From: Rubripirellula obstinata
Lineage (GTDB): Bacteria; Planctomycetota; Planctomycetia; Pirellulales; Pirellulaceae
Reading direction: 5' to 3'
Length of the DNA stretch: 37,008 nucleotides
NCBI RefSeq assembly: GCF_001642955.1
Contig: NZ_LWSK01000057.1
Location: forward strand, 1-37,008
Position numbers and translations under genes: made by a program. The notes under the pieces were generated by a model. The model made no database searches, had not been told where the DNA came from, and was given only the letters and a program-made list of their open reading frames with translations. Positions 1 to 37,008 of the stretch are shown here, in pieces (the first letter of the stretch is position 1; the number at the start of each line of letters is the position of its first letter).

Positions 1-4
1 ACAT

Positions 5-61
5 GGTCAGATTCCTTTCCGACTGAATCGTTTTCAGTTAGGTGTTGGGGGGAATCTGACC
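5..61. repeat. Imperfect palindrome / REP-like inverted repeat
   Basis: Arms GGTCAGATTCC (5-15) and GGAATCTGACC (51-61) are perfect 11-bp inverted repeats, with a smaller CTGAA/TTCAG hairpin between them. It sits just past the 3' end of the methyltransferase fragment and could act as a transcription terminator or an mRNA-end stabiliser. A REP-type repeat is equally possible. No second copy is visible in the window. Confidence 0.5.
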
Positions 62-68
62 TTTTCAT

Positions 69-1997
69 TTATGAGGGATTAGCGAAACAGCGGTTTTTGC
101 CGTGCAAAAACTCTTCACGGCGTTGGGCGTCGTCCCTCTCCGAGTCGAGTTCGATCGGCTCGGTCACAAACGCCCCCGGCCAGCCACCGTGCTGTTCAAT
201 GACCTCATCAATCTCACCCATCAACCGAATCGTCTCGCGGATGGCGACGACCATCTTCTGGTAGTGCTCAATGTCGTCCTTTGTCAGCTTTCTCCCCGGG
301 CGCGGATTCTTGCCGCCCTTGGCTTGGCGATCTTTGAGCCATTTCTCAAGGGGTTGGTACCCGCCTATCCGAAAACTCCATTCACTTTCGCTAACCGCCT
401 CAAAACCAATTGTCTGCGGCTTGTCGATCCAAATTGTGGTTCCGGTCCAACTCACTTTCTCTACTACACTTCCAACGGCACCACTAAATATTGGTACTTG
501 CTCACTTGAGAATCCTGCACTGTGAAGTTCAAAAAGTTCCAATCCACGTTTTGCCAGTTCTTCAAAAACGGAACCAGTAGACGGAACTGGAATGCGGGGG
601 AAATCTCTCTTCAAGAACTCGTAGAAGCGTTCTCTGTACTGATTTGAATGGAGAATCGCGTAGATGTAGTCAAAGATATTTTGACCCAACGTCCATTGGT
701 CTTGCACTTCGGAGCAGATGTCTTGGAAAAGCCGGAGGATCGCTGATTTGATGTTGAGATGCTTTTCACCATCTTTCAGCAGGGCAGCTTCCTCTTTATT
801 TGGAAAGAGATAGAGAGGGAAAAGCGTGTTCCCACCGCTCCGAAATAAATTGAACTCCGTAAACGCAGTTGTCCCAATGACAACATTCCATTCATCCGTG
901 TCGGCCGCTCCACCCTGTCGCCCCACAGCAATTCCTCGATTTTCTCCACGTAGGAACTGAGTCATAACCTTGGGCTGTGGCTGTCCGATAAACCCTCTTG
1001 ATTGCCCTGTGTAGTAGGTGAAACGCCTGTCAAACGGACGGTACTGAACCGGAGTTATCAACTTTTTCGACGGGCCCGAACGACGAATATCGGCTTGCGC
1101 GTTTGAAACCTTCCAATCCCTTGCATCTTTCCCGAGAGCAAACTCTTCCCTCGCATCTTCTTCACCTAATTCCGCAAATCGTTTAACGGTTTCCCAAACC
1201 GCAGCCGAGTCTAGATGAATTGTTAACGAGTCACGAGCTGTCACGCATCCAACGCTTGACTTCAAAAACATATCCTGTATCGGTATACCCGCTTCATATT
1301 CGGATCCAGATGAAAGATCCGCTGGTATAAGCAAGAAAAACTTCGCTACCGGATTCAGTTCGGCCCAATGCGTGCTCCTGACACTGGTTGAATTAAGCGT
1401 CTTGGATTTCAGATCTTGCGTTCCCCATAGATCGGAATGCTTACGAGTACGAAGCGTCGCTTCCGTTCTTGCCATCAATGAAATCGCAACACCCGGTTCA
1501 ATATCAAAAACATTTTGATCTAACGAACCATCAGGGCACAATTCCCTTTTCTTCAGGCTTCCGTGAAGATCGTACGCAAAAATCTGATTAAACGTCTCCA
1601 GCAAACTCCAACGCATACCGCGAGCGGTCGGGTCATCAATGAAACCATGGTTCGTGATAAAACCAACGATTCCTTGACCCGTGCTGTTCACCGACTGTTC
1701 AACAAAACGAATGAATTTCTTGTAGTCATCTTGCAGCCAGTGCTTTCGCTCATTGAGTGGCTTTCCGGCGATGAATTTGTAAGCTTCCACTAATCCGACC
1801 GCTCGTTCCGAATTATTTGCCGATATTCCGGCATACGGAGGGTTCCCGACGATGATCGTGAATTTCTGTTCCTTCTTTATTCTGTCAACTCGATGCGACT
1901 CGTGCGCGAGAGCGGGAAACCATTTCCCAAGCACTTTTTGAACACGTGAATTGGGTGGTTCGAGTGAGTTTGTCAAATACACTCGCTCTTTCGTCAC
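69..1997 (-). CDS. N6-adenine DNA methyltransferase, C-terminal part (frameshifted fragment; type ISP/Eco57I-like)
   Basis: This is the 3' half of a large adenine methyltransferase. It begins near the conserved VYLTN segment and carries catalytic motif IV as NPPY at about residues 52-55, preceded by IIVG. The remaining ~580 residues resemble the C-terminal specificity domain of type ISP (LlaBIII-like) restriction-modification enzymes, which would recognise the target sequence. SAM-binding motif I lies in the next fragment upstream (1885-3630, another frame), so neither half should methylate alone. The two frames overlap at 1885-1997, and homologous sequence switches frame near 1985, consistent with loss of one base. 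The apparent start is a GTG inside that junction and is probably not a genuine start. Either the gene is a recent pseudogene or the assembly has a one-base error. Confidence 0.75.
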   Translation of the reverse strand: MTKERVYLTNSLEPPNSRVQKVLGKWFPALAHESHRVDRIKKEQKFTIIVGNPPYAGISANNSERAVGLVEAYKFIAGKPLNERKHWLQDDYKKFIRFVEQSVNSTGQGIVGFITNHGFIDDPTARGMRWSLLETFNQIFAYDLHGSLKKRELCPDGSLDQNVFDIEPGVAISLMARTEATLRTRKHSDLWGTQDLKSKTLNSTSVRSTHWAELNPVAKFFLLIPADLSSGSEYEAGIPIQDMFLKSSVGCVTARDSLTIHLDSAAVWETVKRFAELGEEDAREEFALGKDARDWKVSNAQADIRRSGPSKKLITPVQYRPFDRRFTYYTGQSRGFIGQPQPKVMTQFLRGENRGIAVGRQGGAADTDEWNVVIGTTAFTEFNLFRSGGNTLFPLYLFPNKEEAALLKDGEKHLNIKSAILRLFQDICSEVQDQWTLGQNIFDYIYAILHSNQYRERFYEFLKRDFPRIPVPSTGSVFEELAKRGLELFELHSAGFSSEQVPIFSGAVGSVVEKVSWTGTTIWIDKPQTIGFEAVSESEWSFRIGGYQPLEKWLKDRQAKGGKNPRPGRKLTKDDIEHYQKMVVAIRETIRLMGEIDEVIEQHGGWPGAFVTEPIELDSERDDAQRREEFLHGKNRCFANPS

Positions 1998-3630
1998 TGT
2001 GGAAGCCGTACCCTGTCTCGGTAAGTTTCAATCCAATTTTCATGTGAGCGATCGCGTACGGGGCCATCATCAATTCGTAGCCATAAACCCGGGGCAAGAG
2101 ATGCTGGGACACATACTCGTTCCAGGCATCGCGACACTGAGCTTGGTTCTTGCCAGCTTTCTTCCACTTGGCTGTCATCGTTTTGTGGATCACGTCGATG
2201 ACTTCGACCAAGAAGGTAGCGGTACCGGTGGCGGGGTCGAGGATTTGGACGAACGGGTCGTCGGCGGTCATGCCGTCCGGGATCGTGAGCGGTTGGGGGG
2301 ATTCGTCGGAGGTGGGTGGGGTGCTGGGACTCACTCGCTTGCGCGTCGAGCTTGTATTGGGTTGGGCGTTGAATCGCTCGACCATTTCACCCCAGGTGGT
2401 GGTGTCGGCAAGGCCGTCTTCGAGGCCGAATTCGGTTTGCAGCAGTTCATGCACGCTGCGGACGATATAGGAAACGACCGGTTTGGGCGTGTAGAAAACA
2501 CCTCGCTGGAAACGAAGTTCGGCGTTGTACGCTTTGAGGAAATCTTCGTAGAAGTGAATGACGGGGTCTTCGTCGCGGCCCATCGCTCCGAATTCTCGGA
2601 TAACCGAATGAATGTCGGTCTTCTCATCGTTGAGCAAATCGACGACGTCGTTGATGCCAAGCTCGTCGAAGTTCAGCGTGTTTCCTTCACCACCGGCGGA
2701 CAGGAACGTTGAGAGCATCTCACGCAGGAACGGATTGGTATTCGGGACGAGCTGAACCATCTTGTCGGTGGTGACTTCGCTGCGGCCGTTGTATTTGGGG
2801 TCGCCCGCGTAACTGGAGACGGCAGCGGAGAACAGTCCGTAGGTGATCGTTTGCGCGTACATGTCCGCGAAGCTGTCAGGCGTCAGGTCTTGGATCAGCG
2901 CTTGCTGGAACGCTCGCAGTAACTTGGTCAGCGGCCCGTTTTCGGTTTCCACCTCGAGAGCTTCGACGGCTTTTTCGTAGATCGCCTTGGCAAGCTCAGC
3001 CAACTGCGTCGCCAACTCTTTCGATGTTTTGATGACGTGCCCGTGACGATGCTTGAAGGCACCCGACCACCGTTCTCGCCAAGCCGCCGCGTCGGAGGGA
3101 TCATCGGGCCAAGTCAGATGGCTGCGGAGTTTCTGGTCGACATCTTCAAGCGTCAGCTTGGTCTGCGTTTCGCCCCAGGCGAGGACTTTCAGAGTCGGCA
3201 GGTTGCCGGGTGACGCGTCGGTGAACTGAGCGAACGAAATTTTGCGGCCTTCGCCATCGCCGTACTCGGAAACAAACAGCAAATCACGCATTTGCCAAGA
3301 CGCCTGATCGGCACTTTGGCTTGACGCCCGCTTTTTGATGACCAACTTGTTGAGCAAGCGGCGCATCGCCACCATTGGCAATCGCTTGGGCTCGAACTTG
3401 ACGAAGAAGATGCCCCACTGCTGACCGCTGGCCAGCGGTCGGAGTTGCTTGATCGACTGGATCTTCGCGGCAACGGATTTCTCGATGCCAAGTTCTTCGG
3501 GGTCCCAGTCAAATGTGACCTCATCGAACTCGAAATCTTCAACGGGCCAATCAAGTTCATCTCGCAAGTAGGCAAGAAGCTGGTCAAACCGTTTGATCTT
3601 GCGAAGCGCTTCGGGGGAAGTCGTTGCCAC
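1885..3630 (-). CDS. N6-adenine DNA methyltransferase, N-terminal part (coupler plus motif I; frameshifted fragment)
   Basis: This is the 5' half of the adenine methyltransferase. The first ~330 residues are a helical coupler-like region as in type ISP enzymes. SAM-binding motif I appears as DPATGTATF around residue 463, followed by YGYELMMAPYAIAH, typical of N6_Mtase/Eco57I enzymes. After GYGFHSDER the frame runs into unrelated residues, while the expected continuation (VYLTNSLE) is in the neighbouring frame, so one base appears to be missing near 1985. The start is GTG at 3630. A copy of the REP palindrome (2329-2356) lies in frame, encoding the TSSTRKRVSP stretch in what looks like a loop upstream of motif I. 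The helicase partner is upstream, beyond the RAYT insertion. Confidence 0.75.
   Translation of the reverse strand: MATTSPEALRKIKRFDQLLAYLRDELDWPVEDFEFDEVTFDWDPEELGIEKSVAAKIQSIKQLRPLASGQQWGIFFVKFEPKRLPMVAMRRLLNKLVIKKRASSQSADQASWQMRDLLFVSEYGDGEGRKISFAQFTDASPGNLPTLKVLAWGETQTKLTLEDVDQKLRSHLTWPDDPSDAAAWRERWSGAFKHRHGHVIKTSKELATQLAELAKAIYEKAVEALEVETENGPLTKLLRAFQQALIQDLTPDSFADMYAQTITYGLFSAAVSSYAGDPKYNGRSEVTTDKMVQLVPNTNPFLREMLSTFLSAGGEGNTLNFDELGINDVVDLLNDEKTDIHSVIREFGAMGRDEDPVIHFYEDFLKAYNAELRFQRGVFYTPKPVVSYIVRSVHELLQTEFGLEDGLADTTTWGEMVERFNAQPNTSSTRKRVSPSTPPTSDESPQPLTIPDGMTADDPFVQILDPATGTATFLVEVIDVIHKTMTAKWKKAGKNQAQCRDAWNEYVSQHLLPRVYGYELMMAPYAIAHMKIGLKLTETGYGFHSDERASVFDKLTRTTQFTCSKSAWEMVSRSRARVASS
2329..2356. 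repeat. REP (RAYT-associated) copy inside the methyltransferase gene
   Basis: The sequence reads CACTCGCTTGCGCGTCGAGC with flanking ACT and TTGTA, nearly identical to the copies at 3679, 3718, 4311 and 4377 around the RAYT gene. It is in frame with the methyltransferase coding sequence and does not interrupt it. Confidence 0.85.
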
Positions 3631-3678
3631 GTCGTTTACCTGCCGTTAGTTTGGTCGCAATGGGGGTGTGTTGTCGGG

Positions 3679-3745
3679 GCTCACTCGCTTGCGCGTCGAG
3701 CTTGTATGTTGTGGCTATACAAGCTCGACGCGCAAGCGAGTGGGT
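3679..3745. repeat. REPIN: two inverted REP copies
   Basis: The left copy (3679-3706) and right copy (3718-3745) are inverted versions of the same ~27-nt sequence with core CTCGACGCGCAAGCGAG, separated by about 11 nt. They would form a long hairpin. It lies between the RAYT 3' end and the methyltransferase start, the typical layout for a RAYT transposase and its substrate. Confidence 0.9.
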
Positions 3746-3781
3746 GTTTTCGCGAATTCATGGTGTGGACTAACCGGTGCA

Positions 3782-4276
3782 TCATTGGTCGCGATCTTTC
3801 CGATCCTGCGCCTCTGACGCGTACATGATGGCGGCTTCCAACTCTTCTTCAGTATTGAGGTATCGTCGGCTCGCTCCTTCGGTCCAAAACTTCTCGCGAT
3901 CACTGTATGTTTCTTTCAGATTTCTAGTACACCAAGCCTTGAGTTGATCTCGAACCGTTTCAGGTTTGTAGCCCGGTGCCGTGACGACGACGTGAACGTG
4001 ATTGGTTCTTGGGTTGGCAACGTGCAGTGGCCAGCCACGAATGTGACAGTGTTTCTGGATGGTTTCTTTGACCGTCGCGCGGTCGGTGACAGACAGGATG
4101 AAAGCGGGCTCGGTCATGTCCGCTTCGGCCATGGACCGAAACAATGCGTTGGGAGGTTGGCTCTCAGGTTCGTCGCGTTTCCGCCACCCGCGATCGTCGC
4201 CGGGCAGCCATGTTCCATACGTGGTCCAAGTAAGAAAGTAGCCGAGCGGTTCACCGGTGTTGAAGTCTTTGGACAT
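3782..4276 (-). CDS. REP-associated tyrosine transposase (RAYT, IS200-like Y1_Tnp)
   Basis: A ~164-residue protein with the Y1_Tnp fold signature. It has an N-terminal YFLTWTTYGTWLPGD segment, the HUH-type metal-binding motif NHVHVVV near the middle, and a C-terminal helix with KAWCTRNLKE. RAYTs are single-stranded-DNA endonucleases that recognise and are thought to mobilise REP/REPIN palindromes. Here the gene is bracketed by REP copies on both sides (3679-3745 and 4311-4405), so enzyme and substrate sit together. The ATG at 4276 is preferred because the upstream extension is short, low-complexity and reaches toward the REP. The gene lies between the helicase and methyltransferase of the defence-like locus. 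It appears intact; whether it is active cannot be told. Confidence 0.85.
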   Translation of the reverse strand: MSKDFNTGEPLGYFLTWTTYGTWLPGDDRGWRKRDEPESQPPNALFRSMAEADMTEPAFILSVTDRATVKETIQKHCHIRGWPLHVANPRTNHVHVVVTAPGYKPETVRDQLKAWCTRNLKETYSDREKFWTEGASRRYLNTEEELEAAIMYASEAQDRKDRDQ

Positions 4277-4310
4277 TTTGCATCCAGGTATCGGGGGCGA
4301 AAGCAGGTTA

Positions 4311-4337
4311 TACAAGCTCGACGCGCAAGCGAGTGGG
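4311..4337. repeat. REP copy 5' of the RAYT gene
   Basis: Another copy of the ~27-nt REP, containing AAGCTCGACGCGCAAGCGAG, immediately upstream of the RAYT start. With the inverted copy at 4377-4405 it forms a second REPIN with a longer spacer. Confidence 0.88.
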
Positions 4338-4376
4338 TGATTGGGTGGTAAATTTGACGGACGGCGGTTTGATGGT

Positions 4377-4405
4377 GACTCACTCGCTTGCGCTTCGAGC
4401 TTGTA
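4377..4405. repeat. REP copy, inverted, one mismatch
   Basis: Inverted copy with one substitution in the core (CTTGCGCTTCGAGC instead of CTTGCGCGTCGAGC). It lies just past the helicase 3' end at 4432. Confidence 0.85.
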
Positions 4406-4431
4406 TTGTTTTGCGATGTTGTATGGGTCGG

Positions 4432-6417
4432 CTAATTCAATTCCATCCAGGCCCGCAGAACGGGCTTGACGCCGATGGGAGCTTGGACTTTTTTCAGATA
4501 AGCGTTTTTGAGGTGCTTGTCCAGCTTCTCGCGAATTTTGGTCAGGCTGGGCGGATCAAGTTTGCAAACCCGAGGTGTTTCGGCGGTCGAGCGGATGCAT
4601 TCGACAATCTCGGCCGTGTCGGTGATTATTTTCTCGCTCTTGATATCGTATAAATACCAAGCGGAATCGCCTGCTTCGAGCGTCCACACTGGTTCGCCTG
4701 ATGCCTTGGATGCCGCATGATCTTCGGCGGGTCGCGCGTAGCAGAAGAAGACGGCCTTGGTCCCTTTGCGGGGATGGCTTTTGCCGCTGAAGATTCGATT
4801 CGGGAGCGATCGGATTTGCTCTTCAAGGTCTGGATCGTCTTTGAACATACGTTGCAACTCAATGTGCAACTGTTCGGTCAGGGTCTTGGTCCCCTGGTAC
4901 TGATCGTTGAAGTTCTTCAGGTCTTCGTAGTCGTCGTCTTCGGTCAACAGCTTGCGTCCCTCGATGCCCAACGTCTTGGAAATGCGGAGCGTCTTCTTGG
5001 TCACGGTTCGATACAGGCTGAGCAGTTCGTTGAGTTCATCGGGTGGCAAGAAGTTGTAATAGCTGACCGTTCCGCGAATCTTTTTTTGGTCGGGATGGTC
5101 CGTCAAGATTTGGGCTTCGACTTCGGTGTTCATGCGACGGTCGACACGTCCGATTCGCTGCATCAACCGGACGGGGTTCCAATGGATGTCGTAGTTGATT
5201 AGCCGCGTCGCGTCTTGCAGATTCAAGCCTTCGGACAATACATCGGTCGAGATCAGCACTCTGGTTTCAGGGAGTCCTGCATCGGCGAGTTCGCCGCTGG
5301 TGGTGCCGTTGTAATACGGTGCGAATTGCTGAATCATTCGGCCGCGGCCTTTGGTGTTGACGGCACTGTCGATTTCGTCGACGCCTTCGATGCCGGCCTC
5401 GATGAGCTGTTTCTTCAGGTAACGGGCTGTCGTCATGAACTCCGAGAAGATTAATACCTTGTGCTTCTTCAAAACGGAGTCGTTTTTCAACAGCTTGATC
5501 AGCGCCGTGAGCTTCTTGTCCTGAGACGGTTTGAACTTTTCCAGCTCTTCGAGGAACGTCGCGATTTGATCGAGATCCAGAAGCGTCTCGTTGATGATCT
5601 CGGCAACGTCGTAGAGTTTTCGGTCGACGCGGACGACAGCTTCAAGCAATTCCGGTTCGAGCAAGTCGTCTTCGGCGTCTTCTTCGACATCCGCGAACAA
5701 CGGTGTGTAGCCGATCAGGTCCGCATGCTGCGATTTCCAACGATCCAATCGGCCTTTCTCGCCTTTCGTTTCGACGTGAACCTCGACCCAGGCAAGCAGT
5801 TTCTTCAACAGTGCCCAGCACGACTGACGAAACGCTTCGGCAGAGCTTTCAAATCGTTTCAGGAAGTTCGTCCGGATCAACGCAACAACTTGCTTCTGAC
5901 GGTTCTCGTCAAATTTGATCGTTTGATCGGAATCCTCGGTGACCTCCTGGCCCGGGGCTGGGTACGCGAGTGGATAGTAGATGGCTAGCGAAAAAAGCGG
6001 CTTCTCTTTCTTGAAGGCGTCCTCGACCATCTTCAGCAGCTTGCCGTAGGTTTGCTTGACCGAGTAGGGCACGACCTTGGGCGCACGCGGTTCGGGGAAC
6101 ATGGCGACACCAGCGTCCTCGGTTTGCATGCTTTCGACGACGTAGGCTCGGCTTCGCTGAACCACTAGTTCCTTGAATAGCTCATCTTGGTTCATCACCT
6201 CCCCGGCATCTGCCATGTTCAACAGGGCTGGCTCGTCGCCATCGGCCGACACGCTCGCTTCGATTTCTTTCTCTAGCTTGCGGATGTGTCCCGACAGGGA
6301 ATGAATTCCCAATGGGGCTTCGTTGAAATACGCTGTTTCGCCTCTCGAAAACAGCTCGATCATGTGTTGAAAGTCAACGAGTCTGTTGTTGACCGGGGTC
6401 GCCGTCAGCATGAACAC
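4432..6417 (-). CDS. SNF2-type helicase, C-terminal part (frameshifted fragment)
   Basis: This is the second half of an SF2/SNF2 helicase. It opens with helicase motif III (LTATPVNN) and contains the C-terminal RecA-like domain with VLIFSEFMTTARYL, VLISTDVLSEGLNLQ and the arginine-finger motif LMQRIGRVDRR. A long tail of ~200 residues follows. The Walker A and DEAH motifs are in the adjacent fragment (6405-7571) in another frame. The residues expected between DEAH and motif III (YWRLHDIIGNKTVFMLTATP) are readable only by switching frame near 6450, where one base seems to be lost. The ATG at 6417 is therefore internal to the original gene. The intact protein would be a nuclease-helicase that translocates DNA for the restriction-like system. 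Confidence 0.8.
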   Translation of the reverse strand: MFMLTATPVNNRLVDFQHMIELFSRGETAYFNEAPLGIHSLSGHIRKLEKEIEASVSADGDEPALLNMADAGEVMNQDELFKELVVQRSRAYVVESMQTEDAGVAMFPEPRAPKVVPYSVKQTYGKLLKMVEDAFKKEKPLFSLAIYYPLAYPAPGQEVTEDSDQTIKFDENRQKQVVALIRTNFLKRFESSAEAFRQSCWALLKKLLAWVEVHVETKGEKGRLDRWKSQHADLIGYTPLFADVEEDAEDDLLEPELLEAVVRVDRKLYDVAEIINETLLDLDQIATFLEELEKFKPSQDKKLTALIKLLKNDSVLKKHKVLIFSEFMTTARYLKKQLIEAGIEGVDEIDSAVNTKGRGRMIQQFAPYYNGTTSGELADAGLPETRVLISTDVLSEGLNLQDATRLINYDIHWNPVRLMQRIGRVDRRMNTEVEAQILTDHPDQKKIRGTVSYYNFLPPDELNELLSLYRTVTKKTLRISKTLGIEGRKLLTEDDDYEDLKNFNDQYQGTKTLTEQLHIELQRMFKDDPDLEEQIRSLPNRIFSGKSHPRKGTKAVFFCYARPAEDHAASKASGEPVWTLEAGDSAWYLYDIKSEKIITDTAEIVECIRSTAETPRVCKLDPPSLTKIREKLDKHLKNAYLKKVQAPIGVKPVLRAWMELN

Positions 6418-7571
6418 GGTTTTGTTACCGATGATGTCATGCAGCCGCCATACCTCGACCGTCGCTGCCCTGGATCGTCGCCCTTGGTTCCCGTGTTGCG
6501 AAAATGGTGAGCTTCGTCGATCAGAATGACATCCGCACGATCCGCAACCGAAGTCAGATCCTCCTGCATCGAGTCGCGGAGCAGATCAGTGTGATTGAAG
6601 ATTTCGAGATTGTTGAATCGCCCGAACAACTCCGGCAAGTATTTCTTCAGGGTAGAGGTCCACACGGCATCGCGAGCAGCCTTGGGAACAAACAAAGCAA
6701 CCTTCTTGCGATCATGTTTGATCAGCCTTTCGATCAACATCAAGCCCACAAACGTTTTGCCAAGCCCGACGCCATCGCAAAGGAACGCTCCGTTGTGTCG
6801 CGACGCACGCTTGAGCAAGCCTTGATAGCCCTCACGCTGATACTGAGCAAGGATTTTGAAGATCTTTGATTCTTGCCGCTCCCATTCGCCGGCGGTGAGT
6901 TCGTGTCCGCGAAAAAATTCTTGCAGTGATCTCGCGTAGATTTCAAAAGGCGTGAAATCACGTGTGTGACGCTCGATCGTTTTTAAGATGTCTTCGGAGA
7001 CGTCTTCGGCGTCTTCCCAATGCTGGTCGTACCATTCCTGCAATACGTTGACCGGCGACCCAGTGACCTGGACGTTTAGCTCGATGTTCTCCGTCAAACC
7101 TGGATAGGTGAAGTTGGACGACCCCACCAATCCGAATGATCCAATGACTTCTTGCCTGGCGTGTGTTAGATAGCACTTCGCATGAAATTTGTCTTTGCGA
7201 TAGACACGGCACTCGATCTTGCCCGACCGGATCGCTTCGACGATAGCGGGCGTGCCGGCTAGAAAGTCGTTTTGCTCCTTCTCTTGTTCAAGGCTGTTGT
7301 CCAGACGTTGCTGGACCTGAGCCAACGCCTGCTGAAACGCTTTCTTTGTTCGCCTCGAGACCTCATCACCCATCAGAATGCGGATCTTGTCGACTTTCTG
7401 CCACTGATCATCCAGAGCAAGCAAAGATCCGATCTCGAAGTAGCCGGTTGCGATGTCAATCGACTTTGATAGGTCGCACCAGTCTCGCAAATAACGAAGT
7501 GCCTTCCAGTCTTCTTCGCTGTTGTCGACGATAAATAGTTCGCTTCCCGTTTGCGAAGTTCGTTTTGGCAT
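6405..7571 (-). CDS. PLD-like nuclease fused to SNF2 helicase, N-terminal part (frameshifted fragment)
   Basis: The N-terminal ~170 residues form a phospholipase-D-like nuclease domain with the HxK motif at H130/K132 and the partner GSSNFT at 150-155. The SNF2 ATPase domain follows, with Walker A GVGLGKT near 267-273 and motif II DEAH at 352-355. The frame then drifts into nonsense after DDPGQRRSRY, and the remainder of the helicase is in the neighbouring frame (4432-6417). PLD-SNF2 proteins paired with an adenine methyltransferase are typical of restriction-like anti-phage loci, for example parts of DISARM-like or type ISP systems, but DrmA and DrmB partners are absent here. The start is the ATG at 7571, divergent from the XRE regulator at 7694. 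Confidence 0.8.
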   Translation of the reverse strand: MPKRTSQTGSELFIVDNSEEDWKALRYLRDWCDLSKSIDIATGYFEIGSLLALDDQWQKVDKIRILMGDEVSRRTKKAFQQALAQVQQRLDNSLEQEKEQNDFLAGTPAIVEAIRSGKIECRVYRKDKFHAKCYLTHARQEVIGSFGLVGSSNFTYPGLTENIELNVQVTGSPVNVLQEWYDQHWEDAEDVSEDILKTIERHTRDFTPFEIYARSLQEFFRGHELTAGEWERQESKIFKILAQYQREGYQGLLKRASRHNGAFLCDGVGLGKTFVGLMLIERLIKHDRKKVALFVPKAARDAVWTSTLKKYLPELFGRFNNLEIFNHTDLLRDSMQEDLTSVADRADVILIDEAHHFRNTGTKGDDPGQRRSRYGGCMTSSVTKPCSC

Positions 7572-7693
7572 GATGAACCGTTCGAGCGTTGGATGCGAAA
7601 GTGGCTAGCCAATGATTCGACAAGCCGATATGTTTCCTGTGAAGTGCAAGTAATTTACGTTGGGGCATCCCCGCCAACAAGCAGGCGACCGTC

Positions 7694-8038
7694 ATGCAGT
7701 TCGGCAAGCGAATCCGAGAGTTACGAAAGGCGAAGTGTTTAACGCTGCGCGATCTGTCGCAGCGCGTTGGCGTTGGGTTCACTTACCTGTCGAAGATCGA
7801 GAACGAGAAGCTCGAAGAAGGCCACCAAGCTTCGGAACAGTTGATCCACAAGCTGGCTGTTGAACTTGACGGCGACGAAGACGAACTTTTGTTGCTGGCC
7901 GAGAAGGTTCCGGAGCCGATACGACGGCGAGTGATGGAGAGGCCAGATGTTTTTCATGCGATTGCCAAGTTGGACGACAAGCGGCTCGACCGAATCATGC
8001 AGGACTTGGCTCCGAAACGGCGTGCGAAATCAAGCTGA
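7694..8038 (+). CDS. XRE-family HTH regulator, probable controller of the restriction-like locus
   Basis: A 114-residue protein with an N-terminal Cro/C1-type helix-turn-helix at about residues 5-62 (RELRKAKCLTLRDLSQRVG then YLSKIENE). An acidic stretch and a basic tail follow. It resembles small XRE regulators such as restriction controller proteins. It is divergent from the PLD-helicase gene, and the 122-bp spacer could hold a shared operator, although no obvious palindrome is seen there. Its stop codon overlaps the start of the next gene (TGATG), so the two are translationally coupled. The DNA target is unknown. Confidence 0.8.
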   Translation: MQFGKRIRELRKAKCLTLRDLSQRVGVGFTYLSKIENEKLEEGHQASEQLIHKLAVELDGDEDELLLLAEKVPEPIRRRVMERPDVFHAIAKLDDKRLDRIMQDLAPKRRAKSS

Positions 8039-8646
8039 TGTTCTCCTCAATCAATCGCGTTCTCAACTGGATCCCCACCATGTTCAAAGATCCTGCCGAT
8101 TGGTCGCGACGCGCTATCTTTTTCGCGTCGTCGTTTTACGCACTCGTCATCCTTGGCGGTGCGATTTGCTACATGTTCAATCTGTTTGAATTGACCGGGC
8201 GAACCATTGCTGATGTCCCGATCGAAATGCTTTGGTTTGGCTCACTCGGTGCGATCACAATTAGCCTGCAAGCGCTGTTCGAGTATCAAGACAACTTGCA
8301 AACGAAGTTCAATCTTTGGCACTTGGGTCGCCCGATCATCGGGGCGATTCTGGGCCTGATGTCGTTCCTGATGCTTCGCACGCTGGTTGCCGTCGGGAGT
8401 TCCGAAACGATCACGAGCGACATTCCCGAAGGCATCACGCTGTTCCCCTACCGAATCTTGGCGTTCGTTGTCGGATACCGGGAAGCGACCTTTCGGGAGC
8501 TAATGAAACGAGTCATCGACGTCATTCTCGGCCCCGGCGATCGTGAGAAAACGGATCCTGAGCCGCAGCAGCCCCAGCGTAGAAACGACGTTGACCAATC
8601 AACAGACGCGTCCCAAACTCCGCCTTCATCGACTGGGCAGCCGTGA
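8038..8646 (+). CDS. Multi-pass inner-membrane protein, function unknown
   Basis: A 202-residue protein with about four hydrophobic segments: roughly residues 28-50 (FASSFYALVILGGAICYMFNLF), 62-82, 98-118 (GAILGLMSFLMLRTL) and 132-150. The tail is charged and proline/glutamine-rich and ends in low complexity. No catalytic motif is recognised. It is translationally coupled to the XRE gene by a one-base overlap, so it belongs to that operon. It could be a membrane effector or sensor in the defence-like locus, but this rests on context only. Confidence 0.65.
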   Translation: MFSSINRVLNWIPTMFKDPADWSRRAIFFASSFYALVILGGAICYMFNLFELTGRTIADVPIEMLWFGSLGAITISLQALFEYQDNLQTKFNLWHLGRPIIGAILGLMSFLMLRTLVAVGSSETITSDIPEGITLFPYRILAFVVGYREATFRELMKRVIDVILGPGDREKTDPEPQQPQRRNDVDQSTDASQTPPSSTGQP

Positions 8647-8883
8647 AGTCCGGTGGACCCTGTCGCCTTGGATTTGCGGGTGCCGAGGCTGAATCCCTCC
8701 GGAACAGCCAGTTTGTCAGGCCATTTGGGCGGATTTCCCGGCAAAACATCTTGCCAAGCTGAAACGCGACTTATACTTTAGTTATACCGAGCCGATGGAA
8801 GATTTACGACCTCCCGAGATTCCTCCGCGGTATGACGTCCGAATTTGCCTGTCTGCGTTCCGTGATGCCCACGTGATTAAATT

Positions 8884-9585
8884 ATGAGCACGACCGAAAC
8901 TCCCGACACACCACTCGAGAACACGAACACTTCGCTGATGCGAATGATTCTCTCGTTGCACGGAAACCAGCAGCAAGCGTTCTTCGCTGCGCTGACCGAA
9001 TGCAGCGACCAGCTTCGGACCAATTCTGAACGGCTGATGGCGATCATCGACGATCCTGAGTCCCTTCCTGGCGACAAGGGCCGCGCGTGGCACACCCTGT
9101 TGGATCAGTTTCGCTTGCTGCCGGATACCGAGGGCCGCTATGGCATGGACCTCGCTCAGTCTGAATCAAGTGCCGCGGAGAAATTTCCTGCGCTGCAAAC
9201 CGAAGTCGAAAAGATGGATTCGCAAGAAGCTCAGTTCGCTGACCGCTTGCGACAAATCATGAAGGATAAGCACATCACCCAAAAACAACTTGCCGAGCGA
9301 GTCGAATGTTCGCAACCGGCGATCTCTCAAATGCTTAACCGTAAGTGCCGTCCTCAACGATCGACGCTCGAAAAGATCGCGGTGGCGCTGCAGGTAGATA
9401 TCCGCGAGTTGTGGCCTGACATCGAAGTCGTTGACTACTTGGATTCGGTGGCTGCGTTTGAGCAGGATGGCCAAGAGATGAGTGAAGCGATGGCGAAGGC
9501 ACTTCGCGACGATTCGCAACCACGATCAACCATCGAGGGTAAACCGCTGCCATCGTGGAAGGAAAGAGTCCAATCGGATGAGTGA
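8884..9585 (+). CDS. XRE-family HTH protein with N-terminal extension
   Basis: A 233-residue protein with a helical N-terminal region of ~115 residues and no recognised domain. A clear Cro/C1-type HTH follows at about 117-175 (FADRLRQIMKDKHITQKQLAERV then QPAISQMLNRK). An acidic C-terminal tail ends the protein. Its last codons overlap the start of the GNAT gene by 8 bp, indicating translational coupling. An HTH protein coupled to a GNAT enzyme can be a toxin-antitoxin-like pair or a regulator with its modifying enzyme. The 237-bp gap upstream (8647-8883) holds the promoter; a TATACT element near 8774 is a possible -10 box. Confidence 0.75.
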   Translation: MSTTETPDTPLENTNTSLMRMILSLHGNQQQAFFAALTECSDQLRTNSERLMAIIDDPESLPGDKGRAWHTLLDQFRLLPDTEGRYGMDLAQSESSAAEKFPALQTEVEKMDSQEAQFADRLRQIMKDKHITQKQLAERVECSQPAISQMLNRKCRPQRSTLEKIAVALQVDIRELWPDIEVVDYLDSVAAFEQDGQEMSEAMAKALRDDSQPRSTIEGKPLPSWKERVQSDE

Positions 9586-10105
9586 GTTCCAACTCTATGC
9601 CGATGCATTCACCGAAGCCGACCGAGGTGACTTGGTCGGCTTTTCTTGTGGTGAATCGAAGTCCGGAAAATTCTGCACCGAGTGGATCATGGGCTCTGGA
9701 GCTTTCGACTCGATGAACCGAGGCTCATCGGTGTGGCTGTACCGAATCGAGACCGGCCAAGTCGTTGGCTACGGTTCCGTTGGCCTAGTCAATTGGCGTT
9801 GGCCGATGCCTGACGGAAAGTACACGCGATTGTTGTACATTCCCATGCTCGGAATCGACCAGAAATTCCAAGGCCAGCCTCCCGATCCCGATTGGCGTTA
9901 CTCTCGCCAGATCATGCAGCATCTCGTTACCAACGCGATCCGAATGAATGGTGAACGTAAAAAGCCGGCGGAGTACTTGTTGCTATTGGTCGACCCCACC
10001 AACGAAGCCGCGATAAGACTCTATCAACGTTTTGAATTCCAGTTGATTCCGGACGTGACTTATGGCGCAGGCTTGAGCGTTATGAAGCACCGATTGGCGA
10101 AATGA
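9578..10105 (+). CDS. GNAT-family N-acetyltransferase
   Basis: A ~175-residue GNAT-fold protein. Conserved features are the VGYGSVGLVNWRWP strand, the LLYIPMLGIDQKFQGQ segment (motif A region) and the C-terminal NEAAIRLYQRFEFQ motif B helix. The start is the ATG at 9578, which overlaps the upstream HTH gene by 8 bp; a longer upstream reading has no support. The substrate is unknown. The HTH-GNAT overlap suggests joint regulation, and a toxin role is only a possibility. Confidence 0.8.
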   Translation: MSEFQLYADAFTEADRGDLVGFSCGESKSGKFCTEWIMGSGAFDSMNRGSSVWLYRIETGQVVGYGSVGLVNWRWPMPDGKYTRLLYIPMLGIDQKFQGQPPDPDWRYSRQIMQHLVTNAIRMNGERKKPAEYLLLLVDPTNEAAIRLYQRFEFQLIPDVTYGAGLSVMKHRLAK

Positions 10106-10156
10106 TTTGCTCGAAATCCGAAAAAACAACGGCTACCAAGATAGTCACGCGCAAGA

Positions 10157-10822
10157 TCAATCAATCCCGATAATCTCGCGGCACTTCGGGTAGTTGGTGC
10201 AAGCCCAAAATCGCTTGCCCGCGTGTGCTCCCTTCGCTGCTTTGCGCCCGACCATTGCGGTGTGGCATTTTGGGCAGGAGGGGACGTTTGAATTCGTCGG
10301 CAATGGCGGTGCGACTGACATGTTGGATGCGGTGCCGGGTAGAACGCTCGCGATTTGCTGCCCAACTTCGGCGATTGAATAGGTGCGAGCGGCTTTGATG
10401 TGCAGGATGGCCAGGCCGGCGGCAGTGAGGGCTTGGTCGAGGAAGGCGTCGCGTTCTTGCCGGTCTTTGCGGTTGTGGCTGGCGTCGTCGAGTTCGATGG
10501 CAAGAACCGGCTGCATCGTGCTGGGTTCGCAAAGCAGGAAGTCAATGTGCTTGCTGCTGATCTTGTTTTCGTACGTGCGGCTGTCGTCTCGCCGCGGGAC
10601 GTACAACACGTCCCACAGTCGCACCTTGTTGTTGATCGAATAGGTTTCCCCGACCGCTTGCTCAAGGACGCGGTAGAACGCCAACTCGGCGGCCGACAGG
10701 AAGTTGTCGCGCTGACGGTACGGGAGATCGTTCCGGCCTTTTCCAGATCCGGCACCAGGACCGATGCCCAACAGTTTCAGAAAGAAACCGAGACAGCCAG
10801 TTCGTTCAGGTTTGTTGACCAC
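10157..10822 (-). CDS. DUF2726-domain protein with C-terminal topoisomerase-type zinc ribbon
   Basis: A ~221-residue protein. Residues ~40-165 match DUF2726, a PD-(D/E)XK-nuclease-like fold, with KHIDFLLCEP and PVLAIELDD as the likely catalytic strands. The C-terminus is a zinc ribbon of the topoisomerase I type (CPKCHTAMV ... FWACTNYPKC). This combination suggests a nucleic-acid-binding nuclease-like protein, though activity is unproven. It starts with GTG at 10822, overlapping the stop of the upstream exported-protein gene by one base, so the two form an operon. Confidence 0.75.
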   Translation of the reverse strand: MVNKPERTGCLGFFLKLLGIGPGAGSGKGRNDLPYRQRDNFLSAAELAFYRVLEQAVGETYSINNKVRLWDVLYVPRRDDSRTYENKISSKHIDFLLCEPSTMQPVLAIELDDASHNRKDRQERDAFLDQALTAAGLAILHIKAARTYSIAEVGQQIASVLPGTASNMSVAPPLPTNSNVPSCPKCHTAMVGRKAAKGAHAGKRFWACTNYPKCREIIGID

Positions 10823-11460
10823 TACTCAGCGTCCTGATCTGGATGCATTGAGAAAATCTCGTCGTCGCCGAGCGATACCGAGTAGTCTTCGGTGATGAAA
10901 GTTCCGATCGAAACGACCTGCTTATAATTCTCGCTTCGGATCCAAAATATGGACTGAGATTTTGGAGGCCGACCTACTGCGCCCCACTTCCCGTCTTGGA
11001 AGCAGAGCGTTCCGCGGAACACGAGAGGTTTCCGTGTCTGCAACGCACCGGCCTCTTCTCGCGACGCTGGGATCGCTAATGGCTGCGTTGTCGTGATATT
11101 GAAAGGCAATCTGGAAGATGGCTTGTACTTGCGAATCGGCGACCGAGTCTTAATCGTCGCTAAATCGTTCCGCCAATCGACTGATTCGAATCTCGCGTCA
11201 TATTGCAGGATGACGCCATCAAATTTGGCATGGATTTCCTCTCGCAACTTCTTGAGCGAGTCTTCTTGTTCCAACTTTGTATTTCCAACAGGGACGCGTC
11301 GAGCAAGTAACTGCATCTCTTTGAAAAACAGCTCGACAGGCATCACCACCGGATCGGCGGATGCGGAGGGCTCATCCGCCCTCGCGGTGTTACCGCCAAG
11401 CAACAGCCCAAAAATGACGTAAACAATCGCCAAAACGACCCCAAGATTTCCCATGCTCAC
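10822..11460 (-). CDS. Hypothetical exported protein
   Basis: A ~212-residue protein. An N-terminal hydrophobic segment (VVLAIVYVIFGLLLGG) is followed by small residues and an ARADEPSA-like signal-peptidase site, so it is probably exported or membrane-anchored. No domain is recognised in the mature part. The GTG at 11460 has an AGGGG Shine-Dalgarno-like sequence 6 nt upstream and is preferred; an ATG two codons later (11454) is an alternative. It is translationally coupled to the DUF2726 gene downstream. Confidence 0.6.
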   Translation of the reverse strand: MSMGNLGVVLAIVYVIFGLLLGGNTARADEPSASADPVVMPVELFFKEMQLLARRVPVGNTKLEQEDSLKKLREEIHAKFDGVILQYDARFESVDWRNDLATIKTRSPIRKYKPSSRLPFNITTTQPLAIPASREEAGALQTRKPLVFRGTLCFQDGKWGAVGRPPKSQSIFWIRSENYKQVVSIGTFITEDYSVSLGDDEIFSMHPDQDAE

Positions 11461-11624
11461 GCTTTGCCCCTACCGAACGGAAAGTTAGTTTTCTTTGCTT
11501 CAGCCATGTTTTACCAGAACAGGCATACGCGCTAAATCGGGTAGCTTGATGAACCTCTGCATGCGAGCCGCTGTCTGCCGTTGTGTGACTATTCATCGGC
11601 ACCATCAATGATCATGACTATCTA

Positions 11625-12638
11625 ATGCGAAAACTGGCAACGATACGTACCGTCCATGAGACACGACCCATTGACGGGGCGGACTTGATTGAGTTGGCCG
11701 TTGTCGATGGCTGGAAGTGCGTGACGAAGAAGGGGGAATTCGCGGCCGGGGATGCGGTGATCTATTGCGAGATTGATTCGTTCTTGCCGGTTCGGGAGGA
11801 GTTTGAGTTTCTGCGTAAGTCGTCGCTGAAGGTGATGGATGACCGAGAAGGGTTTCGGTTGCGGACGGTGAAGCTGCGGGGGCAGATTTCGCAGGGCTTG
11901 CTGTTGGATCCGAAGATTCTTGGGCGCGAGTTCTCGGTGGGCGAGGATGTGACCGAAGAACTGGGCATCGTGAAGTACGAGCCGCCGATCCCGGCTTGCT
12001 TGGGTGGCGATGTCGTGGGCGGGTTCCCGGCGTTCATTGCGAAGACGGATGAGGAGCGGATTCAAAACCTGGCCGGCGATTTTGATTCGTTTCGTGGGCT
12101 ACTGTTCTACGTGTCGGAGAAGGTTGACGGGACTTCGTTCACGGCGTTTCTTCTCTTTAACGATGAAATCGGGGACCAGTTTGGTGTGTGTGGTCGGAAT
12201 TGGCAGTTGGCCGAGGACGAGTCGAACAGTCACTGGCGAGTCGTTCGGGAACTGAACCTACGCGAACGGATGGGAACATTGGGCCGGTCGCTGGCGATTC
12301 AGGGTGAATTGGTCGGGCCGGGGATTCAGAAGAACCGCTATGCATTGAAAGCTCCGACCGTGTTGGTCTTCAACGTCTTCGATATCGCCGCGTCTGCTTA
12401 CGTTGACAAGGCGGAGATGGAAGCGATTTGCCGTGAGCTTGATTTGTCGATCGTTCCGCCGCTGGGTGAGATGAACGTGCCTGACGACATGGATGCGATC
12501 TTGGCATTGGCCGAGGGCAAAAGCGTTTTGAATCCGAAGACGCAGCGTGAGGGACTGGTCTGGGTTCGCGGCTCGGGGGATGATCGCGTTTCCTTCAAGA
12601 CGATTTCCAACAAGTTCCTCGCCAAGCATGGCGACTGA
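11625..12638 (+). CDS. RNA ligase of the DraRnl (Rnl5) family
   Basis: A 337-residue protein close in length and layout to Deinococcus radiodurans RNA ligase (Rnl5). It has an N-terminal OB-fold region (about residues 1-120) and a C-terminal nucleotidyltransferase domain. The adenylation motif I is EKVDGTSF with K166 as the predicted AMP-accepting lysine. Motif III-like GELVGPG lies at 228-234, motif IV at REGLVWV (E309) and motif V at SFKTISNKF (K325). All key residues are present, so the enzyme should be active. The family seals 3'-OH/5'-phosphate nicks in RNA-containing duplexes. A metallophosphoesterase gene follows on the same strand after a REPIN, and Ro60, Y RNAs and tRNAs lie a few kb away, which suggests an RNA-repair setting. 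Confidence 0.9.
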   Translation: MRKLATIRTVHETRPIDGADLIELAVVDGWKCVTKKGEFAAGDAVIYCEIDSFLPVREEFEFLRKSSLKVMDDREGFRLRTVKLRGQISQGLLLDPKILGREFSVGEDVTEELGIVKYEPPIPACLGGDVVGGFPAFIAKTDEERIQNLAGDFDSFRGLLFYVSEKVDGTSFTAFLLFNDEIGDQFGVCGRNWQLAEDESNSHWRVVRELNLRERMGTLGRSLAIQGELVGPGIQKNRYALKAPTVLVFNVFDIAASAYVDKAEMEAICRELDLSIVPPLGEMNVPDDMDAILALAEGKSVLNPKTQREGLVWVRGSGDDRVSFKTISNKFLAKHGD

Positions 12639-12643
12639 CGAAC

Positions 12644-12734
12644 GTAGTGGATCTTGTTAAAGATCCGAGCTGACTGACGTAGTGGATCTTGTTAAAGATC
12701 CCAGCACGCGAGGATCTTTAACAAGATCCACTAC
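12644..12734. repeat. Palindromic repeat family A (REPIN-like), one single arm plus one hairpin pair
   Basis: The unit is GTAGT followed by GGATCTTGTTAAAGATCC. A single unit lies at 12644-12666. A second unit at 12679-12701 and its exact inverse at 12712-12734 give 23-bp arms around a 10-nt spacer. The same unit recurs at 17646-17702 and 28920-28979. Each arm is itself a small hairpin (GGATCTT/AAGATCC). It lies between the ligase and phosphoesterase genes and may stabilise or terminate mRNA. Confidence 0.9.
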
Positions 12735-12770
12735 GAATGCTTCGCCCATTGATCTCGCATGGTTTAACTC

Positions 12771-13466
12771 ATGAAAATCTGGTTCATTTCAGACACTCAC
12801 ACTCGGCACGCGGAGCTGACGGTTCCGCGTGCTGATGTGGTGATTCATTGCGGGGATGAGGCGAACGTGCGTAAGCCTTGGATGAATCAGTTGCAGTCGA
12901 AAGCGTTCTTCGATTGGTTTGTGAACTTGGACATCGAAACGAAGATCTTCGTTCCCGGCAACCATTCGACGGCGATCGCGGAGGGAATGATCACGCCGGC
13001 TCATTTTCCGTCGGTTCGGTTTTTGATTCACGAGTCGATGGAACTCGGTGGGCTGCGTGTTTTTGGTTCGCCGTACACGCCTGCGTTCTTTGACTGGGCG
13101 TACATGAAAGACCGGGAAGAGCTGGATCAGTACTGGGCCGAGATCCCCGACGATACCGACTTGTTGATTACGCACGGTCCGCCCAAGGGCGTTCGCGACG
13201 TGACGCGGCACTGGCGAACGAAGGAGCCGATTCATGTGGGTTCAATGAAACTGACGCGCCACGTGACCGAGCGGATTCGGCCTCGGATTCACGCGTTCGG
13301 GCACATTCACGATGAAGCGGGAATCGAGAATTTTGGTATCGAAACTCGTGAGGGGATTCAGTTCATCAACGCTTCGTGCTGCGACCTGAAGGGCAACTTG
13401 GTCAATCACGGTTTGGTCGTGGATGTTGAATCAGGAGAGCAAGGCGATGAACCGAGGGAACACTAA
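12771..13466 (+). CDS. Calcineurin-like metallophosphoesterase
   Basis: A 231-residue protein with the metallophosphoesterase metal-binding set: SDTH (residues 7-10), HCGDE (26-30), PGNHS (62-66), a THGPPKG motif and GHIHDEAG near the C-terminus. It is a single-domain hydrolase of the small cytosolic type that includes phosphodiesterases and 2',3'-cyclic phosphodiesterases; the substrate cannot be read from sequence. Its position directly after the RNA ligase suggests an RNA-end-healing role, but this is inferred from context. The C-terminal residues (REH) are encoded by the start of a repeat that also ends two other genes in the window. Confidence 0.85.
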   Translation: MKIWFISDTHTRHAELTVPRADVVIHCGDEANVRKPWMNQLQSKAFFDWFVNLDIETKIFVPGNHSTAIAEGMITPAHFPSVRFLIHESMELGGLRVFGSPYTPAFFDWAYMKDREELDQYWAEIPDDTDLLITHGPPKGVRDVTRHWRTKEPIHVGSMKLTRHVTERIRPRIHAFGHIHDEAGIENFGIETREGIQFINASCCDLKGNLVNHGLVVDVESGEQGDEPREH

Positions 13467-13486
13467 TCGACGCTGATCTAATTTGA
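13457..13486. repeat. Repeat family B left arm (GGAACACTAATC)
   Basis: GGAACACTAATC followed by CGCTGATC lies over the stop codon of the phosphoesterase gene. Similar sequence occurs over the stop codons at 13975 and 29877. Only the left half is recognisable here. Confidence 0.55.
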
Positions 13487-13549
13487 CCGACAACCGGCTT
13501 TTCGCTCGACTGTTATCCGCTAAAATGTCGCGAACTTTAGGATTGCCCA

Positions 13550-13984
13550 ATGAATGATTTTGATGAGTTTGCACACTTTTTCCGCAAACCTAAGTATCCC
13601 GTGATTGTTGATATTGAAGGAGTGCTTGTCGCTGCAAAATCGGTGCGGCCACTCTGCACAAAACTACTGCGACTCGACCTTGTCGAAAAACAGTCTTACG
13701 ACGCCATCGACAAAACTGGCGAGTCCTGGACCCTGGTTGTGATGCGAGGCAATGCCGTGCTCTCGCCGATCAACTTTAAGAAACAACCAACCAAACTTGA
13801 GCTAATTCGCTGGTTCAACAACCGTAAGAACAAAACCGCTGACGAAGTTGAATACTCAGAGAAGTCGCTTTCATCCAAAAAACGCGATCGGATTATCGCT
13901 GAAATTGCGGATCGACTTCTAGATGCAGAGAAGCGAAACGCATCAAGTGGAGCTAAAGCAATAGGCAACGAGGGGGAACACTAA
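13550..13984 (+). CDS. Hypothetical protein
   Basis: A 144-residue protein, not recognised. It has a mixed alpha/beta N-terminal half (PVIVDIEGVLVAAKSV and GESWTLVVMRGNAVL) and a lysine/arginine-rich helical C-terminal half with SSKKRDRIIAEIADRLLDAEKR. No catalytic motif or transmembrane segment is seen. It is co-oriented with the ligase and phosphoesterase genes but separated from them by ~80 bp. Its last residues (GEH) are encoded by the left arm of repeat family B. Confidence 0.55.
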   Translation: MNDFDEFAHFFRKPKYPVIVDIEGVLVAAKSVRPLCTKLLRLDLVEKQSYDAIDKTGESWTLVVMRGNAVLSPINFKKQPTKLELIRWFNNRKNKTADEVEYSEKSLSSKKRDRIIAEIADRLLDAEKRNASSGAKAIGNEGEH

Positions 13985-14055
13985 TCTTCGCTAATCGCCA
14001 CTAATCAAATCAAAACCGCACTGCAATTAGTGAGGATTAGCGCCAATTAGTTTTC
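13975..14055. repeat. Repeat family B, palindromic copy
   Basis: The left side GGAACACTAATC with CGCTAATCGCCACTAATC is answered by AATTAGTGAGGATTAGCGCC on the right, an imperfect inverted repeat of about 80 nt. It overlaps the stop codon of the hypothetical gene, and a related copy overlaps the DUF6653 gene end at 29877. Confidence 0.6.
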
Positions 14056-14089
14056 TCAATCCGTATTCATCGAGCCAGACGACGTGAAG

Positions 14090-14341
14090 TCATTTTTCGT
14101 CGGGCGAGGTCGCATTGCGAACGAGTTCGCGAAACGTCGGACGCAGCGATTTGTGCAGGAATCGCGCGAACGAACCATCTAAATTGCGGACGACGATTAG
14201 TTCAACTACATCTGCGAAGTCTTTGTGCGTTCGACGCAAATTGCTCATGCCGCAGGCGATCTTCATTTCAATCAGTCGCGACAACCGGACGACCGACAAG
14301 CCTTCGATCTGTTCCACGTTCAGGTCACCGATCGGCTCCAC
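14090..14341 (-). CDS. Nucleotidyltransferase-like protein, C-terminal fragment (frameshifted)
   Basis: An 83-residue fragment continuing the upstream nucleotidyltransferase-like protein in another frame. It contains LSVVRLSRLIEMKIACG, then TKDFADVVELIVV-like helices, typical of the C-terminal part of minimal nucleotidyltransferase-fold (DUF6036-like) proteins, where a lysine follows the GLPVL/SLxxLIE element. The apparent GTG start at 14341 lies in the frame junction and is probably not a genuine start. The product is likely non-functional alone. Confidence 0.6.
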   Translation of the reverse strand: MEPIGDLNVEQIEGLSVVRLSRLIEMKIACGMSNLRRTHKDFADVVELIVVRNLDGSFARFLHKSLRPTFRELVRNATSPDEK

Positions 14342-14817
14342 ACCGAAACCTCGGTTCCCTTTCCGGCTTTCTGAACGGCAACCAAGAATTGGATGATGAT
14401 TCCGTCAGCCGTTTGGAACTCGGCTTGATCTGGATCCCACTTGAACCCAGCATCCGTAAGGACTCGGCGCACCGCGTCACTATCTTCGCTTCGGATGACG
14501 AGATCCAAGCCAGTCGTGTTTCGTTGGTATCTGTGCAAGCACACAGCAACACCGACGCAGACGTAGTAAGCGATGCCGGCGTCACTTAGAAGCTCATGGC
14601 AGCGAGCGGCAACATCCCAGAGCGATTCGTTGCCGAGCATTGTGTAGACCTTTTGAGCAGTGATTGTTCCGACGTTCGCTTTGTCGGCAAGTTCATCGAC
14701 GCGGGCCTGCAACTTTGCATCGGCACGAAGGTCGATGATCCGGCGAGCCACGTCGGGTGTCAAGCATTCCCCAAGAGGATCAATGAGTTGTTCGACGGTG
14801 ATGGTTTCTGTTGCCAT
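14320..14817 (-). CDS. Nucleotidyltransferase-like protein with antitoxin-like N-terminus (frameshifted N-terminal part)
   Basis: A 165-residue reading. Residues 1-~58 (CLTPDVARRIIDLRADAKLQARVDELADKANVG, shown here as a domain description) resemble stand-alone antitoxin-like small proteins common in planctomycetes. The remainder (LLSDAGIAYYVCVGVAV ... TTGLDLVIRSED) is a minimal nucleotidyltransferase fold. The canonical GGxA and DxD motifs are altered: VGVAV and LDL replace them, so catalysis is doubtful. The frame breaks near 14330 and the C-terminal part continues in the 14090-14341 frame, implying a one-base indel. Confidence 0.6.
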   Translation of the reverse strand: MATETITVEQLIDPLGECLTPDVARRIIDLRADAKLQARVDELADKANVGTITAQKVYTMLGNESLWDVAARCHELLSDAGIAYYVCVGVAVCLHRYQRNTTGLDLVIRSEDSDAVRRVLTDAGFKWDPDQAEFQTADGIIIQFLVAVQKAGKGTEVSVWSRSVT

Positions 14818-14890
14818 GGTCCCATTCTATTCGGCAACGGTTTGCCGGGCAGCGCAGATTCGAGTGGGGAGTTGCGGTTCGCTCGGGCGG

Positions 14891-15388
14891 CTACAGCTTT
14901 TCCGCGATCGACATCGACATAAAAAGTCGTGATGGAAGGTTGGGAAGGGTTTTGAAGCCGTACTTCTCATAGAAGCTTTGAGCAGCGAGATCTTTGGCGT
15001 CAACGACGATCAGAGTCGCCGCAATCTGCGTCGATGCTGCGACGCAGCGTGCCAAGGCATCCGCCAACAGTAGACTTCCAAGCCCCGGAAAGTCATCATC
15101 CCTTGCCAGTCGACCGATCAAGATGCCGGGGACTTGAGGATAACGAGGTAATCGTTTCTTCAATTCGTCAGGCAAGCCGGTCAACTCGACGGAGGTTGAG
15201 CAGAGCGTATAGAAACCCGCAATCCGTTCAGGTTCCGCTTGAGGGCACATGACGAAAACAGCAGCCACCTTTCGCTTCACATCCTGGTTGGCTGATCTGG
15301 CTAGGTAAGCGTTCAGGGCCGAAACGCCGCAATCGAATCGCTTTCGGTCATGCGTTTTGGATAATGCCTCGCAAAGGAAGCCATTCAT
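14891..15388 (-). CDS. TacT-like GNAT toxin
   Basis: A 165-residue GNAT protein of the DUF1778-associated toxin family. It has the family opening LSKTHDRKRFDCGVSALNAYL, acetyl-CoA-binding PGILIGRLARDDDFPGLGSLLL, and the C-terminal AAQSFYEKYGF motif. Known members (TacT, AtaT) acetylate the amino group of aminoacyl-tRNAs and block translation. The ATG overlaps the antitoxin stop codon (ATGA), a classical coupled toxin-antitoxin arrangement. The sequence looks complete. Its tRNA target cannot be predicted, but a tRNA array lies 3 kb away. Confidence 0.9.
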   Translation of the reverse strand: MNGFLCEALSKTHDRKRFDCGVSALNAYLARSANQDVKRKVAAVFVMCPQAEPERIAGFYTLCSTSVELTGLPDELKKRLPRYPQVPGILIGRLARDDDFPGLGSLLLADALARCVAASTQIAATLIVVDAKDLAAQSFYEKYGFKTLPNLPSRLFMSMSIAEKL

Positions 15389-15669
15389 CGGCTGGTGACT
15401 TCTTTGCGGTGCCGATCGGCCGCGTTTCGCAAACGCTTGTTCGGTCGGCCCGTCGCCAGCAACACGTCGACCAACGCGCGGCTCTGGGTGCGGTTGAGTT
15501 TGAGTTGCTCGTGTTCTTCGATCACTGCCTTGGCAGCTTGCTCGGCATTAGCGATCACGAACTCTGAGACGCTGCATCCCTGGTAGGCCGCGGCGCGTTC
15601 GATCAATTGCTTCTTTTCAGTTGACACACGCGTTTCAATCCGAGCCATCTTTGTTTCGCCGACCGGCAT
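15385..15669 (-). CDS. DUF1778 antitoxin (TacA-like, ribbon-helix-helix)
   Basis: An ~87-94-residue protein with the DUF1778 signature RIETRVSTEKKQLIERAAAYQGCSVSEFVIANAEQ (summarised). The N-terminal RHH strand-helix-helix binds DNA and the C-terminal tail (LNRTQSRALVDVLLATGRPN) wraps the toxin. Start candidates are the ATG at 15669 (MPVGETK) and at 15648 (MARIE); both encode the full RHH. A near-perfect inverted repeat 32 bp upstream of the first is the likely autoregulatory operator. Confidence 0.88.
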   Translation of the reverse strand: MPVGETKMARIETRVSTEKKQLIERAAAYQGCSVSEFVIANAEQAAKAVIEEHEQLKLNRTQSRALVDVLLATGRPNKRLRNAADRHRKEVTSR

Positions 15670-15700
15670 GACTTTTCTCCGAAGTAAGGAATGCACTCAT

Positions 15701-15721
15701 TGTACGGAAGATGTCCGTACA
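15701..15721. promoter_or_regulatory. Probable operator of the DUF1778-GNAT pair
   Basis: TGTACGGA (15701-15708) and TCCGTACA (15714-15721) form a perfect 8-bp inverted repeat with a 5-nt spacer, directly upstream of the antitoxin gene. RHH antitoxins typically bind such palindromes to repress their own operon. Confidence 0.7.
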
Positions 15722-15803
15722 TAGCAAGTTAGTTCTCTCGGTCCGTCCCGAATGCTTGACGGCAATGGGTTGTCATCAAGCCGGGGCTGATTCGATCCAG
15801 AAA

Positions 15804-15846
15804 CAAAAAAACGCCCGCGGGGGATTGCTCCTCCGCGGGCGTTTCG
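15804..15846 (-). terminator. Rho-independent terminator of the ro60 transcript
   Basis: AACGCCCGCGG (15810-15820) pairs with CCGCGGGCGTT (15833-15843) as an 11-bp GC-rich stem around a 12-nt loop. On the minus strand the stem is followed by a run of T residues (plus-strand A run at 15804-15811), as expected of a terminator 57 bp past the ro60 stop codon. Confidence 0.9.
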
Positions 15847-15902
15847 GTTGTGGCGTAAGCTTCTAGCTTGCGATTGATGGCAAGCAGGATGCTTACCCCA
15901 CG

Positions 15903-17630
<1,728 letters not shown>

Positions 17631-17645
17631 CTTCGGCTCCTTCAT

Positions 17646-17702
17646 GTAGTGGATGTTGCTCAACATCCGGGCATCCGCGGGATCTTTAACAAGATCCACT
17701 AC
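17646..17702. repeat. Palindromic repeat family A, degenerate copy upstream of ro60
   Basis: The right arm is the family A consensus (GGATCTTTAACAAGATCC then ACTAC). The left arm reads GGATGTTGCTCAACATCC, changed on both sides so that the small hairpin inside the arm stays paired while the long-range arm pairing is weakened. It lies between Y RNA 1 and the ro60 start codon. Confidence 0.8.
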
Positions 17703-17710
17703 GGAGAATC

Positions 17711-17842
17711 TAAAACGCACTCGACGAATGGATGGACAGAGATCCCGCAGGCTTGTTGCCAAGCGAGCGGGGCGGGACTTGAACCCGCTAGATCTTTCGA
17801 TCGTTTGCCATGTACTCCGTGCCGGCAGTCGAGTGTGTGCGG
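17711..17842 (-). ncRNA. Y RNA-like RNA 1 (ro60-proximal; T-arm present, D-arm lacking)
   Basis: The 5' strand CACTCGAC (plus 17828-17835) pairs perfectly with 3' strand GTCGAGTG (plus 17718-17725), followed by CGTTTT. Inside are the conserved TGCC and TTC internal-loop bases and a second stem with one bulged base (GGCACGGAG with CTCTGTCC). The module has a T-arm (GCGGG TTCAAGT CCCGC) and a closed stem CCCGC/GCGGG capped by a loop with its own CTTG/CAAG hairpin. No D-arm like those of copies 2 and 3 is seen. The architecture matches bacterial Y RNAs (YrlA type): a terminal Ro-binding stem plus a tRNA-mimicking module. Confidence 0.78.
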
Positions 17843-17863
17843 GTGGCAGTGATGCACCTGATG

Positions 17864-18029
17864 AAAAGAAAAACGCGATCGACGAAGTGGTGACCAGAGG
17901 TTATTACGGCGCTCTACCACTGAGCTACGCCCCTGCGAGTTTGACAAGCAGCCCGCGGCGGTGGGACTCGAACCCACGACATCCGGCTCCTGAAGCATGT
18001 ACTCCGAATCGGCAGTCGATCGTGTGCGC
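17864..18029 (-). ncRNA. Y RNA-like RNA 2 (full tRNA-like module)
   Basis: The terminal stem is CGATCGAC (plus 18015-18022) with GTCGATCG (plus 17876-17883), followed by CGTTTTTC. The second stem GATTCGGAG/CTCTGGTC has one bulge. The tRNA-like module contains a T-arm (GTGGG TTCGAGT CCCAC), a loop-closed acceptor-like stem (CGCC/GGCG) and a D-arm (GCTC AGTGGTA GAGC). T-arm precedes D-arm, so the tRNA mimic is in YrlA order with its acceptor end capped. It begins 4 nt past the stop codon of the 18033-18404 gene and was probably processed from a shared transcript. Confidence 0.82.
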
Positions 18030-18032
18030 TTT

Positions 18033-18404
18033 CTATTTCGTTTTCTTCTTGGTGGTCTTTCCCATTTGTTTCCAAAGGGAACGGCCGTTGTCTCGGTCGA
18101 GCCGGACGAGTTGTTGCTGTCGTGTGTCGAAAGCGATCAGGTTTCCCTTGGGTCGCTTCGCGTAAACGAACGGCAAGCAAACGGCGACGACTTTGTGCGG
18201 TTCACCGGCTGCGTTTGGCAGGTAGCGAAGTCGTACGAGTTCGTCGATGGGTTGCGAGATTCCTGAGCAGTCCCATAAGTAGGACGGAAGCTCGATGATC
18301 TCGCTGAGGATGGTGACGTAGTCACCTTTGGCGATGTCTTCGCCAGCGATCCTGGCCGCGACGGTCGTCACGGTTTTGGATCTGGATTCGGTTGTGGTTT
18401 TCAT
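18033..18404 (-). CDS. Hypothetical protein encoded between Y RNAs, upstream of ro60
   Basis: A 123-residue protein of unknown family. It has an N-terminal region rich in Thr/Ser/Lys, a beta-rich centre (KGDYVTILSEIIELPSYLWD and KVVAVCLPFVYAKRPKGNLIAFD) and a very basic C-terminal tail (KQMGKTTKKKTK) suited to RNA binding. The fold may be SH3/KOW-like, but this is a guess. It lies between Y RNA 3 and Y RNA 2 on the ro60 strand, so it is likely cotranscribed with them. The ATG at 18404 is chosen; an upstream extension would translate the Y RNA 3 side region. Its location suggests a role with Ro60 or Y RNA. Confidence 0.6.
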   Translation of the reverse strand: MKTTTESRSKTVTTVAARIAGEDIAKGDYVTILSEIIELPSYLWDCSGISQPIDELVRLRYLPNAAGEPHKVVAVCLPFVYAKRPKGNLIAFDTRQQQLVRLDRDNGRSLWKQMGKTTKKKTK

Positions 18405-18542
18405 GTTTCCGTAATCGTTGAAAGATCGAATTGTGCATGTGTGTTCTCTGCCTGACCGCGAGCTTGGACTACTCGCGGCCGGTCGGAATGGCGAAACAGG
18501 AGTGTAAAACACGCATCATTCGATCTCTCGAGACGATTGGGG

Positions 18543-18688
18543 AAAACGCGATTGACGAAGTGGTTCGATCAGACAAATTCGATGCTCTACCCACTGAGCT
18601 ACGAAGCGGACACAAGGTTCACTTCGGTGGGACTCGAACCCACGGCCGTCGAGGTGATGTAGTCCAATCTGGCAGTCAATCGTGTGCG
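18543..18688 (-). ncRNA. Y RNA-like RNA 3 (full tRNA-like module)
   Basis: The terminal stem is CGATTGAC (plus 18675-18682) with GTCAATCG (plus 18549-18556), followed by CGTTTT. The second stem is GATTGGAC/GTCTGATC. The tRNA-like module is the clearest of the set: T-arm GTGGG TTCGAGT CCCAC, a 7-bp acceptor-like stem CGAAGTG/CGCTTCG closed by an 11-nt loop, then TA and D-arm GCTC AGTGGGTA GAGC. The stem sequence differs from copy 2 by a compensated change (C-G to T-A), direct evidence for pairing. Confidence 0.85.
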
Positions 18689-18832
18689 GTTGGCGACGAA
18701 GTTTTGGTCAGACGTTTTTTACTGAGCTACTCGCGAACTTTCGTCCGCCGGCGGGGCTCGAACCCGCGACCTCGCCGCATTGCGACGCGCTCTCACCATG
18801 TAGTCTGAACCGGCAGTCGCCGTGGTTTGGTT
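18689..18832 (-). ncRNA. Y RNA-like RNA 4 (variant module)
   Basis: The terminal stem is GGCGAC (plus 18816-18821) with GTCGCC (plus 18692-18697). The second stem GGTTCAGAC pairs with GTCTGACC with a single bulged T. The module has a T-arm (GCGGG TTCGAGC CCCGC) and an extra hairpin (CGTCGC AAT GCGGCG). The D-arm is split: GCTCAGT lies on the 3' side and GGTGAGAGC on the 5' side. It abuts Y RNA 3 with no spacer and has no T-run, so it presumably depends on processing. Confidence 0.7.
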
Positions 18833-18835
18833 GAA

Positions 18836-18910
18836 GACGGATCGACGAAGGGACAACTCAGATGGTTCACATTTTCAAGATGTAATCCAAGCCTGCAGTC
18901 GATCAGTCAG
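18836..18910 (-). ncRNA. Y RNA-like RNA 5 (minimal stem, no tRNA-like module)
   Basis: The terminal stem is GATCGAC (plus 18898-18904) with GTCGATC (plus 18840-18846), with the family internal loop TGCA/CTTC. The second stem GGCTTGGAT pairs with ATCTGAGTT including wobbles. Where the other copies carry a tRNA-like module, only about 18 nt are present (TTACATCTTGAAAATGTG region). It starts immediately after the tRNA-Cys 3' end. It looks like a Ro-binding stem alone; it could be a decayed copy. Confidence 0.6.
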
Positions 18911-18981
18911 AAACGCTGGTGGGAGTCGAACCCACTTTGGCCGGGTTGCAACCGGCTGCCTGGCCATCTGGCTCCAGCGTT
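18911..18981 (-). tRNA. tRNA-Cys (GCA)
   Basis: Canonical cloverleaf: acceptor AACGCTG/CAGCGTT, D-stem GCC/GGC, anticodon loop TTGCAAC, T-arm GTGGG TTCGACT CCCAC and discriminator U73, as usual for cysteine. No CCA is encoded. It is the last tRNA of the array before the Y RNA block and is followed at once by Y RNA 5, implying a shared precursor. Confidence 0.9.
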
Positions 18982-18984
18982 GCG

Positions 18985-19019
18985 GTAGTCTTTAGGAATT
19001 AGTCTTTAGTCTCTAGGAA
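18985..19019. repeat. Family C repeat, left arm flanking the four-helix-bundle gene
   Basis: It contains TTAGTCTTTAGTCTCTAG. The inverse partner (AGACTAAGGACTAT) lies at 19393-19424 on the far side of the four-helix-bundle gene. Related hairpins without a gene are at 19795 and 22440. Confidence 0.65.
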
Positions 19020-19033
19020 AACAGGGGAATGAA

Positions 19034-19399
19034 ATGCGAGATCACAGAAAACTGCGAGCGTTTGAGTTGGCCGATGAACTGGTGCTCGACGTCTACCGTG
19101 CTACCAAGACATTTCCTCGTGAGGAAATGTTCGGGCTAACTTCGCAGGTTCGTCGAGCCGCCGTTTCGATTGCATCGAACATCGTCGAAGGTTGCGCACG
19201 CCAATCGCAGGCGGACTTCGTCCGATTTCTCGACATGGCATTCGCTTCCGCACGGGAAGTGGAATATCAACTCAGCATCGCTGCACGGCTCGAATACATG
19301 CCAGCCGATCTCGCCACGACACTCAACGACAAGGTTGTCGAAACGTCAAAGGTCACCTACGGGCTTCTCAAATCGCTGCGCTCAAAACCTACAGACTAA
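19034..19399 (+). CDS. Four-helix-bundle protein (23S rRNA intervening-sequence/S23 family)
   Basis: A 121-residue all-helical protein of the S23/IVP family, recognised by [19 protein letters not shown], the [20 protein letters not shown] block and [26 protein letters not shown] (both summarised). Such proteins are encoded in rRNA intervening sequences and resemble the Avd accessory protein of diversity-generating retroelements; their function is poorly known. It is the only gene between tRNA-Cys and tRNA-Arg and is antisense to the array. The flanking inverted repeat suggests it arrived as a cargo-carrying repeat element. Confidence 0.88.
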
Positions 19400-19424
19400 G
19401 GACTATTTGCTATCGCCTATCGAG
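19393..19424. repeat. Family C repeat, right arm
   Basis: Inverse of the left arm at 18985-19019. It overlaps the stop region of the four-helix-bundle gene and ends at the tRNA-Arg 3' end. Confidence 0.6.
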
Positions 19425-19496
19425 TAACCCGCCCAGGAATCGAACCTGGTCCGACAGTTTCGAGGACTGTCATGCTTTCCGGCACACCCGCGAGTC
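19425..19496 (-). tRNA. tRNA-Arg (UCG), divergent
   Basis: Acceptor GACTCGC/GCGGGTT pairs at all seven positions with wobbles. T-arm CCAGG TTCGATT CCTGG is normal. The anticodon stem ACAGT/ACTGT encloses CCTCGAA, giving anticodon UCG but with C instead of U at position 33. The D-arm is reduced (GTGC/GCAT, 6-nt loop). A Ser(CGA) reading of the loop cannot be excluded, but the short variable loop argues for Arg. Confidence 0.65.
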
Positions 19497-19528
19497 ATTT
19501 GGTTGGTTTCATACTTCATAGACACAAG

Positions 19529-19602
19529 AGCCGACGACTGGGTTCGCACCAGCATGGTTTGCTTTACAAGAGCAACGCCTTTCTACATCGAGCCACGTCG
19601 GC
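19529..19602 (-). tRNA. tRNA-Thr (UGU)
   Basis: Acceptor GCCGACG/CGTCGGC and anticodon arm TTGCT CTTGTAA AGCAA give UGU. The T-loop reads TGCGAAC, so position 55 is G rather than U. No CCA is encoded. Confidence 0.8.
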
Positions 19603-19619
19603 TGGCTTTGTCGCATCAG

Positions 19620-19691
19620 TAGCCCGACCAGGAATCGAACCCGGAACTTCTGGTTAGAAGCCAGAGATGATGTCCGTTTCACCATCGAGCC
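19620..19691 (-). tRNA. tRNA-Arg (UCU)
   Basis: Acceptor GGCTCGA/TCGGGCT, anticodon arm TCTGG CTTCTAA CCAGA giving UCU, and T-arm CCGGG TTCGATT CCTGG. The D-arm is irregular, with extra bases before the anticodon stem. Confidence 0.75.
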
Positions 19692-19705
19692 GTTTTGCAA
19701 ACAAG

Positions 19706-19791
19706 CGGAAGGCGAGGGAGTCGAACCCTCATCACCCGAAGGTGGCACGCGTTAGCAGTGCGGCCCGGCAAACCGTATCCGGCTGCCTTCC
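19706..19791 (-). tRNA. tRNA-Ser (GCU), class II
   Basis: Acceptor GGAAGGC/GCCTTCC, anticodon loop CTGCTAA (GCU), and long variable arm CCACC TTCG GGTG, as required for serine. T-arm GAGGG TTCGACT CCCTC; discriminator G. Confidence 0.88.
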
Positions 19792-19794
19792 GAA

Positions 19795-19872
19795 GTAGTC
19801 TTTAGCCGATAGTCTCTAGTCTTTAGCAATTAGGTGGCTATTGACTAATGACTACTGGCTATCAACTGTCGA
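19795..19872. repeat. Family C hairpin between tRNAs (no gene inside)
   Basis: TAGTCTTTAG and TAGTCTCTAGTCTTTAG on the left are answered by TGACTAATGACTA and GGCTATCAAC on the right, an imperfect ~75-nt palindrome. It is the gene-less counterpart of the repeat around the four-helix-bundle gene. Confidence 0.65.
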
Positions 19873-19873
19873 G

Positions 19874-19946
19874 TGATCGCGGATGGAATCGAACCATCGG
19901 TCTCCTGCTTGTCACGCAGGCGTCTTAGCCGCTGGACCACGCGATC
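19874..19946 (-). tRNA. tRNA-Val (GAC)
   Basis: Acceptor GATCGCG/CGCGATC, anticodon arm CCTGC GTGACAA GCAGG (GAC), T-arm GATGG TTCGATT CCATC, discriminator A. The plus strand would read GUC in the same hairpin, but the T-arm fixes the minus strand. Confidence 0.85.
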
Positions 19947-19954
19947 GTTTTTCA

Positions 19955-20030
19955 TGACCGAGGTGGGAGTCGAACCCACAAAATCGCCGCGCTCTCGACG
20001 CGACCGCTTTGCCGGTTTGCGTACTCGGCC
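19955..20030 (-). tRNA. tRNA-Leu-like (GAG), class I body
   Basis: Acceptor GGCCGAG/CTCGGTC and T-arm GTGGG TTCGACT CCCAC are sound. The five-pair anticodon stem TCGCG/CGCGG encloses TCGAGAG, giving GAG with C33. The variable loop is only ~7 nt, unlike normal class II leucine tRNAs. The D-arm CGC/GCG matches that of the tRNAs at 21518 and 21787. Confidence 0.65.
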
Positions 20031-20091
20031 AACTCTGCGACAATGAAGACGCATAACCGTTTCGTGGGTTCACAAGAACAAGAGCAGAATA

Positions 20092-21327
20092 TTGAATGAA
20101 CTTGTCGCCTTGTTCCGTCAGCTCGACGACGAGAAAATCGCTTGGGATGCGTACCGAACTCTGGATTACGCGCAAGCTGACATCATCAAACAGGTGCCAA
20201 TGGTCTTGGCGAACACTGCCTGCGACCATGAAGACGGTGCTTCAAAGTACGCTATCGCAGCCAACGAAGCATTGGCACACGCTATCATCAACCACCATTC
20301 CCGTTTGTTGAAGGAAGGCATTCAGCAACTACTCAAACGCCGTTCGTCTAGATTCCGAGCCGTCATTGCCGAGCACCTTGCTGAGAATCCTCAGGAGAGC
20401 TTTGCTTCTTGCTTTAGATCCGCAATCGAATCCGATGACGACGTGTTCATTGCCGCGTCGTTGCACGGACTTCGACAAGCCATCGCTAAAGAAAGTTTTC
20501 GAGGTTCCTTTCGCGATGAAATGTTCTCCATGCTGCTTGGGCTTTGCATCCCTCCAATGGAATCCAATCACGATGTCCCTTCCCTCGTTGCTTCTATGGA
20601 TGGAAAACGAGCGCGAGCCGAATTGGTTTCAGAGCAATTCTTGAAGCCTGACAATCCGGCACTCGCATCAATACTCCGAAACGCATGTGAACTGGATTCG
20701 TACGTTTCCGGCGACTCTCTAGAGCATCTGTTTTACCGAGTTGACGAAGGTCGCTCAGGGAATGTCCCGGATCCCGACTTGGTTCTTTCTTGGATTGTTC
20801 GGCTTGCGATGGGAAAACAACACTTAGAATTTGCACCGGTGCTCGAAAGAGCAAGCTGCCATCGCAACGTTGAAGTGAAGCGACTTGGCTTGCTCGGCTT
20901 AGTCAGATTGCATTTACCGCACGATCCAATTCGCTCATCTGTGGCAGCCTTAGATTCGACAGCGTTAAAACTTCTCTCCACTCCCGTCAAAGTTGTCGCT
21001 TTCGCAGCGAAATATATCGAAGCGGTCGAGGAACAGGACGAAGGGATACTTGTGTTCGCGCGGCAAACATCCGGGAAGCGATTCCGATTCACGATCAAGT
21101 CGCTTGGAGTGCTCAAGGCTACACCTCATGTCAACCTGTTGACGTGGCTGCTCGAAGAACTTGGCGAGAATCCAAAGGAGGAGCTGAAAAGCATGCGCAG
21201 ATCCGAATTAAAAGCACTTGGAAAATCAATTTCAACAAGGGAAAAACGTCTGAACTTCGATCGTCTTCGAGTCCTGATTTTCCAGTACATTTTGGCAGAC
21301 TCTTCCGCCTTTACGTCATTGAAGTAG
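20092..21327 (+). CDS. Hypothetical helical protein embedded in the tRNA array
   Basis: A 411-residue, mostly alpha-helical protein with no signal or transmembrane segment. Repeated helical pairs such as RSSRFRAVIAEHLAENPQ and DVFIAASLHGLRQAI suggest a HEAT/ARM-like solenoid, but no family is recognised. The proposed start is TTG at 20092, since no ATG opens this frame earlier. It is antisense to the tRNA array, and its TAG stop overlaps the 3' end of the Met tRNA. This is the only large protein inside the tRNA block and looks like an insertion between tRNA genes. Confidence 0.6.
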   Translation: MNELVALFRQLDDEKIAWDAYRTLDYAQADIIKQVPMVLANTACDHEDGASKYAIAANEALAHAIINHHSRLLKEGIQQLLKRRSSRFRAVIAEHLAENPQESFASCFRSAIESDDDVFIAASLHGLRQAIAKESFRGSFRDEMFSMLLGLCIPPMESNHDVPSLVASMDGKRARAELVSEQFLKPDNPALASILRNACELDSYVSGDSLEHLFYRVDEGRSGNVPDPDLVLSWIVRLAMGKQHLEFAPVLERASCHRNVEVKRLGLLGLVRLHLPHDPIRSSVAALDSTALKLLSTPVKVVAFAAKYIEAVEEQDEGILVFARQTSGKRFRFTIKSLGVLKATPHVNLLTWLLEELGENPKEELKSMRRSELKALGKSISTREKRLNFDRLRVLIFQYILADSSAFTSLK

Positions 21328-21393
21328 CGGATCCAGGGGTCGCACCCGGCGATCCGAGCTTATGAGGCTCAGCTGGGCACTGGCCCATCCGCA
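21325..21393 (-). tRNA. tRNA-Met/Ile2 (CAU)
   Basis: Anticodon arm TGAGC CTCATAA GCTCG (CAU). Acceptor GCGGAT/ATCCGC has a T-T mismatch at 1-72. T-arm CCGGG TGCGACC CCTGG has G55. The D-arm is short (GGGC CAGT GCCC). The initiator GGG/CCC anticodon-stem pairs are absent, so elongator Met or Ile2 is likelier than initiator. Confidence 0.7.
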
Positions 21394-21419
21394 TCGTTGT
21401 CGCGAGCTGAATCGCGAAG

Positions 21420-21504
21420 TAGCCAAGGCGAGAGTTGAACTCGCACGCCAATATTGGCACGACATTCTGGTGCCTGCGTGTCTCGCAGGTTCCACCACTT
21501 GGCT
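21420..21504 (-). tRNA. tRNA-Leu, class II (CAG suggested)
   Basis: Acceptor AGCCAAG/CTTGGCT, T-arm TGCGAG TTCAACT CTCGC, long variable arm containing GCCAATATTGGC, and leucine-like TGGTGGAA start of the D-region. The anticodon region ACCAGAAT points to CAG, but the anticodon stem has a bulge and position 33 is C. The anticodon is therefore tentative. Confidence 0.65.
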
Positions 21505-21517
21505 GTTTGCATCGAAG

Positions 21518-21591
21518 TACTGCGGGAGGGAGTCGAACCCTCAAACACGAACGTTTGAAATTCGCCGCTTTGCCGGTTTGCGTACCACAGC
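21518..21591 (-). tRNA. tRNA-Leu-like (CAA), class I body
   Basis: Acceptor GCTGTGG/CCGCAGT, anticodon arm CGAAT TTCAAAC GTTCG (CAA), T-arm GAGGG TTCGACT CCCTC. The variable loop is five bases (TGTTT), not a long arm. The D-arm is nearly identical to those of the tRNAs at 19955 and 21787. Confidence 0.78.
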
Positions 21592-21603
21592 ATTTTGAAT
21601 CAG

Positions 21604-21675
21604 TACTGAGGGCGGGAGTCGAACCCGCAAGCACTTGTTCCTAAGACAAGCGGCTCGCCGTTGGCCTACCTCAGC
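21604..21675 (-). tRNA. tRNA-Leu-like (UAG), class I body
   Basis: Acceptor GCTGAGG/CCTCAGT, D-arm GGC/GCC, anticodon arm CTTGT CTTAGGA ACAAG (UAG), five-base variable loop TGCTT, T-arm GCGGG TTCGACT CCCGC. All stems are good, so the short variable loop is a genuine feature. Confidence 0.8.
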
Positions 21676-21688
21676 GTTTGTAAAAAAG

Positions 21689-21759
21689 TGGAGCACCGGG
21701 GAATCGAACCCCGATTTTCTGCTTGCAAAACAGACGTCTTCCCGTTGGACGAGCGCCCC
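21689..21759 (-). tRNA. tRNA-Ala (UGC)
   Basis: Acceptor GGGGCGC/GTGCTCC contains the G3-U70 wobble that defines alanine identity. Anticodon loop TTTGCAA (UGC), T-arm CGGGG TTCGATT CCCCG, discriminator A. Confidence 0.9.
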
Positions 21760-21786
21760 ATGATGTTCTTCGTTGAATTTGAAAAG

Positions 21787-21877
21787 TGCCCAGAGCAGGA
21801 GTCGAACCTGCAAACACTCGGGTTACTGTGTTCATTGCCTAAAGGGCTCGCCGCTCGGCCGGTTGGCGTATCTAGGC
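21787..21877 (-). tRNA. tRNA-like, class II, anticodon uncertain
   Basis: Acceptor GCCTAGA/TCTGGGC, D-arm CGC/GCG and T-arm GCAGG TTCGACT CCTGC all pair. A long variable arm (AACAC/GTGTT) is present. The anticodon arm is malformed: GCC CTTTA GGC has only a five-base loop. Leu(UAG) or another isotype cannot be decided. Confidence 0.55.
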
Positions 21878-21881
21878 GAAA

Positions 21882-21953
21882 TAGTCCCGGATGGAATCGA
21901 ACCATCGTTTCCTGCGTGTAAAACAGGTGTCGTAGCCGTTGGACCACAGGACT
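21882..21953 (-). tRNA. tRNA-Val (UAC)
   Basis: Acceptor AGTCCTG/CGGGACT, anticodon arm CCTGT TTTACAC GCAGG (UAC), T-arm GATGG TTCGATT CCATC, discriminator A. Its T-arm equals that of the Val(GAC) gene. Confidence 0.88.
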
Positions 21954-21976
21954 TTGTCAAAATGTCGATCCGAAGA

Positions 21977-22049
21977 GCACGTCCCCAAGGATTTGAACCC
22001 TGACTAACTGGTTTGGAATCAGCAGTGCTACCGTTACACCAGAGACGTG
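21977..22049 (-). tRNA. tRNA-Trp (CCA)
   Basis: Acceptor CACGTCT/GGACGTG, anticodon loop TTCCAAA (CCA) with one stem mismatch, T-arm CAGGG TTCAAAT CCTTG. The D-region (TGGTGTAACGGTAGCAC) is typical of glutamine tRNAs, so the body may derive from tRNA-Gln. Confidence 0.75.
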
Positions 22050-22068
22050 TGAAACTTTTCAAAACAAG

Positions 22069-22153
22069 TGGGAACGCAAGGAATCGCACCTCTCGCCGAC
22101 TACCACACAATTCAAGGCAGAAGATTTACAGTCTCCCGTGTGGAAACGCTCCC
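22069..22153 (-). tRNA. tRNA-Tyr (GUA), class II, shortened D-arm
   Basis: Acceptor GGGAGCG/CGTTCCC, anticodon arm GGAGA CTGTAAA TCTTC (GUA) and a long variable arm. The D-arm is abbreviated (TTCC ACAC GGGA) and the T-loop TGCGATT has G55. Confidence 0.7.
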
Positions 22154-22171
22154 AAGATTTCATCAAACAAG

Positions 22172-22266
22172 CGGAAGCCCCAGTGTGGGAGCTGCACTCG
22201 AACCCACAACGGTGATTAGCCGCAGCTGTTTTCAAGACAGTGTCCTCATCCGGCCGGGTGACTTCC
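22172..22266 (-). tRNA. tRNA-Ser (UGA), class II, with enlarged T-loop
   Basis: Acceptor GGAAGTC/GGCTTCC, anticodon loop CTTGAAA (UGA), long variable arm, discriminator G. The T-stem GTGGG/CCCAC encloses 13 bases instead of seven (TTCGAG, six extra, T), with a few extra bases before the acceptor. Probably decayed. Confidence 0.6.
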
Positions 22267-22271
22267 AGAAA

Positions 22272-22359
22272 TAGCGAGTTAGCTTTTAGCGTGTTAGCTG
22301 TTAGCAAACACTGATCCGAAAAAGCTAATTGCTAATTGGCTACCGGCTAATCAGCTAGC
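22272..22359. repeat. Family D hairpin between tRNAs (GTTAGCTTTTAGC type)
   Basis: GTTAGCTTTTAGC and TTAGCTGTTAGC on the left are answered by GCTAATTGCTAATTGGCTA on the right, an imperfect palindrome of ~88 nt. Similar elements lie at 23304 and 23811. Confidence 0.65.
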
Positions 22360-22363
22360 CAAG

Positions 22364-22438
22364 TGACGTGAGCGGGAATCGAACCCGCGGACTCCTGGAT
22401 GAAAACCAGACGATTCTGCCATCAGAATCTACCACGCC
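22364..22438 (-). tRNA. tRNA-Glu (UUC)
   Basis: Acceptor GGCGTGG/TCACGTC, anticodon arm TCTGG TTTTCAT CCAGG (UUC), T-arm GCGGG TTCGATT CCCGC, discriminator A. Confidence 0.85.
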
Positions 22439-22439
22439 G

Positions 22440-22517
22440 AAATAGTTGATAGTCTTTAGCCGATAGTCTGTAGGTCTTTCTTCTATCAACTAAAGACTGT
22501 TTGCTATGGACTTTCGA
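22440..22517. repeat. Family C hairpin between tRNAs (no gene inside)
   Basis: GTTGATAGTCTTTAG pairs with CTATCAACTAAAGAC, plus flanking related copies, an imperfect ~78-nt palindrome like that at 19795. Confidence 0.68.
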
Positions 22518-22518
22518 G

Positions 22519-22591
22519 CGATGGCAACGGGAGTCGAACCCGCAACGACTTGATAGACAATCAAGCTTCCTTCCCAGAGGAAATTGCGACC
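22519..22591 (-). tRNA. tRNA-Asp (GUC)
   Basis: Anticodon arm CTTGA TTGTCTA TCAAG (GUC), T-arm GCGGG TTCGACT CCCGT, D-stem TTCC/GGAA, discriminator G as for aspartate. Acceptor GGTCGCA/TGCCATC has one C-C mismatch. Confidence 0.78.
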
Positions 22592-22606
22592 GAATATGTT
22601 CGCGAG

Positions 22607-22682
22607 GGTGACCAACCGGAATTGAACCGGCGACAAACTCATTCACAGTGAGTCTCTGGAAGCCAACACCAGATCTGGCCAC
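22607..22682 (-). tRNA. tRNA-His (GUG)
   Basis: Acceptor GTGGCCA/TGGTCAC, anticodon arm ACTCA CTGTGAA TGAGT (GUG), T-arm GCCGG TTCAATT CCGGT, discriminator C as expected for histidine. Confidence 0.88.
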
Positions 22683-22684
22683 AG

Positions 22685-22759
22685 CACCGGAGACTGGAAT
22701 CGAACCAATGAACTCCTCGTTCAGAGCGAGGTGCAGCGACCAACAACTGCTACTCCGGC
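22685..22759 (-). tRNA. tRNA-Gln (CUG)
   Basis: Acceptor GCCGGAG/CTCCGGT, anticodon arm CCTCG CTCTGAA CGAGG (CUG), T-arm ATTGG TTCGATT CCAGT. Only two bases separate it from tRNA-His. Confidence 0.85.
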
Positions 22760-22778
22760 GTAACTTAAACTTGCAAAG

Positions 22779-22846
22779 CACTCCGTCCGGGAATTGAACC
22801 CGACCTGCGAGCTTCAAAGGCTCACGTCGCGACGACGCGCCGGAGA
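22779..22846 (-). tRNA. tRNA-Gln (UUG), short
   Basis: Anticodon arm TGAGC CTTTGAA GCTCG (UUG) and T-arm TCGGG TTCAATT CCCGG are good. Acceptor CTCCG/CGGAG has five pairs and the D-arm is compact. Total ~68 nt. Confidence 0.7.
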
Positions 22847-22865
22847 GAGTTTTCAACAATGAAAG

Positions 22866-22937
22866 AGTGTCCTGTGGGAGTCGAACCCACCTAGCCGGAT
22901 TGGAAGCCCGGAACCTTTGCCGCTCGGCCAAGGACAC
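22866..22937 (-). tRNA. tRNA-Gly (UCC)
   Basis: Acceptor GTGTCCT/AGGACAC, anticodon arm CCGGG CTTCCAA TCCGG (UCC), T-arm GTGGG TTCGACT CCCAC. All stems complete. Confidence 0.9.
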
Positions 22938-22944
22938 GAAATTT

Positions 22945-23018
22945 GCGGAAGTTTGAAGGGCGAGGTGTAGAACGAAGCGAGCTATTCCACACTTCTCGCT
23001 TCACCCTTCAAACTTCGC
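22945..23018. repeat. Family E hairpin between tRNAs
   Basis: AAGTTTGAAGGG (22949-22960) and CCCTTCAAACTT (23004-23015) are perfect inverse arms, extended by GCG/CGC and an AT-poor centre. The family differs from C and D. Confidence 0.75.
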
Positions 23019-23022
23019 GAAG

Positions 23023-23094
23023 CTCCGGCGGATGGACTCGAACCATCACTCGTCTCCTTAACAGGGAGCCGCCTTACCATTGGGCCACACCGGA
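23023..23094 (-). tRNA. tRNA-Asn (GUU)
   Basis: Acceptor TCCGGTG/CGCCGGA, anticodon arm GCTCC CTGTTAA GGAGA (GUU), T-arm GATGG TTCGAGT CCATC, discriminator G as usual for asparagine. Confidence 0.9.
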
Positions 23095-23103
23095 TTTTTG
23101 CAA

Positions 23104-23174
23104 AGCGCCCAGTGGGAGTCGAACCCACACTTCCGCCATGGCAAGGCAGCAGGCTACCGCTACATCATGGGCGC
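23104..23174 (-). tRNA. tRNA-Gly (GCC)
   Basis: Acceptor GCGCCCA/TGGGCGC, anticodon arm CTGCC TTGCCAT GGCGG (GCC), T-arm GTGGG TTCGACT CCCAC. Confidence 0.9.
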
Positions 23175-23227
23175 AAAAAATGCATCACTACCAAATTGTC
23201 AAAGATCAAAGATGCCAAAGCATCAAG

Positions 23228-23298
23228 AGCACCGAGCCGGAATCGAACCCGCATCACCTCGTTACGACGGAGGAGTCTTGCCGTTAGACCATCAGTGC
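23228..23298 (-). tRNA. tRNA-Thr (CGU)
   Basis: Acceptor GCACTGA/TCGGTGC, anticodon loop GTCGTAA (CGU) closed by four pairs, T-arm GCGGG TTCGATT CCGGC with one mismatch. Confidence 0.8.
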
Positions 23299-23303
23299 TG
23301 GAG

Positions 23304-23380
23304 TAGCTTTTAGCGGTTAGCTTTTAGCGATTAGCTTTTCCATGTTGGAGCTAATCGCTAACAGCTAATGGCTAATCGCT
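23304..23380. repeat. Family D hairpin between tRNAs
   Basis: TAGCGGTTAGCTTTTAGCG and ATTAGC are answered by GCTAATCGCTAACAGCTAAT, an imperfect ~77-nt palindrome of the GTTAGCTTTTAGC type. Confidence 0.7.
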
Positions 23381-23389
23381 TTCTTCAAG

Positions 23390-23462
23390 TGGGATCGGTG
23401 AGAATCGAACTCACATCGCTCGGATTAAGAGTCCGATGCATTACCTTGTCTGCCACAATCCC
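23390..23462 (-). tRNA. tRNA-Lys (CUU)
   Basis: Acceptor GGGATTG/CGATCCC, anticodon arm TCGGA CTCTTAA TCCGA (CUU), T-arm GTGAG TTCGATT CTCAC, discriminator A. Confidence 0.9.
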
Positions 23463-23487
23463 ATGTGTCGTCGTTGTTTCGTTTCAG

Positions 23488-23560
23488 TCGGCGTGGCGGG
23501 AATTGAACCCGCGACCGTCGCCTTATAAGGACGCCGCTCTCACCCCTGAGCTACACGCCG
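23488..23560 (-). tRNA. tRNA-Ile (UAU)
   Basis: Acceptor CGGCGTG/CACGCCG, D-arm GCTC/GAGC, anticodon loop CTTATAA (UAU), T-arm GCGGG TTCAATT CCCGC. UAU isoleucine tRNAs are rare in bacteria, which usually use lysidine-modified CAU. Confidence 0.85.
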
Positions 23561-23571
23561 ATGCGTAGCGA

Positions 23572-23659
23572 TGGGGCCGAACGGAGCCCGGCCCTCACCG
23601 AACGCCCTTAACAGACGTCACAGCAAAGTCCGTCATGCTGCCAGTTACACCACAGCCCC
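23572..23659 (-). tRNA. Degenerate tRNA-like gene (Gln-like 5' half)
   Basis: Acceptor GGGGCTG/CGGCCCC and the D-region TGGTGTAACTGGCAGC are tRNA-like. The anticodon region (around CTTTGC) has no good stem and the T-arm lacks the normal loop. It is probably a remnant; isotype is not assigned. Confidence 0.4.
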
Positions 23660-23735
23660 GATGTTCAGTCGCGGCTATGCGTTTCAATCGCAGTGCAGGC
23701 AGCATGTTCGTTTCCTTTCGAGTCGTTGTCGTAAG

Positions 23736-23807
23736 TGGTAGCCCCGAGGATCGAACTCAGCGCGACCCGCGTATCAGGCGGATTTGGGCGACCAGCCCTC
23801 GACTACC
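23736..23807 (-). tRNA. tRNA-Ile (GAU)
   Basis: Acceptor GGTAGTC/GGCTACC, anticodon arm TCCGC CTGATAC GCGGG (GAU), T-arm CTGAG TTCGATC CTCGG. The D-arm is compact (GGGC TGGTC GCCC). Confidence 0.78.
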
Positions 23808-23810
23808 AAA

Positions 23811-23888
23811 AGCAGCGGTTAGCTTTTAGCGATTAGCCTTTAGCTTTCCTGTTCTCGCTAATAGCTAATCGCTAACCGCTAATAGCTA
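23811..23888. repeat. Family D hairpin between tRNAs
   Basis: AGCGGTTAGCTTTTAGCGAT and TTAGC are answered by GCTAATAGCTAATCGCTAAC and CGCT, an imperfect ~78-nt palindrome. Confidence 0.7.
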
Positions 23889-23896
23889 TTTTTCAG

Positions 23897-23968
23897 TGGG
23901 CCGGGAGGCGCTCGAATCCTCGTCTGCGGTTCTTCAGACCGCCGCTAGACCGTCTCAGCTACCAGCCC
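23897..23968 (-). tRNA. tRNA-Phe (GAA), first gene of the array
   Basis: Acceptor GGGCTGG/CCGGCCC, anticodon arm GCGGT CTGAAGA ACCGC (GAA), D-arm GCTG-type. The T-arm has an A53-G61 mismatch (GAGG ATTCGAGCG CCTC). It is the 5'-most tRNA, so the array promoter should lie just above 23968. Confidence 0.82.
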
Positions 23969-24381
23969 ATATTGGGTTCGTTGTTGTGGCCCGCCGTTCG
24001 ATGCGGACACGAAAAAAGGCTCGATGCCTGAGTGACACCGAGCCTTCATGAAGAAGTCGTTCGCTTATGAAAGCGAGTGTCACATCAGACGCGGATACGC
24101 CGGGGCATTATCTGTATTCAACGGGCTGTCACTATGGACAGGGGCGCCGAAGAGATTGCCTTCGTGTATCTGTTCGAGTCGACTGGATTGGGTTTTCAAC
24201 TGTAAAAACATCAGAAAGCTCGTTACTCGCTCGTCTGTGAATGTGACTTGTGTGTTCGGAGAGATAGACGCCTTGGCGTCAGCAGGGTTCGCACGAAATC
24301 GTTTTTTCGCGAGAATGTTTTCGCGGGTCCGTTCCGCCCACAACATCGAAACCCCGTTGATCAAACAAAGTACTCGCCTCC
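23969..24381. other. Divergent intergenic region between the tRNA array and the CoA-binding gene
   Basis: No protein is confidently assigned here. The region must contain the promoter of the minus-strand tRNA array and that of the plus-strand CoA-binding gene. A terminator-like hairpin (24012-24046) lies within it. A possible minus-strand reading of ~88 codons (24080-24346) ends 34 bp before that hairpin; it resembles no known family and overlaps no other gene, so it could be a small genuine gene. Confidence 0.5.
24012..24046 (-). terminator. Rho-independent terminator-like hairpin
   Basis: AAGGCTCG (24016-24023) pairs with CGAGCCTT (24039-24046); on the minus strand the stem is followed by a six-T run. 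It would stop transcripts coming from 24.08-24.35 kb before they reach the tRNA array. Confidence 0.7.
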
Positions 24382-24771
24382 ATGAACGAAATCGAATCTT
24401 TTCTCGCGGCCAAAACGTACGCCGTCGCCGGCGCATCCGCTCGCACGCACAAGTACGGTTACAAGGTCTTCAAAGCCTTGCTCGCCGCCGACCGTGAAAC
24501 CTATCCGCTCAACCCGGTCACCGAAGAGATCGACGGGCACAAGGCGTACCCGAAGATCGCTGACCTTCCCGTCGTTCCCGAATCGCTGTCGATCATCACG
24601 CCACCCGAGGTCACTCGCCAAGTCGTCGCCGACGCGATCGCTGCCGGCGTGAAGCACATCTGGATGCAACCCGGTGCGGAAGATGGCGAGGCCAGTGCGT
24701 CCGCTCGCGAAGCCGGCATCAACGTGATCGACGACGGATCGTGCGTGCTCGTTCTCTTGGCTCGGAACTAG
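24382..24771 (+). CDS. CoA-binding domain protein (YccU-like)
   Basis: A 129-residue Rossmann-fold protein matching the CoA_binding_2 family. It has the AVAGASARTHKYGYKVF glycine-rich nucleotide loop near the N-terminus, YPLNPVTEEIDG, and VKHIWMQPGAEDGEAS near the C-terminus. Such small proteins bind CoA, but their physiological role is unclear. It is a stand-alone gene divergent from the tRNA array. The length is normal for the family. Confidence 0.9.
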   Translation: MNEIESFLAAKTYAVAGASARTHKYGYKVFKALLAADRETYPLNPVTEEIDGHKAYPKIADLPVVPESLSIITPPEVTRQVVADAIAAGVKHIWMQPGAEDGEASASAREAGINVIDDGSCVLVLLARN

Positions 24772-24837
24772 CGACGGTTTACCCTCTCAAGCTAGCTGGA
24801 ACCCTGATTGCTCGACAACTGACTTGCAACTTCCTCG

Positions 24838-25068
24838 ATGCCAAGCAAAAATGAGGTCATGGAGAATCTAGATCAGATCGAAGCAGCGGCGGCCTCCCTG
24901 TCTGCTGACCAGCAGCGAGAACTTCTGGTTTGGCTGGCACAACGCGTCGATAAGCAGCGACCAGCAGGCAAACCTTACAGCGTGCTTGATATTCCTCCGG
25001 CGGATGTTGGCCAAGTCCTCTCGTTTGACGAATCTAACAGCGATCTGCTTGATGAAATGCTGGAGTAG
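24838..25068 (+). CDS. Small antitoxin-like protein, partner not seen
   Basis: A 76-residue protein with a helical N-terminus (EVMENLDQIEAAAASLSADQQRELLVWLAQRV, summarised) and a short acidic tail. The LSADQQRELL element resembles small addiction-module proteins. No toxin gene follows: the next 169 bp show no coding signal, and the next pair is a separate Phd/PIN system. It may be an orphan antitoxin. Confidence 0.5.
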   Translation: MPSKNEVMENLDQIEAAAASLSADQQRELLVWLAQRVDKQRPAGKPYSVLDIPPADVGQVLSFDESNSDLLDEMLE

Positions 25069-25237
25069 AAAAATTCAGAATGGGGCTTCATGCTGTCTTG
25101 TGCGATTTACCTAGCGTTCGGCTTACCCACCGTGAATCAAGAGCAAAGCGTTTCAATTCGTGTCGGGATCCTAGAAATGTGCCAAGGCAGGTCGACTCTT
25201 AATACAATACGGAGAAACAACTGATGGAGTTTATCGA

Positions 25238-25495
25238 ATGAACGCGGATCTGGCTGACGTGTCGCGCGACTTGGATAGCATGGTCAAACGTGCTTCCGAA
25301 GGCGAAGAAATCGTGATCCTGGTCAACGGACAACCGATGGCGAGATTGGTCGGCGCGTTGGTGCCTGACAAATCGCGGGTCGACCGTGCGACTTGGGCGG
25401 CTGAGCTTGAGACTAACGCCAACGCTGCGATTTGCAGCAAAGCGGTCGCAACTCCCCAGGCGTTCTGGGATGCCTCTCGCGCCGACCGGTTCTAG
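25238..25495 (+). CDS. Phd/YefM-type antitoxin of the VapC pair
   Basis: An 85-residue protein with the prevent-host-death signature: ADVSRDLDSMVKRASEGEEI followed by VNGQPMARLV. The N-terminal half dimerises and binds DNA; the C-terminal tail neutralises the toxin. Its stop is 2 bp from the PIN toxin start, a tight two-gene operon. RBS-like GGAG occurs ~10 nt upstream of the ATG. Confidence 0.85.
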   Translation: MNADLADVSRDLDSMVKRASEGEEIVILVNGQPMARLVGALVPDKSRVDRATWAAELETNANAAICSKAVATPQAFWDASRADRF

Positions 25496-25497
25496 CG

Positions 25498-25947
25498 ATG
25501 ACCAACGCAATCTACTGGGACACATCGGCGCTGCTGAAACTATACGCACCAGAAACCGATTCGAGTGATTATCGGCGACTCCTGATTTCTAAGCCGGAGC
25601 CGATCGCAATTAGCACTCTACATTTCGTCGAACTTTACTACGCTCTGGTGGCGAAAGAATGTCGCGGCGAGATTCAACCGGGCGCGGCGAAGTTGCTTTT
25701 TCAGTCATTCCGGCGACACGTTGATGAGCGTCGATACATGTCGATTGAAGTTGATGCGAAGGCGACAGCGTTTTCATGCCAAATCCTTGACCAGTGCATG
25801 GGGATCGCGAATCCAATTCCCTTGCGTTCGCTAGATGGCTTGCATCTCGGCCCAATGAAGTCAGCGGGCGTTACACAACTCGTTGCGGCCGACCTGAGAA
25901 TGAAGCATGCGGCGCAAGCAGTTTCGTTCGCGATAATCGACCCATAG
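25498..25947 (+). CDS. PIN-domain ribonuclease toxin (VapC-like)
   Basis: A ~149-residue PIN protein. The acidic active-site residues are visible as WDTSALLKLY (first Asp), STLHFVELYYAL (Glu) and LDGLHLGPMKSAGV (Asp), followed by LVAADLRMKHAA where the last Asp is expected. VapC toxins cleave RNA, often initiator tRNA or rRNA. It follows the antitoxin by 2 bp. The ATG at 25498 is preferred to upstream readings. Confidence 0.85.
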   Translation: MTNAIYWDTSALLKLYAPETDSSDYRRLLISKPEPIAISTLHFVELYYALVAKECRGEIQPGAAKLLFQSFRRHVDERRYMSIEVDAKATAFSCQILDQCMGIANPIPLRSLDGLHLGPMKSAGVTQLVAADLRMKHAAQAVSFAIIDP

Positions 25948-26041
25948 GATTAGTCGGTTGGCTCAGTCATCGGCAATGCTAGATCGAGTGAAGCCGCGTT
26001 GGCCAGTTTCCTCCTAAATGTTGAGGAAGTAACCTTCTTCG

Positions 26042-26593
26042 TTATTCGAGTTCACGAATCACTCGGCAAGGATTGCCAGCCGCAAGAACTCCAGACGGCA
26101 CATCCTTGGTGACTACGCTGCCGGCACCGATCACGCTGCGATCTCCGATGGTCACGCCAGGGCATATGATCGCTTTGCCGCCGATCCACACATCGTCTCC
26201 GATCGTGACAGGCTTGCCGAATTCTTGACTCCGGCGTAGGTCAGCGTCCAGCGGATGCGTGGCGGTATAGATGTGCACGCCGGGTGCAACAAACACATGG
26301 CTGCCGATCCGAACTTCGCAAACGTCCAGGATCACGCAATCGAAGTTGAAGTAAACCTTCTCGCCGAGATAGATGTTGGTTCCGTAGTCGCATCGAAAAG
26401 GCGGTTCAAGCCAAACCGTGTCTCCACCACTGCCGAACAGTTCGCGGCAAACGTTTCTCATGCGTTTGGCGTCGTCCGGTTCGGCATGGTTCAGCGTGTG
26501 GATTAGCTTCCGCGCGTGCAGGCGATCGGCCGTCAATTCTGGATCAGCCGGGTCGTAAGGTTCGCCGGCGAGCATCTTTTGCTTCTCACTCAT
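26042..26593 (-). CDS. Sugar O-acetyltransferase (maltose/galactoside acetyltransferase family)
   Basis: A 183-residue left-handed beta-helix acetyltransferase. It has the N-terminal Mac domain (MLAGEPYDPADPELTADR) and hexapeptide repeats ending in GKPVTIGDDVWIGGKAIICP (catalytic region) and VIGAGSVVTKDVPSGVLAAGNPCRVI (summarised). It transfers acetyl from acetyl-CoA to sugars. Its start is two bases from the stop of the CIA30 gene, so both are cotranscribed. Length is normal. Confidence 0.92.
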   Translation of the reverse strand: MSEKQKMLAGEPYDPADPELTADRLHARKLIHTLNHAEPDDAKRMRNVCRELFGSGGDTVWLEPPFRCDYGTNIYLGEKVYFNFDCVILDVCEVRIGSHVFVAPGVHIYTATHPLDADLRRSQEFGKPVTIGDDVWIGGKAIICPGVTIGDRSVIGAGSVVTKDVPSGVLAAGNPCRVIRELE

Positions 26594-26594
26594 T

Positions 26595-27176
26595 TCACTG
26601 AACCATGATCGAGTCGATCAAGATCTCGAACGGTCCCGGTTTCTTGTCCCCGAGCAAAATGCCAATGGATTGAACTTGGCTGGGCGTCAGCCTCATGTTG
26701 GCCATGCGTCGGCCGAAGGAGTGAGCGACGAACTGATCGACCGGAAGTTTGACTTCCGTCCACTGTCCGGCGGTCGTGGCGAATTCCATCTGGTAGGAGA
26801 ATGCGGTCCGGCGATCGGGCGTGTAGAGATTGAACGTGTACCGACGTCCGTCGCCTTTGACTCGCAACACGATCGTCTCGCCGGGATCGAGACCGAGTGA
26901 ACCGCTGGGCCGCGAGCGTACTGACGCGAACCCGCCGTTGTTTTCGAGCGACAGGTTGCCGGCGAACCGCATCGCGTCTTCCCCAGTGTCCAATTTGACA
27001 ATCGACGCTTGGCTGCTTGATCGCCCGCCCATGACGCCGTCGTTGACGATCTGCCACTTGGCCGCGTCACTGGATTGAGCAAAGTCGAACAGGCTGGTCA
27101 TGGTCTGTCCTTCCGCGGTCGGTACCGTGAGGACAGCGAACAAGAGTACGGCGGCAAATCGAAAGAGCGGTTTCAT
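26595..27176 (-). CDS. CIA30-family protein, exported
   Basis: A 193-residue protein with a signal peptide (PLFRFAAVLLFAVLTVPTAEG) followed by the CIA30 fold: WQIVNDGVMGGRSSSQ, FAGNLSLENNGGFASVR and LRVKGDGRRYTFNLY. Members are carbohydrate-binding-like beta-sandwich proteins named after a complex I assembly factor; bacterial roles are poorly defined. It is followed by the acetyltransferase gene in a tight operon. Confidence 0.88.
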   Translation of the reverse strand: MKPLFRFAAVLLFAVLTVPTAEGQTMTSLFDFAQSSDAAKWQIVNDGVMGGRSSSQASIVKLDTGEDAMRFAGNLSLENNGGFASVRSRPSGSLGLDPGETIVLRVKGDGRRYTFNLYTPDRRTAFSYQMEFATTAGQWTEVKLPVDQFVAHSFGRRMANMRLTPSQVQSIGILLGDKKPGPFEILIDSIMVQ

Positions 27177-27252
27177 GCTTGGTGGTCACGGCGAGAGGAT
27201 TGGGGCGGGAACCGAACTATACCAACGAAGCAAACCAAACCTTCCGATCATA

Positions 27253-27579
27253 TCACAGCTTGATGGCGGCTTTGCAAAACCGCTTCACGATCTTTTCATC
27301 GACATCATCGAGGCTTTTGTACGTCAGGTGCCGCCGGAACTTGCCGCCACCTTCGAGCAAACCATCGGGATCGTCGAGCGACGAACCTTGAGCGAACGAC
27401 AACTGAACGTGCGCTTTGTAGGGAAAAACGCCGCAGAACTGGCCTTCCTTTTCATCGGGTTTCAGTGTGTAGAGCGTCCCGCCGTACTTGGGAACTTTCG
27501 ACGCCTTCGGAACCGCCGCCATCACGAGCGAATCAAGAAGGTTGCTCAGATTCATCTTCTCTGCGTCAGTCATGGTCAT
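27253..27579 (-). CDS. DUF1801 (YdhG-like) domain protein
   Basis: A ~108-residue protein with the DUF1801 pattern: VPKASKVPKYGGTLYTLK followed by FCGVFPYKAHVQLSFAQG, with a conserved C-terminal helix DDVDEKIVKRFCKAAIKL. These proteins are structurally frataxin-like; the function is unknown. The ATG at 27579 is chosen because AGGAA precedes it. It is divergent from the RHH gene. Confidence 0.78.
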   Translation of the reverse strand: MTMTDAEKMNLSNLLDSLVMAAVPKASKVPKYGGTLYTLKPDEKEGQFCGVFPYKAHVQLSFAQGSSLDDPDGLLEGGGKFRRHLTYKSLDDVDEKIVKRFCKAAIKL

Positions 27580-27648
27580 TCTTTTTCCTGTCGAATCGCA
27601 AAGGAACGATCGGTAGACTACCATCTGGGGCGATTGACCGCGTGCAGT

Positions 27649-27936
27649 ATGTGGAGATTACGTTCAGTGGCGACAATCACGTTGCGAATGCCTGACGACC
27701 TGAAAGCGAAAGCACAACAACTTGCCAGCGAGCAAGGCGTTTCGCTCAATAGCTACATTAACGCGACACTTGCTGCGACAATTGCGCAATCCGAGACGCT
27801 GGCGATGATGGGCGATCGCTTGGCTGGCGTTGACGAAGACAAGCTTCACGATCGCGTGATGAAATTCATGTCGAAGTCACGAGGCGGAAAAGAGCCGACG
27901 CCAAAGGAAATCGACGCGGCACGGCGTGCCAAATAG
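27649..27936 (+). CDS. Ribbon-helix-helix (HicB/Arc-like) DNA-binding protein
   Basis: A 95-residue protein with an RHH core, ATITLRMPDDLKAKAQQLA then GVSLNSYINATLAATIAQ, and a charged tail. It resembles the DNA-binding half of HicB-type antitoxins. No HicA toxin gene is adjacent, so it may be an orphan regulator. The ATG at 27649 is used; GTG at 27667 is an alternative closer to the RHH core. Confidence 0.72.
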   Translation: MWRLRSVATITLRMPDDLKAKAQQLASEQGVSLNSYINATLAATIAQSETLAMMGDRLAGVDEDKLHDRVMKFMSKSRGGKEPTPKEIDAARRAK

Positions 27937-27959
27937 GAACCCTAGCCCGAGGAACGACC

Positions 27960-28436
27960 GTGGCAGCCACGCAAAAACGAACGCTGGATTTTCATACCGG
28001 TGATGAAGTGATCGCGGAAATTCAAAACCTTCGCTCCAGCGGCTATGCGAAAACTAAGAACTGGAACCTCACCCAAATTTGCGAGCATTTTACGTCGACG
28101 ATGGTGGGCGAAATGGAAGGCCTCGGATTTCGCTTCCCTTGGATTGTTCGAGCAACGTTCGGAAAGTGGTTGACGCATCGCTTTCTAAAGACGCGGAAGA
28201 TGCCAGGCGTCCCGACGCTCCCCAGCCTGCAACCGAAATCGCTGGCGGATTCTGAGGACGACACCATCATCGAAGGCTGCATTCGAGCGATCAGCCAGTG
28301 CGAGACGTTTGCGGGATCACTCGACGACTATCCCTTCGTTGACAATCTCGACCACGATGAGTGGCGACAGTTGATGTGGGTCCATGCCGGGCATCACCTT
28401 TCGTTTCTCATTCCAAACGAAAGCAGTGAGATTTGA
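27960..28436 (+). CDS. DUF1569 (DinB-like) family protein
   Basis: A 158-residue helical protein of the DUF1569 family, related to DinB/YfiT-like four-helix bundles. Characteristic parts are NWNLTQICEHFTSTMVGEM and DEWRQLMWVHAGHHLSFL, where the histidines probably bind metal. The GTG start at 27960 is preceded by GAGGAA at a good distance. Thiol-transferase-like activities are known for the superfamily; this protein's substrate is unknown. Confidence 0.82.
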   Translation: MAATQKRTLDFHTGDEVIAEIQNLRSSGYAKTKNWNLTQICEHFTSTMVGEMEGLGFRFPWIVRATFGKWLTHRFLKTRKMPGVPTLPSLQPKSLADSEDDTIIEGCIRAISQCETFAGSLDDYPFVDNLDHDEWRQLMWVHAGHHLSFLIPNESSEI

Positions 28437-28526
28437 CGCGGAGTCGGGGAGTCGCTAGGACGCAGAGATGCCCCGAACCAATCACCCTCGCTTAGCGTCT
28501 CTCCGTCTCTCGCGACTCCGCGTCAA
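28433..28526. repeat. Long palindrome between DUF1569 and PhzF-like genes
   Basis: TTGACGCGGAGTC (28433-28445) and GACTCCGCGTCAA (28514-28526) are perfect inverse arms, with further paired GTCGC/GCGAC and CGCAGAGA-like segments inside. It overlaps the DUF1569 stop codon and may be a terminator or another REP-type unit. Confidence 0.75.
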
Positions 28527-28547
28527 CTTCGTTCCAGGACCATTGAA

Positions 28548-29399
28548 ATGAGCATCCCCATTTGGCAGGTTGATGCGTTCGCCGATCGACTCTTCACCGG
28601 CAACCCGGCTGCCGTTTGCGTGTTGGACCGCTATCCAAGCGATGAGTGGATGCAGAACGTCGCCGCGGAGATGAACCTGGCGGAGACTTCGTTTGTGGTT
28701 CCGACTGATGAAGCCGGAAGTTTCCATCTTCGTTGGTTCACACCCGCGACGGAAGTCGACTTGTGCGGTCACGCGACACTGGCCGCGGCACATACGCTGA
28801 TTGAACAAGCACGCGTCGAGGCATGGGAGCTGATTCGATTTCAAACGCGAAGCGGCGAGCTGACTTGCACGCAAGCCGACTCGCGGATCACGCTCGACTT
28901 TCCAGCGACTCCGCCAACGGTAGTGGATCTTGTTAAAGATCCTGATTTTGGCGGACGGATCTTTAACAAGATCCACTACGACAAACTGTTGGATGCTCTC
29001 GGCATTGGCGATGCGACCGTCCTGCGAAGCAAGTACGATTTGCTGGTTGTTGTCGAAGACGCGAGCATCCTCAAATCGCTTCGCCCGAATTTCAACGCGA
29101 TTGCAGACATCAACACTCGCGGCGTGATGGTGTCGGCCGCCGGCGGATCGAACGGCACCGACTTCGTTTCCCGCTTCTTCGCACCCCAATGTGGGATCAA
29201 TGAAGATCCCGTCACCGGTTCGGCGCACTGCTGCTTGGCACCTTACTGGGCAGACCGGCTAGGGAAGACATCGTTAGTTGGCTACCAAGCCTCGTCTCGC
29301 GGCGGCACGGTGGCGTGCGAAGTCGTCGGCGATCGCGCTCATCTGACAGGCACGGCGGTCACGGTTCTCGAAGGTCGACTGCTGAGCAAACCGTCATGA
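28548..29399 (+). CDS. PhzF-family isomerase-like protein with in-frame palindrome insert
   Basis: A 283-residue protein with the PhzF fold: IPIWQVDAFADRLFTGNPAAV, catalytic-site region NLAETSFVVP, LRWFTPATEVDLCGHATLAA (Glu45-like acid and metal-free active site) and FAPQCGINEDPVTGSAHCCL. PhzF and relatives catalyse isomerisation or epimerisation; physiological substrate unknown. Residues ~124-144 ([20 protein letters not shown]) are encoded by a family A palindrome of 60 nt that kept the frame, between the two halves of the fold. It overlaps the next gene by four bases (ATGA). Confidence 0.9.
   Translation: MSIPIWQVDAFADRLFTGNPAAVCVLDRYPSDEWMQNVAAEMNLAETSFVVPTDEAGSFHLRWFTPATEVDLCGHATLAAAHTLIEQARVEAWELIRFQTRSGELTCTQADSRITLDFPATPPTVVDLVKDPDFGGRIFNKIHYDKLLDALGIGDATVLRSKYDLLVVVEDASILKSLRPNFNAIADINTRGVMVSAAGGSNGTDFVSRFFAPQCGINEDPVTGSAHCCLAPYWADRLGKTSLVGYQASSRGGTVACEVVGDRAHLTGTAVTVLEGRLLSKPS
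28920..28979. repeat. Palindromic repeat family A inside the PhzF-like gene
   Basis: Two 23-nt arms (28920-28942 and 28957-28979) are perfect inverses around 14 nt and match the copies at 12679-12734. The length is a multiple of three and no stop codon is introduced. Confidence 0.93.
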
Positions 29400-29914
29400 A
29401 CAAACTCGGCCGAGCGACCCAGCGCGTGATGGGGATGGACGACGCGGTTTGGGAGCGTCATGCCAACCCGTGGAGCGGATGGACTCGCGTTGCGATCTCG
29501 CCGATGCTTGGACTGGCGATTTGGAGTCGGATTTGGATCGGCTGGTGGTCGCTCATTCCGATCGCGATGATCGTTGCGTGGATTTGGATCAACCCGCGAA
29601 TCTTCCCGAGACCAAAGTCACTCGACAATTGGATGTCACGCGGCGTCCTCGGCGAACGCATCTGGCTCGCGGACGAACCGGGCACCGTCGCCAACCACCA
29701 TCATCGGATCATCCGAGTGCTCACCACGCTGGCAAGTCTGGGAGCGGTCGTTTTCATCGCCGGACTGATCTGGTTGGACCTTGCAGCAACACTCAGCGGA
29801 CTGGCAATCACGATGCTCGGCAAGCTTTGGTTCATCGACCGGATGGTTTGGGTTTGGTGGGAGAACGAGCAGAAGGAACACTCATCCTCGCTAATTGACA
29901 CTAATGAAGAATAG
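29396..29914 (+). CDS. DUF6653-family membrane protein
   Basis: A ~172-residue protein with three or four hydrophobic segments (SGWTRVAISPMLGLAIW, WWSLIPIAMIVAWIWI, VLTTLASLGAVVFIAGLIWL). DUF6653 features visible are WERHANPWSGWTR near the start and LGKLWFIDRMVWVWW near the end. Function unknown. It starts at an ATGA overlap with the PhzF-like gene. Its last ~12 residues (KEHSSSLIDTNEE) are supplied by repeat family B. Confidence 0.78.
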   Translation: MNKLGRATQRVMGMDDAVWERHANPWSGWTRVAISPMLGLAIWSRIWIGWWSLIPIAMIVAWIWINPRIFPRPKSLDNWMSRGVLGERIWLADEPGTVANHHHRIIRVLTTLASLGAVVFIAGLIWLDLAATLSGLAITMLGKLWFIDRMVWVWWENEQKEHSSSLIDTNEE

Positions 29915-29957
29915 GTCGGAGTGATTAGTGTTCGATGAGAGTTGATTAGTGTTCCCG
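29876..29957. repeat. Repeat family B, palindromic copy at the DUF6653 gene end
   Basis: GGAACACTCATCC and CGCTAATTGACACTAAT on the left are answered by GTGATTAGTGTTCG and GATTAGTGTTCC on the right. It contains the DUF6653 stop codon. Copies lie at 13457 and 13975. Confidence 0.7.
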
Positions 29958-29962
29958 AAATC

Positions 29963-30283
29963 ATGGCTGAACCCATCCACCGCTACGAGCTTCAAGACCG
30001 CTATCTCGAGCTGACTCGCACCGAATTGCCTGCCAAAGCGAGACTGGGCAAGTGGGTTGTCACCGAGGACCACTGTTTCATGCGAGTCATTCTCGATCAG
30101 CTCTTTCAGGGCTGCTGGTACGACCATCTCGATCGCCGCCTTGTCGCCTACAAACAATTGAACGACGAACAACTCACCCAAGCGATCGCGATGGGCGAGC
30201 AACTGCTCACGGGCGACATGACGACGCTGAATCGCTGGAACAACGAAAGCCTTGCGTGGCGAGGCAAACAGAAACGCAAATGA
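29963..30283 (+). CDS. Conserved hypothetical protein
   Basis: A ~106-residue protein beginning MAEPIHRYELQDRYLELTRT and containing WVVTEDHCFMRVILDQLFQGCWYDHLD, a pattern of a well-conserved small soluble protein. No catalytic function is recognised. The ATG at 29963 is preferred to a GTG-like start at 29942 that falls in repeat B. It overlaps the next gene by four bases. Confidence 0.68.
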   Translation: MAEPIHRYELQDRYLELTRTELPAKARLGKWVVTEDHCFMRVILDQLFQGCWYDHLDRRLVAYKQLNDEQLTQAIAMGEQLLTGDMTTLNRWNNESLAWRGKQKRK

Positions 30284-30558
30284 CCGAATCGAAAGACAAC
30301 GAACTGACTCGAGGCGAGATCGACCGCATCATCATGATGGCGTGGGAGGACCGTACAAGCTTCGACGCGATCCGCACGCAGTTCGGCCTGACGCCCGGCG
30401 ACGTGATCAAGCTGATGCGATCCGAGATGACCGCGAACTCGTTCAAGATGTGGCGAAAGCGTACTCACGGGCGATCCACCAAGCACGAAGCCAAGTTCGC
30501 CGAGACCGACGCCGGCGACGAGCCACGTCGCTTCCGAGCCAAGTCGCAGCGCGGCTAA
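30280..30558 (+). CDS. TIGR03643-family protein
   Basis: A 92-residue protein with the family pattern RGEIDRIIMMAWEDRTSFDAI then FGLTPGDVIKLMRSEM and FKMWRKRTHGR. The central part looks like a small helix-turn-helix. Function unknown. It starts at an ATGA overlap with the preceding gene and is followed 4 bp later by a zinc-ribbon gene, so the three form an operon. Confidence 0.8.
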   Translation: MTESKDNELTRGEIDRIIMMAWEDRTSFDAIRTQFGLTPGDVIKLMRSEMTANSFKMWRKRTHGRSTKHEAKFAETDAGDEPRRFRAKSQRG

Positions 30559-30562
30559 CACG

Positions 30563-30754
30563 ATGGCAAAGATCAAACGCGTCCGCACCAAACCCTGCTC
30601 GCGATGCACCGAAACGAACGACGTGCTCTACCGCGTCCGCATCGACGAAGACGGCGACTGGATCTTCGTCTGCCCGGCGTGTCTTGAAAAAGTCAAACCG
30701 GGCAACCCGCATTATCAGTACGGCGGCACTTGGAAGAGCAAGAAGCGTCACTGA
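30563..30754 (+). CDS. Small zinc-ribbon-like protein
   Basis: A 63-residue basic protein with two cysteine pairs, CSRCTETND and CPAC, spaced like a zinc ribbon, and a lysine/histidine-rich tail. It could bind nucleic acid. It is the last gene of the three-gene operon; the HD gene opposite converges on it. Confidence 0.72.
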   Translation: MAKIKRVRTKPCSRCTETNDVLYRVRIDEDGDWIFVCPACLEKVKPGNPHYQYGGTWKSKKRH

Positions 30755-30760
30755 GCGACA

Positions 30761-31381
30761 TCAGGTTTCTTCACCGCACTCGCTCATGAACTGATCCAAA
30801 AACGTTCGCATGAACGCTTCGCGATCTTCCGCCATGCGTCGGCCCGCGTCGGTGTTCATCAACGACTTCAGCTTGAACAGCTTTTCGTGGAAGTGCCCAA
30901 CACCTGTCTTCGCATCGACAGCGTCAGGTCGATAGAACGGCTGATCCAAAGCTGCACCGTACTCGATCGTCCGCACGATCCCGATCGCTCCGAGTGCATC
31001 GAGCCGATCCGCGTCTTGCACGATTTGGCCCTCCAGCGACAGCGGTTTTGCGGAGTCCCCTTTGCGGAACGAGATATTGTCGACGATGTGAGCGACGTGC
31101 TCGATCAAGTCATCGCCTGCACCGAGGCTGCTCAAAATCTCGCGAGCGAACTCGGCACTCCGTTCCACACCGTCATGGAATTTGGCGTCACCCACATCGT
31201 GCAACAAAGCCGACAATTCGATCGTTTCCAAATCGCCGCCGACTTCGGATTGAATGGCACGCGCCGACGCCAACACTCGAAGCACATGGTCCATCCCATG
31301 CCCCGCGGCTTGGCCCGACATCCGCTCTCGAACGATCGCTTCGGTTTGTTTGGTAAGTTGCTGCATCAATGATTCATCCAT
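30761..31381 (-). CDS. HD-domain hydrolase (YedJ-like)
   Basis: A 206-residue HD-domain protein. Metal ligands are in HGMDHVLRV (first His), LLHDVGDAKF (His-Asp) and the later QDADRLDALGAIGI (Asp). This pattern fits HD phosphohydrolases of the YedJ/PduO-associated type that act on nucleotides or phosphate esters; substrate unknown. Its ATG lies within the last 16 bp of the AlkD-like gene, so the two are translationally linked. Confidence 0.88.
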   Translation of the reverse strand: MDESLMQQLTKQTEAIVRERMSGQAAGHGMDHVLRVLASARAIQSEVGGDLETIELSALLHDVGDAKFHDGVERSAEFAREILSSLGAGDDLIEHVAHIVDNISFRKGDSAKPLSLEGQIVQDADRLDALGAIGIVRTIEYGAALDQPFYRPDAVDAKTGVGHFHEKLFKLKSLMNTDAGRRMAEDREAFMRTFLDQFMSECGEET

Positions 31382-32007
31382 TTCGTTCGTTCTTCCCGTG
31401 ACAACTTTTCAATCGAGTAGCGAAGCATCGTTCGTGGCATCGTCTTGGCGTGCTTCTTCAAAAACTTCTCTAGTTGCGACTGATCGCGGTTTCCCATTTC
31501 ACGAAGCATCCATCCGATCGCCTTGTTCATCAGGTCGTGCCCGTCGTCCATCAAACGCTCGGAAAGCTCGATGATCTCCTCGAACTCGTCGTTCTTGATC
31601 AGGGAGAAAGTCGCCAAAACCGCCACGCGTCGCTCCCACAACACATCGCTCGCGGCTAGCCGATCGAGCACGTCACGCTCATCGTATTTTTCAACCAACC
31701 AAGCCCCGAGAATCTTTGGAGCCGTCGAATCAACGATGTCCCAGTTGTTCACGGCATCAAGGTTCGCCAAGTAGAACTCGACGATCTCGCGACATTCAAA
31801 CTCGCGATGTGGATTCTTCGGCTTCGCCGCCCGCTCGTACTGACCGACCAGAATCAACATCCCAGTCAGTCGGCATTCATGCCAAAGCGAAGCGAACAGC
31901 TTTTCAAGCTCGCCACGCGACAAATCACGAAACTGCCGAGCCACCTTCCGCTGTTCGGGCACGACACAACCGAGAAACTGATCGCCCTCGCCGTACCCAC
32001 CCGGCAC
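31366..32007 (-). CDS. AlkD-like DNA alkylation repair HEAT-repeat protein, N-terminally truncated
   Basis: A HEAT-repeat protein of the DNA alkylation repair family, recognised by GGYGEGDQFLGCVVPEQRKVARQF at the very start, where intact members have ~25-30 more residues (a helix ending in FFKTGPG). The frame upstream (AFFQAV) still matches the family but is closed by a stop codon just past it. The rest, with NNWDIVDSTAPKIL and ERRVAVLATFSLIKNDEF, is full length. AlkD glycosylases excise alkylated bases. The missing start is replaced by the truncated DUF2924 gene, pointing to a deletion junction near 32020. Confidence 0.78.
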   Translation of the reverse strand: MPGGYGEGDQFLGCVVPEQRKVARQFRDLSRGELEKLFASLWHECRLTGMLILVGQYERAAKPKNPHREFECREIVEFYLANLDAVNNWDIVDSTAPKILGAWLVEKYDERDVLDRLAASDVLWERRVAVLATFSLIKNDEFEEIIELSERLMDDGHDLMNKAIGWMLREMGNRDQSQLEKFLKKHAKTMPRTMLRYSIEKLSREERTKWMNH

Positions 32008-32420
32008 AGCCTGAAAGAAAGCGAATCGAAACGCTCGTCTTGGTATTCAAAACCGTCAGTCAAGATGAGCACCCGTCGGATCTTTCCCTTATATCGCCGC
32101 TCCAGAAAACTACCCGGTGGCGGGATTCGAGCGTCCCAGTTCGGCGGCATTTGTGTTCGCACCACATCACGACCGGACTTCGGTTTCGGCGGCGTGACGC
32201 GGATCACTGATTCGTCGGCGATCGGTCCAGCTCGCAACAACGCCCGCTCGCTCAGACCGCCTTCTTCGTTCGCTTGAATCCGCCAGGCAACGCGGCGGAC
32301 AAGAAAAAGGCGGTTGCGGGATCGACACTTCTCTTGGTGGACTTCTTCGTACTTTGCGACCAGTTGGTCGATCGTCAGGTCCGCCAACTCGGCGATTGCG
32401 AATGATGTTTCAGGACTCAT
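31866..32420 (-). CDS. DUF2924 protein, C-terminally truncated
   Basis: The first ~125 residues match DUF2924: DLTIDQLVAKYEEVHQEKCRSRNRLFLVRRVAWRIQ (summarised) and PPPGSFLERRYKGKIRRVLILTDGFEYQDERFDSLS (summarised). The family normally continues with AIAREITG and a short tail. Here the reading shifts into an unrelated stretch that is the out-of-frame AlkD-like gene. The truncation begins near 32020 and the last ~55 residues are therefore not original. DUF2924 genes usually sit beside a site-specific recombinase, which is missing here. Confidence 0.72.
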   Translation of the reverse strand: MSPETSFAIAELADLTIDQLVAKYEEVHQEKCRSRNRLFLVRRVAWRIQANEEGGLSERALLRAGPIADESVIRVTPPKPKSGRDVVRTQMPPNWDARIPPPGSFLERRYKGKIRRVLILTDGFEYQDERFDSLSFRLCRVGTARAISFSVVSCPNSGRWLGSFVICRVASLKSCSLRFGMNAD

Positions 32421-32547
32421 CGACCACCTCCGGTGCTTGCGTTTGTGGCGTGTCTTTCTTCGTTTCGGTGCTGGCTTGTTTGTCCAGCTTTTGCCGGATC
32501 GCTCGTGCCAGAATGGTTGCGATCTGCTCGCGTTGTTGTTCGCTCAT
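32410..32547 (-). CDS. Small protein upstream of DUF2924
   Basis: A 45-residue reading beginning MSEQQREQIATILARAIRQK and ending in an acidic tail (TQAPEVVDES). It overlaps the DUF2924 start by 11 bp, as expected of a coupled accessory gene. It is short and helical; function unknown. Confidence 0.55.
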   Translation of the reverse strand: MSEQQREQIATILARAIRQKLDKQASTETKKDTPQTQAPEVVDES

Positions 32548-32558
32548 TTGCGTTGCCG

Positions 32559-32786
32559 TCAGGCCCGAGTGTCATCGTTGCAGTCGGTTCCGCCGCCAGC
32601 AGAACCGCGTCTGCGAGACACAGTGATCACTGACGGCGGAGAGATCTCAAGCGCTGATTCGCCGATCTCGGGAGAACTTTCCAAACTCTCGGGCATCTCC
32701 TCGGTTTTCACCCGATTCGCCGCCAACCGCAGCAATTTTGCCACTTTCCGCACCTGTGTCTTCGGCTGGATGTACGTCAACGCCAT
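32559..32786 (-). CDS. Hypothetical small protein, DUF2924-associated
   Basis: A ~75-residue reading starting MALTYIQPKTQVRKVAKLLR, with a basic helical N-terminus and an acidic, serine-rich C-terminus. It precedes the two DUF2924-locus genes on the same strand with a 12-bp gap. No family is recognised; it may be a regulator of the locus. Confidence 0.5.
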   Translation of the reverse strand: MALTYIQPKTQVRKVAKLLRLAANRVKTEEMPESLESSPEIGESALEISPPSVITVSRRRGSAGGGTDCNDDTRA

Positions 32787-32951
32787 ATAACCCCACGCTC
32801 CTGTTGAAGAATCCCGAGCGAGTCGAACCAAACAACTCGCCCTCAGGGTTATGTAGGAGCAAACTGGTGCACGTTGACCAGATTCTGCGCAAGTCGCCGC
32901 CGCGAACGGGCTCTGACTTGCTGGAAACCAATCACACACAGGAACCACACC

Positions 32952-33512
32952 ATGAAGACGCCCGCTGCCTTCTTCCTCGCCGCCAGTTGCATGCTGGCAC
33001 TGCCCGCCGCCGCCGAGAGTCCGGCGACCAAGCCCCAGCTAAAATTCGGAGAACAAACCTTCGCCCTCGAGTTCATCGGCGGCAGCGAAGCGACCGGCAC
33101 CGTCAACGAATACATCCCCGAAGGCGAAACGCTTCAGCGATGGACCAAGATGATCGCTGTCCGGACTCAGCCCACTGGCAACGATCCCGGCAAGGCAGTC
33201 GGGGCTCTGGTGAACGCTCTGAAAACAAAGAACCCGCAAGCGAAATTTGCCGTCTGGAAAAGCAACGACGGAAAGAAGTTCGGAGTCGACTTCATCACGT
33301 GGGAAGGCAACATCGTCGAGTTCAACGTATTCATCTACGGGCGCGCCGCCAACGGCACCGGTCTGACCAGCCACCAATACGCCGAACGTGCCTACGGCGA
33401 AGACGTGATCCCGTTCATGAGGGGCATGAAAGACCGCCGCAGCAAGTTGCTGGACCAAGCGATCAACTTCGACTATCCGATGCCAGTCAAGCCGGTCGCA
33501 GATCCGAAGTAG
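32952..33512 (+). CDS. Hypothetical exported protein
   Basis: A ~186-residue protein with a clear signal peptide (TPAAFFLAASCMLALPAAAES). The mature part is about 165 residues of mixed alpha/beta character (FGEQTFALEFIGGSEATGTV, WTKMIAVRTQP, GKKFGVDFITWEG) without recognised family. The ATG at 32952 is chosen because it opens the signal peptide. Probably periplasmic. Confidence 0.72.
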   Translation: MKTPAAFFLAASCMLALPAAAESPATKPQLKFGEQTFALEFIGGSEATGTVNEYIPEGETLQRWTKMIAVRTQPTGNDPGKAVGALVNALKTKNPQAKFAVWKSNDGKKFGVDFITWEGNIVEFNVFIYGRAANGTGLTSHQYAERAYGEDVIPFMRGMKDRRSKLLDQAINFDYPMPVKPVADPK

Positions 33513-33518
33513 TCGCTG

Positions 33519-33995
33519 TCAAATTTTGGATTTCTCAAATTGAACAATCACAATTCGTCCACCGAACGAAACGTTGGAAAGTTCATCCTTCATCAGATCA
33601 AGAACTGCATCGGTCGAACCGCCGCCGGTCCCTGCACCGATCAACGGCAATGCGATCGACTCGAAACCAGATTCTTCAGCCAATGCCAGTGCATGGCGGC
33701 AAGAATCGCGAATTGACGTTTCGCTTGAGCGCCACCACATGCTGATGCCGGCCACGTGGATGATCGCTTTAAACGGTAATTTGCCTGCGCCGGTTTGCAC
33801 CGCACCACCCAGCGGGATCGGTCCATGCTTAGCAAGCTCGCGAAACGGAGCATGCCCGCCACGACGTTTGATCGCTCCTGAAACGCCTTGCGGAAGCAAC
33901 AACCACCACGGAATGATGTTTCGGTTCCAAGCGTTGACGATTACATCAACGTCTTGATCCAAGAGATCGCCGTTGACGATTTCGAGTTTGCTCAT
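33519..33995 (-). CDS. Macrodomain protein
   Basis: A 158-residue single macrodomain. The ADP-ribose-binding elements are visible as VNGDLLDQDVDVIVNAWN at the N-terminus, HVAGISMWWRSSETSIRDSC, and PLIGAGTGGGSTDAVLDLM. Macrodomains bind or hydrolyse ADP-ribose derivatives; some yeast relatives act on ADP-ribose 1''-phosphate, downstream of the Tpt1/KptA reaction. Its ATG (33995) lies 7 nt past the KptA stop, so they are cotranscribed and probably act in series. Confidence 0.87.
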   Translation of the reverse strand: MSKLEIVNGDLLDQDVDVIVNAWNRNIIPWWLLLPQGVSGAIKRRGGHAPFRELAKHGPIPLGGAVQTGAGKLPFKAIIHVAGISMWWRSSETSIRDSCRHALALAEESGFESIALPLIGAGTGGGSTDAVLDLMKDELSNVSFGGRIVIVQFEKSKI

Positions 33996-34002
33996 CAAAT
34001 GC

Positions 34003-34557
34003 TCAAGTCGGGAAAGTCAGATAGTGTGTCGGCACGGCGTCGACTAACCAAACACCATTGGCGGACAAGTAGAAACGATGCTCGTCACGATGCATCGCTG
34101 CAGCGTCGACTTGCAGAATGATTGGTTTGCCTCGCCTTGATCCGACTTTGGTTGCGGTCGATTCGTCTGCGGAAAGATGCACGTGGTTTCGCGATCGTTT
34201 TTCCAAACCAATCGTGCGGATGTTTTCGATAAACGCGGCGACGGTTCCGTGAAAGAGCGTGTCGGGTGGCGTTGTCTCTTCGAGCTTCAAGTCGACGCCG
34301 GTGATGGAGTGTCCTTGGCTGGCGCGAATGCGGAGTCCGTCGTCGCTCAACGCAAACCGCTTCTTGTCATTCGTCGCGACCACTTCGTGAACCAACTCAA
34401 GCGTCAACTGCTTTCCCCGCTGGTTGGCAGATGAGATGAGTTCGTCAATGTCCAGCCAACCTTCCTCGTCAAGCTTCATGCCCACGACTTCGGGTTGATG
34501 CCGCAGAACCAAGCTCAAAAATTTGCTCGTCGATGTGAGTTTCCTATCGCTAAGCAT
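34003..34557 (-). CDS. kptA: RNA 2'-phosphotransferase (Tpt1/KptA family)
   Basis: A ~184-residue protein with the KptA/Tpt1 signature: SKFLSLVLRHQPEVVGMKLDEEGW at the N-terminus, LFHGTVAAFIENIRTIGLEKRSRNHVHLSAD (summarised) in the middle and NGVWLVDAVPTHYLTFP at the end. The family transfers an internal 2'-phosphate from RNA to NAD+, giving ADP-ribose 1'',2''-cyclic phosphate. Bacteria with KptA usually lack a known substrate. ATG 34557 is used; an upstream TTG is unlikely. It follows the nitroreductase by 5 nt and precedes the macrodomain gene. Confidence 0.92.
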   Translation of the reverse strand: MLSDRKLTSTSKFLSLVLRHQPEVVGMKLDEEGWLDIDELISSANQRGKQLTLELVHEVVATNDKKRFALSDDGLRIRASQGHSITGVDLKLEETTPPDTLFHGTVAAFIENIRTIGLEKRSRNHVHLSADESTATKVGSRRGKPIILQVDAAAMHRDEHRFYLSANGVWLVDAVPTHYLTFPT

Positions 34558-34562
34558 GGCAC

Positions 34563-35168
34563 TCAAAAGCCGTTTTCGACGACGACTTCGTCAAGCGGCA
34601 GTTGTCCTGGTTTCGGCCAAGCGTCTTTGGTGCCTTTGCCGATCGCGACCATGGGTCCCATGACGTGGTCGTTGGGTAGGTTGATCAGCTTGGCGACCTC
34701 TTCGATGTCGAAGCCGATCATCGGGCAGGATTGGTAGCCCAACCCTTGTGCGGCCAGCATCATGGTTTGCATTGCGATGCCGATCGAGCGTTGGGCTTCG
34801 TCACGTTGCAACCACTCGCGACCTTCGTGAAATGGCCCCATCCATCCGACTAGCAAATCGGCGACTTCCTTCGCTGCGTTGGCAAAGTAACGCGACGGGT
34901 CTTTCTGCCAAGCCTTCGTGTCGGCGGTGAACAACACCAGCAAGGACGCGTCGGTCATCTGGGCTTGGTCGTTACCAAAGTCCTTGCGGATCTTCGCTCG
35001 CAGCTCGGCGTCGCGAAGAATCACGAACCGCCAGTGCTGAATGTTGAAGCTGGTCGGAGCCTGAATCGTAGTTTCGAGCAGCTCTTTTTCCTCGGCCGCC
35101 GTCATTTTGTGGTCGGCGTCGAATTGCTTGATCGCTCGGCGGTTGAAGATCGCGTCTTTGACTTGCAT
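34563..35168 (-). CDS. Nitroreductase-family flavoprotein
   Basis: A ~201-residue FMN-dependent nitroreductase: RRAIKQFDADHKMTAAEEKEL, then APTSFNIQHWRFVILRD (conserved FMN-phosphate-binding Ser and Arg region), DASLLVLFTADT and LAAQGLGYQSCPMIGFDIEEV near the C-terminus. It reduces nitro compounds or quinones using NAD(P)H. The ATG at 35168 is used; an upstream extension is not conserved. It is the first gene of the KptA-macrodomain operon, perhaps supplying or responding to oxidised cofactor pools, which is only inferred. Confidence 0.9.
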   Translation of the reverse strand: MQVKDAIFNRRAIKQFDADHKMTAAEEKELLETTIQAPTSFNIQHWRFVILRDAELRAKIRKDFGNDQAQMTDASLLVLFTADTKAWQKDPSRYFANAAKEVADLLVGWMGPFHEGREWLQRDEAQRSIGIAMQTMMLAAQGLGYQSCPMIGFDIEEVAKLINLPNDHVMGPMVAIGKGTKDAWPKPGQLPLDEVVVENGF

Positions 35169-35244
35169 GTTGATTTCTTTCGACTGAATTTGTTGAAAAG
35201 GGGAACAGATGACGGTCGCGGCCAAGCACGAATCTTGAACCAGA

Positions 35245-35261
35245 GGTAGCGTTATGCTACC
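35245..35261. promoter_or_regulatory. Probable operator of the ParD-like/zeta-like pair
   Basis: GGTAGC and GCTACC (35245-35250, 35256-35261) form a 6-bp inverted repeat around GTTAT, 24 bp upstream of the antitoxin start and just before the GGAGG-like Shine-Dalgarno region. The antitoxin probably binds it to repress the operon. Confidence 0.5.
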
Positions 35262-35284
35262 CTGGAGGGTTCAGGAGCAAAACC

Positions 35285-35656
35285 ATGGGCCAACCGGTCA
35301 AACTATCCGACGAACTCGTTTGTGACGCTCGCGCGACGGCCGAGCTTTCGCAGCGCAGCATTGCTGGCCAAATTGAGTTTTGGGCGGCGATCGGCAAGTC
35401 GCTCGAACCGCTGCTGCGCGGGGACCGAGCGATGGCGCTTCGGCAAGCGGGTTCGGTTCGGTCGTTATCCGAAGTGGTGGCGGCGGTGGATTCGCCGGCC
35501 GGCCAGCAACGCGTGAGTGACTATTTGAAGTCGCGGCCTTTCCCGCACTATGAGCCGGTGAAGGATCGCCCCGGTTTGCTTCGCAAGATTGACGAGGATG
35601 GCACCGAGACGATTGGCCGATTTGTGAATCGAGTCTTTGAACCGGCCGCCGGTTGA
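35285..35656 (+). CDS. ParD-like antitoxin of a zeta-type toxin-antitoxin pair
   Basis: A 123-residue protein of the ParD-like/TA_inclusion family: KLSDELVCDARATAELSQRSIAGQIEFWAAIGKSLEPLL (summarised) is a ribbon-helix-helix-like N-terminus, and the C-terminal part (PFPHYEPVKDRPGLLRKID) is typical of antitoxins preceding zeta-like kinases. An AGGAG Shine-Dalgarno precedes the ATG. The stop overlaps the toxin start by one base. Confidence 0.8.
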   Translation: MGQPVKLSDELVCDARATAELSQRSIAGQIEFWAAIGKSLEPLLRGDRAMALRQAGSVRSLSEVVAAVDSPAGQQRVSDYLKSRPFPHYEPVKDRPGLLRKIDEDGTETIGRFVNRVFEPAAG

Positions 35657-36213
35657 TGCTGGGTTTCAACTTCTTCGACTCGCGACCGATCGTGGTCGCT
35701 TTGGCCGGTTCCAATGGAGCCGGCAAGTCAACGTTTTTCGAGTCGCATCTGTCCGAATGTGGTTTGCGATTCGTCAACGCTGACGAGATCGCCGGCCAAC
35801 TTGCGATCGGTCCCTACGAGGCGGCGGAGGCCGCGGCAGCGATTCGAGCATCGCTGGTTGAGCGTCGCGAGAGCTTTGTGTTTGAGACCGTTTTGTCAGA
35901 CCCGATCGGCGAGAAGGTCGACCTTTTGGCTGAGTGTGCGTCAAGCGGCTACGAGGTCGTGATGATCTTCATCCGTATCGCGGACGTTGCCACGTCGATC
36001 GAGCGAGTCTCGATTCGGGCCAGCCAAGGAGGCCACGACGTGCCCGATGAGAAACTCGAGGCGAGGTTCGCAAGAACACAAGCGAACCTCAAACGAGCCA
36101 TCGCCCAACTCCCCCACGTCCTAGTCTTCGACAATTCCGACCTCGGTCACCCGTACCAGCTCGTCGAGCGATATCGCGATGGCGAACCTTTCGGAGATTC
36201 CTCCCGCGACTGA
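35656..36213 (+). CDS. Zeta-toxin-like P-loop kinase
   Basis: A ~185-residue AAA/zeta-like kinase with Walker A AGSNGAGKSTFF at about residues 18-29, followed by the zeta-type FVNADEIA. FETVLSDP and VMIFIRIADVATSIERVSIR follow, carrying the predicted catalytic and substrate residues. Zeta toxins phosphorylate UDP-N-acetylglucosamine and block cell-wall synthesis; planctomycetes have peptidoglycan, so this is plausible. The ATG at 35656 overlaps the antitoxin stop codon. Confidence 0.82.
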   Translation: MLGFNFFDSRPIVVALAGSNGAGKSTFFESHLSECGLRFVNADEIAGQLAIGPYEAAEAAAAIRASLVERRESFVFETVLSDPIGEKVDLLAECASSGYEVVMIFIRIADVATSIERVSIRASQGGHDVPDEKLEARFARTQANLKRAIAQLPHVLVFDNSDLGHPYQLVERYRDGEPFGDSSRD

Positions 36214-36748
36214 AAAGAGATCCGCCAGTTTTCCCTCGCCGAACGGTACGAGAGCACGCCCGCCACTTTTTTCCGATCGCACTCCTGGACCTCATAACCT
36301 TGAGGTCTGCATCGTACAGAGACACGAGAGACCTTTGGCCGAGATCGCCCCAGAGCCCGTTTCGCCGACGCCCGGATAGTACTTTTCCAGAGACACCCCG
36401 AGAGAACTCTCGCCGGCCTGCGCCCGCGTAAGTCCTTACCAGGATTGCGGTAAAGCACGAAAAAAGCCGATGCCAGTCCAAAGGACCAACATCGGCTTGT
36501 TCGTTAACCCGGCGGTCGGAGTAAACCGACCGGGCATATTCAAGTTGAAATTTGGGCTGACTCATTGGCGACTGGCGGGTGATGGATGGCCGCAAAATGG
36601 ACAAGCATTCTCCGCTAACTGGCGGTTATGGATTGAGAATGAACCGCAAATTTGGAGCTTGATTCTTGGTCTGTCCAAGAACGCTGGCAAAATGAACTGC
36701 ATCTGACCGTAGGGTTATGTGATCGTTCAATCCTCAAATACTTTTCGT
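36214..36748. other. Intergenic region, no supported gene
   Basis: 535 bp without a credible protein. Possible readings are short and low-complexity. It contains a terminator-like hairpin (36460-36498) and a second hairpin CGGTCGG/CCGACCG near 36513-36532, plus a TGAGGTCC/GGACCTCA-type inverted repeat around 36284-36308. No promoter is identified with confidence. Confidence 0.6.
36460..36498 (-). terminator. Rho-independent terminator-like hairpin
   Basis: AAGCCGATG (36464-36472) pairs with CATCGGCTT (36490-36498) with an internal GTCC/GGAC stem. On the minus strand a six-T run follows, so it would terminate transcripts of the GNAT gene at 36749. Confidence 0.75.
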
Positions 36749-37008
36749 TCAACCCGCGACGAGCTTGTCCAAAAGTTTGAAGGGCAAGTAGAGCCGCATC
36801 GGATAACCCGGAAGCTCGGTGAAATCGAAGCGTTGGTAGAACGCTTTGGAGGAGGCGTCGACGCAGTCAAGAATGACGGCGATGAACGCGAACGTTTGCG
36901 AGGCTTCGTGGCAGTCTCGAAGCGCGGTCGCGAGCAAACGTTGACCGATGCCTCGACCTTGAAAGGTTTGGTCAACGCCAAGCCACGCGAGGACCGCGAC
37001 GGGAAGTT
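36749..37008 (-). CDS. GNAT-family N-acetyltransferase, C-terminal part (5' end beyond the window)
   Basis: The visible 86 residues are the C-terminal half of a GNAT enzyme. LPVAVLAWLGVDQTFQGRGIGQRLL is the acetyl-CoA-binding motif A (Q/RxxGxG/A) and DASSKAFYQRFDFTELPG is motif B. The start codon is beyond 37008. It is a small acetyltransferase of the type often found beside DUF1778 antitoxins, but its partner is not visible here. It is closed by the hairpin at 36460-36498. Confidence 0.82.
   Translation of the reverse strand, partial: LPVAVLAWLGVDQTFQGRGIGQRLLATALRDCHEASQTFAFIAVILDCVDASSKAFYQRFDFTELPGYPMRLYLPFKLLDKLVAG

Follow-up and report, generated by a model that had tools for sequence, protein, structure and literature searches.

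Predicted Y RNAs with differently opened tRNA-like inserts between a redundant tRNA array and ro60 in Rubripirellula obstinata

The current view is that a tRNA-like module allows bacterial Y RNAs to tether the Ro60 protein to partner enzymes. We analyzed a locus at which several putative Y RNAs with differing inserts precede a single ro60 gene in Rubripirellula obstinata (Planctomycetota), contained in 37,008 nucleotides of contig NZ_LWSK01000057.1, the whole of which is referred to below as the window. Our reading, to which we assign a probability of about 0.72, is that one Ro60 is accompanied by five Y RNAs with a common handle and differing inserts, that the inserts serve as Ro60-bound adapters or decoys, and that they are linked to the adjoining tRNA array and originate from tandem tRNAs.

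Layout of the locus and its Ro60 protein

The locus consists of the following features.

18910-23968, minus strand: redundant tRNA array, 24 tRNAs by ARAGORN, all on this strand; the last is tRNA-Cys(gca) at 18910-18981
23487-23560, minus strand: tRNA-Ile(tat) of the array, the tRNA closest to the c2 module
18836-18908, minus strand: c1, short putative Y RNA without a tRNA-like module, 1 nt past tRNA-Cys
18692-18821, minus strand: c2, putative Y RNA with a D-loop-opened tRNA body that has four arms (body 18720-18796)
18546-18685, minus strand: c3, putative Y RNA of YrlA order with an anticodon-opened tRNA body (18574-18656)
18033-18404, minus strand: conserved open reading frame of 123 codons between c3 and c4
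17873-18025, minus strand: c4, putative Y RNA of YrlA order with an anticodon-opened tRNA body (17901-17990)
17715-17838, minus strand: c5, putative Y RNA with a T-arm and a long capped acceptor
15903-17630, minus strand: ro60/rsr, 575 amino acids counted from a conserved ATG, with the Pfam domains vWA_Ro60 and TROVE

In transcript order these are tRNA-Cys, c1, c2, c3, the open reading frame, c4, c5 and ro60, which starts 84 nt downstream of c5. A first-pass annotation had proposed Y-RNA-like genes beside ro60 (its copies 1 to 5 are c5, c4, c3, c2 and c1 here), with five end-stem pairs on the minus strand, shared TGCC or TGCA and (C)TTC loop bases, and a second stem. All five end stems were present and paired, the second stem was found in the copies, and to the common loop bases we can add TACAT and (C)TTCGTC, so the placement of Y-RNA-like genes next to ro60 holds. 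However, the five genes are not strictly consecutive, as had been claimed, because the 123-codon frame interrupts the series between c3 and c4. Nor is a number of five unusual: relatives reach seven copies (at two loci) or six (at five fetched loci, two of which are from the same genome), which makes five ordinary for this locus family. The description of the cluster as Y RNAs next to ro60 was sound, but its link to the redundant array of 24 tRNAs upstream had been missed.

The frame between c3 and c4 matched no Pfam family (the longer frame 18033-18512 was scanned), and its AlphaFold2 model was too poor for use (pLDDT 45.7). We rejected it as a dedicated partner of the Y RNAs, since its homologues were without a Ro60, tRNA or Y RNA match in all six further stretches, which were 4.6 to 13 kb each. 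Genes for an RNA ligase, KptA, a macro-domain protein and TacA also lie nearby and hint at RNA damage, their link to the cluster being one of proximity.

Sequence and fold both identify the encoded protein as Ro60/Rsr. Against Pfam, the window frame matched vWA_Ro60 (E = 2e-12) and TROVE (E = 6e-6), and a profile made from 13 relatives retrieved 2nvo, the solved structure of D. radiodurans Rsr, with an E value of 9e-36, followed by animal Ro60. The AlphaFold2 model (mean pLDDT 75.7) had the same structure as its top Foldseek match (E = 1.3e-15, TM score 0.71 by target length). The protein combines the TROVE and vWA domains and the Ro60 fold with the MIDAS motif DxSGS, the last S of which is replaced by A in 1 of the 13 aligned relatives.

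The array is a dense tRNA block that is redundant to the core set. Rfam tRNA matches in the genome numbered 61, with 20 in the window array (39.5 to 64.9 bits) and 41 elsewhere (34.2 to 79.0 bits, most above 55). Five congeners without a ro60 match had 33 to 43 Rfam tRNA matches and five with a fetched array had 60 to 95, while a sixth array congener, in which the contig stops just upstream of tRNA-Cys, had 45. The array resembles the mycobacterial and phage tRNA array units in its redundant tRNA block, and phage arrays may include Ro60 and YrlA matches as well; in contrast to those units it is bacterial, its order is kept in several relatives, and it is followed by a cluster of several Y RNAs.

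The association is recurrent among Ro60 loci. We named 80 such loci and used the 44 with at least 4 kb of upstream sequence for counts: 29 had at least one Y RNA, 13 had at least three, and 22 had at least five tRNAs; at least five tRNAs were combined with at least one Y RNA in 19 and with at least three in 10, whereas Y RNAs occurred with fewer than five tRNAs in 10 and the motif found no Y RNA in 15. Because the motif misses divergent handles, these Y RNA counts are lower bounds. The gap between tRNA-Cys and the first Y RNA was 0 to 3 nt in 15 fetched loci (one of them duplicated, two in one genome), and at one viral locus the first Y RNA lies 1 nt past a tRNA-Arg. A gap of 0 to 3 nt would fit a release of the Y RNA 5' end by tRNA 3' processing.

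A common handle and two ways of opening a tRNA body

By sequence and pairing, the five genes have one common Ro60-type handle composed of the end stem, TGCC, the second stem and TACAT, and the end-stem pairing that marks bacterial Y RNAs in the broad sense is present in 5/5 copies. Relatives were sought with Rfam YrlA, Ro60 and a 5' motif, and their loci were then fetched. The strict 5' motif was found in 65 of 296 genomes of the order and the same pattern read backwards in 16, so lone matches to the bare motif can be due to chance. For the covariation analysis, copies were picked by 5' and 3' motifs with pairing ignored, giving 112 copies, 106 of them distinct; 18 further 5'-motif matches, including c5, were left out because they had no match to the 3' motif in the form used. 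The flanking stem positions were paired in 465 of 530 cases, a number that averaged 279 and never exceeded 323 in 2,000 shuffles, and the 106 distinct copies carried 55 different end-stem pairs. The proposal that stem changes are compensated between copies thus extends to the relatives, and covariation in related loci, the lack of which had been named as evidence against structured RNAs, is present. A scanner that combined a relaxed motif with a stem requirement of 6 or more pairs returned 253 copies from 1.99 Mb in 149 loci, some of which overlap, and none from the reversed sequences.

We classified 215 nonredundant copies by regular expressions, so that the following counts are approximate. 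The anticodon-opened type was represented by 81 copies and the D-opened type by 11; 62 were without a T-arm, 45 had a T-arm with no D-arm found, 8 had the 3' strand of the D-stem ahead of the T-arm with no 5' strand found, and 2 were other. The remaining 6 combined a D-like hairpin with a capped arm and a T-arm whose order was not permuted, and we do not call this class a tRNA mimic since its hairpin is without the usual GG.

At Rfam gathering scores, no Y RNA was reported anywhere in the window. At lower scores, c3 and c4 matched YrlA (RF02553) with 43.1 and 40.3 bits (gathering score, 69), and c1 matched YrlB (RF02565) with 28.9 bits (gathering score, 97), while c2 and c5 matched neither family, and c1 did not match YrlA, at E values up to 1. 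The comparison with Rfam YrlA that the first-pass annotation had suggested therefore recovered c3 and c4, but brought none of the five copies to the cut-off of YrlA or YrlB. Despite these scores, the five genes qualify by anatomy as putative bacterial Y RNAs. The YrlA traits used for this comparison are in part described in PMC8394870, PMC7790460 and PMC4726728. YrlA, known from Salmonella and others, shares with the cluster the paired ends, UGC, the arm order of c3 and c4, and the position beside ro60. This order (T-arm, capped acceptor, D-arm) had already been assigned to the two copies now called c4 and c3, and both the anticodon-permuted model described below (R3) and the Rfam YrlA alignment support it; it is not found in c1, c2 or c5. 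The cluster differs from YrlA in its five copies, of which none attains the gathering score, in the other inserts of c1, c2 and c5, and in the D-loop opening of c2 together with the anticodon-like arm that c2 retains. No T-arm and no tRNA part were found in c1, and in c5 a T-arm and a capped acceptor were present while no D-arm was found. Like YrlB, c1 is a short hairpin that lacks any tRNA part, but it scores far below the cut-off of that family and follows a tRNA at a distance of 1 nt.

Both c3 and c4 carry tRNA bodies cut at the anticodon loop, as in YrlA. The c2 insert begins with the 3' strand of the D-stem, continues through an anticodon-like arm with a cap, a variable loop of five bases, the T-arm, a capped acceptor and UA, and closes with the 5' strand of the D-stem. 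This corresponds to a complete tRNA body that is opened within the D-loop, immediately before G18G19, and has a short cap in place of the anticodon loop. The Y RNA handle of this copy had been seen previously (as copy 4), but the different topology, a complete D-loop-opened tRNA body, had gone unrecognized. Independently of the Y RNAs, one set of 15 core host tRNAs (Ile and Cys excluded) served for two covariance models, with the tRNAs permuted at the D-loop in R2 and at the anticodon loop in R3, and both were run over the whole 37-kb window with filters off. With R2, c2 was the top match (55.3 bits, full length), followed by c4 (38.3 bits), array stretches (at most 30.2 bits) and c3 (25.3 bits). 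With R3, c3 (56.9 bits) and c4 (47.7 bits) were on top, and c2 reached 30.4 bits. The difference between the models was only about 10 bits for c4, and c5 scored about 13 bits with either.

Comparison among D-opened copies agreed with this assignment. In the first set, 19 R2 matches (18 distinct), pairing was intact in 99.2% of 369 cells, and both sides had changed in 12 of 21 pairs. A larger set (n = 25, 24 distinct) was made by adding 7 copies from the distant families described below, with one copy (L050) dropped by the score limit and the eighth distant copy (L305) excluded. In this set, 98.8% of 489 cells were paired, 14 of 21 pairs had changed on both sides, doubly changed cells numbered 95 versus 23.7 in shuffles, and the score was 0.546 versus at most 0.089 with the partner slid, both alignments having been fitted to the structural model. 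U8, A9 and GCUC were present in 25/25 copies, and A14, G15, C48 and a TTCRA T-loop in 24/25 each. The D-stem (GAGC/GCTC) is nearly invariant and therefore offers no covariation support of its own, only tRNA identity. As judged from these models and alignments, c2 represents a second, D-loop-opened topology of tRNA mimic, which is the new point at this locus.

Spread and origin of the inserts

The search for the D-opened type covered Planctomycetota together with the viral and phage loci that had been fetched, and was made in part with R1, a model of c2-type RNAs that includes the handle. Within the family, R1 matched 117 of 241 genomes at E values of up to 1e-3, many of these matches being other classes recognized through the handle, and 20 matches of at least 95 bits were found in 16 genomes. 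In a draw from the phylum, R1 matched 12 of 294 genomes at E values of up to 1e-6, and 8 of them came from three distant families. R2 scored higher than R3 at the D-opened copy in 8/8 of these distant stretches (at best, 62.3 versus 32.6 and 60.9 versus 34.4 bits); the two were about 10 bits apart in L312 (54.1 versus 44.2 bits), and R3 had no match at the copy in L311. Every one of the eight also contained another copy with an R3 score of at least 45 bits, and three YrlA-order copies in two of them exceeded the Rfam YrlA cut-off, while the D-opened copies had at most 38.8 bits with YrlA where they were reported at all. Relatives of ro60 (37 to 40% identical) were present in seven of the eight, the eighth (L306) stopping at a contig end, and tRNA matches within these 2- to 3-kb stretches amounted to one each in 2/8. 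By these model scores, both topologies coexist at the Ro60 loci of distant Planctomycetota families. The viral contigs yielded no clear D-opened copy when R1 was run on all 28 of those with Ro60 relatives (best match, 38.6 bits) and R2 on 25 of the 28. A search of titles and abstract openings, which fell short of the main YrlA papers, returned no D-opened Y RNA, so the type may be new.

Where two tRNAs stand in tandem, the second half of one and the first half of the other together show the permuted order of the inserts, which makes tandem tRNAs their likely source, and we consider that the Y RNA modules probably arose in this way. Algae and archaea have comparable, circularly permuted tRNA genes with junctions in the D-loop or anticodon loop; an origin of such genes from tandem copies is proposed in PMC3978253. 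Those genes are processed to normal tRNAs, however, whereas the capped acceptor and the fused handle would leave no evident path from a Y RNA insert to a mature tRNA. When the c2 insert was compared with the 24 tRNAs of the array and with 40 (out of 41) tRNA matches elsewhere, it was closest to the array tRNA-Ile(tat), with a local score of 30 and at most 14 in 20 shuffles; this parent is weakly preferred, the runner-up having scored 27. R1 weakly matched the stretch of the genome's tRNA-Ile(gat) (31.5 bits), and c5 contains a 21-nt exact match to a host tRNA-Leu(taa). R2 and R3 also score tandem tRNAs, as illustrated by positions 6404-6479 of the viral contig L255, a tRNA pair with 60.5 bits for R2. 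Matches to these models within tRNA arrays were consequently rejected as stand-alone proof of a Y RNA, since tandem tRNAs imitate permuted ones; c2 is not situated between tRNAs. The better R2 matches in viral loci either sit on tandem tRNAs or score about equally with R3.

Proposed function and alternative explanations

In the mechanism that we propose, the array, the Y RNAs and ro60 would be co-transcribed, 3' processing of tRNA-Cys would release the 5' end of c1, and Ro60 would bind the handle. The inserts may then dock tRNA-directed enzymes, namely PNPase as in the RYPER complex of D. radiodurans, modification enzymes and perhaps nucleases or ligases. PMC8394870 and PMC4726728 describe that a Y RNA tethers Rsr to PNPase in D. 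radiodurans and that the tRNA-like domain of YrlA is modified by tRNA enzymes. The R. obstinata genome encodes PNPase as well as a Ro60 relative and putative Y RNAs, a gene set that resembles the components of RYPER (Rsr, Y RNA and PNPase); the difference is that RYPER has one tRNA-like insert and the window several different ones. The inserts would present a tRNA body in two orientations and could give one Ro60 several partners or decoys; with a capped acceptor and a lost anticodon loop, they would be expected to take part in neither decoding nor charging. Most simply, the Y RNAs can be read as Ro60-bound adapters, among which some would show the same tRNA body from different sides; such a set may serve RNA decay, tRNA repair or protection against enzymes that cleave tRNAs.

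The strongest competing explanation, which we find possible but rather unlikely, is that the Y RNAs are tRNA decoys and that the whole cassette is an antidefense or tRNA-damage module acquired from phages and not a machine for RNA decay. Among the 28 viral contigs that carry Ro60 relatives, several have large tRNA arrays; in two (L246 and L255) of the four array-bearing contigs scanned with Rfam, sub-cut-off YrlA matches lie inside the array, and one viral YrlA match abuts tRNAs on both sides. The window Ro60 matched 221 of 50,697 phage records, 186 of which are named Mycobacterium phages. Phage Mx1 has Ro60 among its tRNAs, and mycobacteriophage Turret has an R3 match of 45.2 bits just upstream of its Ro gene. 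These cases show that the link between a tRNA array, Ro60 and a YrlA-type RNA is not unique to the window. An acquired module is also suggested by the patchy presence in the genus, with a ro60 match in 6 of 22 genomes, and mycobacterial tRNA arrays are named a putative antidefense system in PMC12803027. On the other hand, the viral loci are without a clear D-opened copy, the RNAs of the distant families have at most one tRNA match within the 2 to 3 kb examined, and the window Ro60 is 61 to 67% identical to its relatives in only 2 of the 28 viral loci and 33 to 43% identical to those in the other 26.

We regard it as quite improbable that c2 is an ordinary YrlA-type RNA with a decayed tRNA-like part and that its D-opened appearance is an accident of alignment. 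Its handle is the same as in the YrlA-order copies, and its single-sequence minimum-energy fold is not four-armed: with ViennaRNA, another fold of c2 alone was lower by 2 kcal/mol (-49.5 versus -47.5), and the D-stem had a probability of 0.15. Such a calculation leaves out tertiary contacts, Ro60 and modifications, and the result still counts against the D-opened reading. Decay is, however, difficult to reconcile with the full-length fit of c2 to the D-permuted model, 25 bits above the anticodon-permuted one, with the 24 distinct copies that retain all arms through many two-sided changes, and with the persistence of the type in distant families beside YrlA-order copies. We consider it very improbable that the cluster consists of decayed, tRNA-derived repeats that have no RNA function. 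The scores of the array tRNAs (39.5 to 64.9 bits, against mostly more than 55 for the 41 tRNA matches elsewhere) and the broken array or ro60 copies of some relatives might suggest it, but 55 end-stem pairs kept by compensation and the two-sided changes in the modules require selection on the RNA.

We therefore return to the set of Ro60-bound adapters or decoys. A more specific form of it, which we offer tentatively and hold to be doubtful, is that Planctomycetes use Ro60-bound tRNA dummies, derived from a redundant array and opened at different loops to show the tRNA body in different orientations, which may recruit or distract tRNA-directed enzymes during tRNA damage. With a second topology standing beside the first in distant families, the module would be a set and not a single adapter, and a comparison of the partners of both kinds would make the purpose of tRNA mimicry directly testable. 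The junction of 0 to 3 nt with tRNA-Cys and the tandem arrays, in turn, would provide a concrete route for the origin and processing of permuted tRNA mimics.

Y RNAs and array copies in other loci

An additional, putative class of Y RNA keeps its parts in unpermuted order: a CCAG/CTGG hairpin, a capped arm, and a T-arm. Copies of it were found in the following loci:
L061, 9771-9898
L064, 3023-3145
L099, 7549-7670
L194, 7253-7371

Matches to YrlA below the Rfam cut-off were found within the tRNA arrays of viral contigs, where tRNAs directly adjoin some of them:
L246, 7330-7460 and 9750-9887
L255, 4210-4320 and 10340-10475

The genome of one relative, G001, carries the array three times (L050, L049, and L068): one copy is complete, with ro60 included, one has three Y RNAs, with ro60 not found within the stretch, and one has a fragment of ro60.

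Genes within the array and the Y RNA cluster

18033-18404, minus: 123-aa ORF within the Y RNA cluster
19034-19399, plus: 23S rRNA intervening-sequence/bAvd-like protein, within the tRNA array
20092-21327, plus: 411-aa ORF without a Pfam match, within the tRNA array

The latter two genes lie on the strand opposite to the surrounding tRNAs. Homologues of the 123-aa ORF elsewhere had no Ro60 or tRNA hit alongside in any of six further stretches (4.6-13 kb each); among the genus genomes that carry the ORF, identity was 66-99%.

Neighboring genes in the window

11625-12638, plus: RNA ligase with PHA02142 OB-fold (domain match)
33519-33998, minus: macro domain protein (domain match)
34003-34566, minus: RNA 2'-phosphotransferase KptA/Tpt1 (domain match)
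within 14891-15696, minus: TacA1-type antitoxin, and a match to GNAT that falls short of the Pfam cut-off
within 69-3630 and 4432-7571, minus: type IIG restriction enzyme-methyltransferase and HKD+Snf2 helicase (PADLOC model matches)

The ligase, macro domain, and KptA/Tpt1 genes share one window with the tRNA array, and the antitoxin/GNAT region is immediately 3' of ro60. At the window start, two frames matched a single type IIG model and two a single HKD+Snf2 helicase model, so that 69-3630 and 4432-7571 hold a defense-type system, apparently split.
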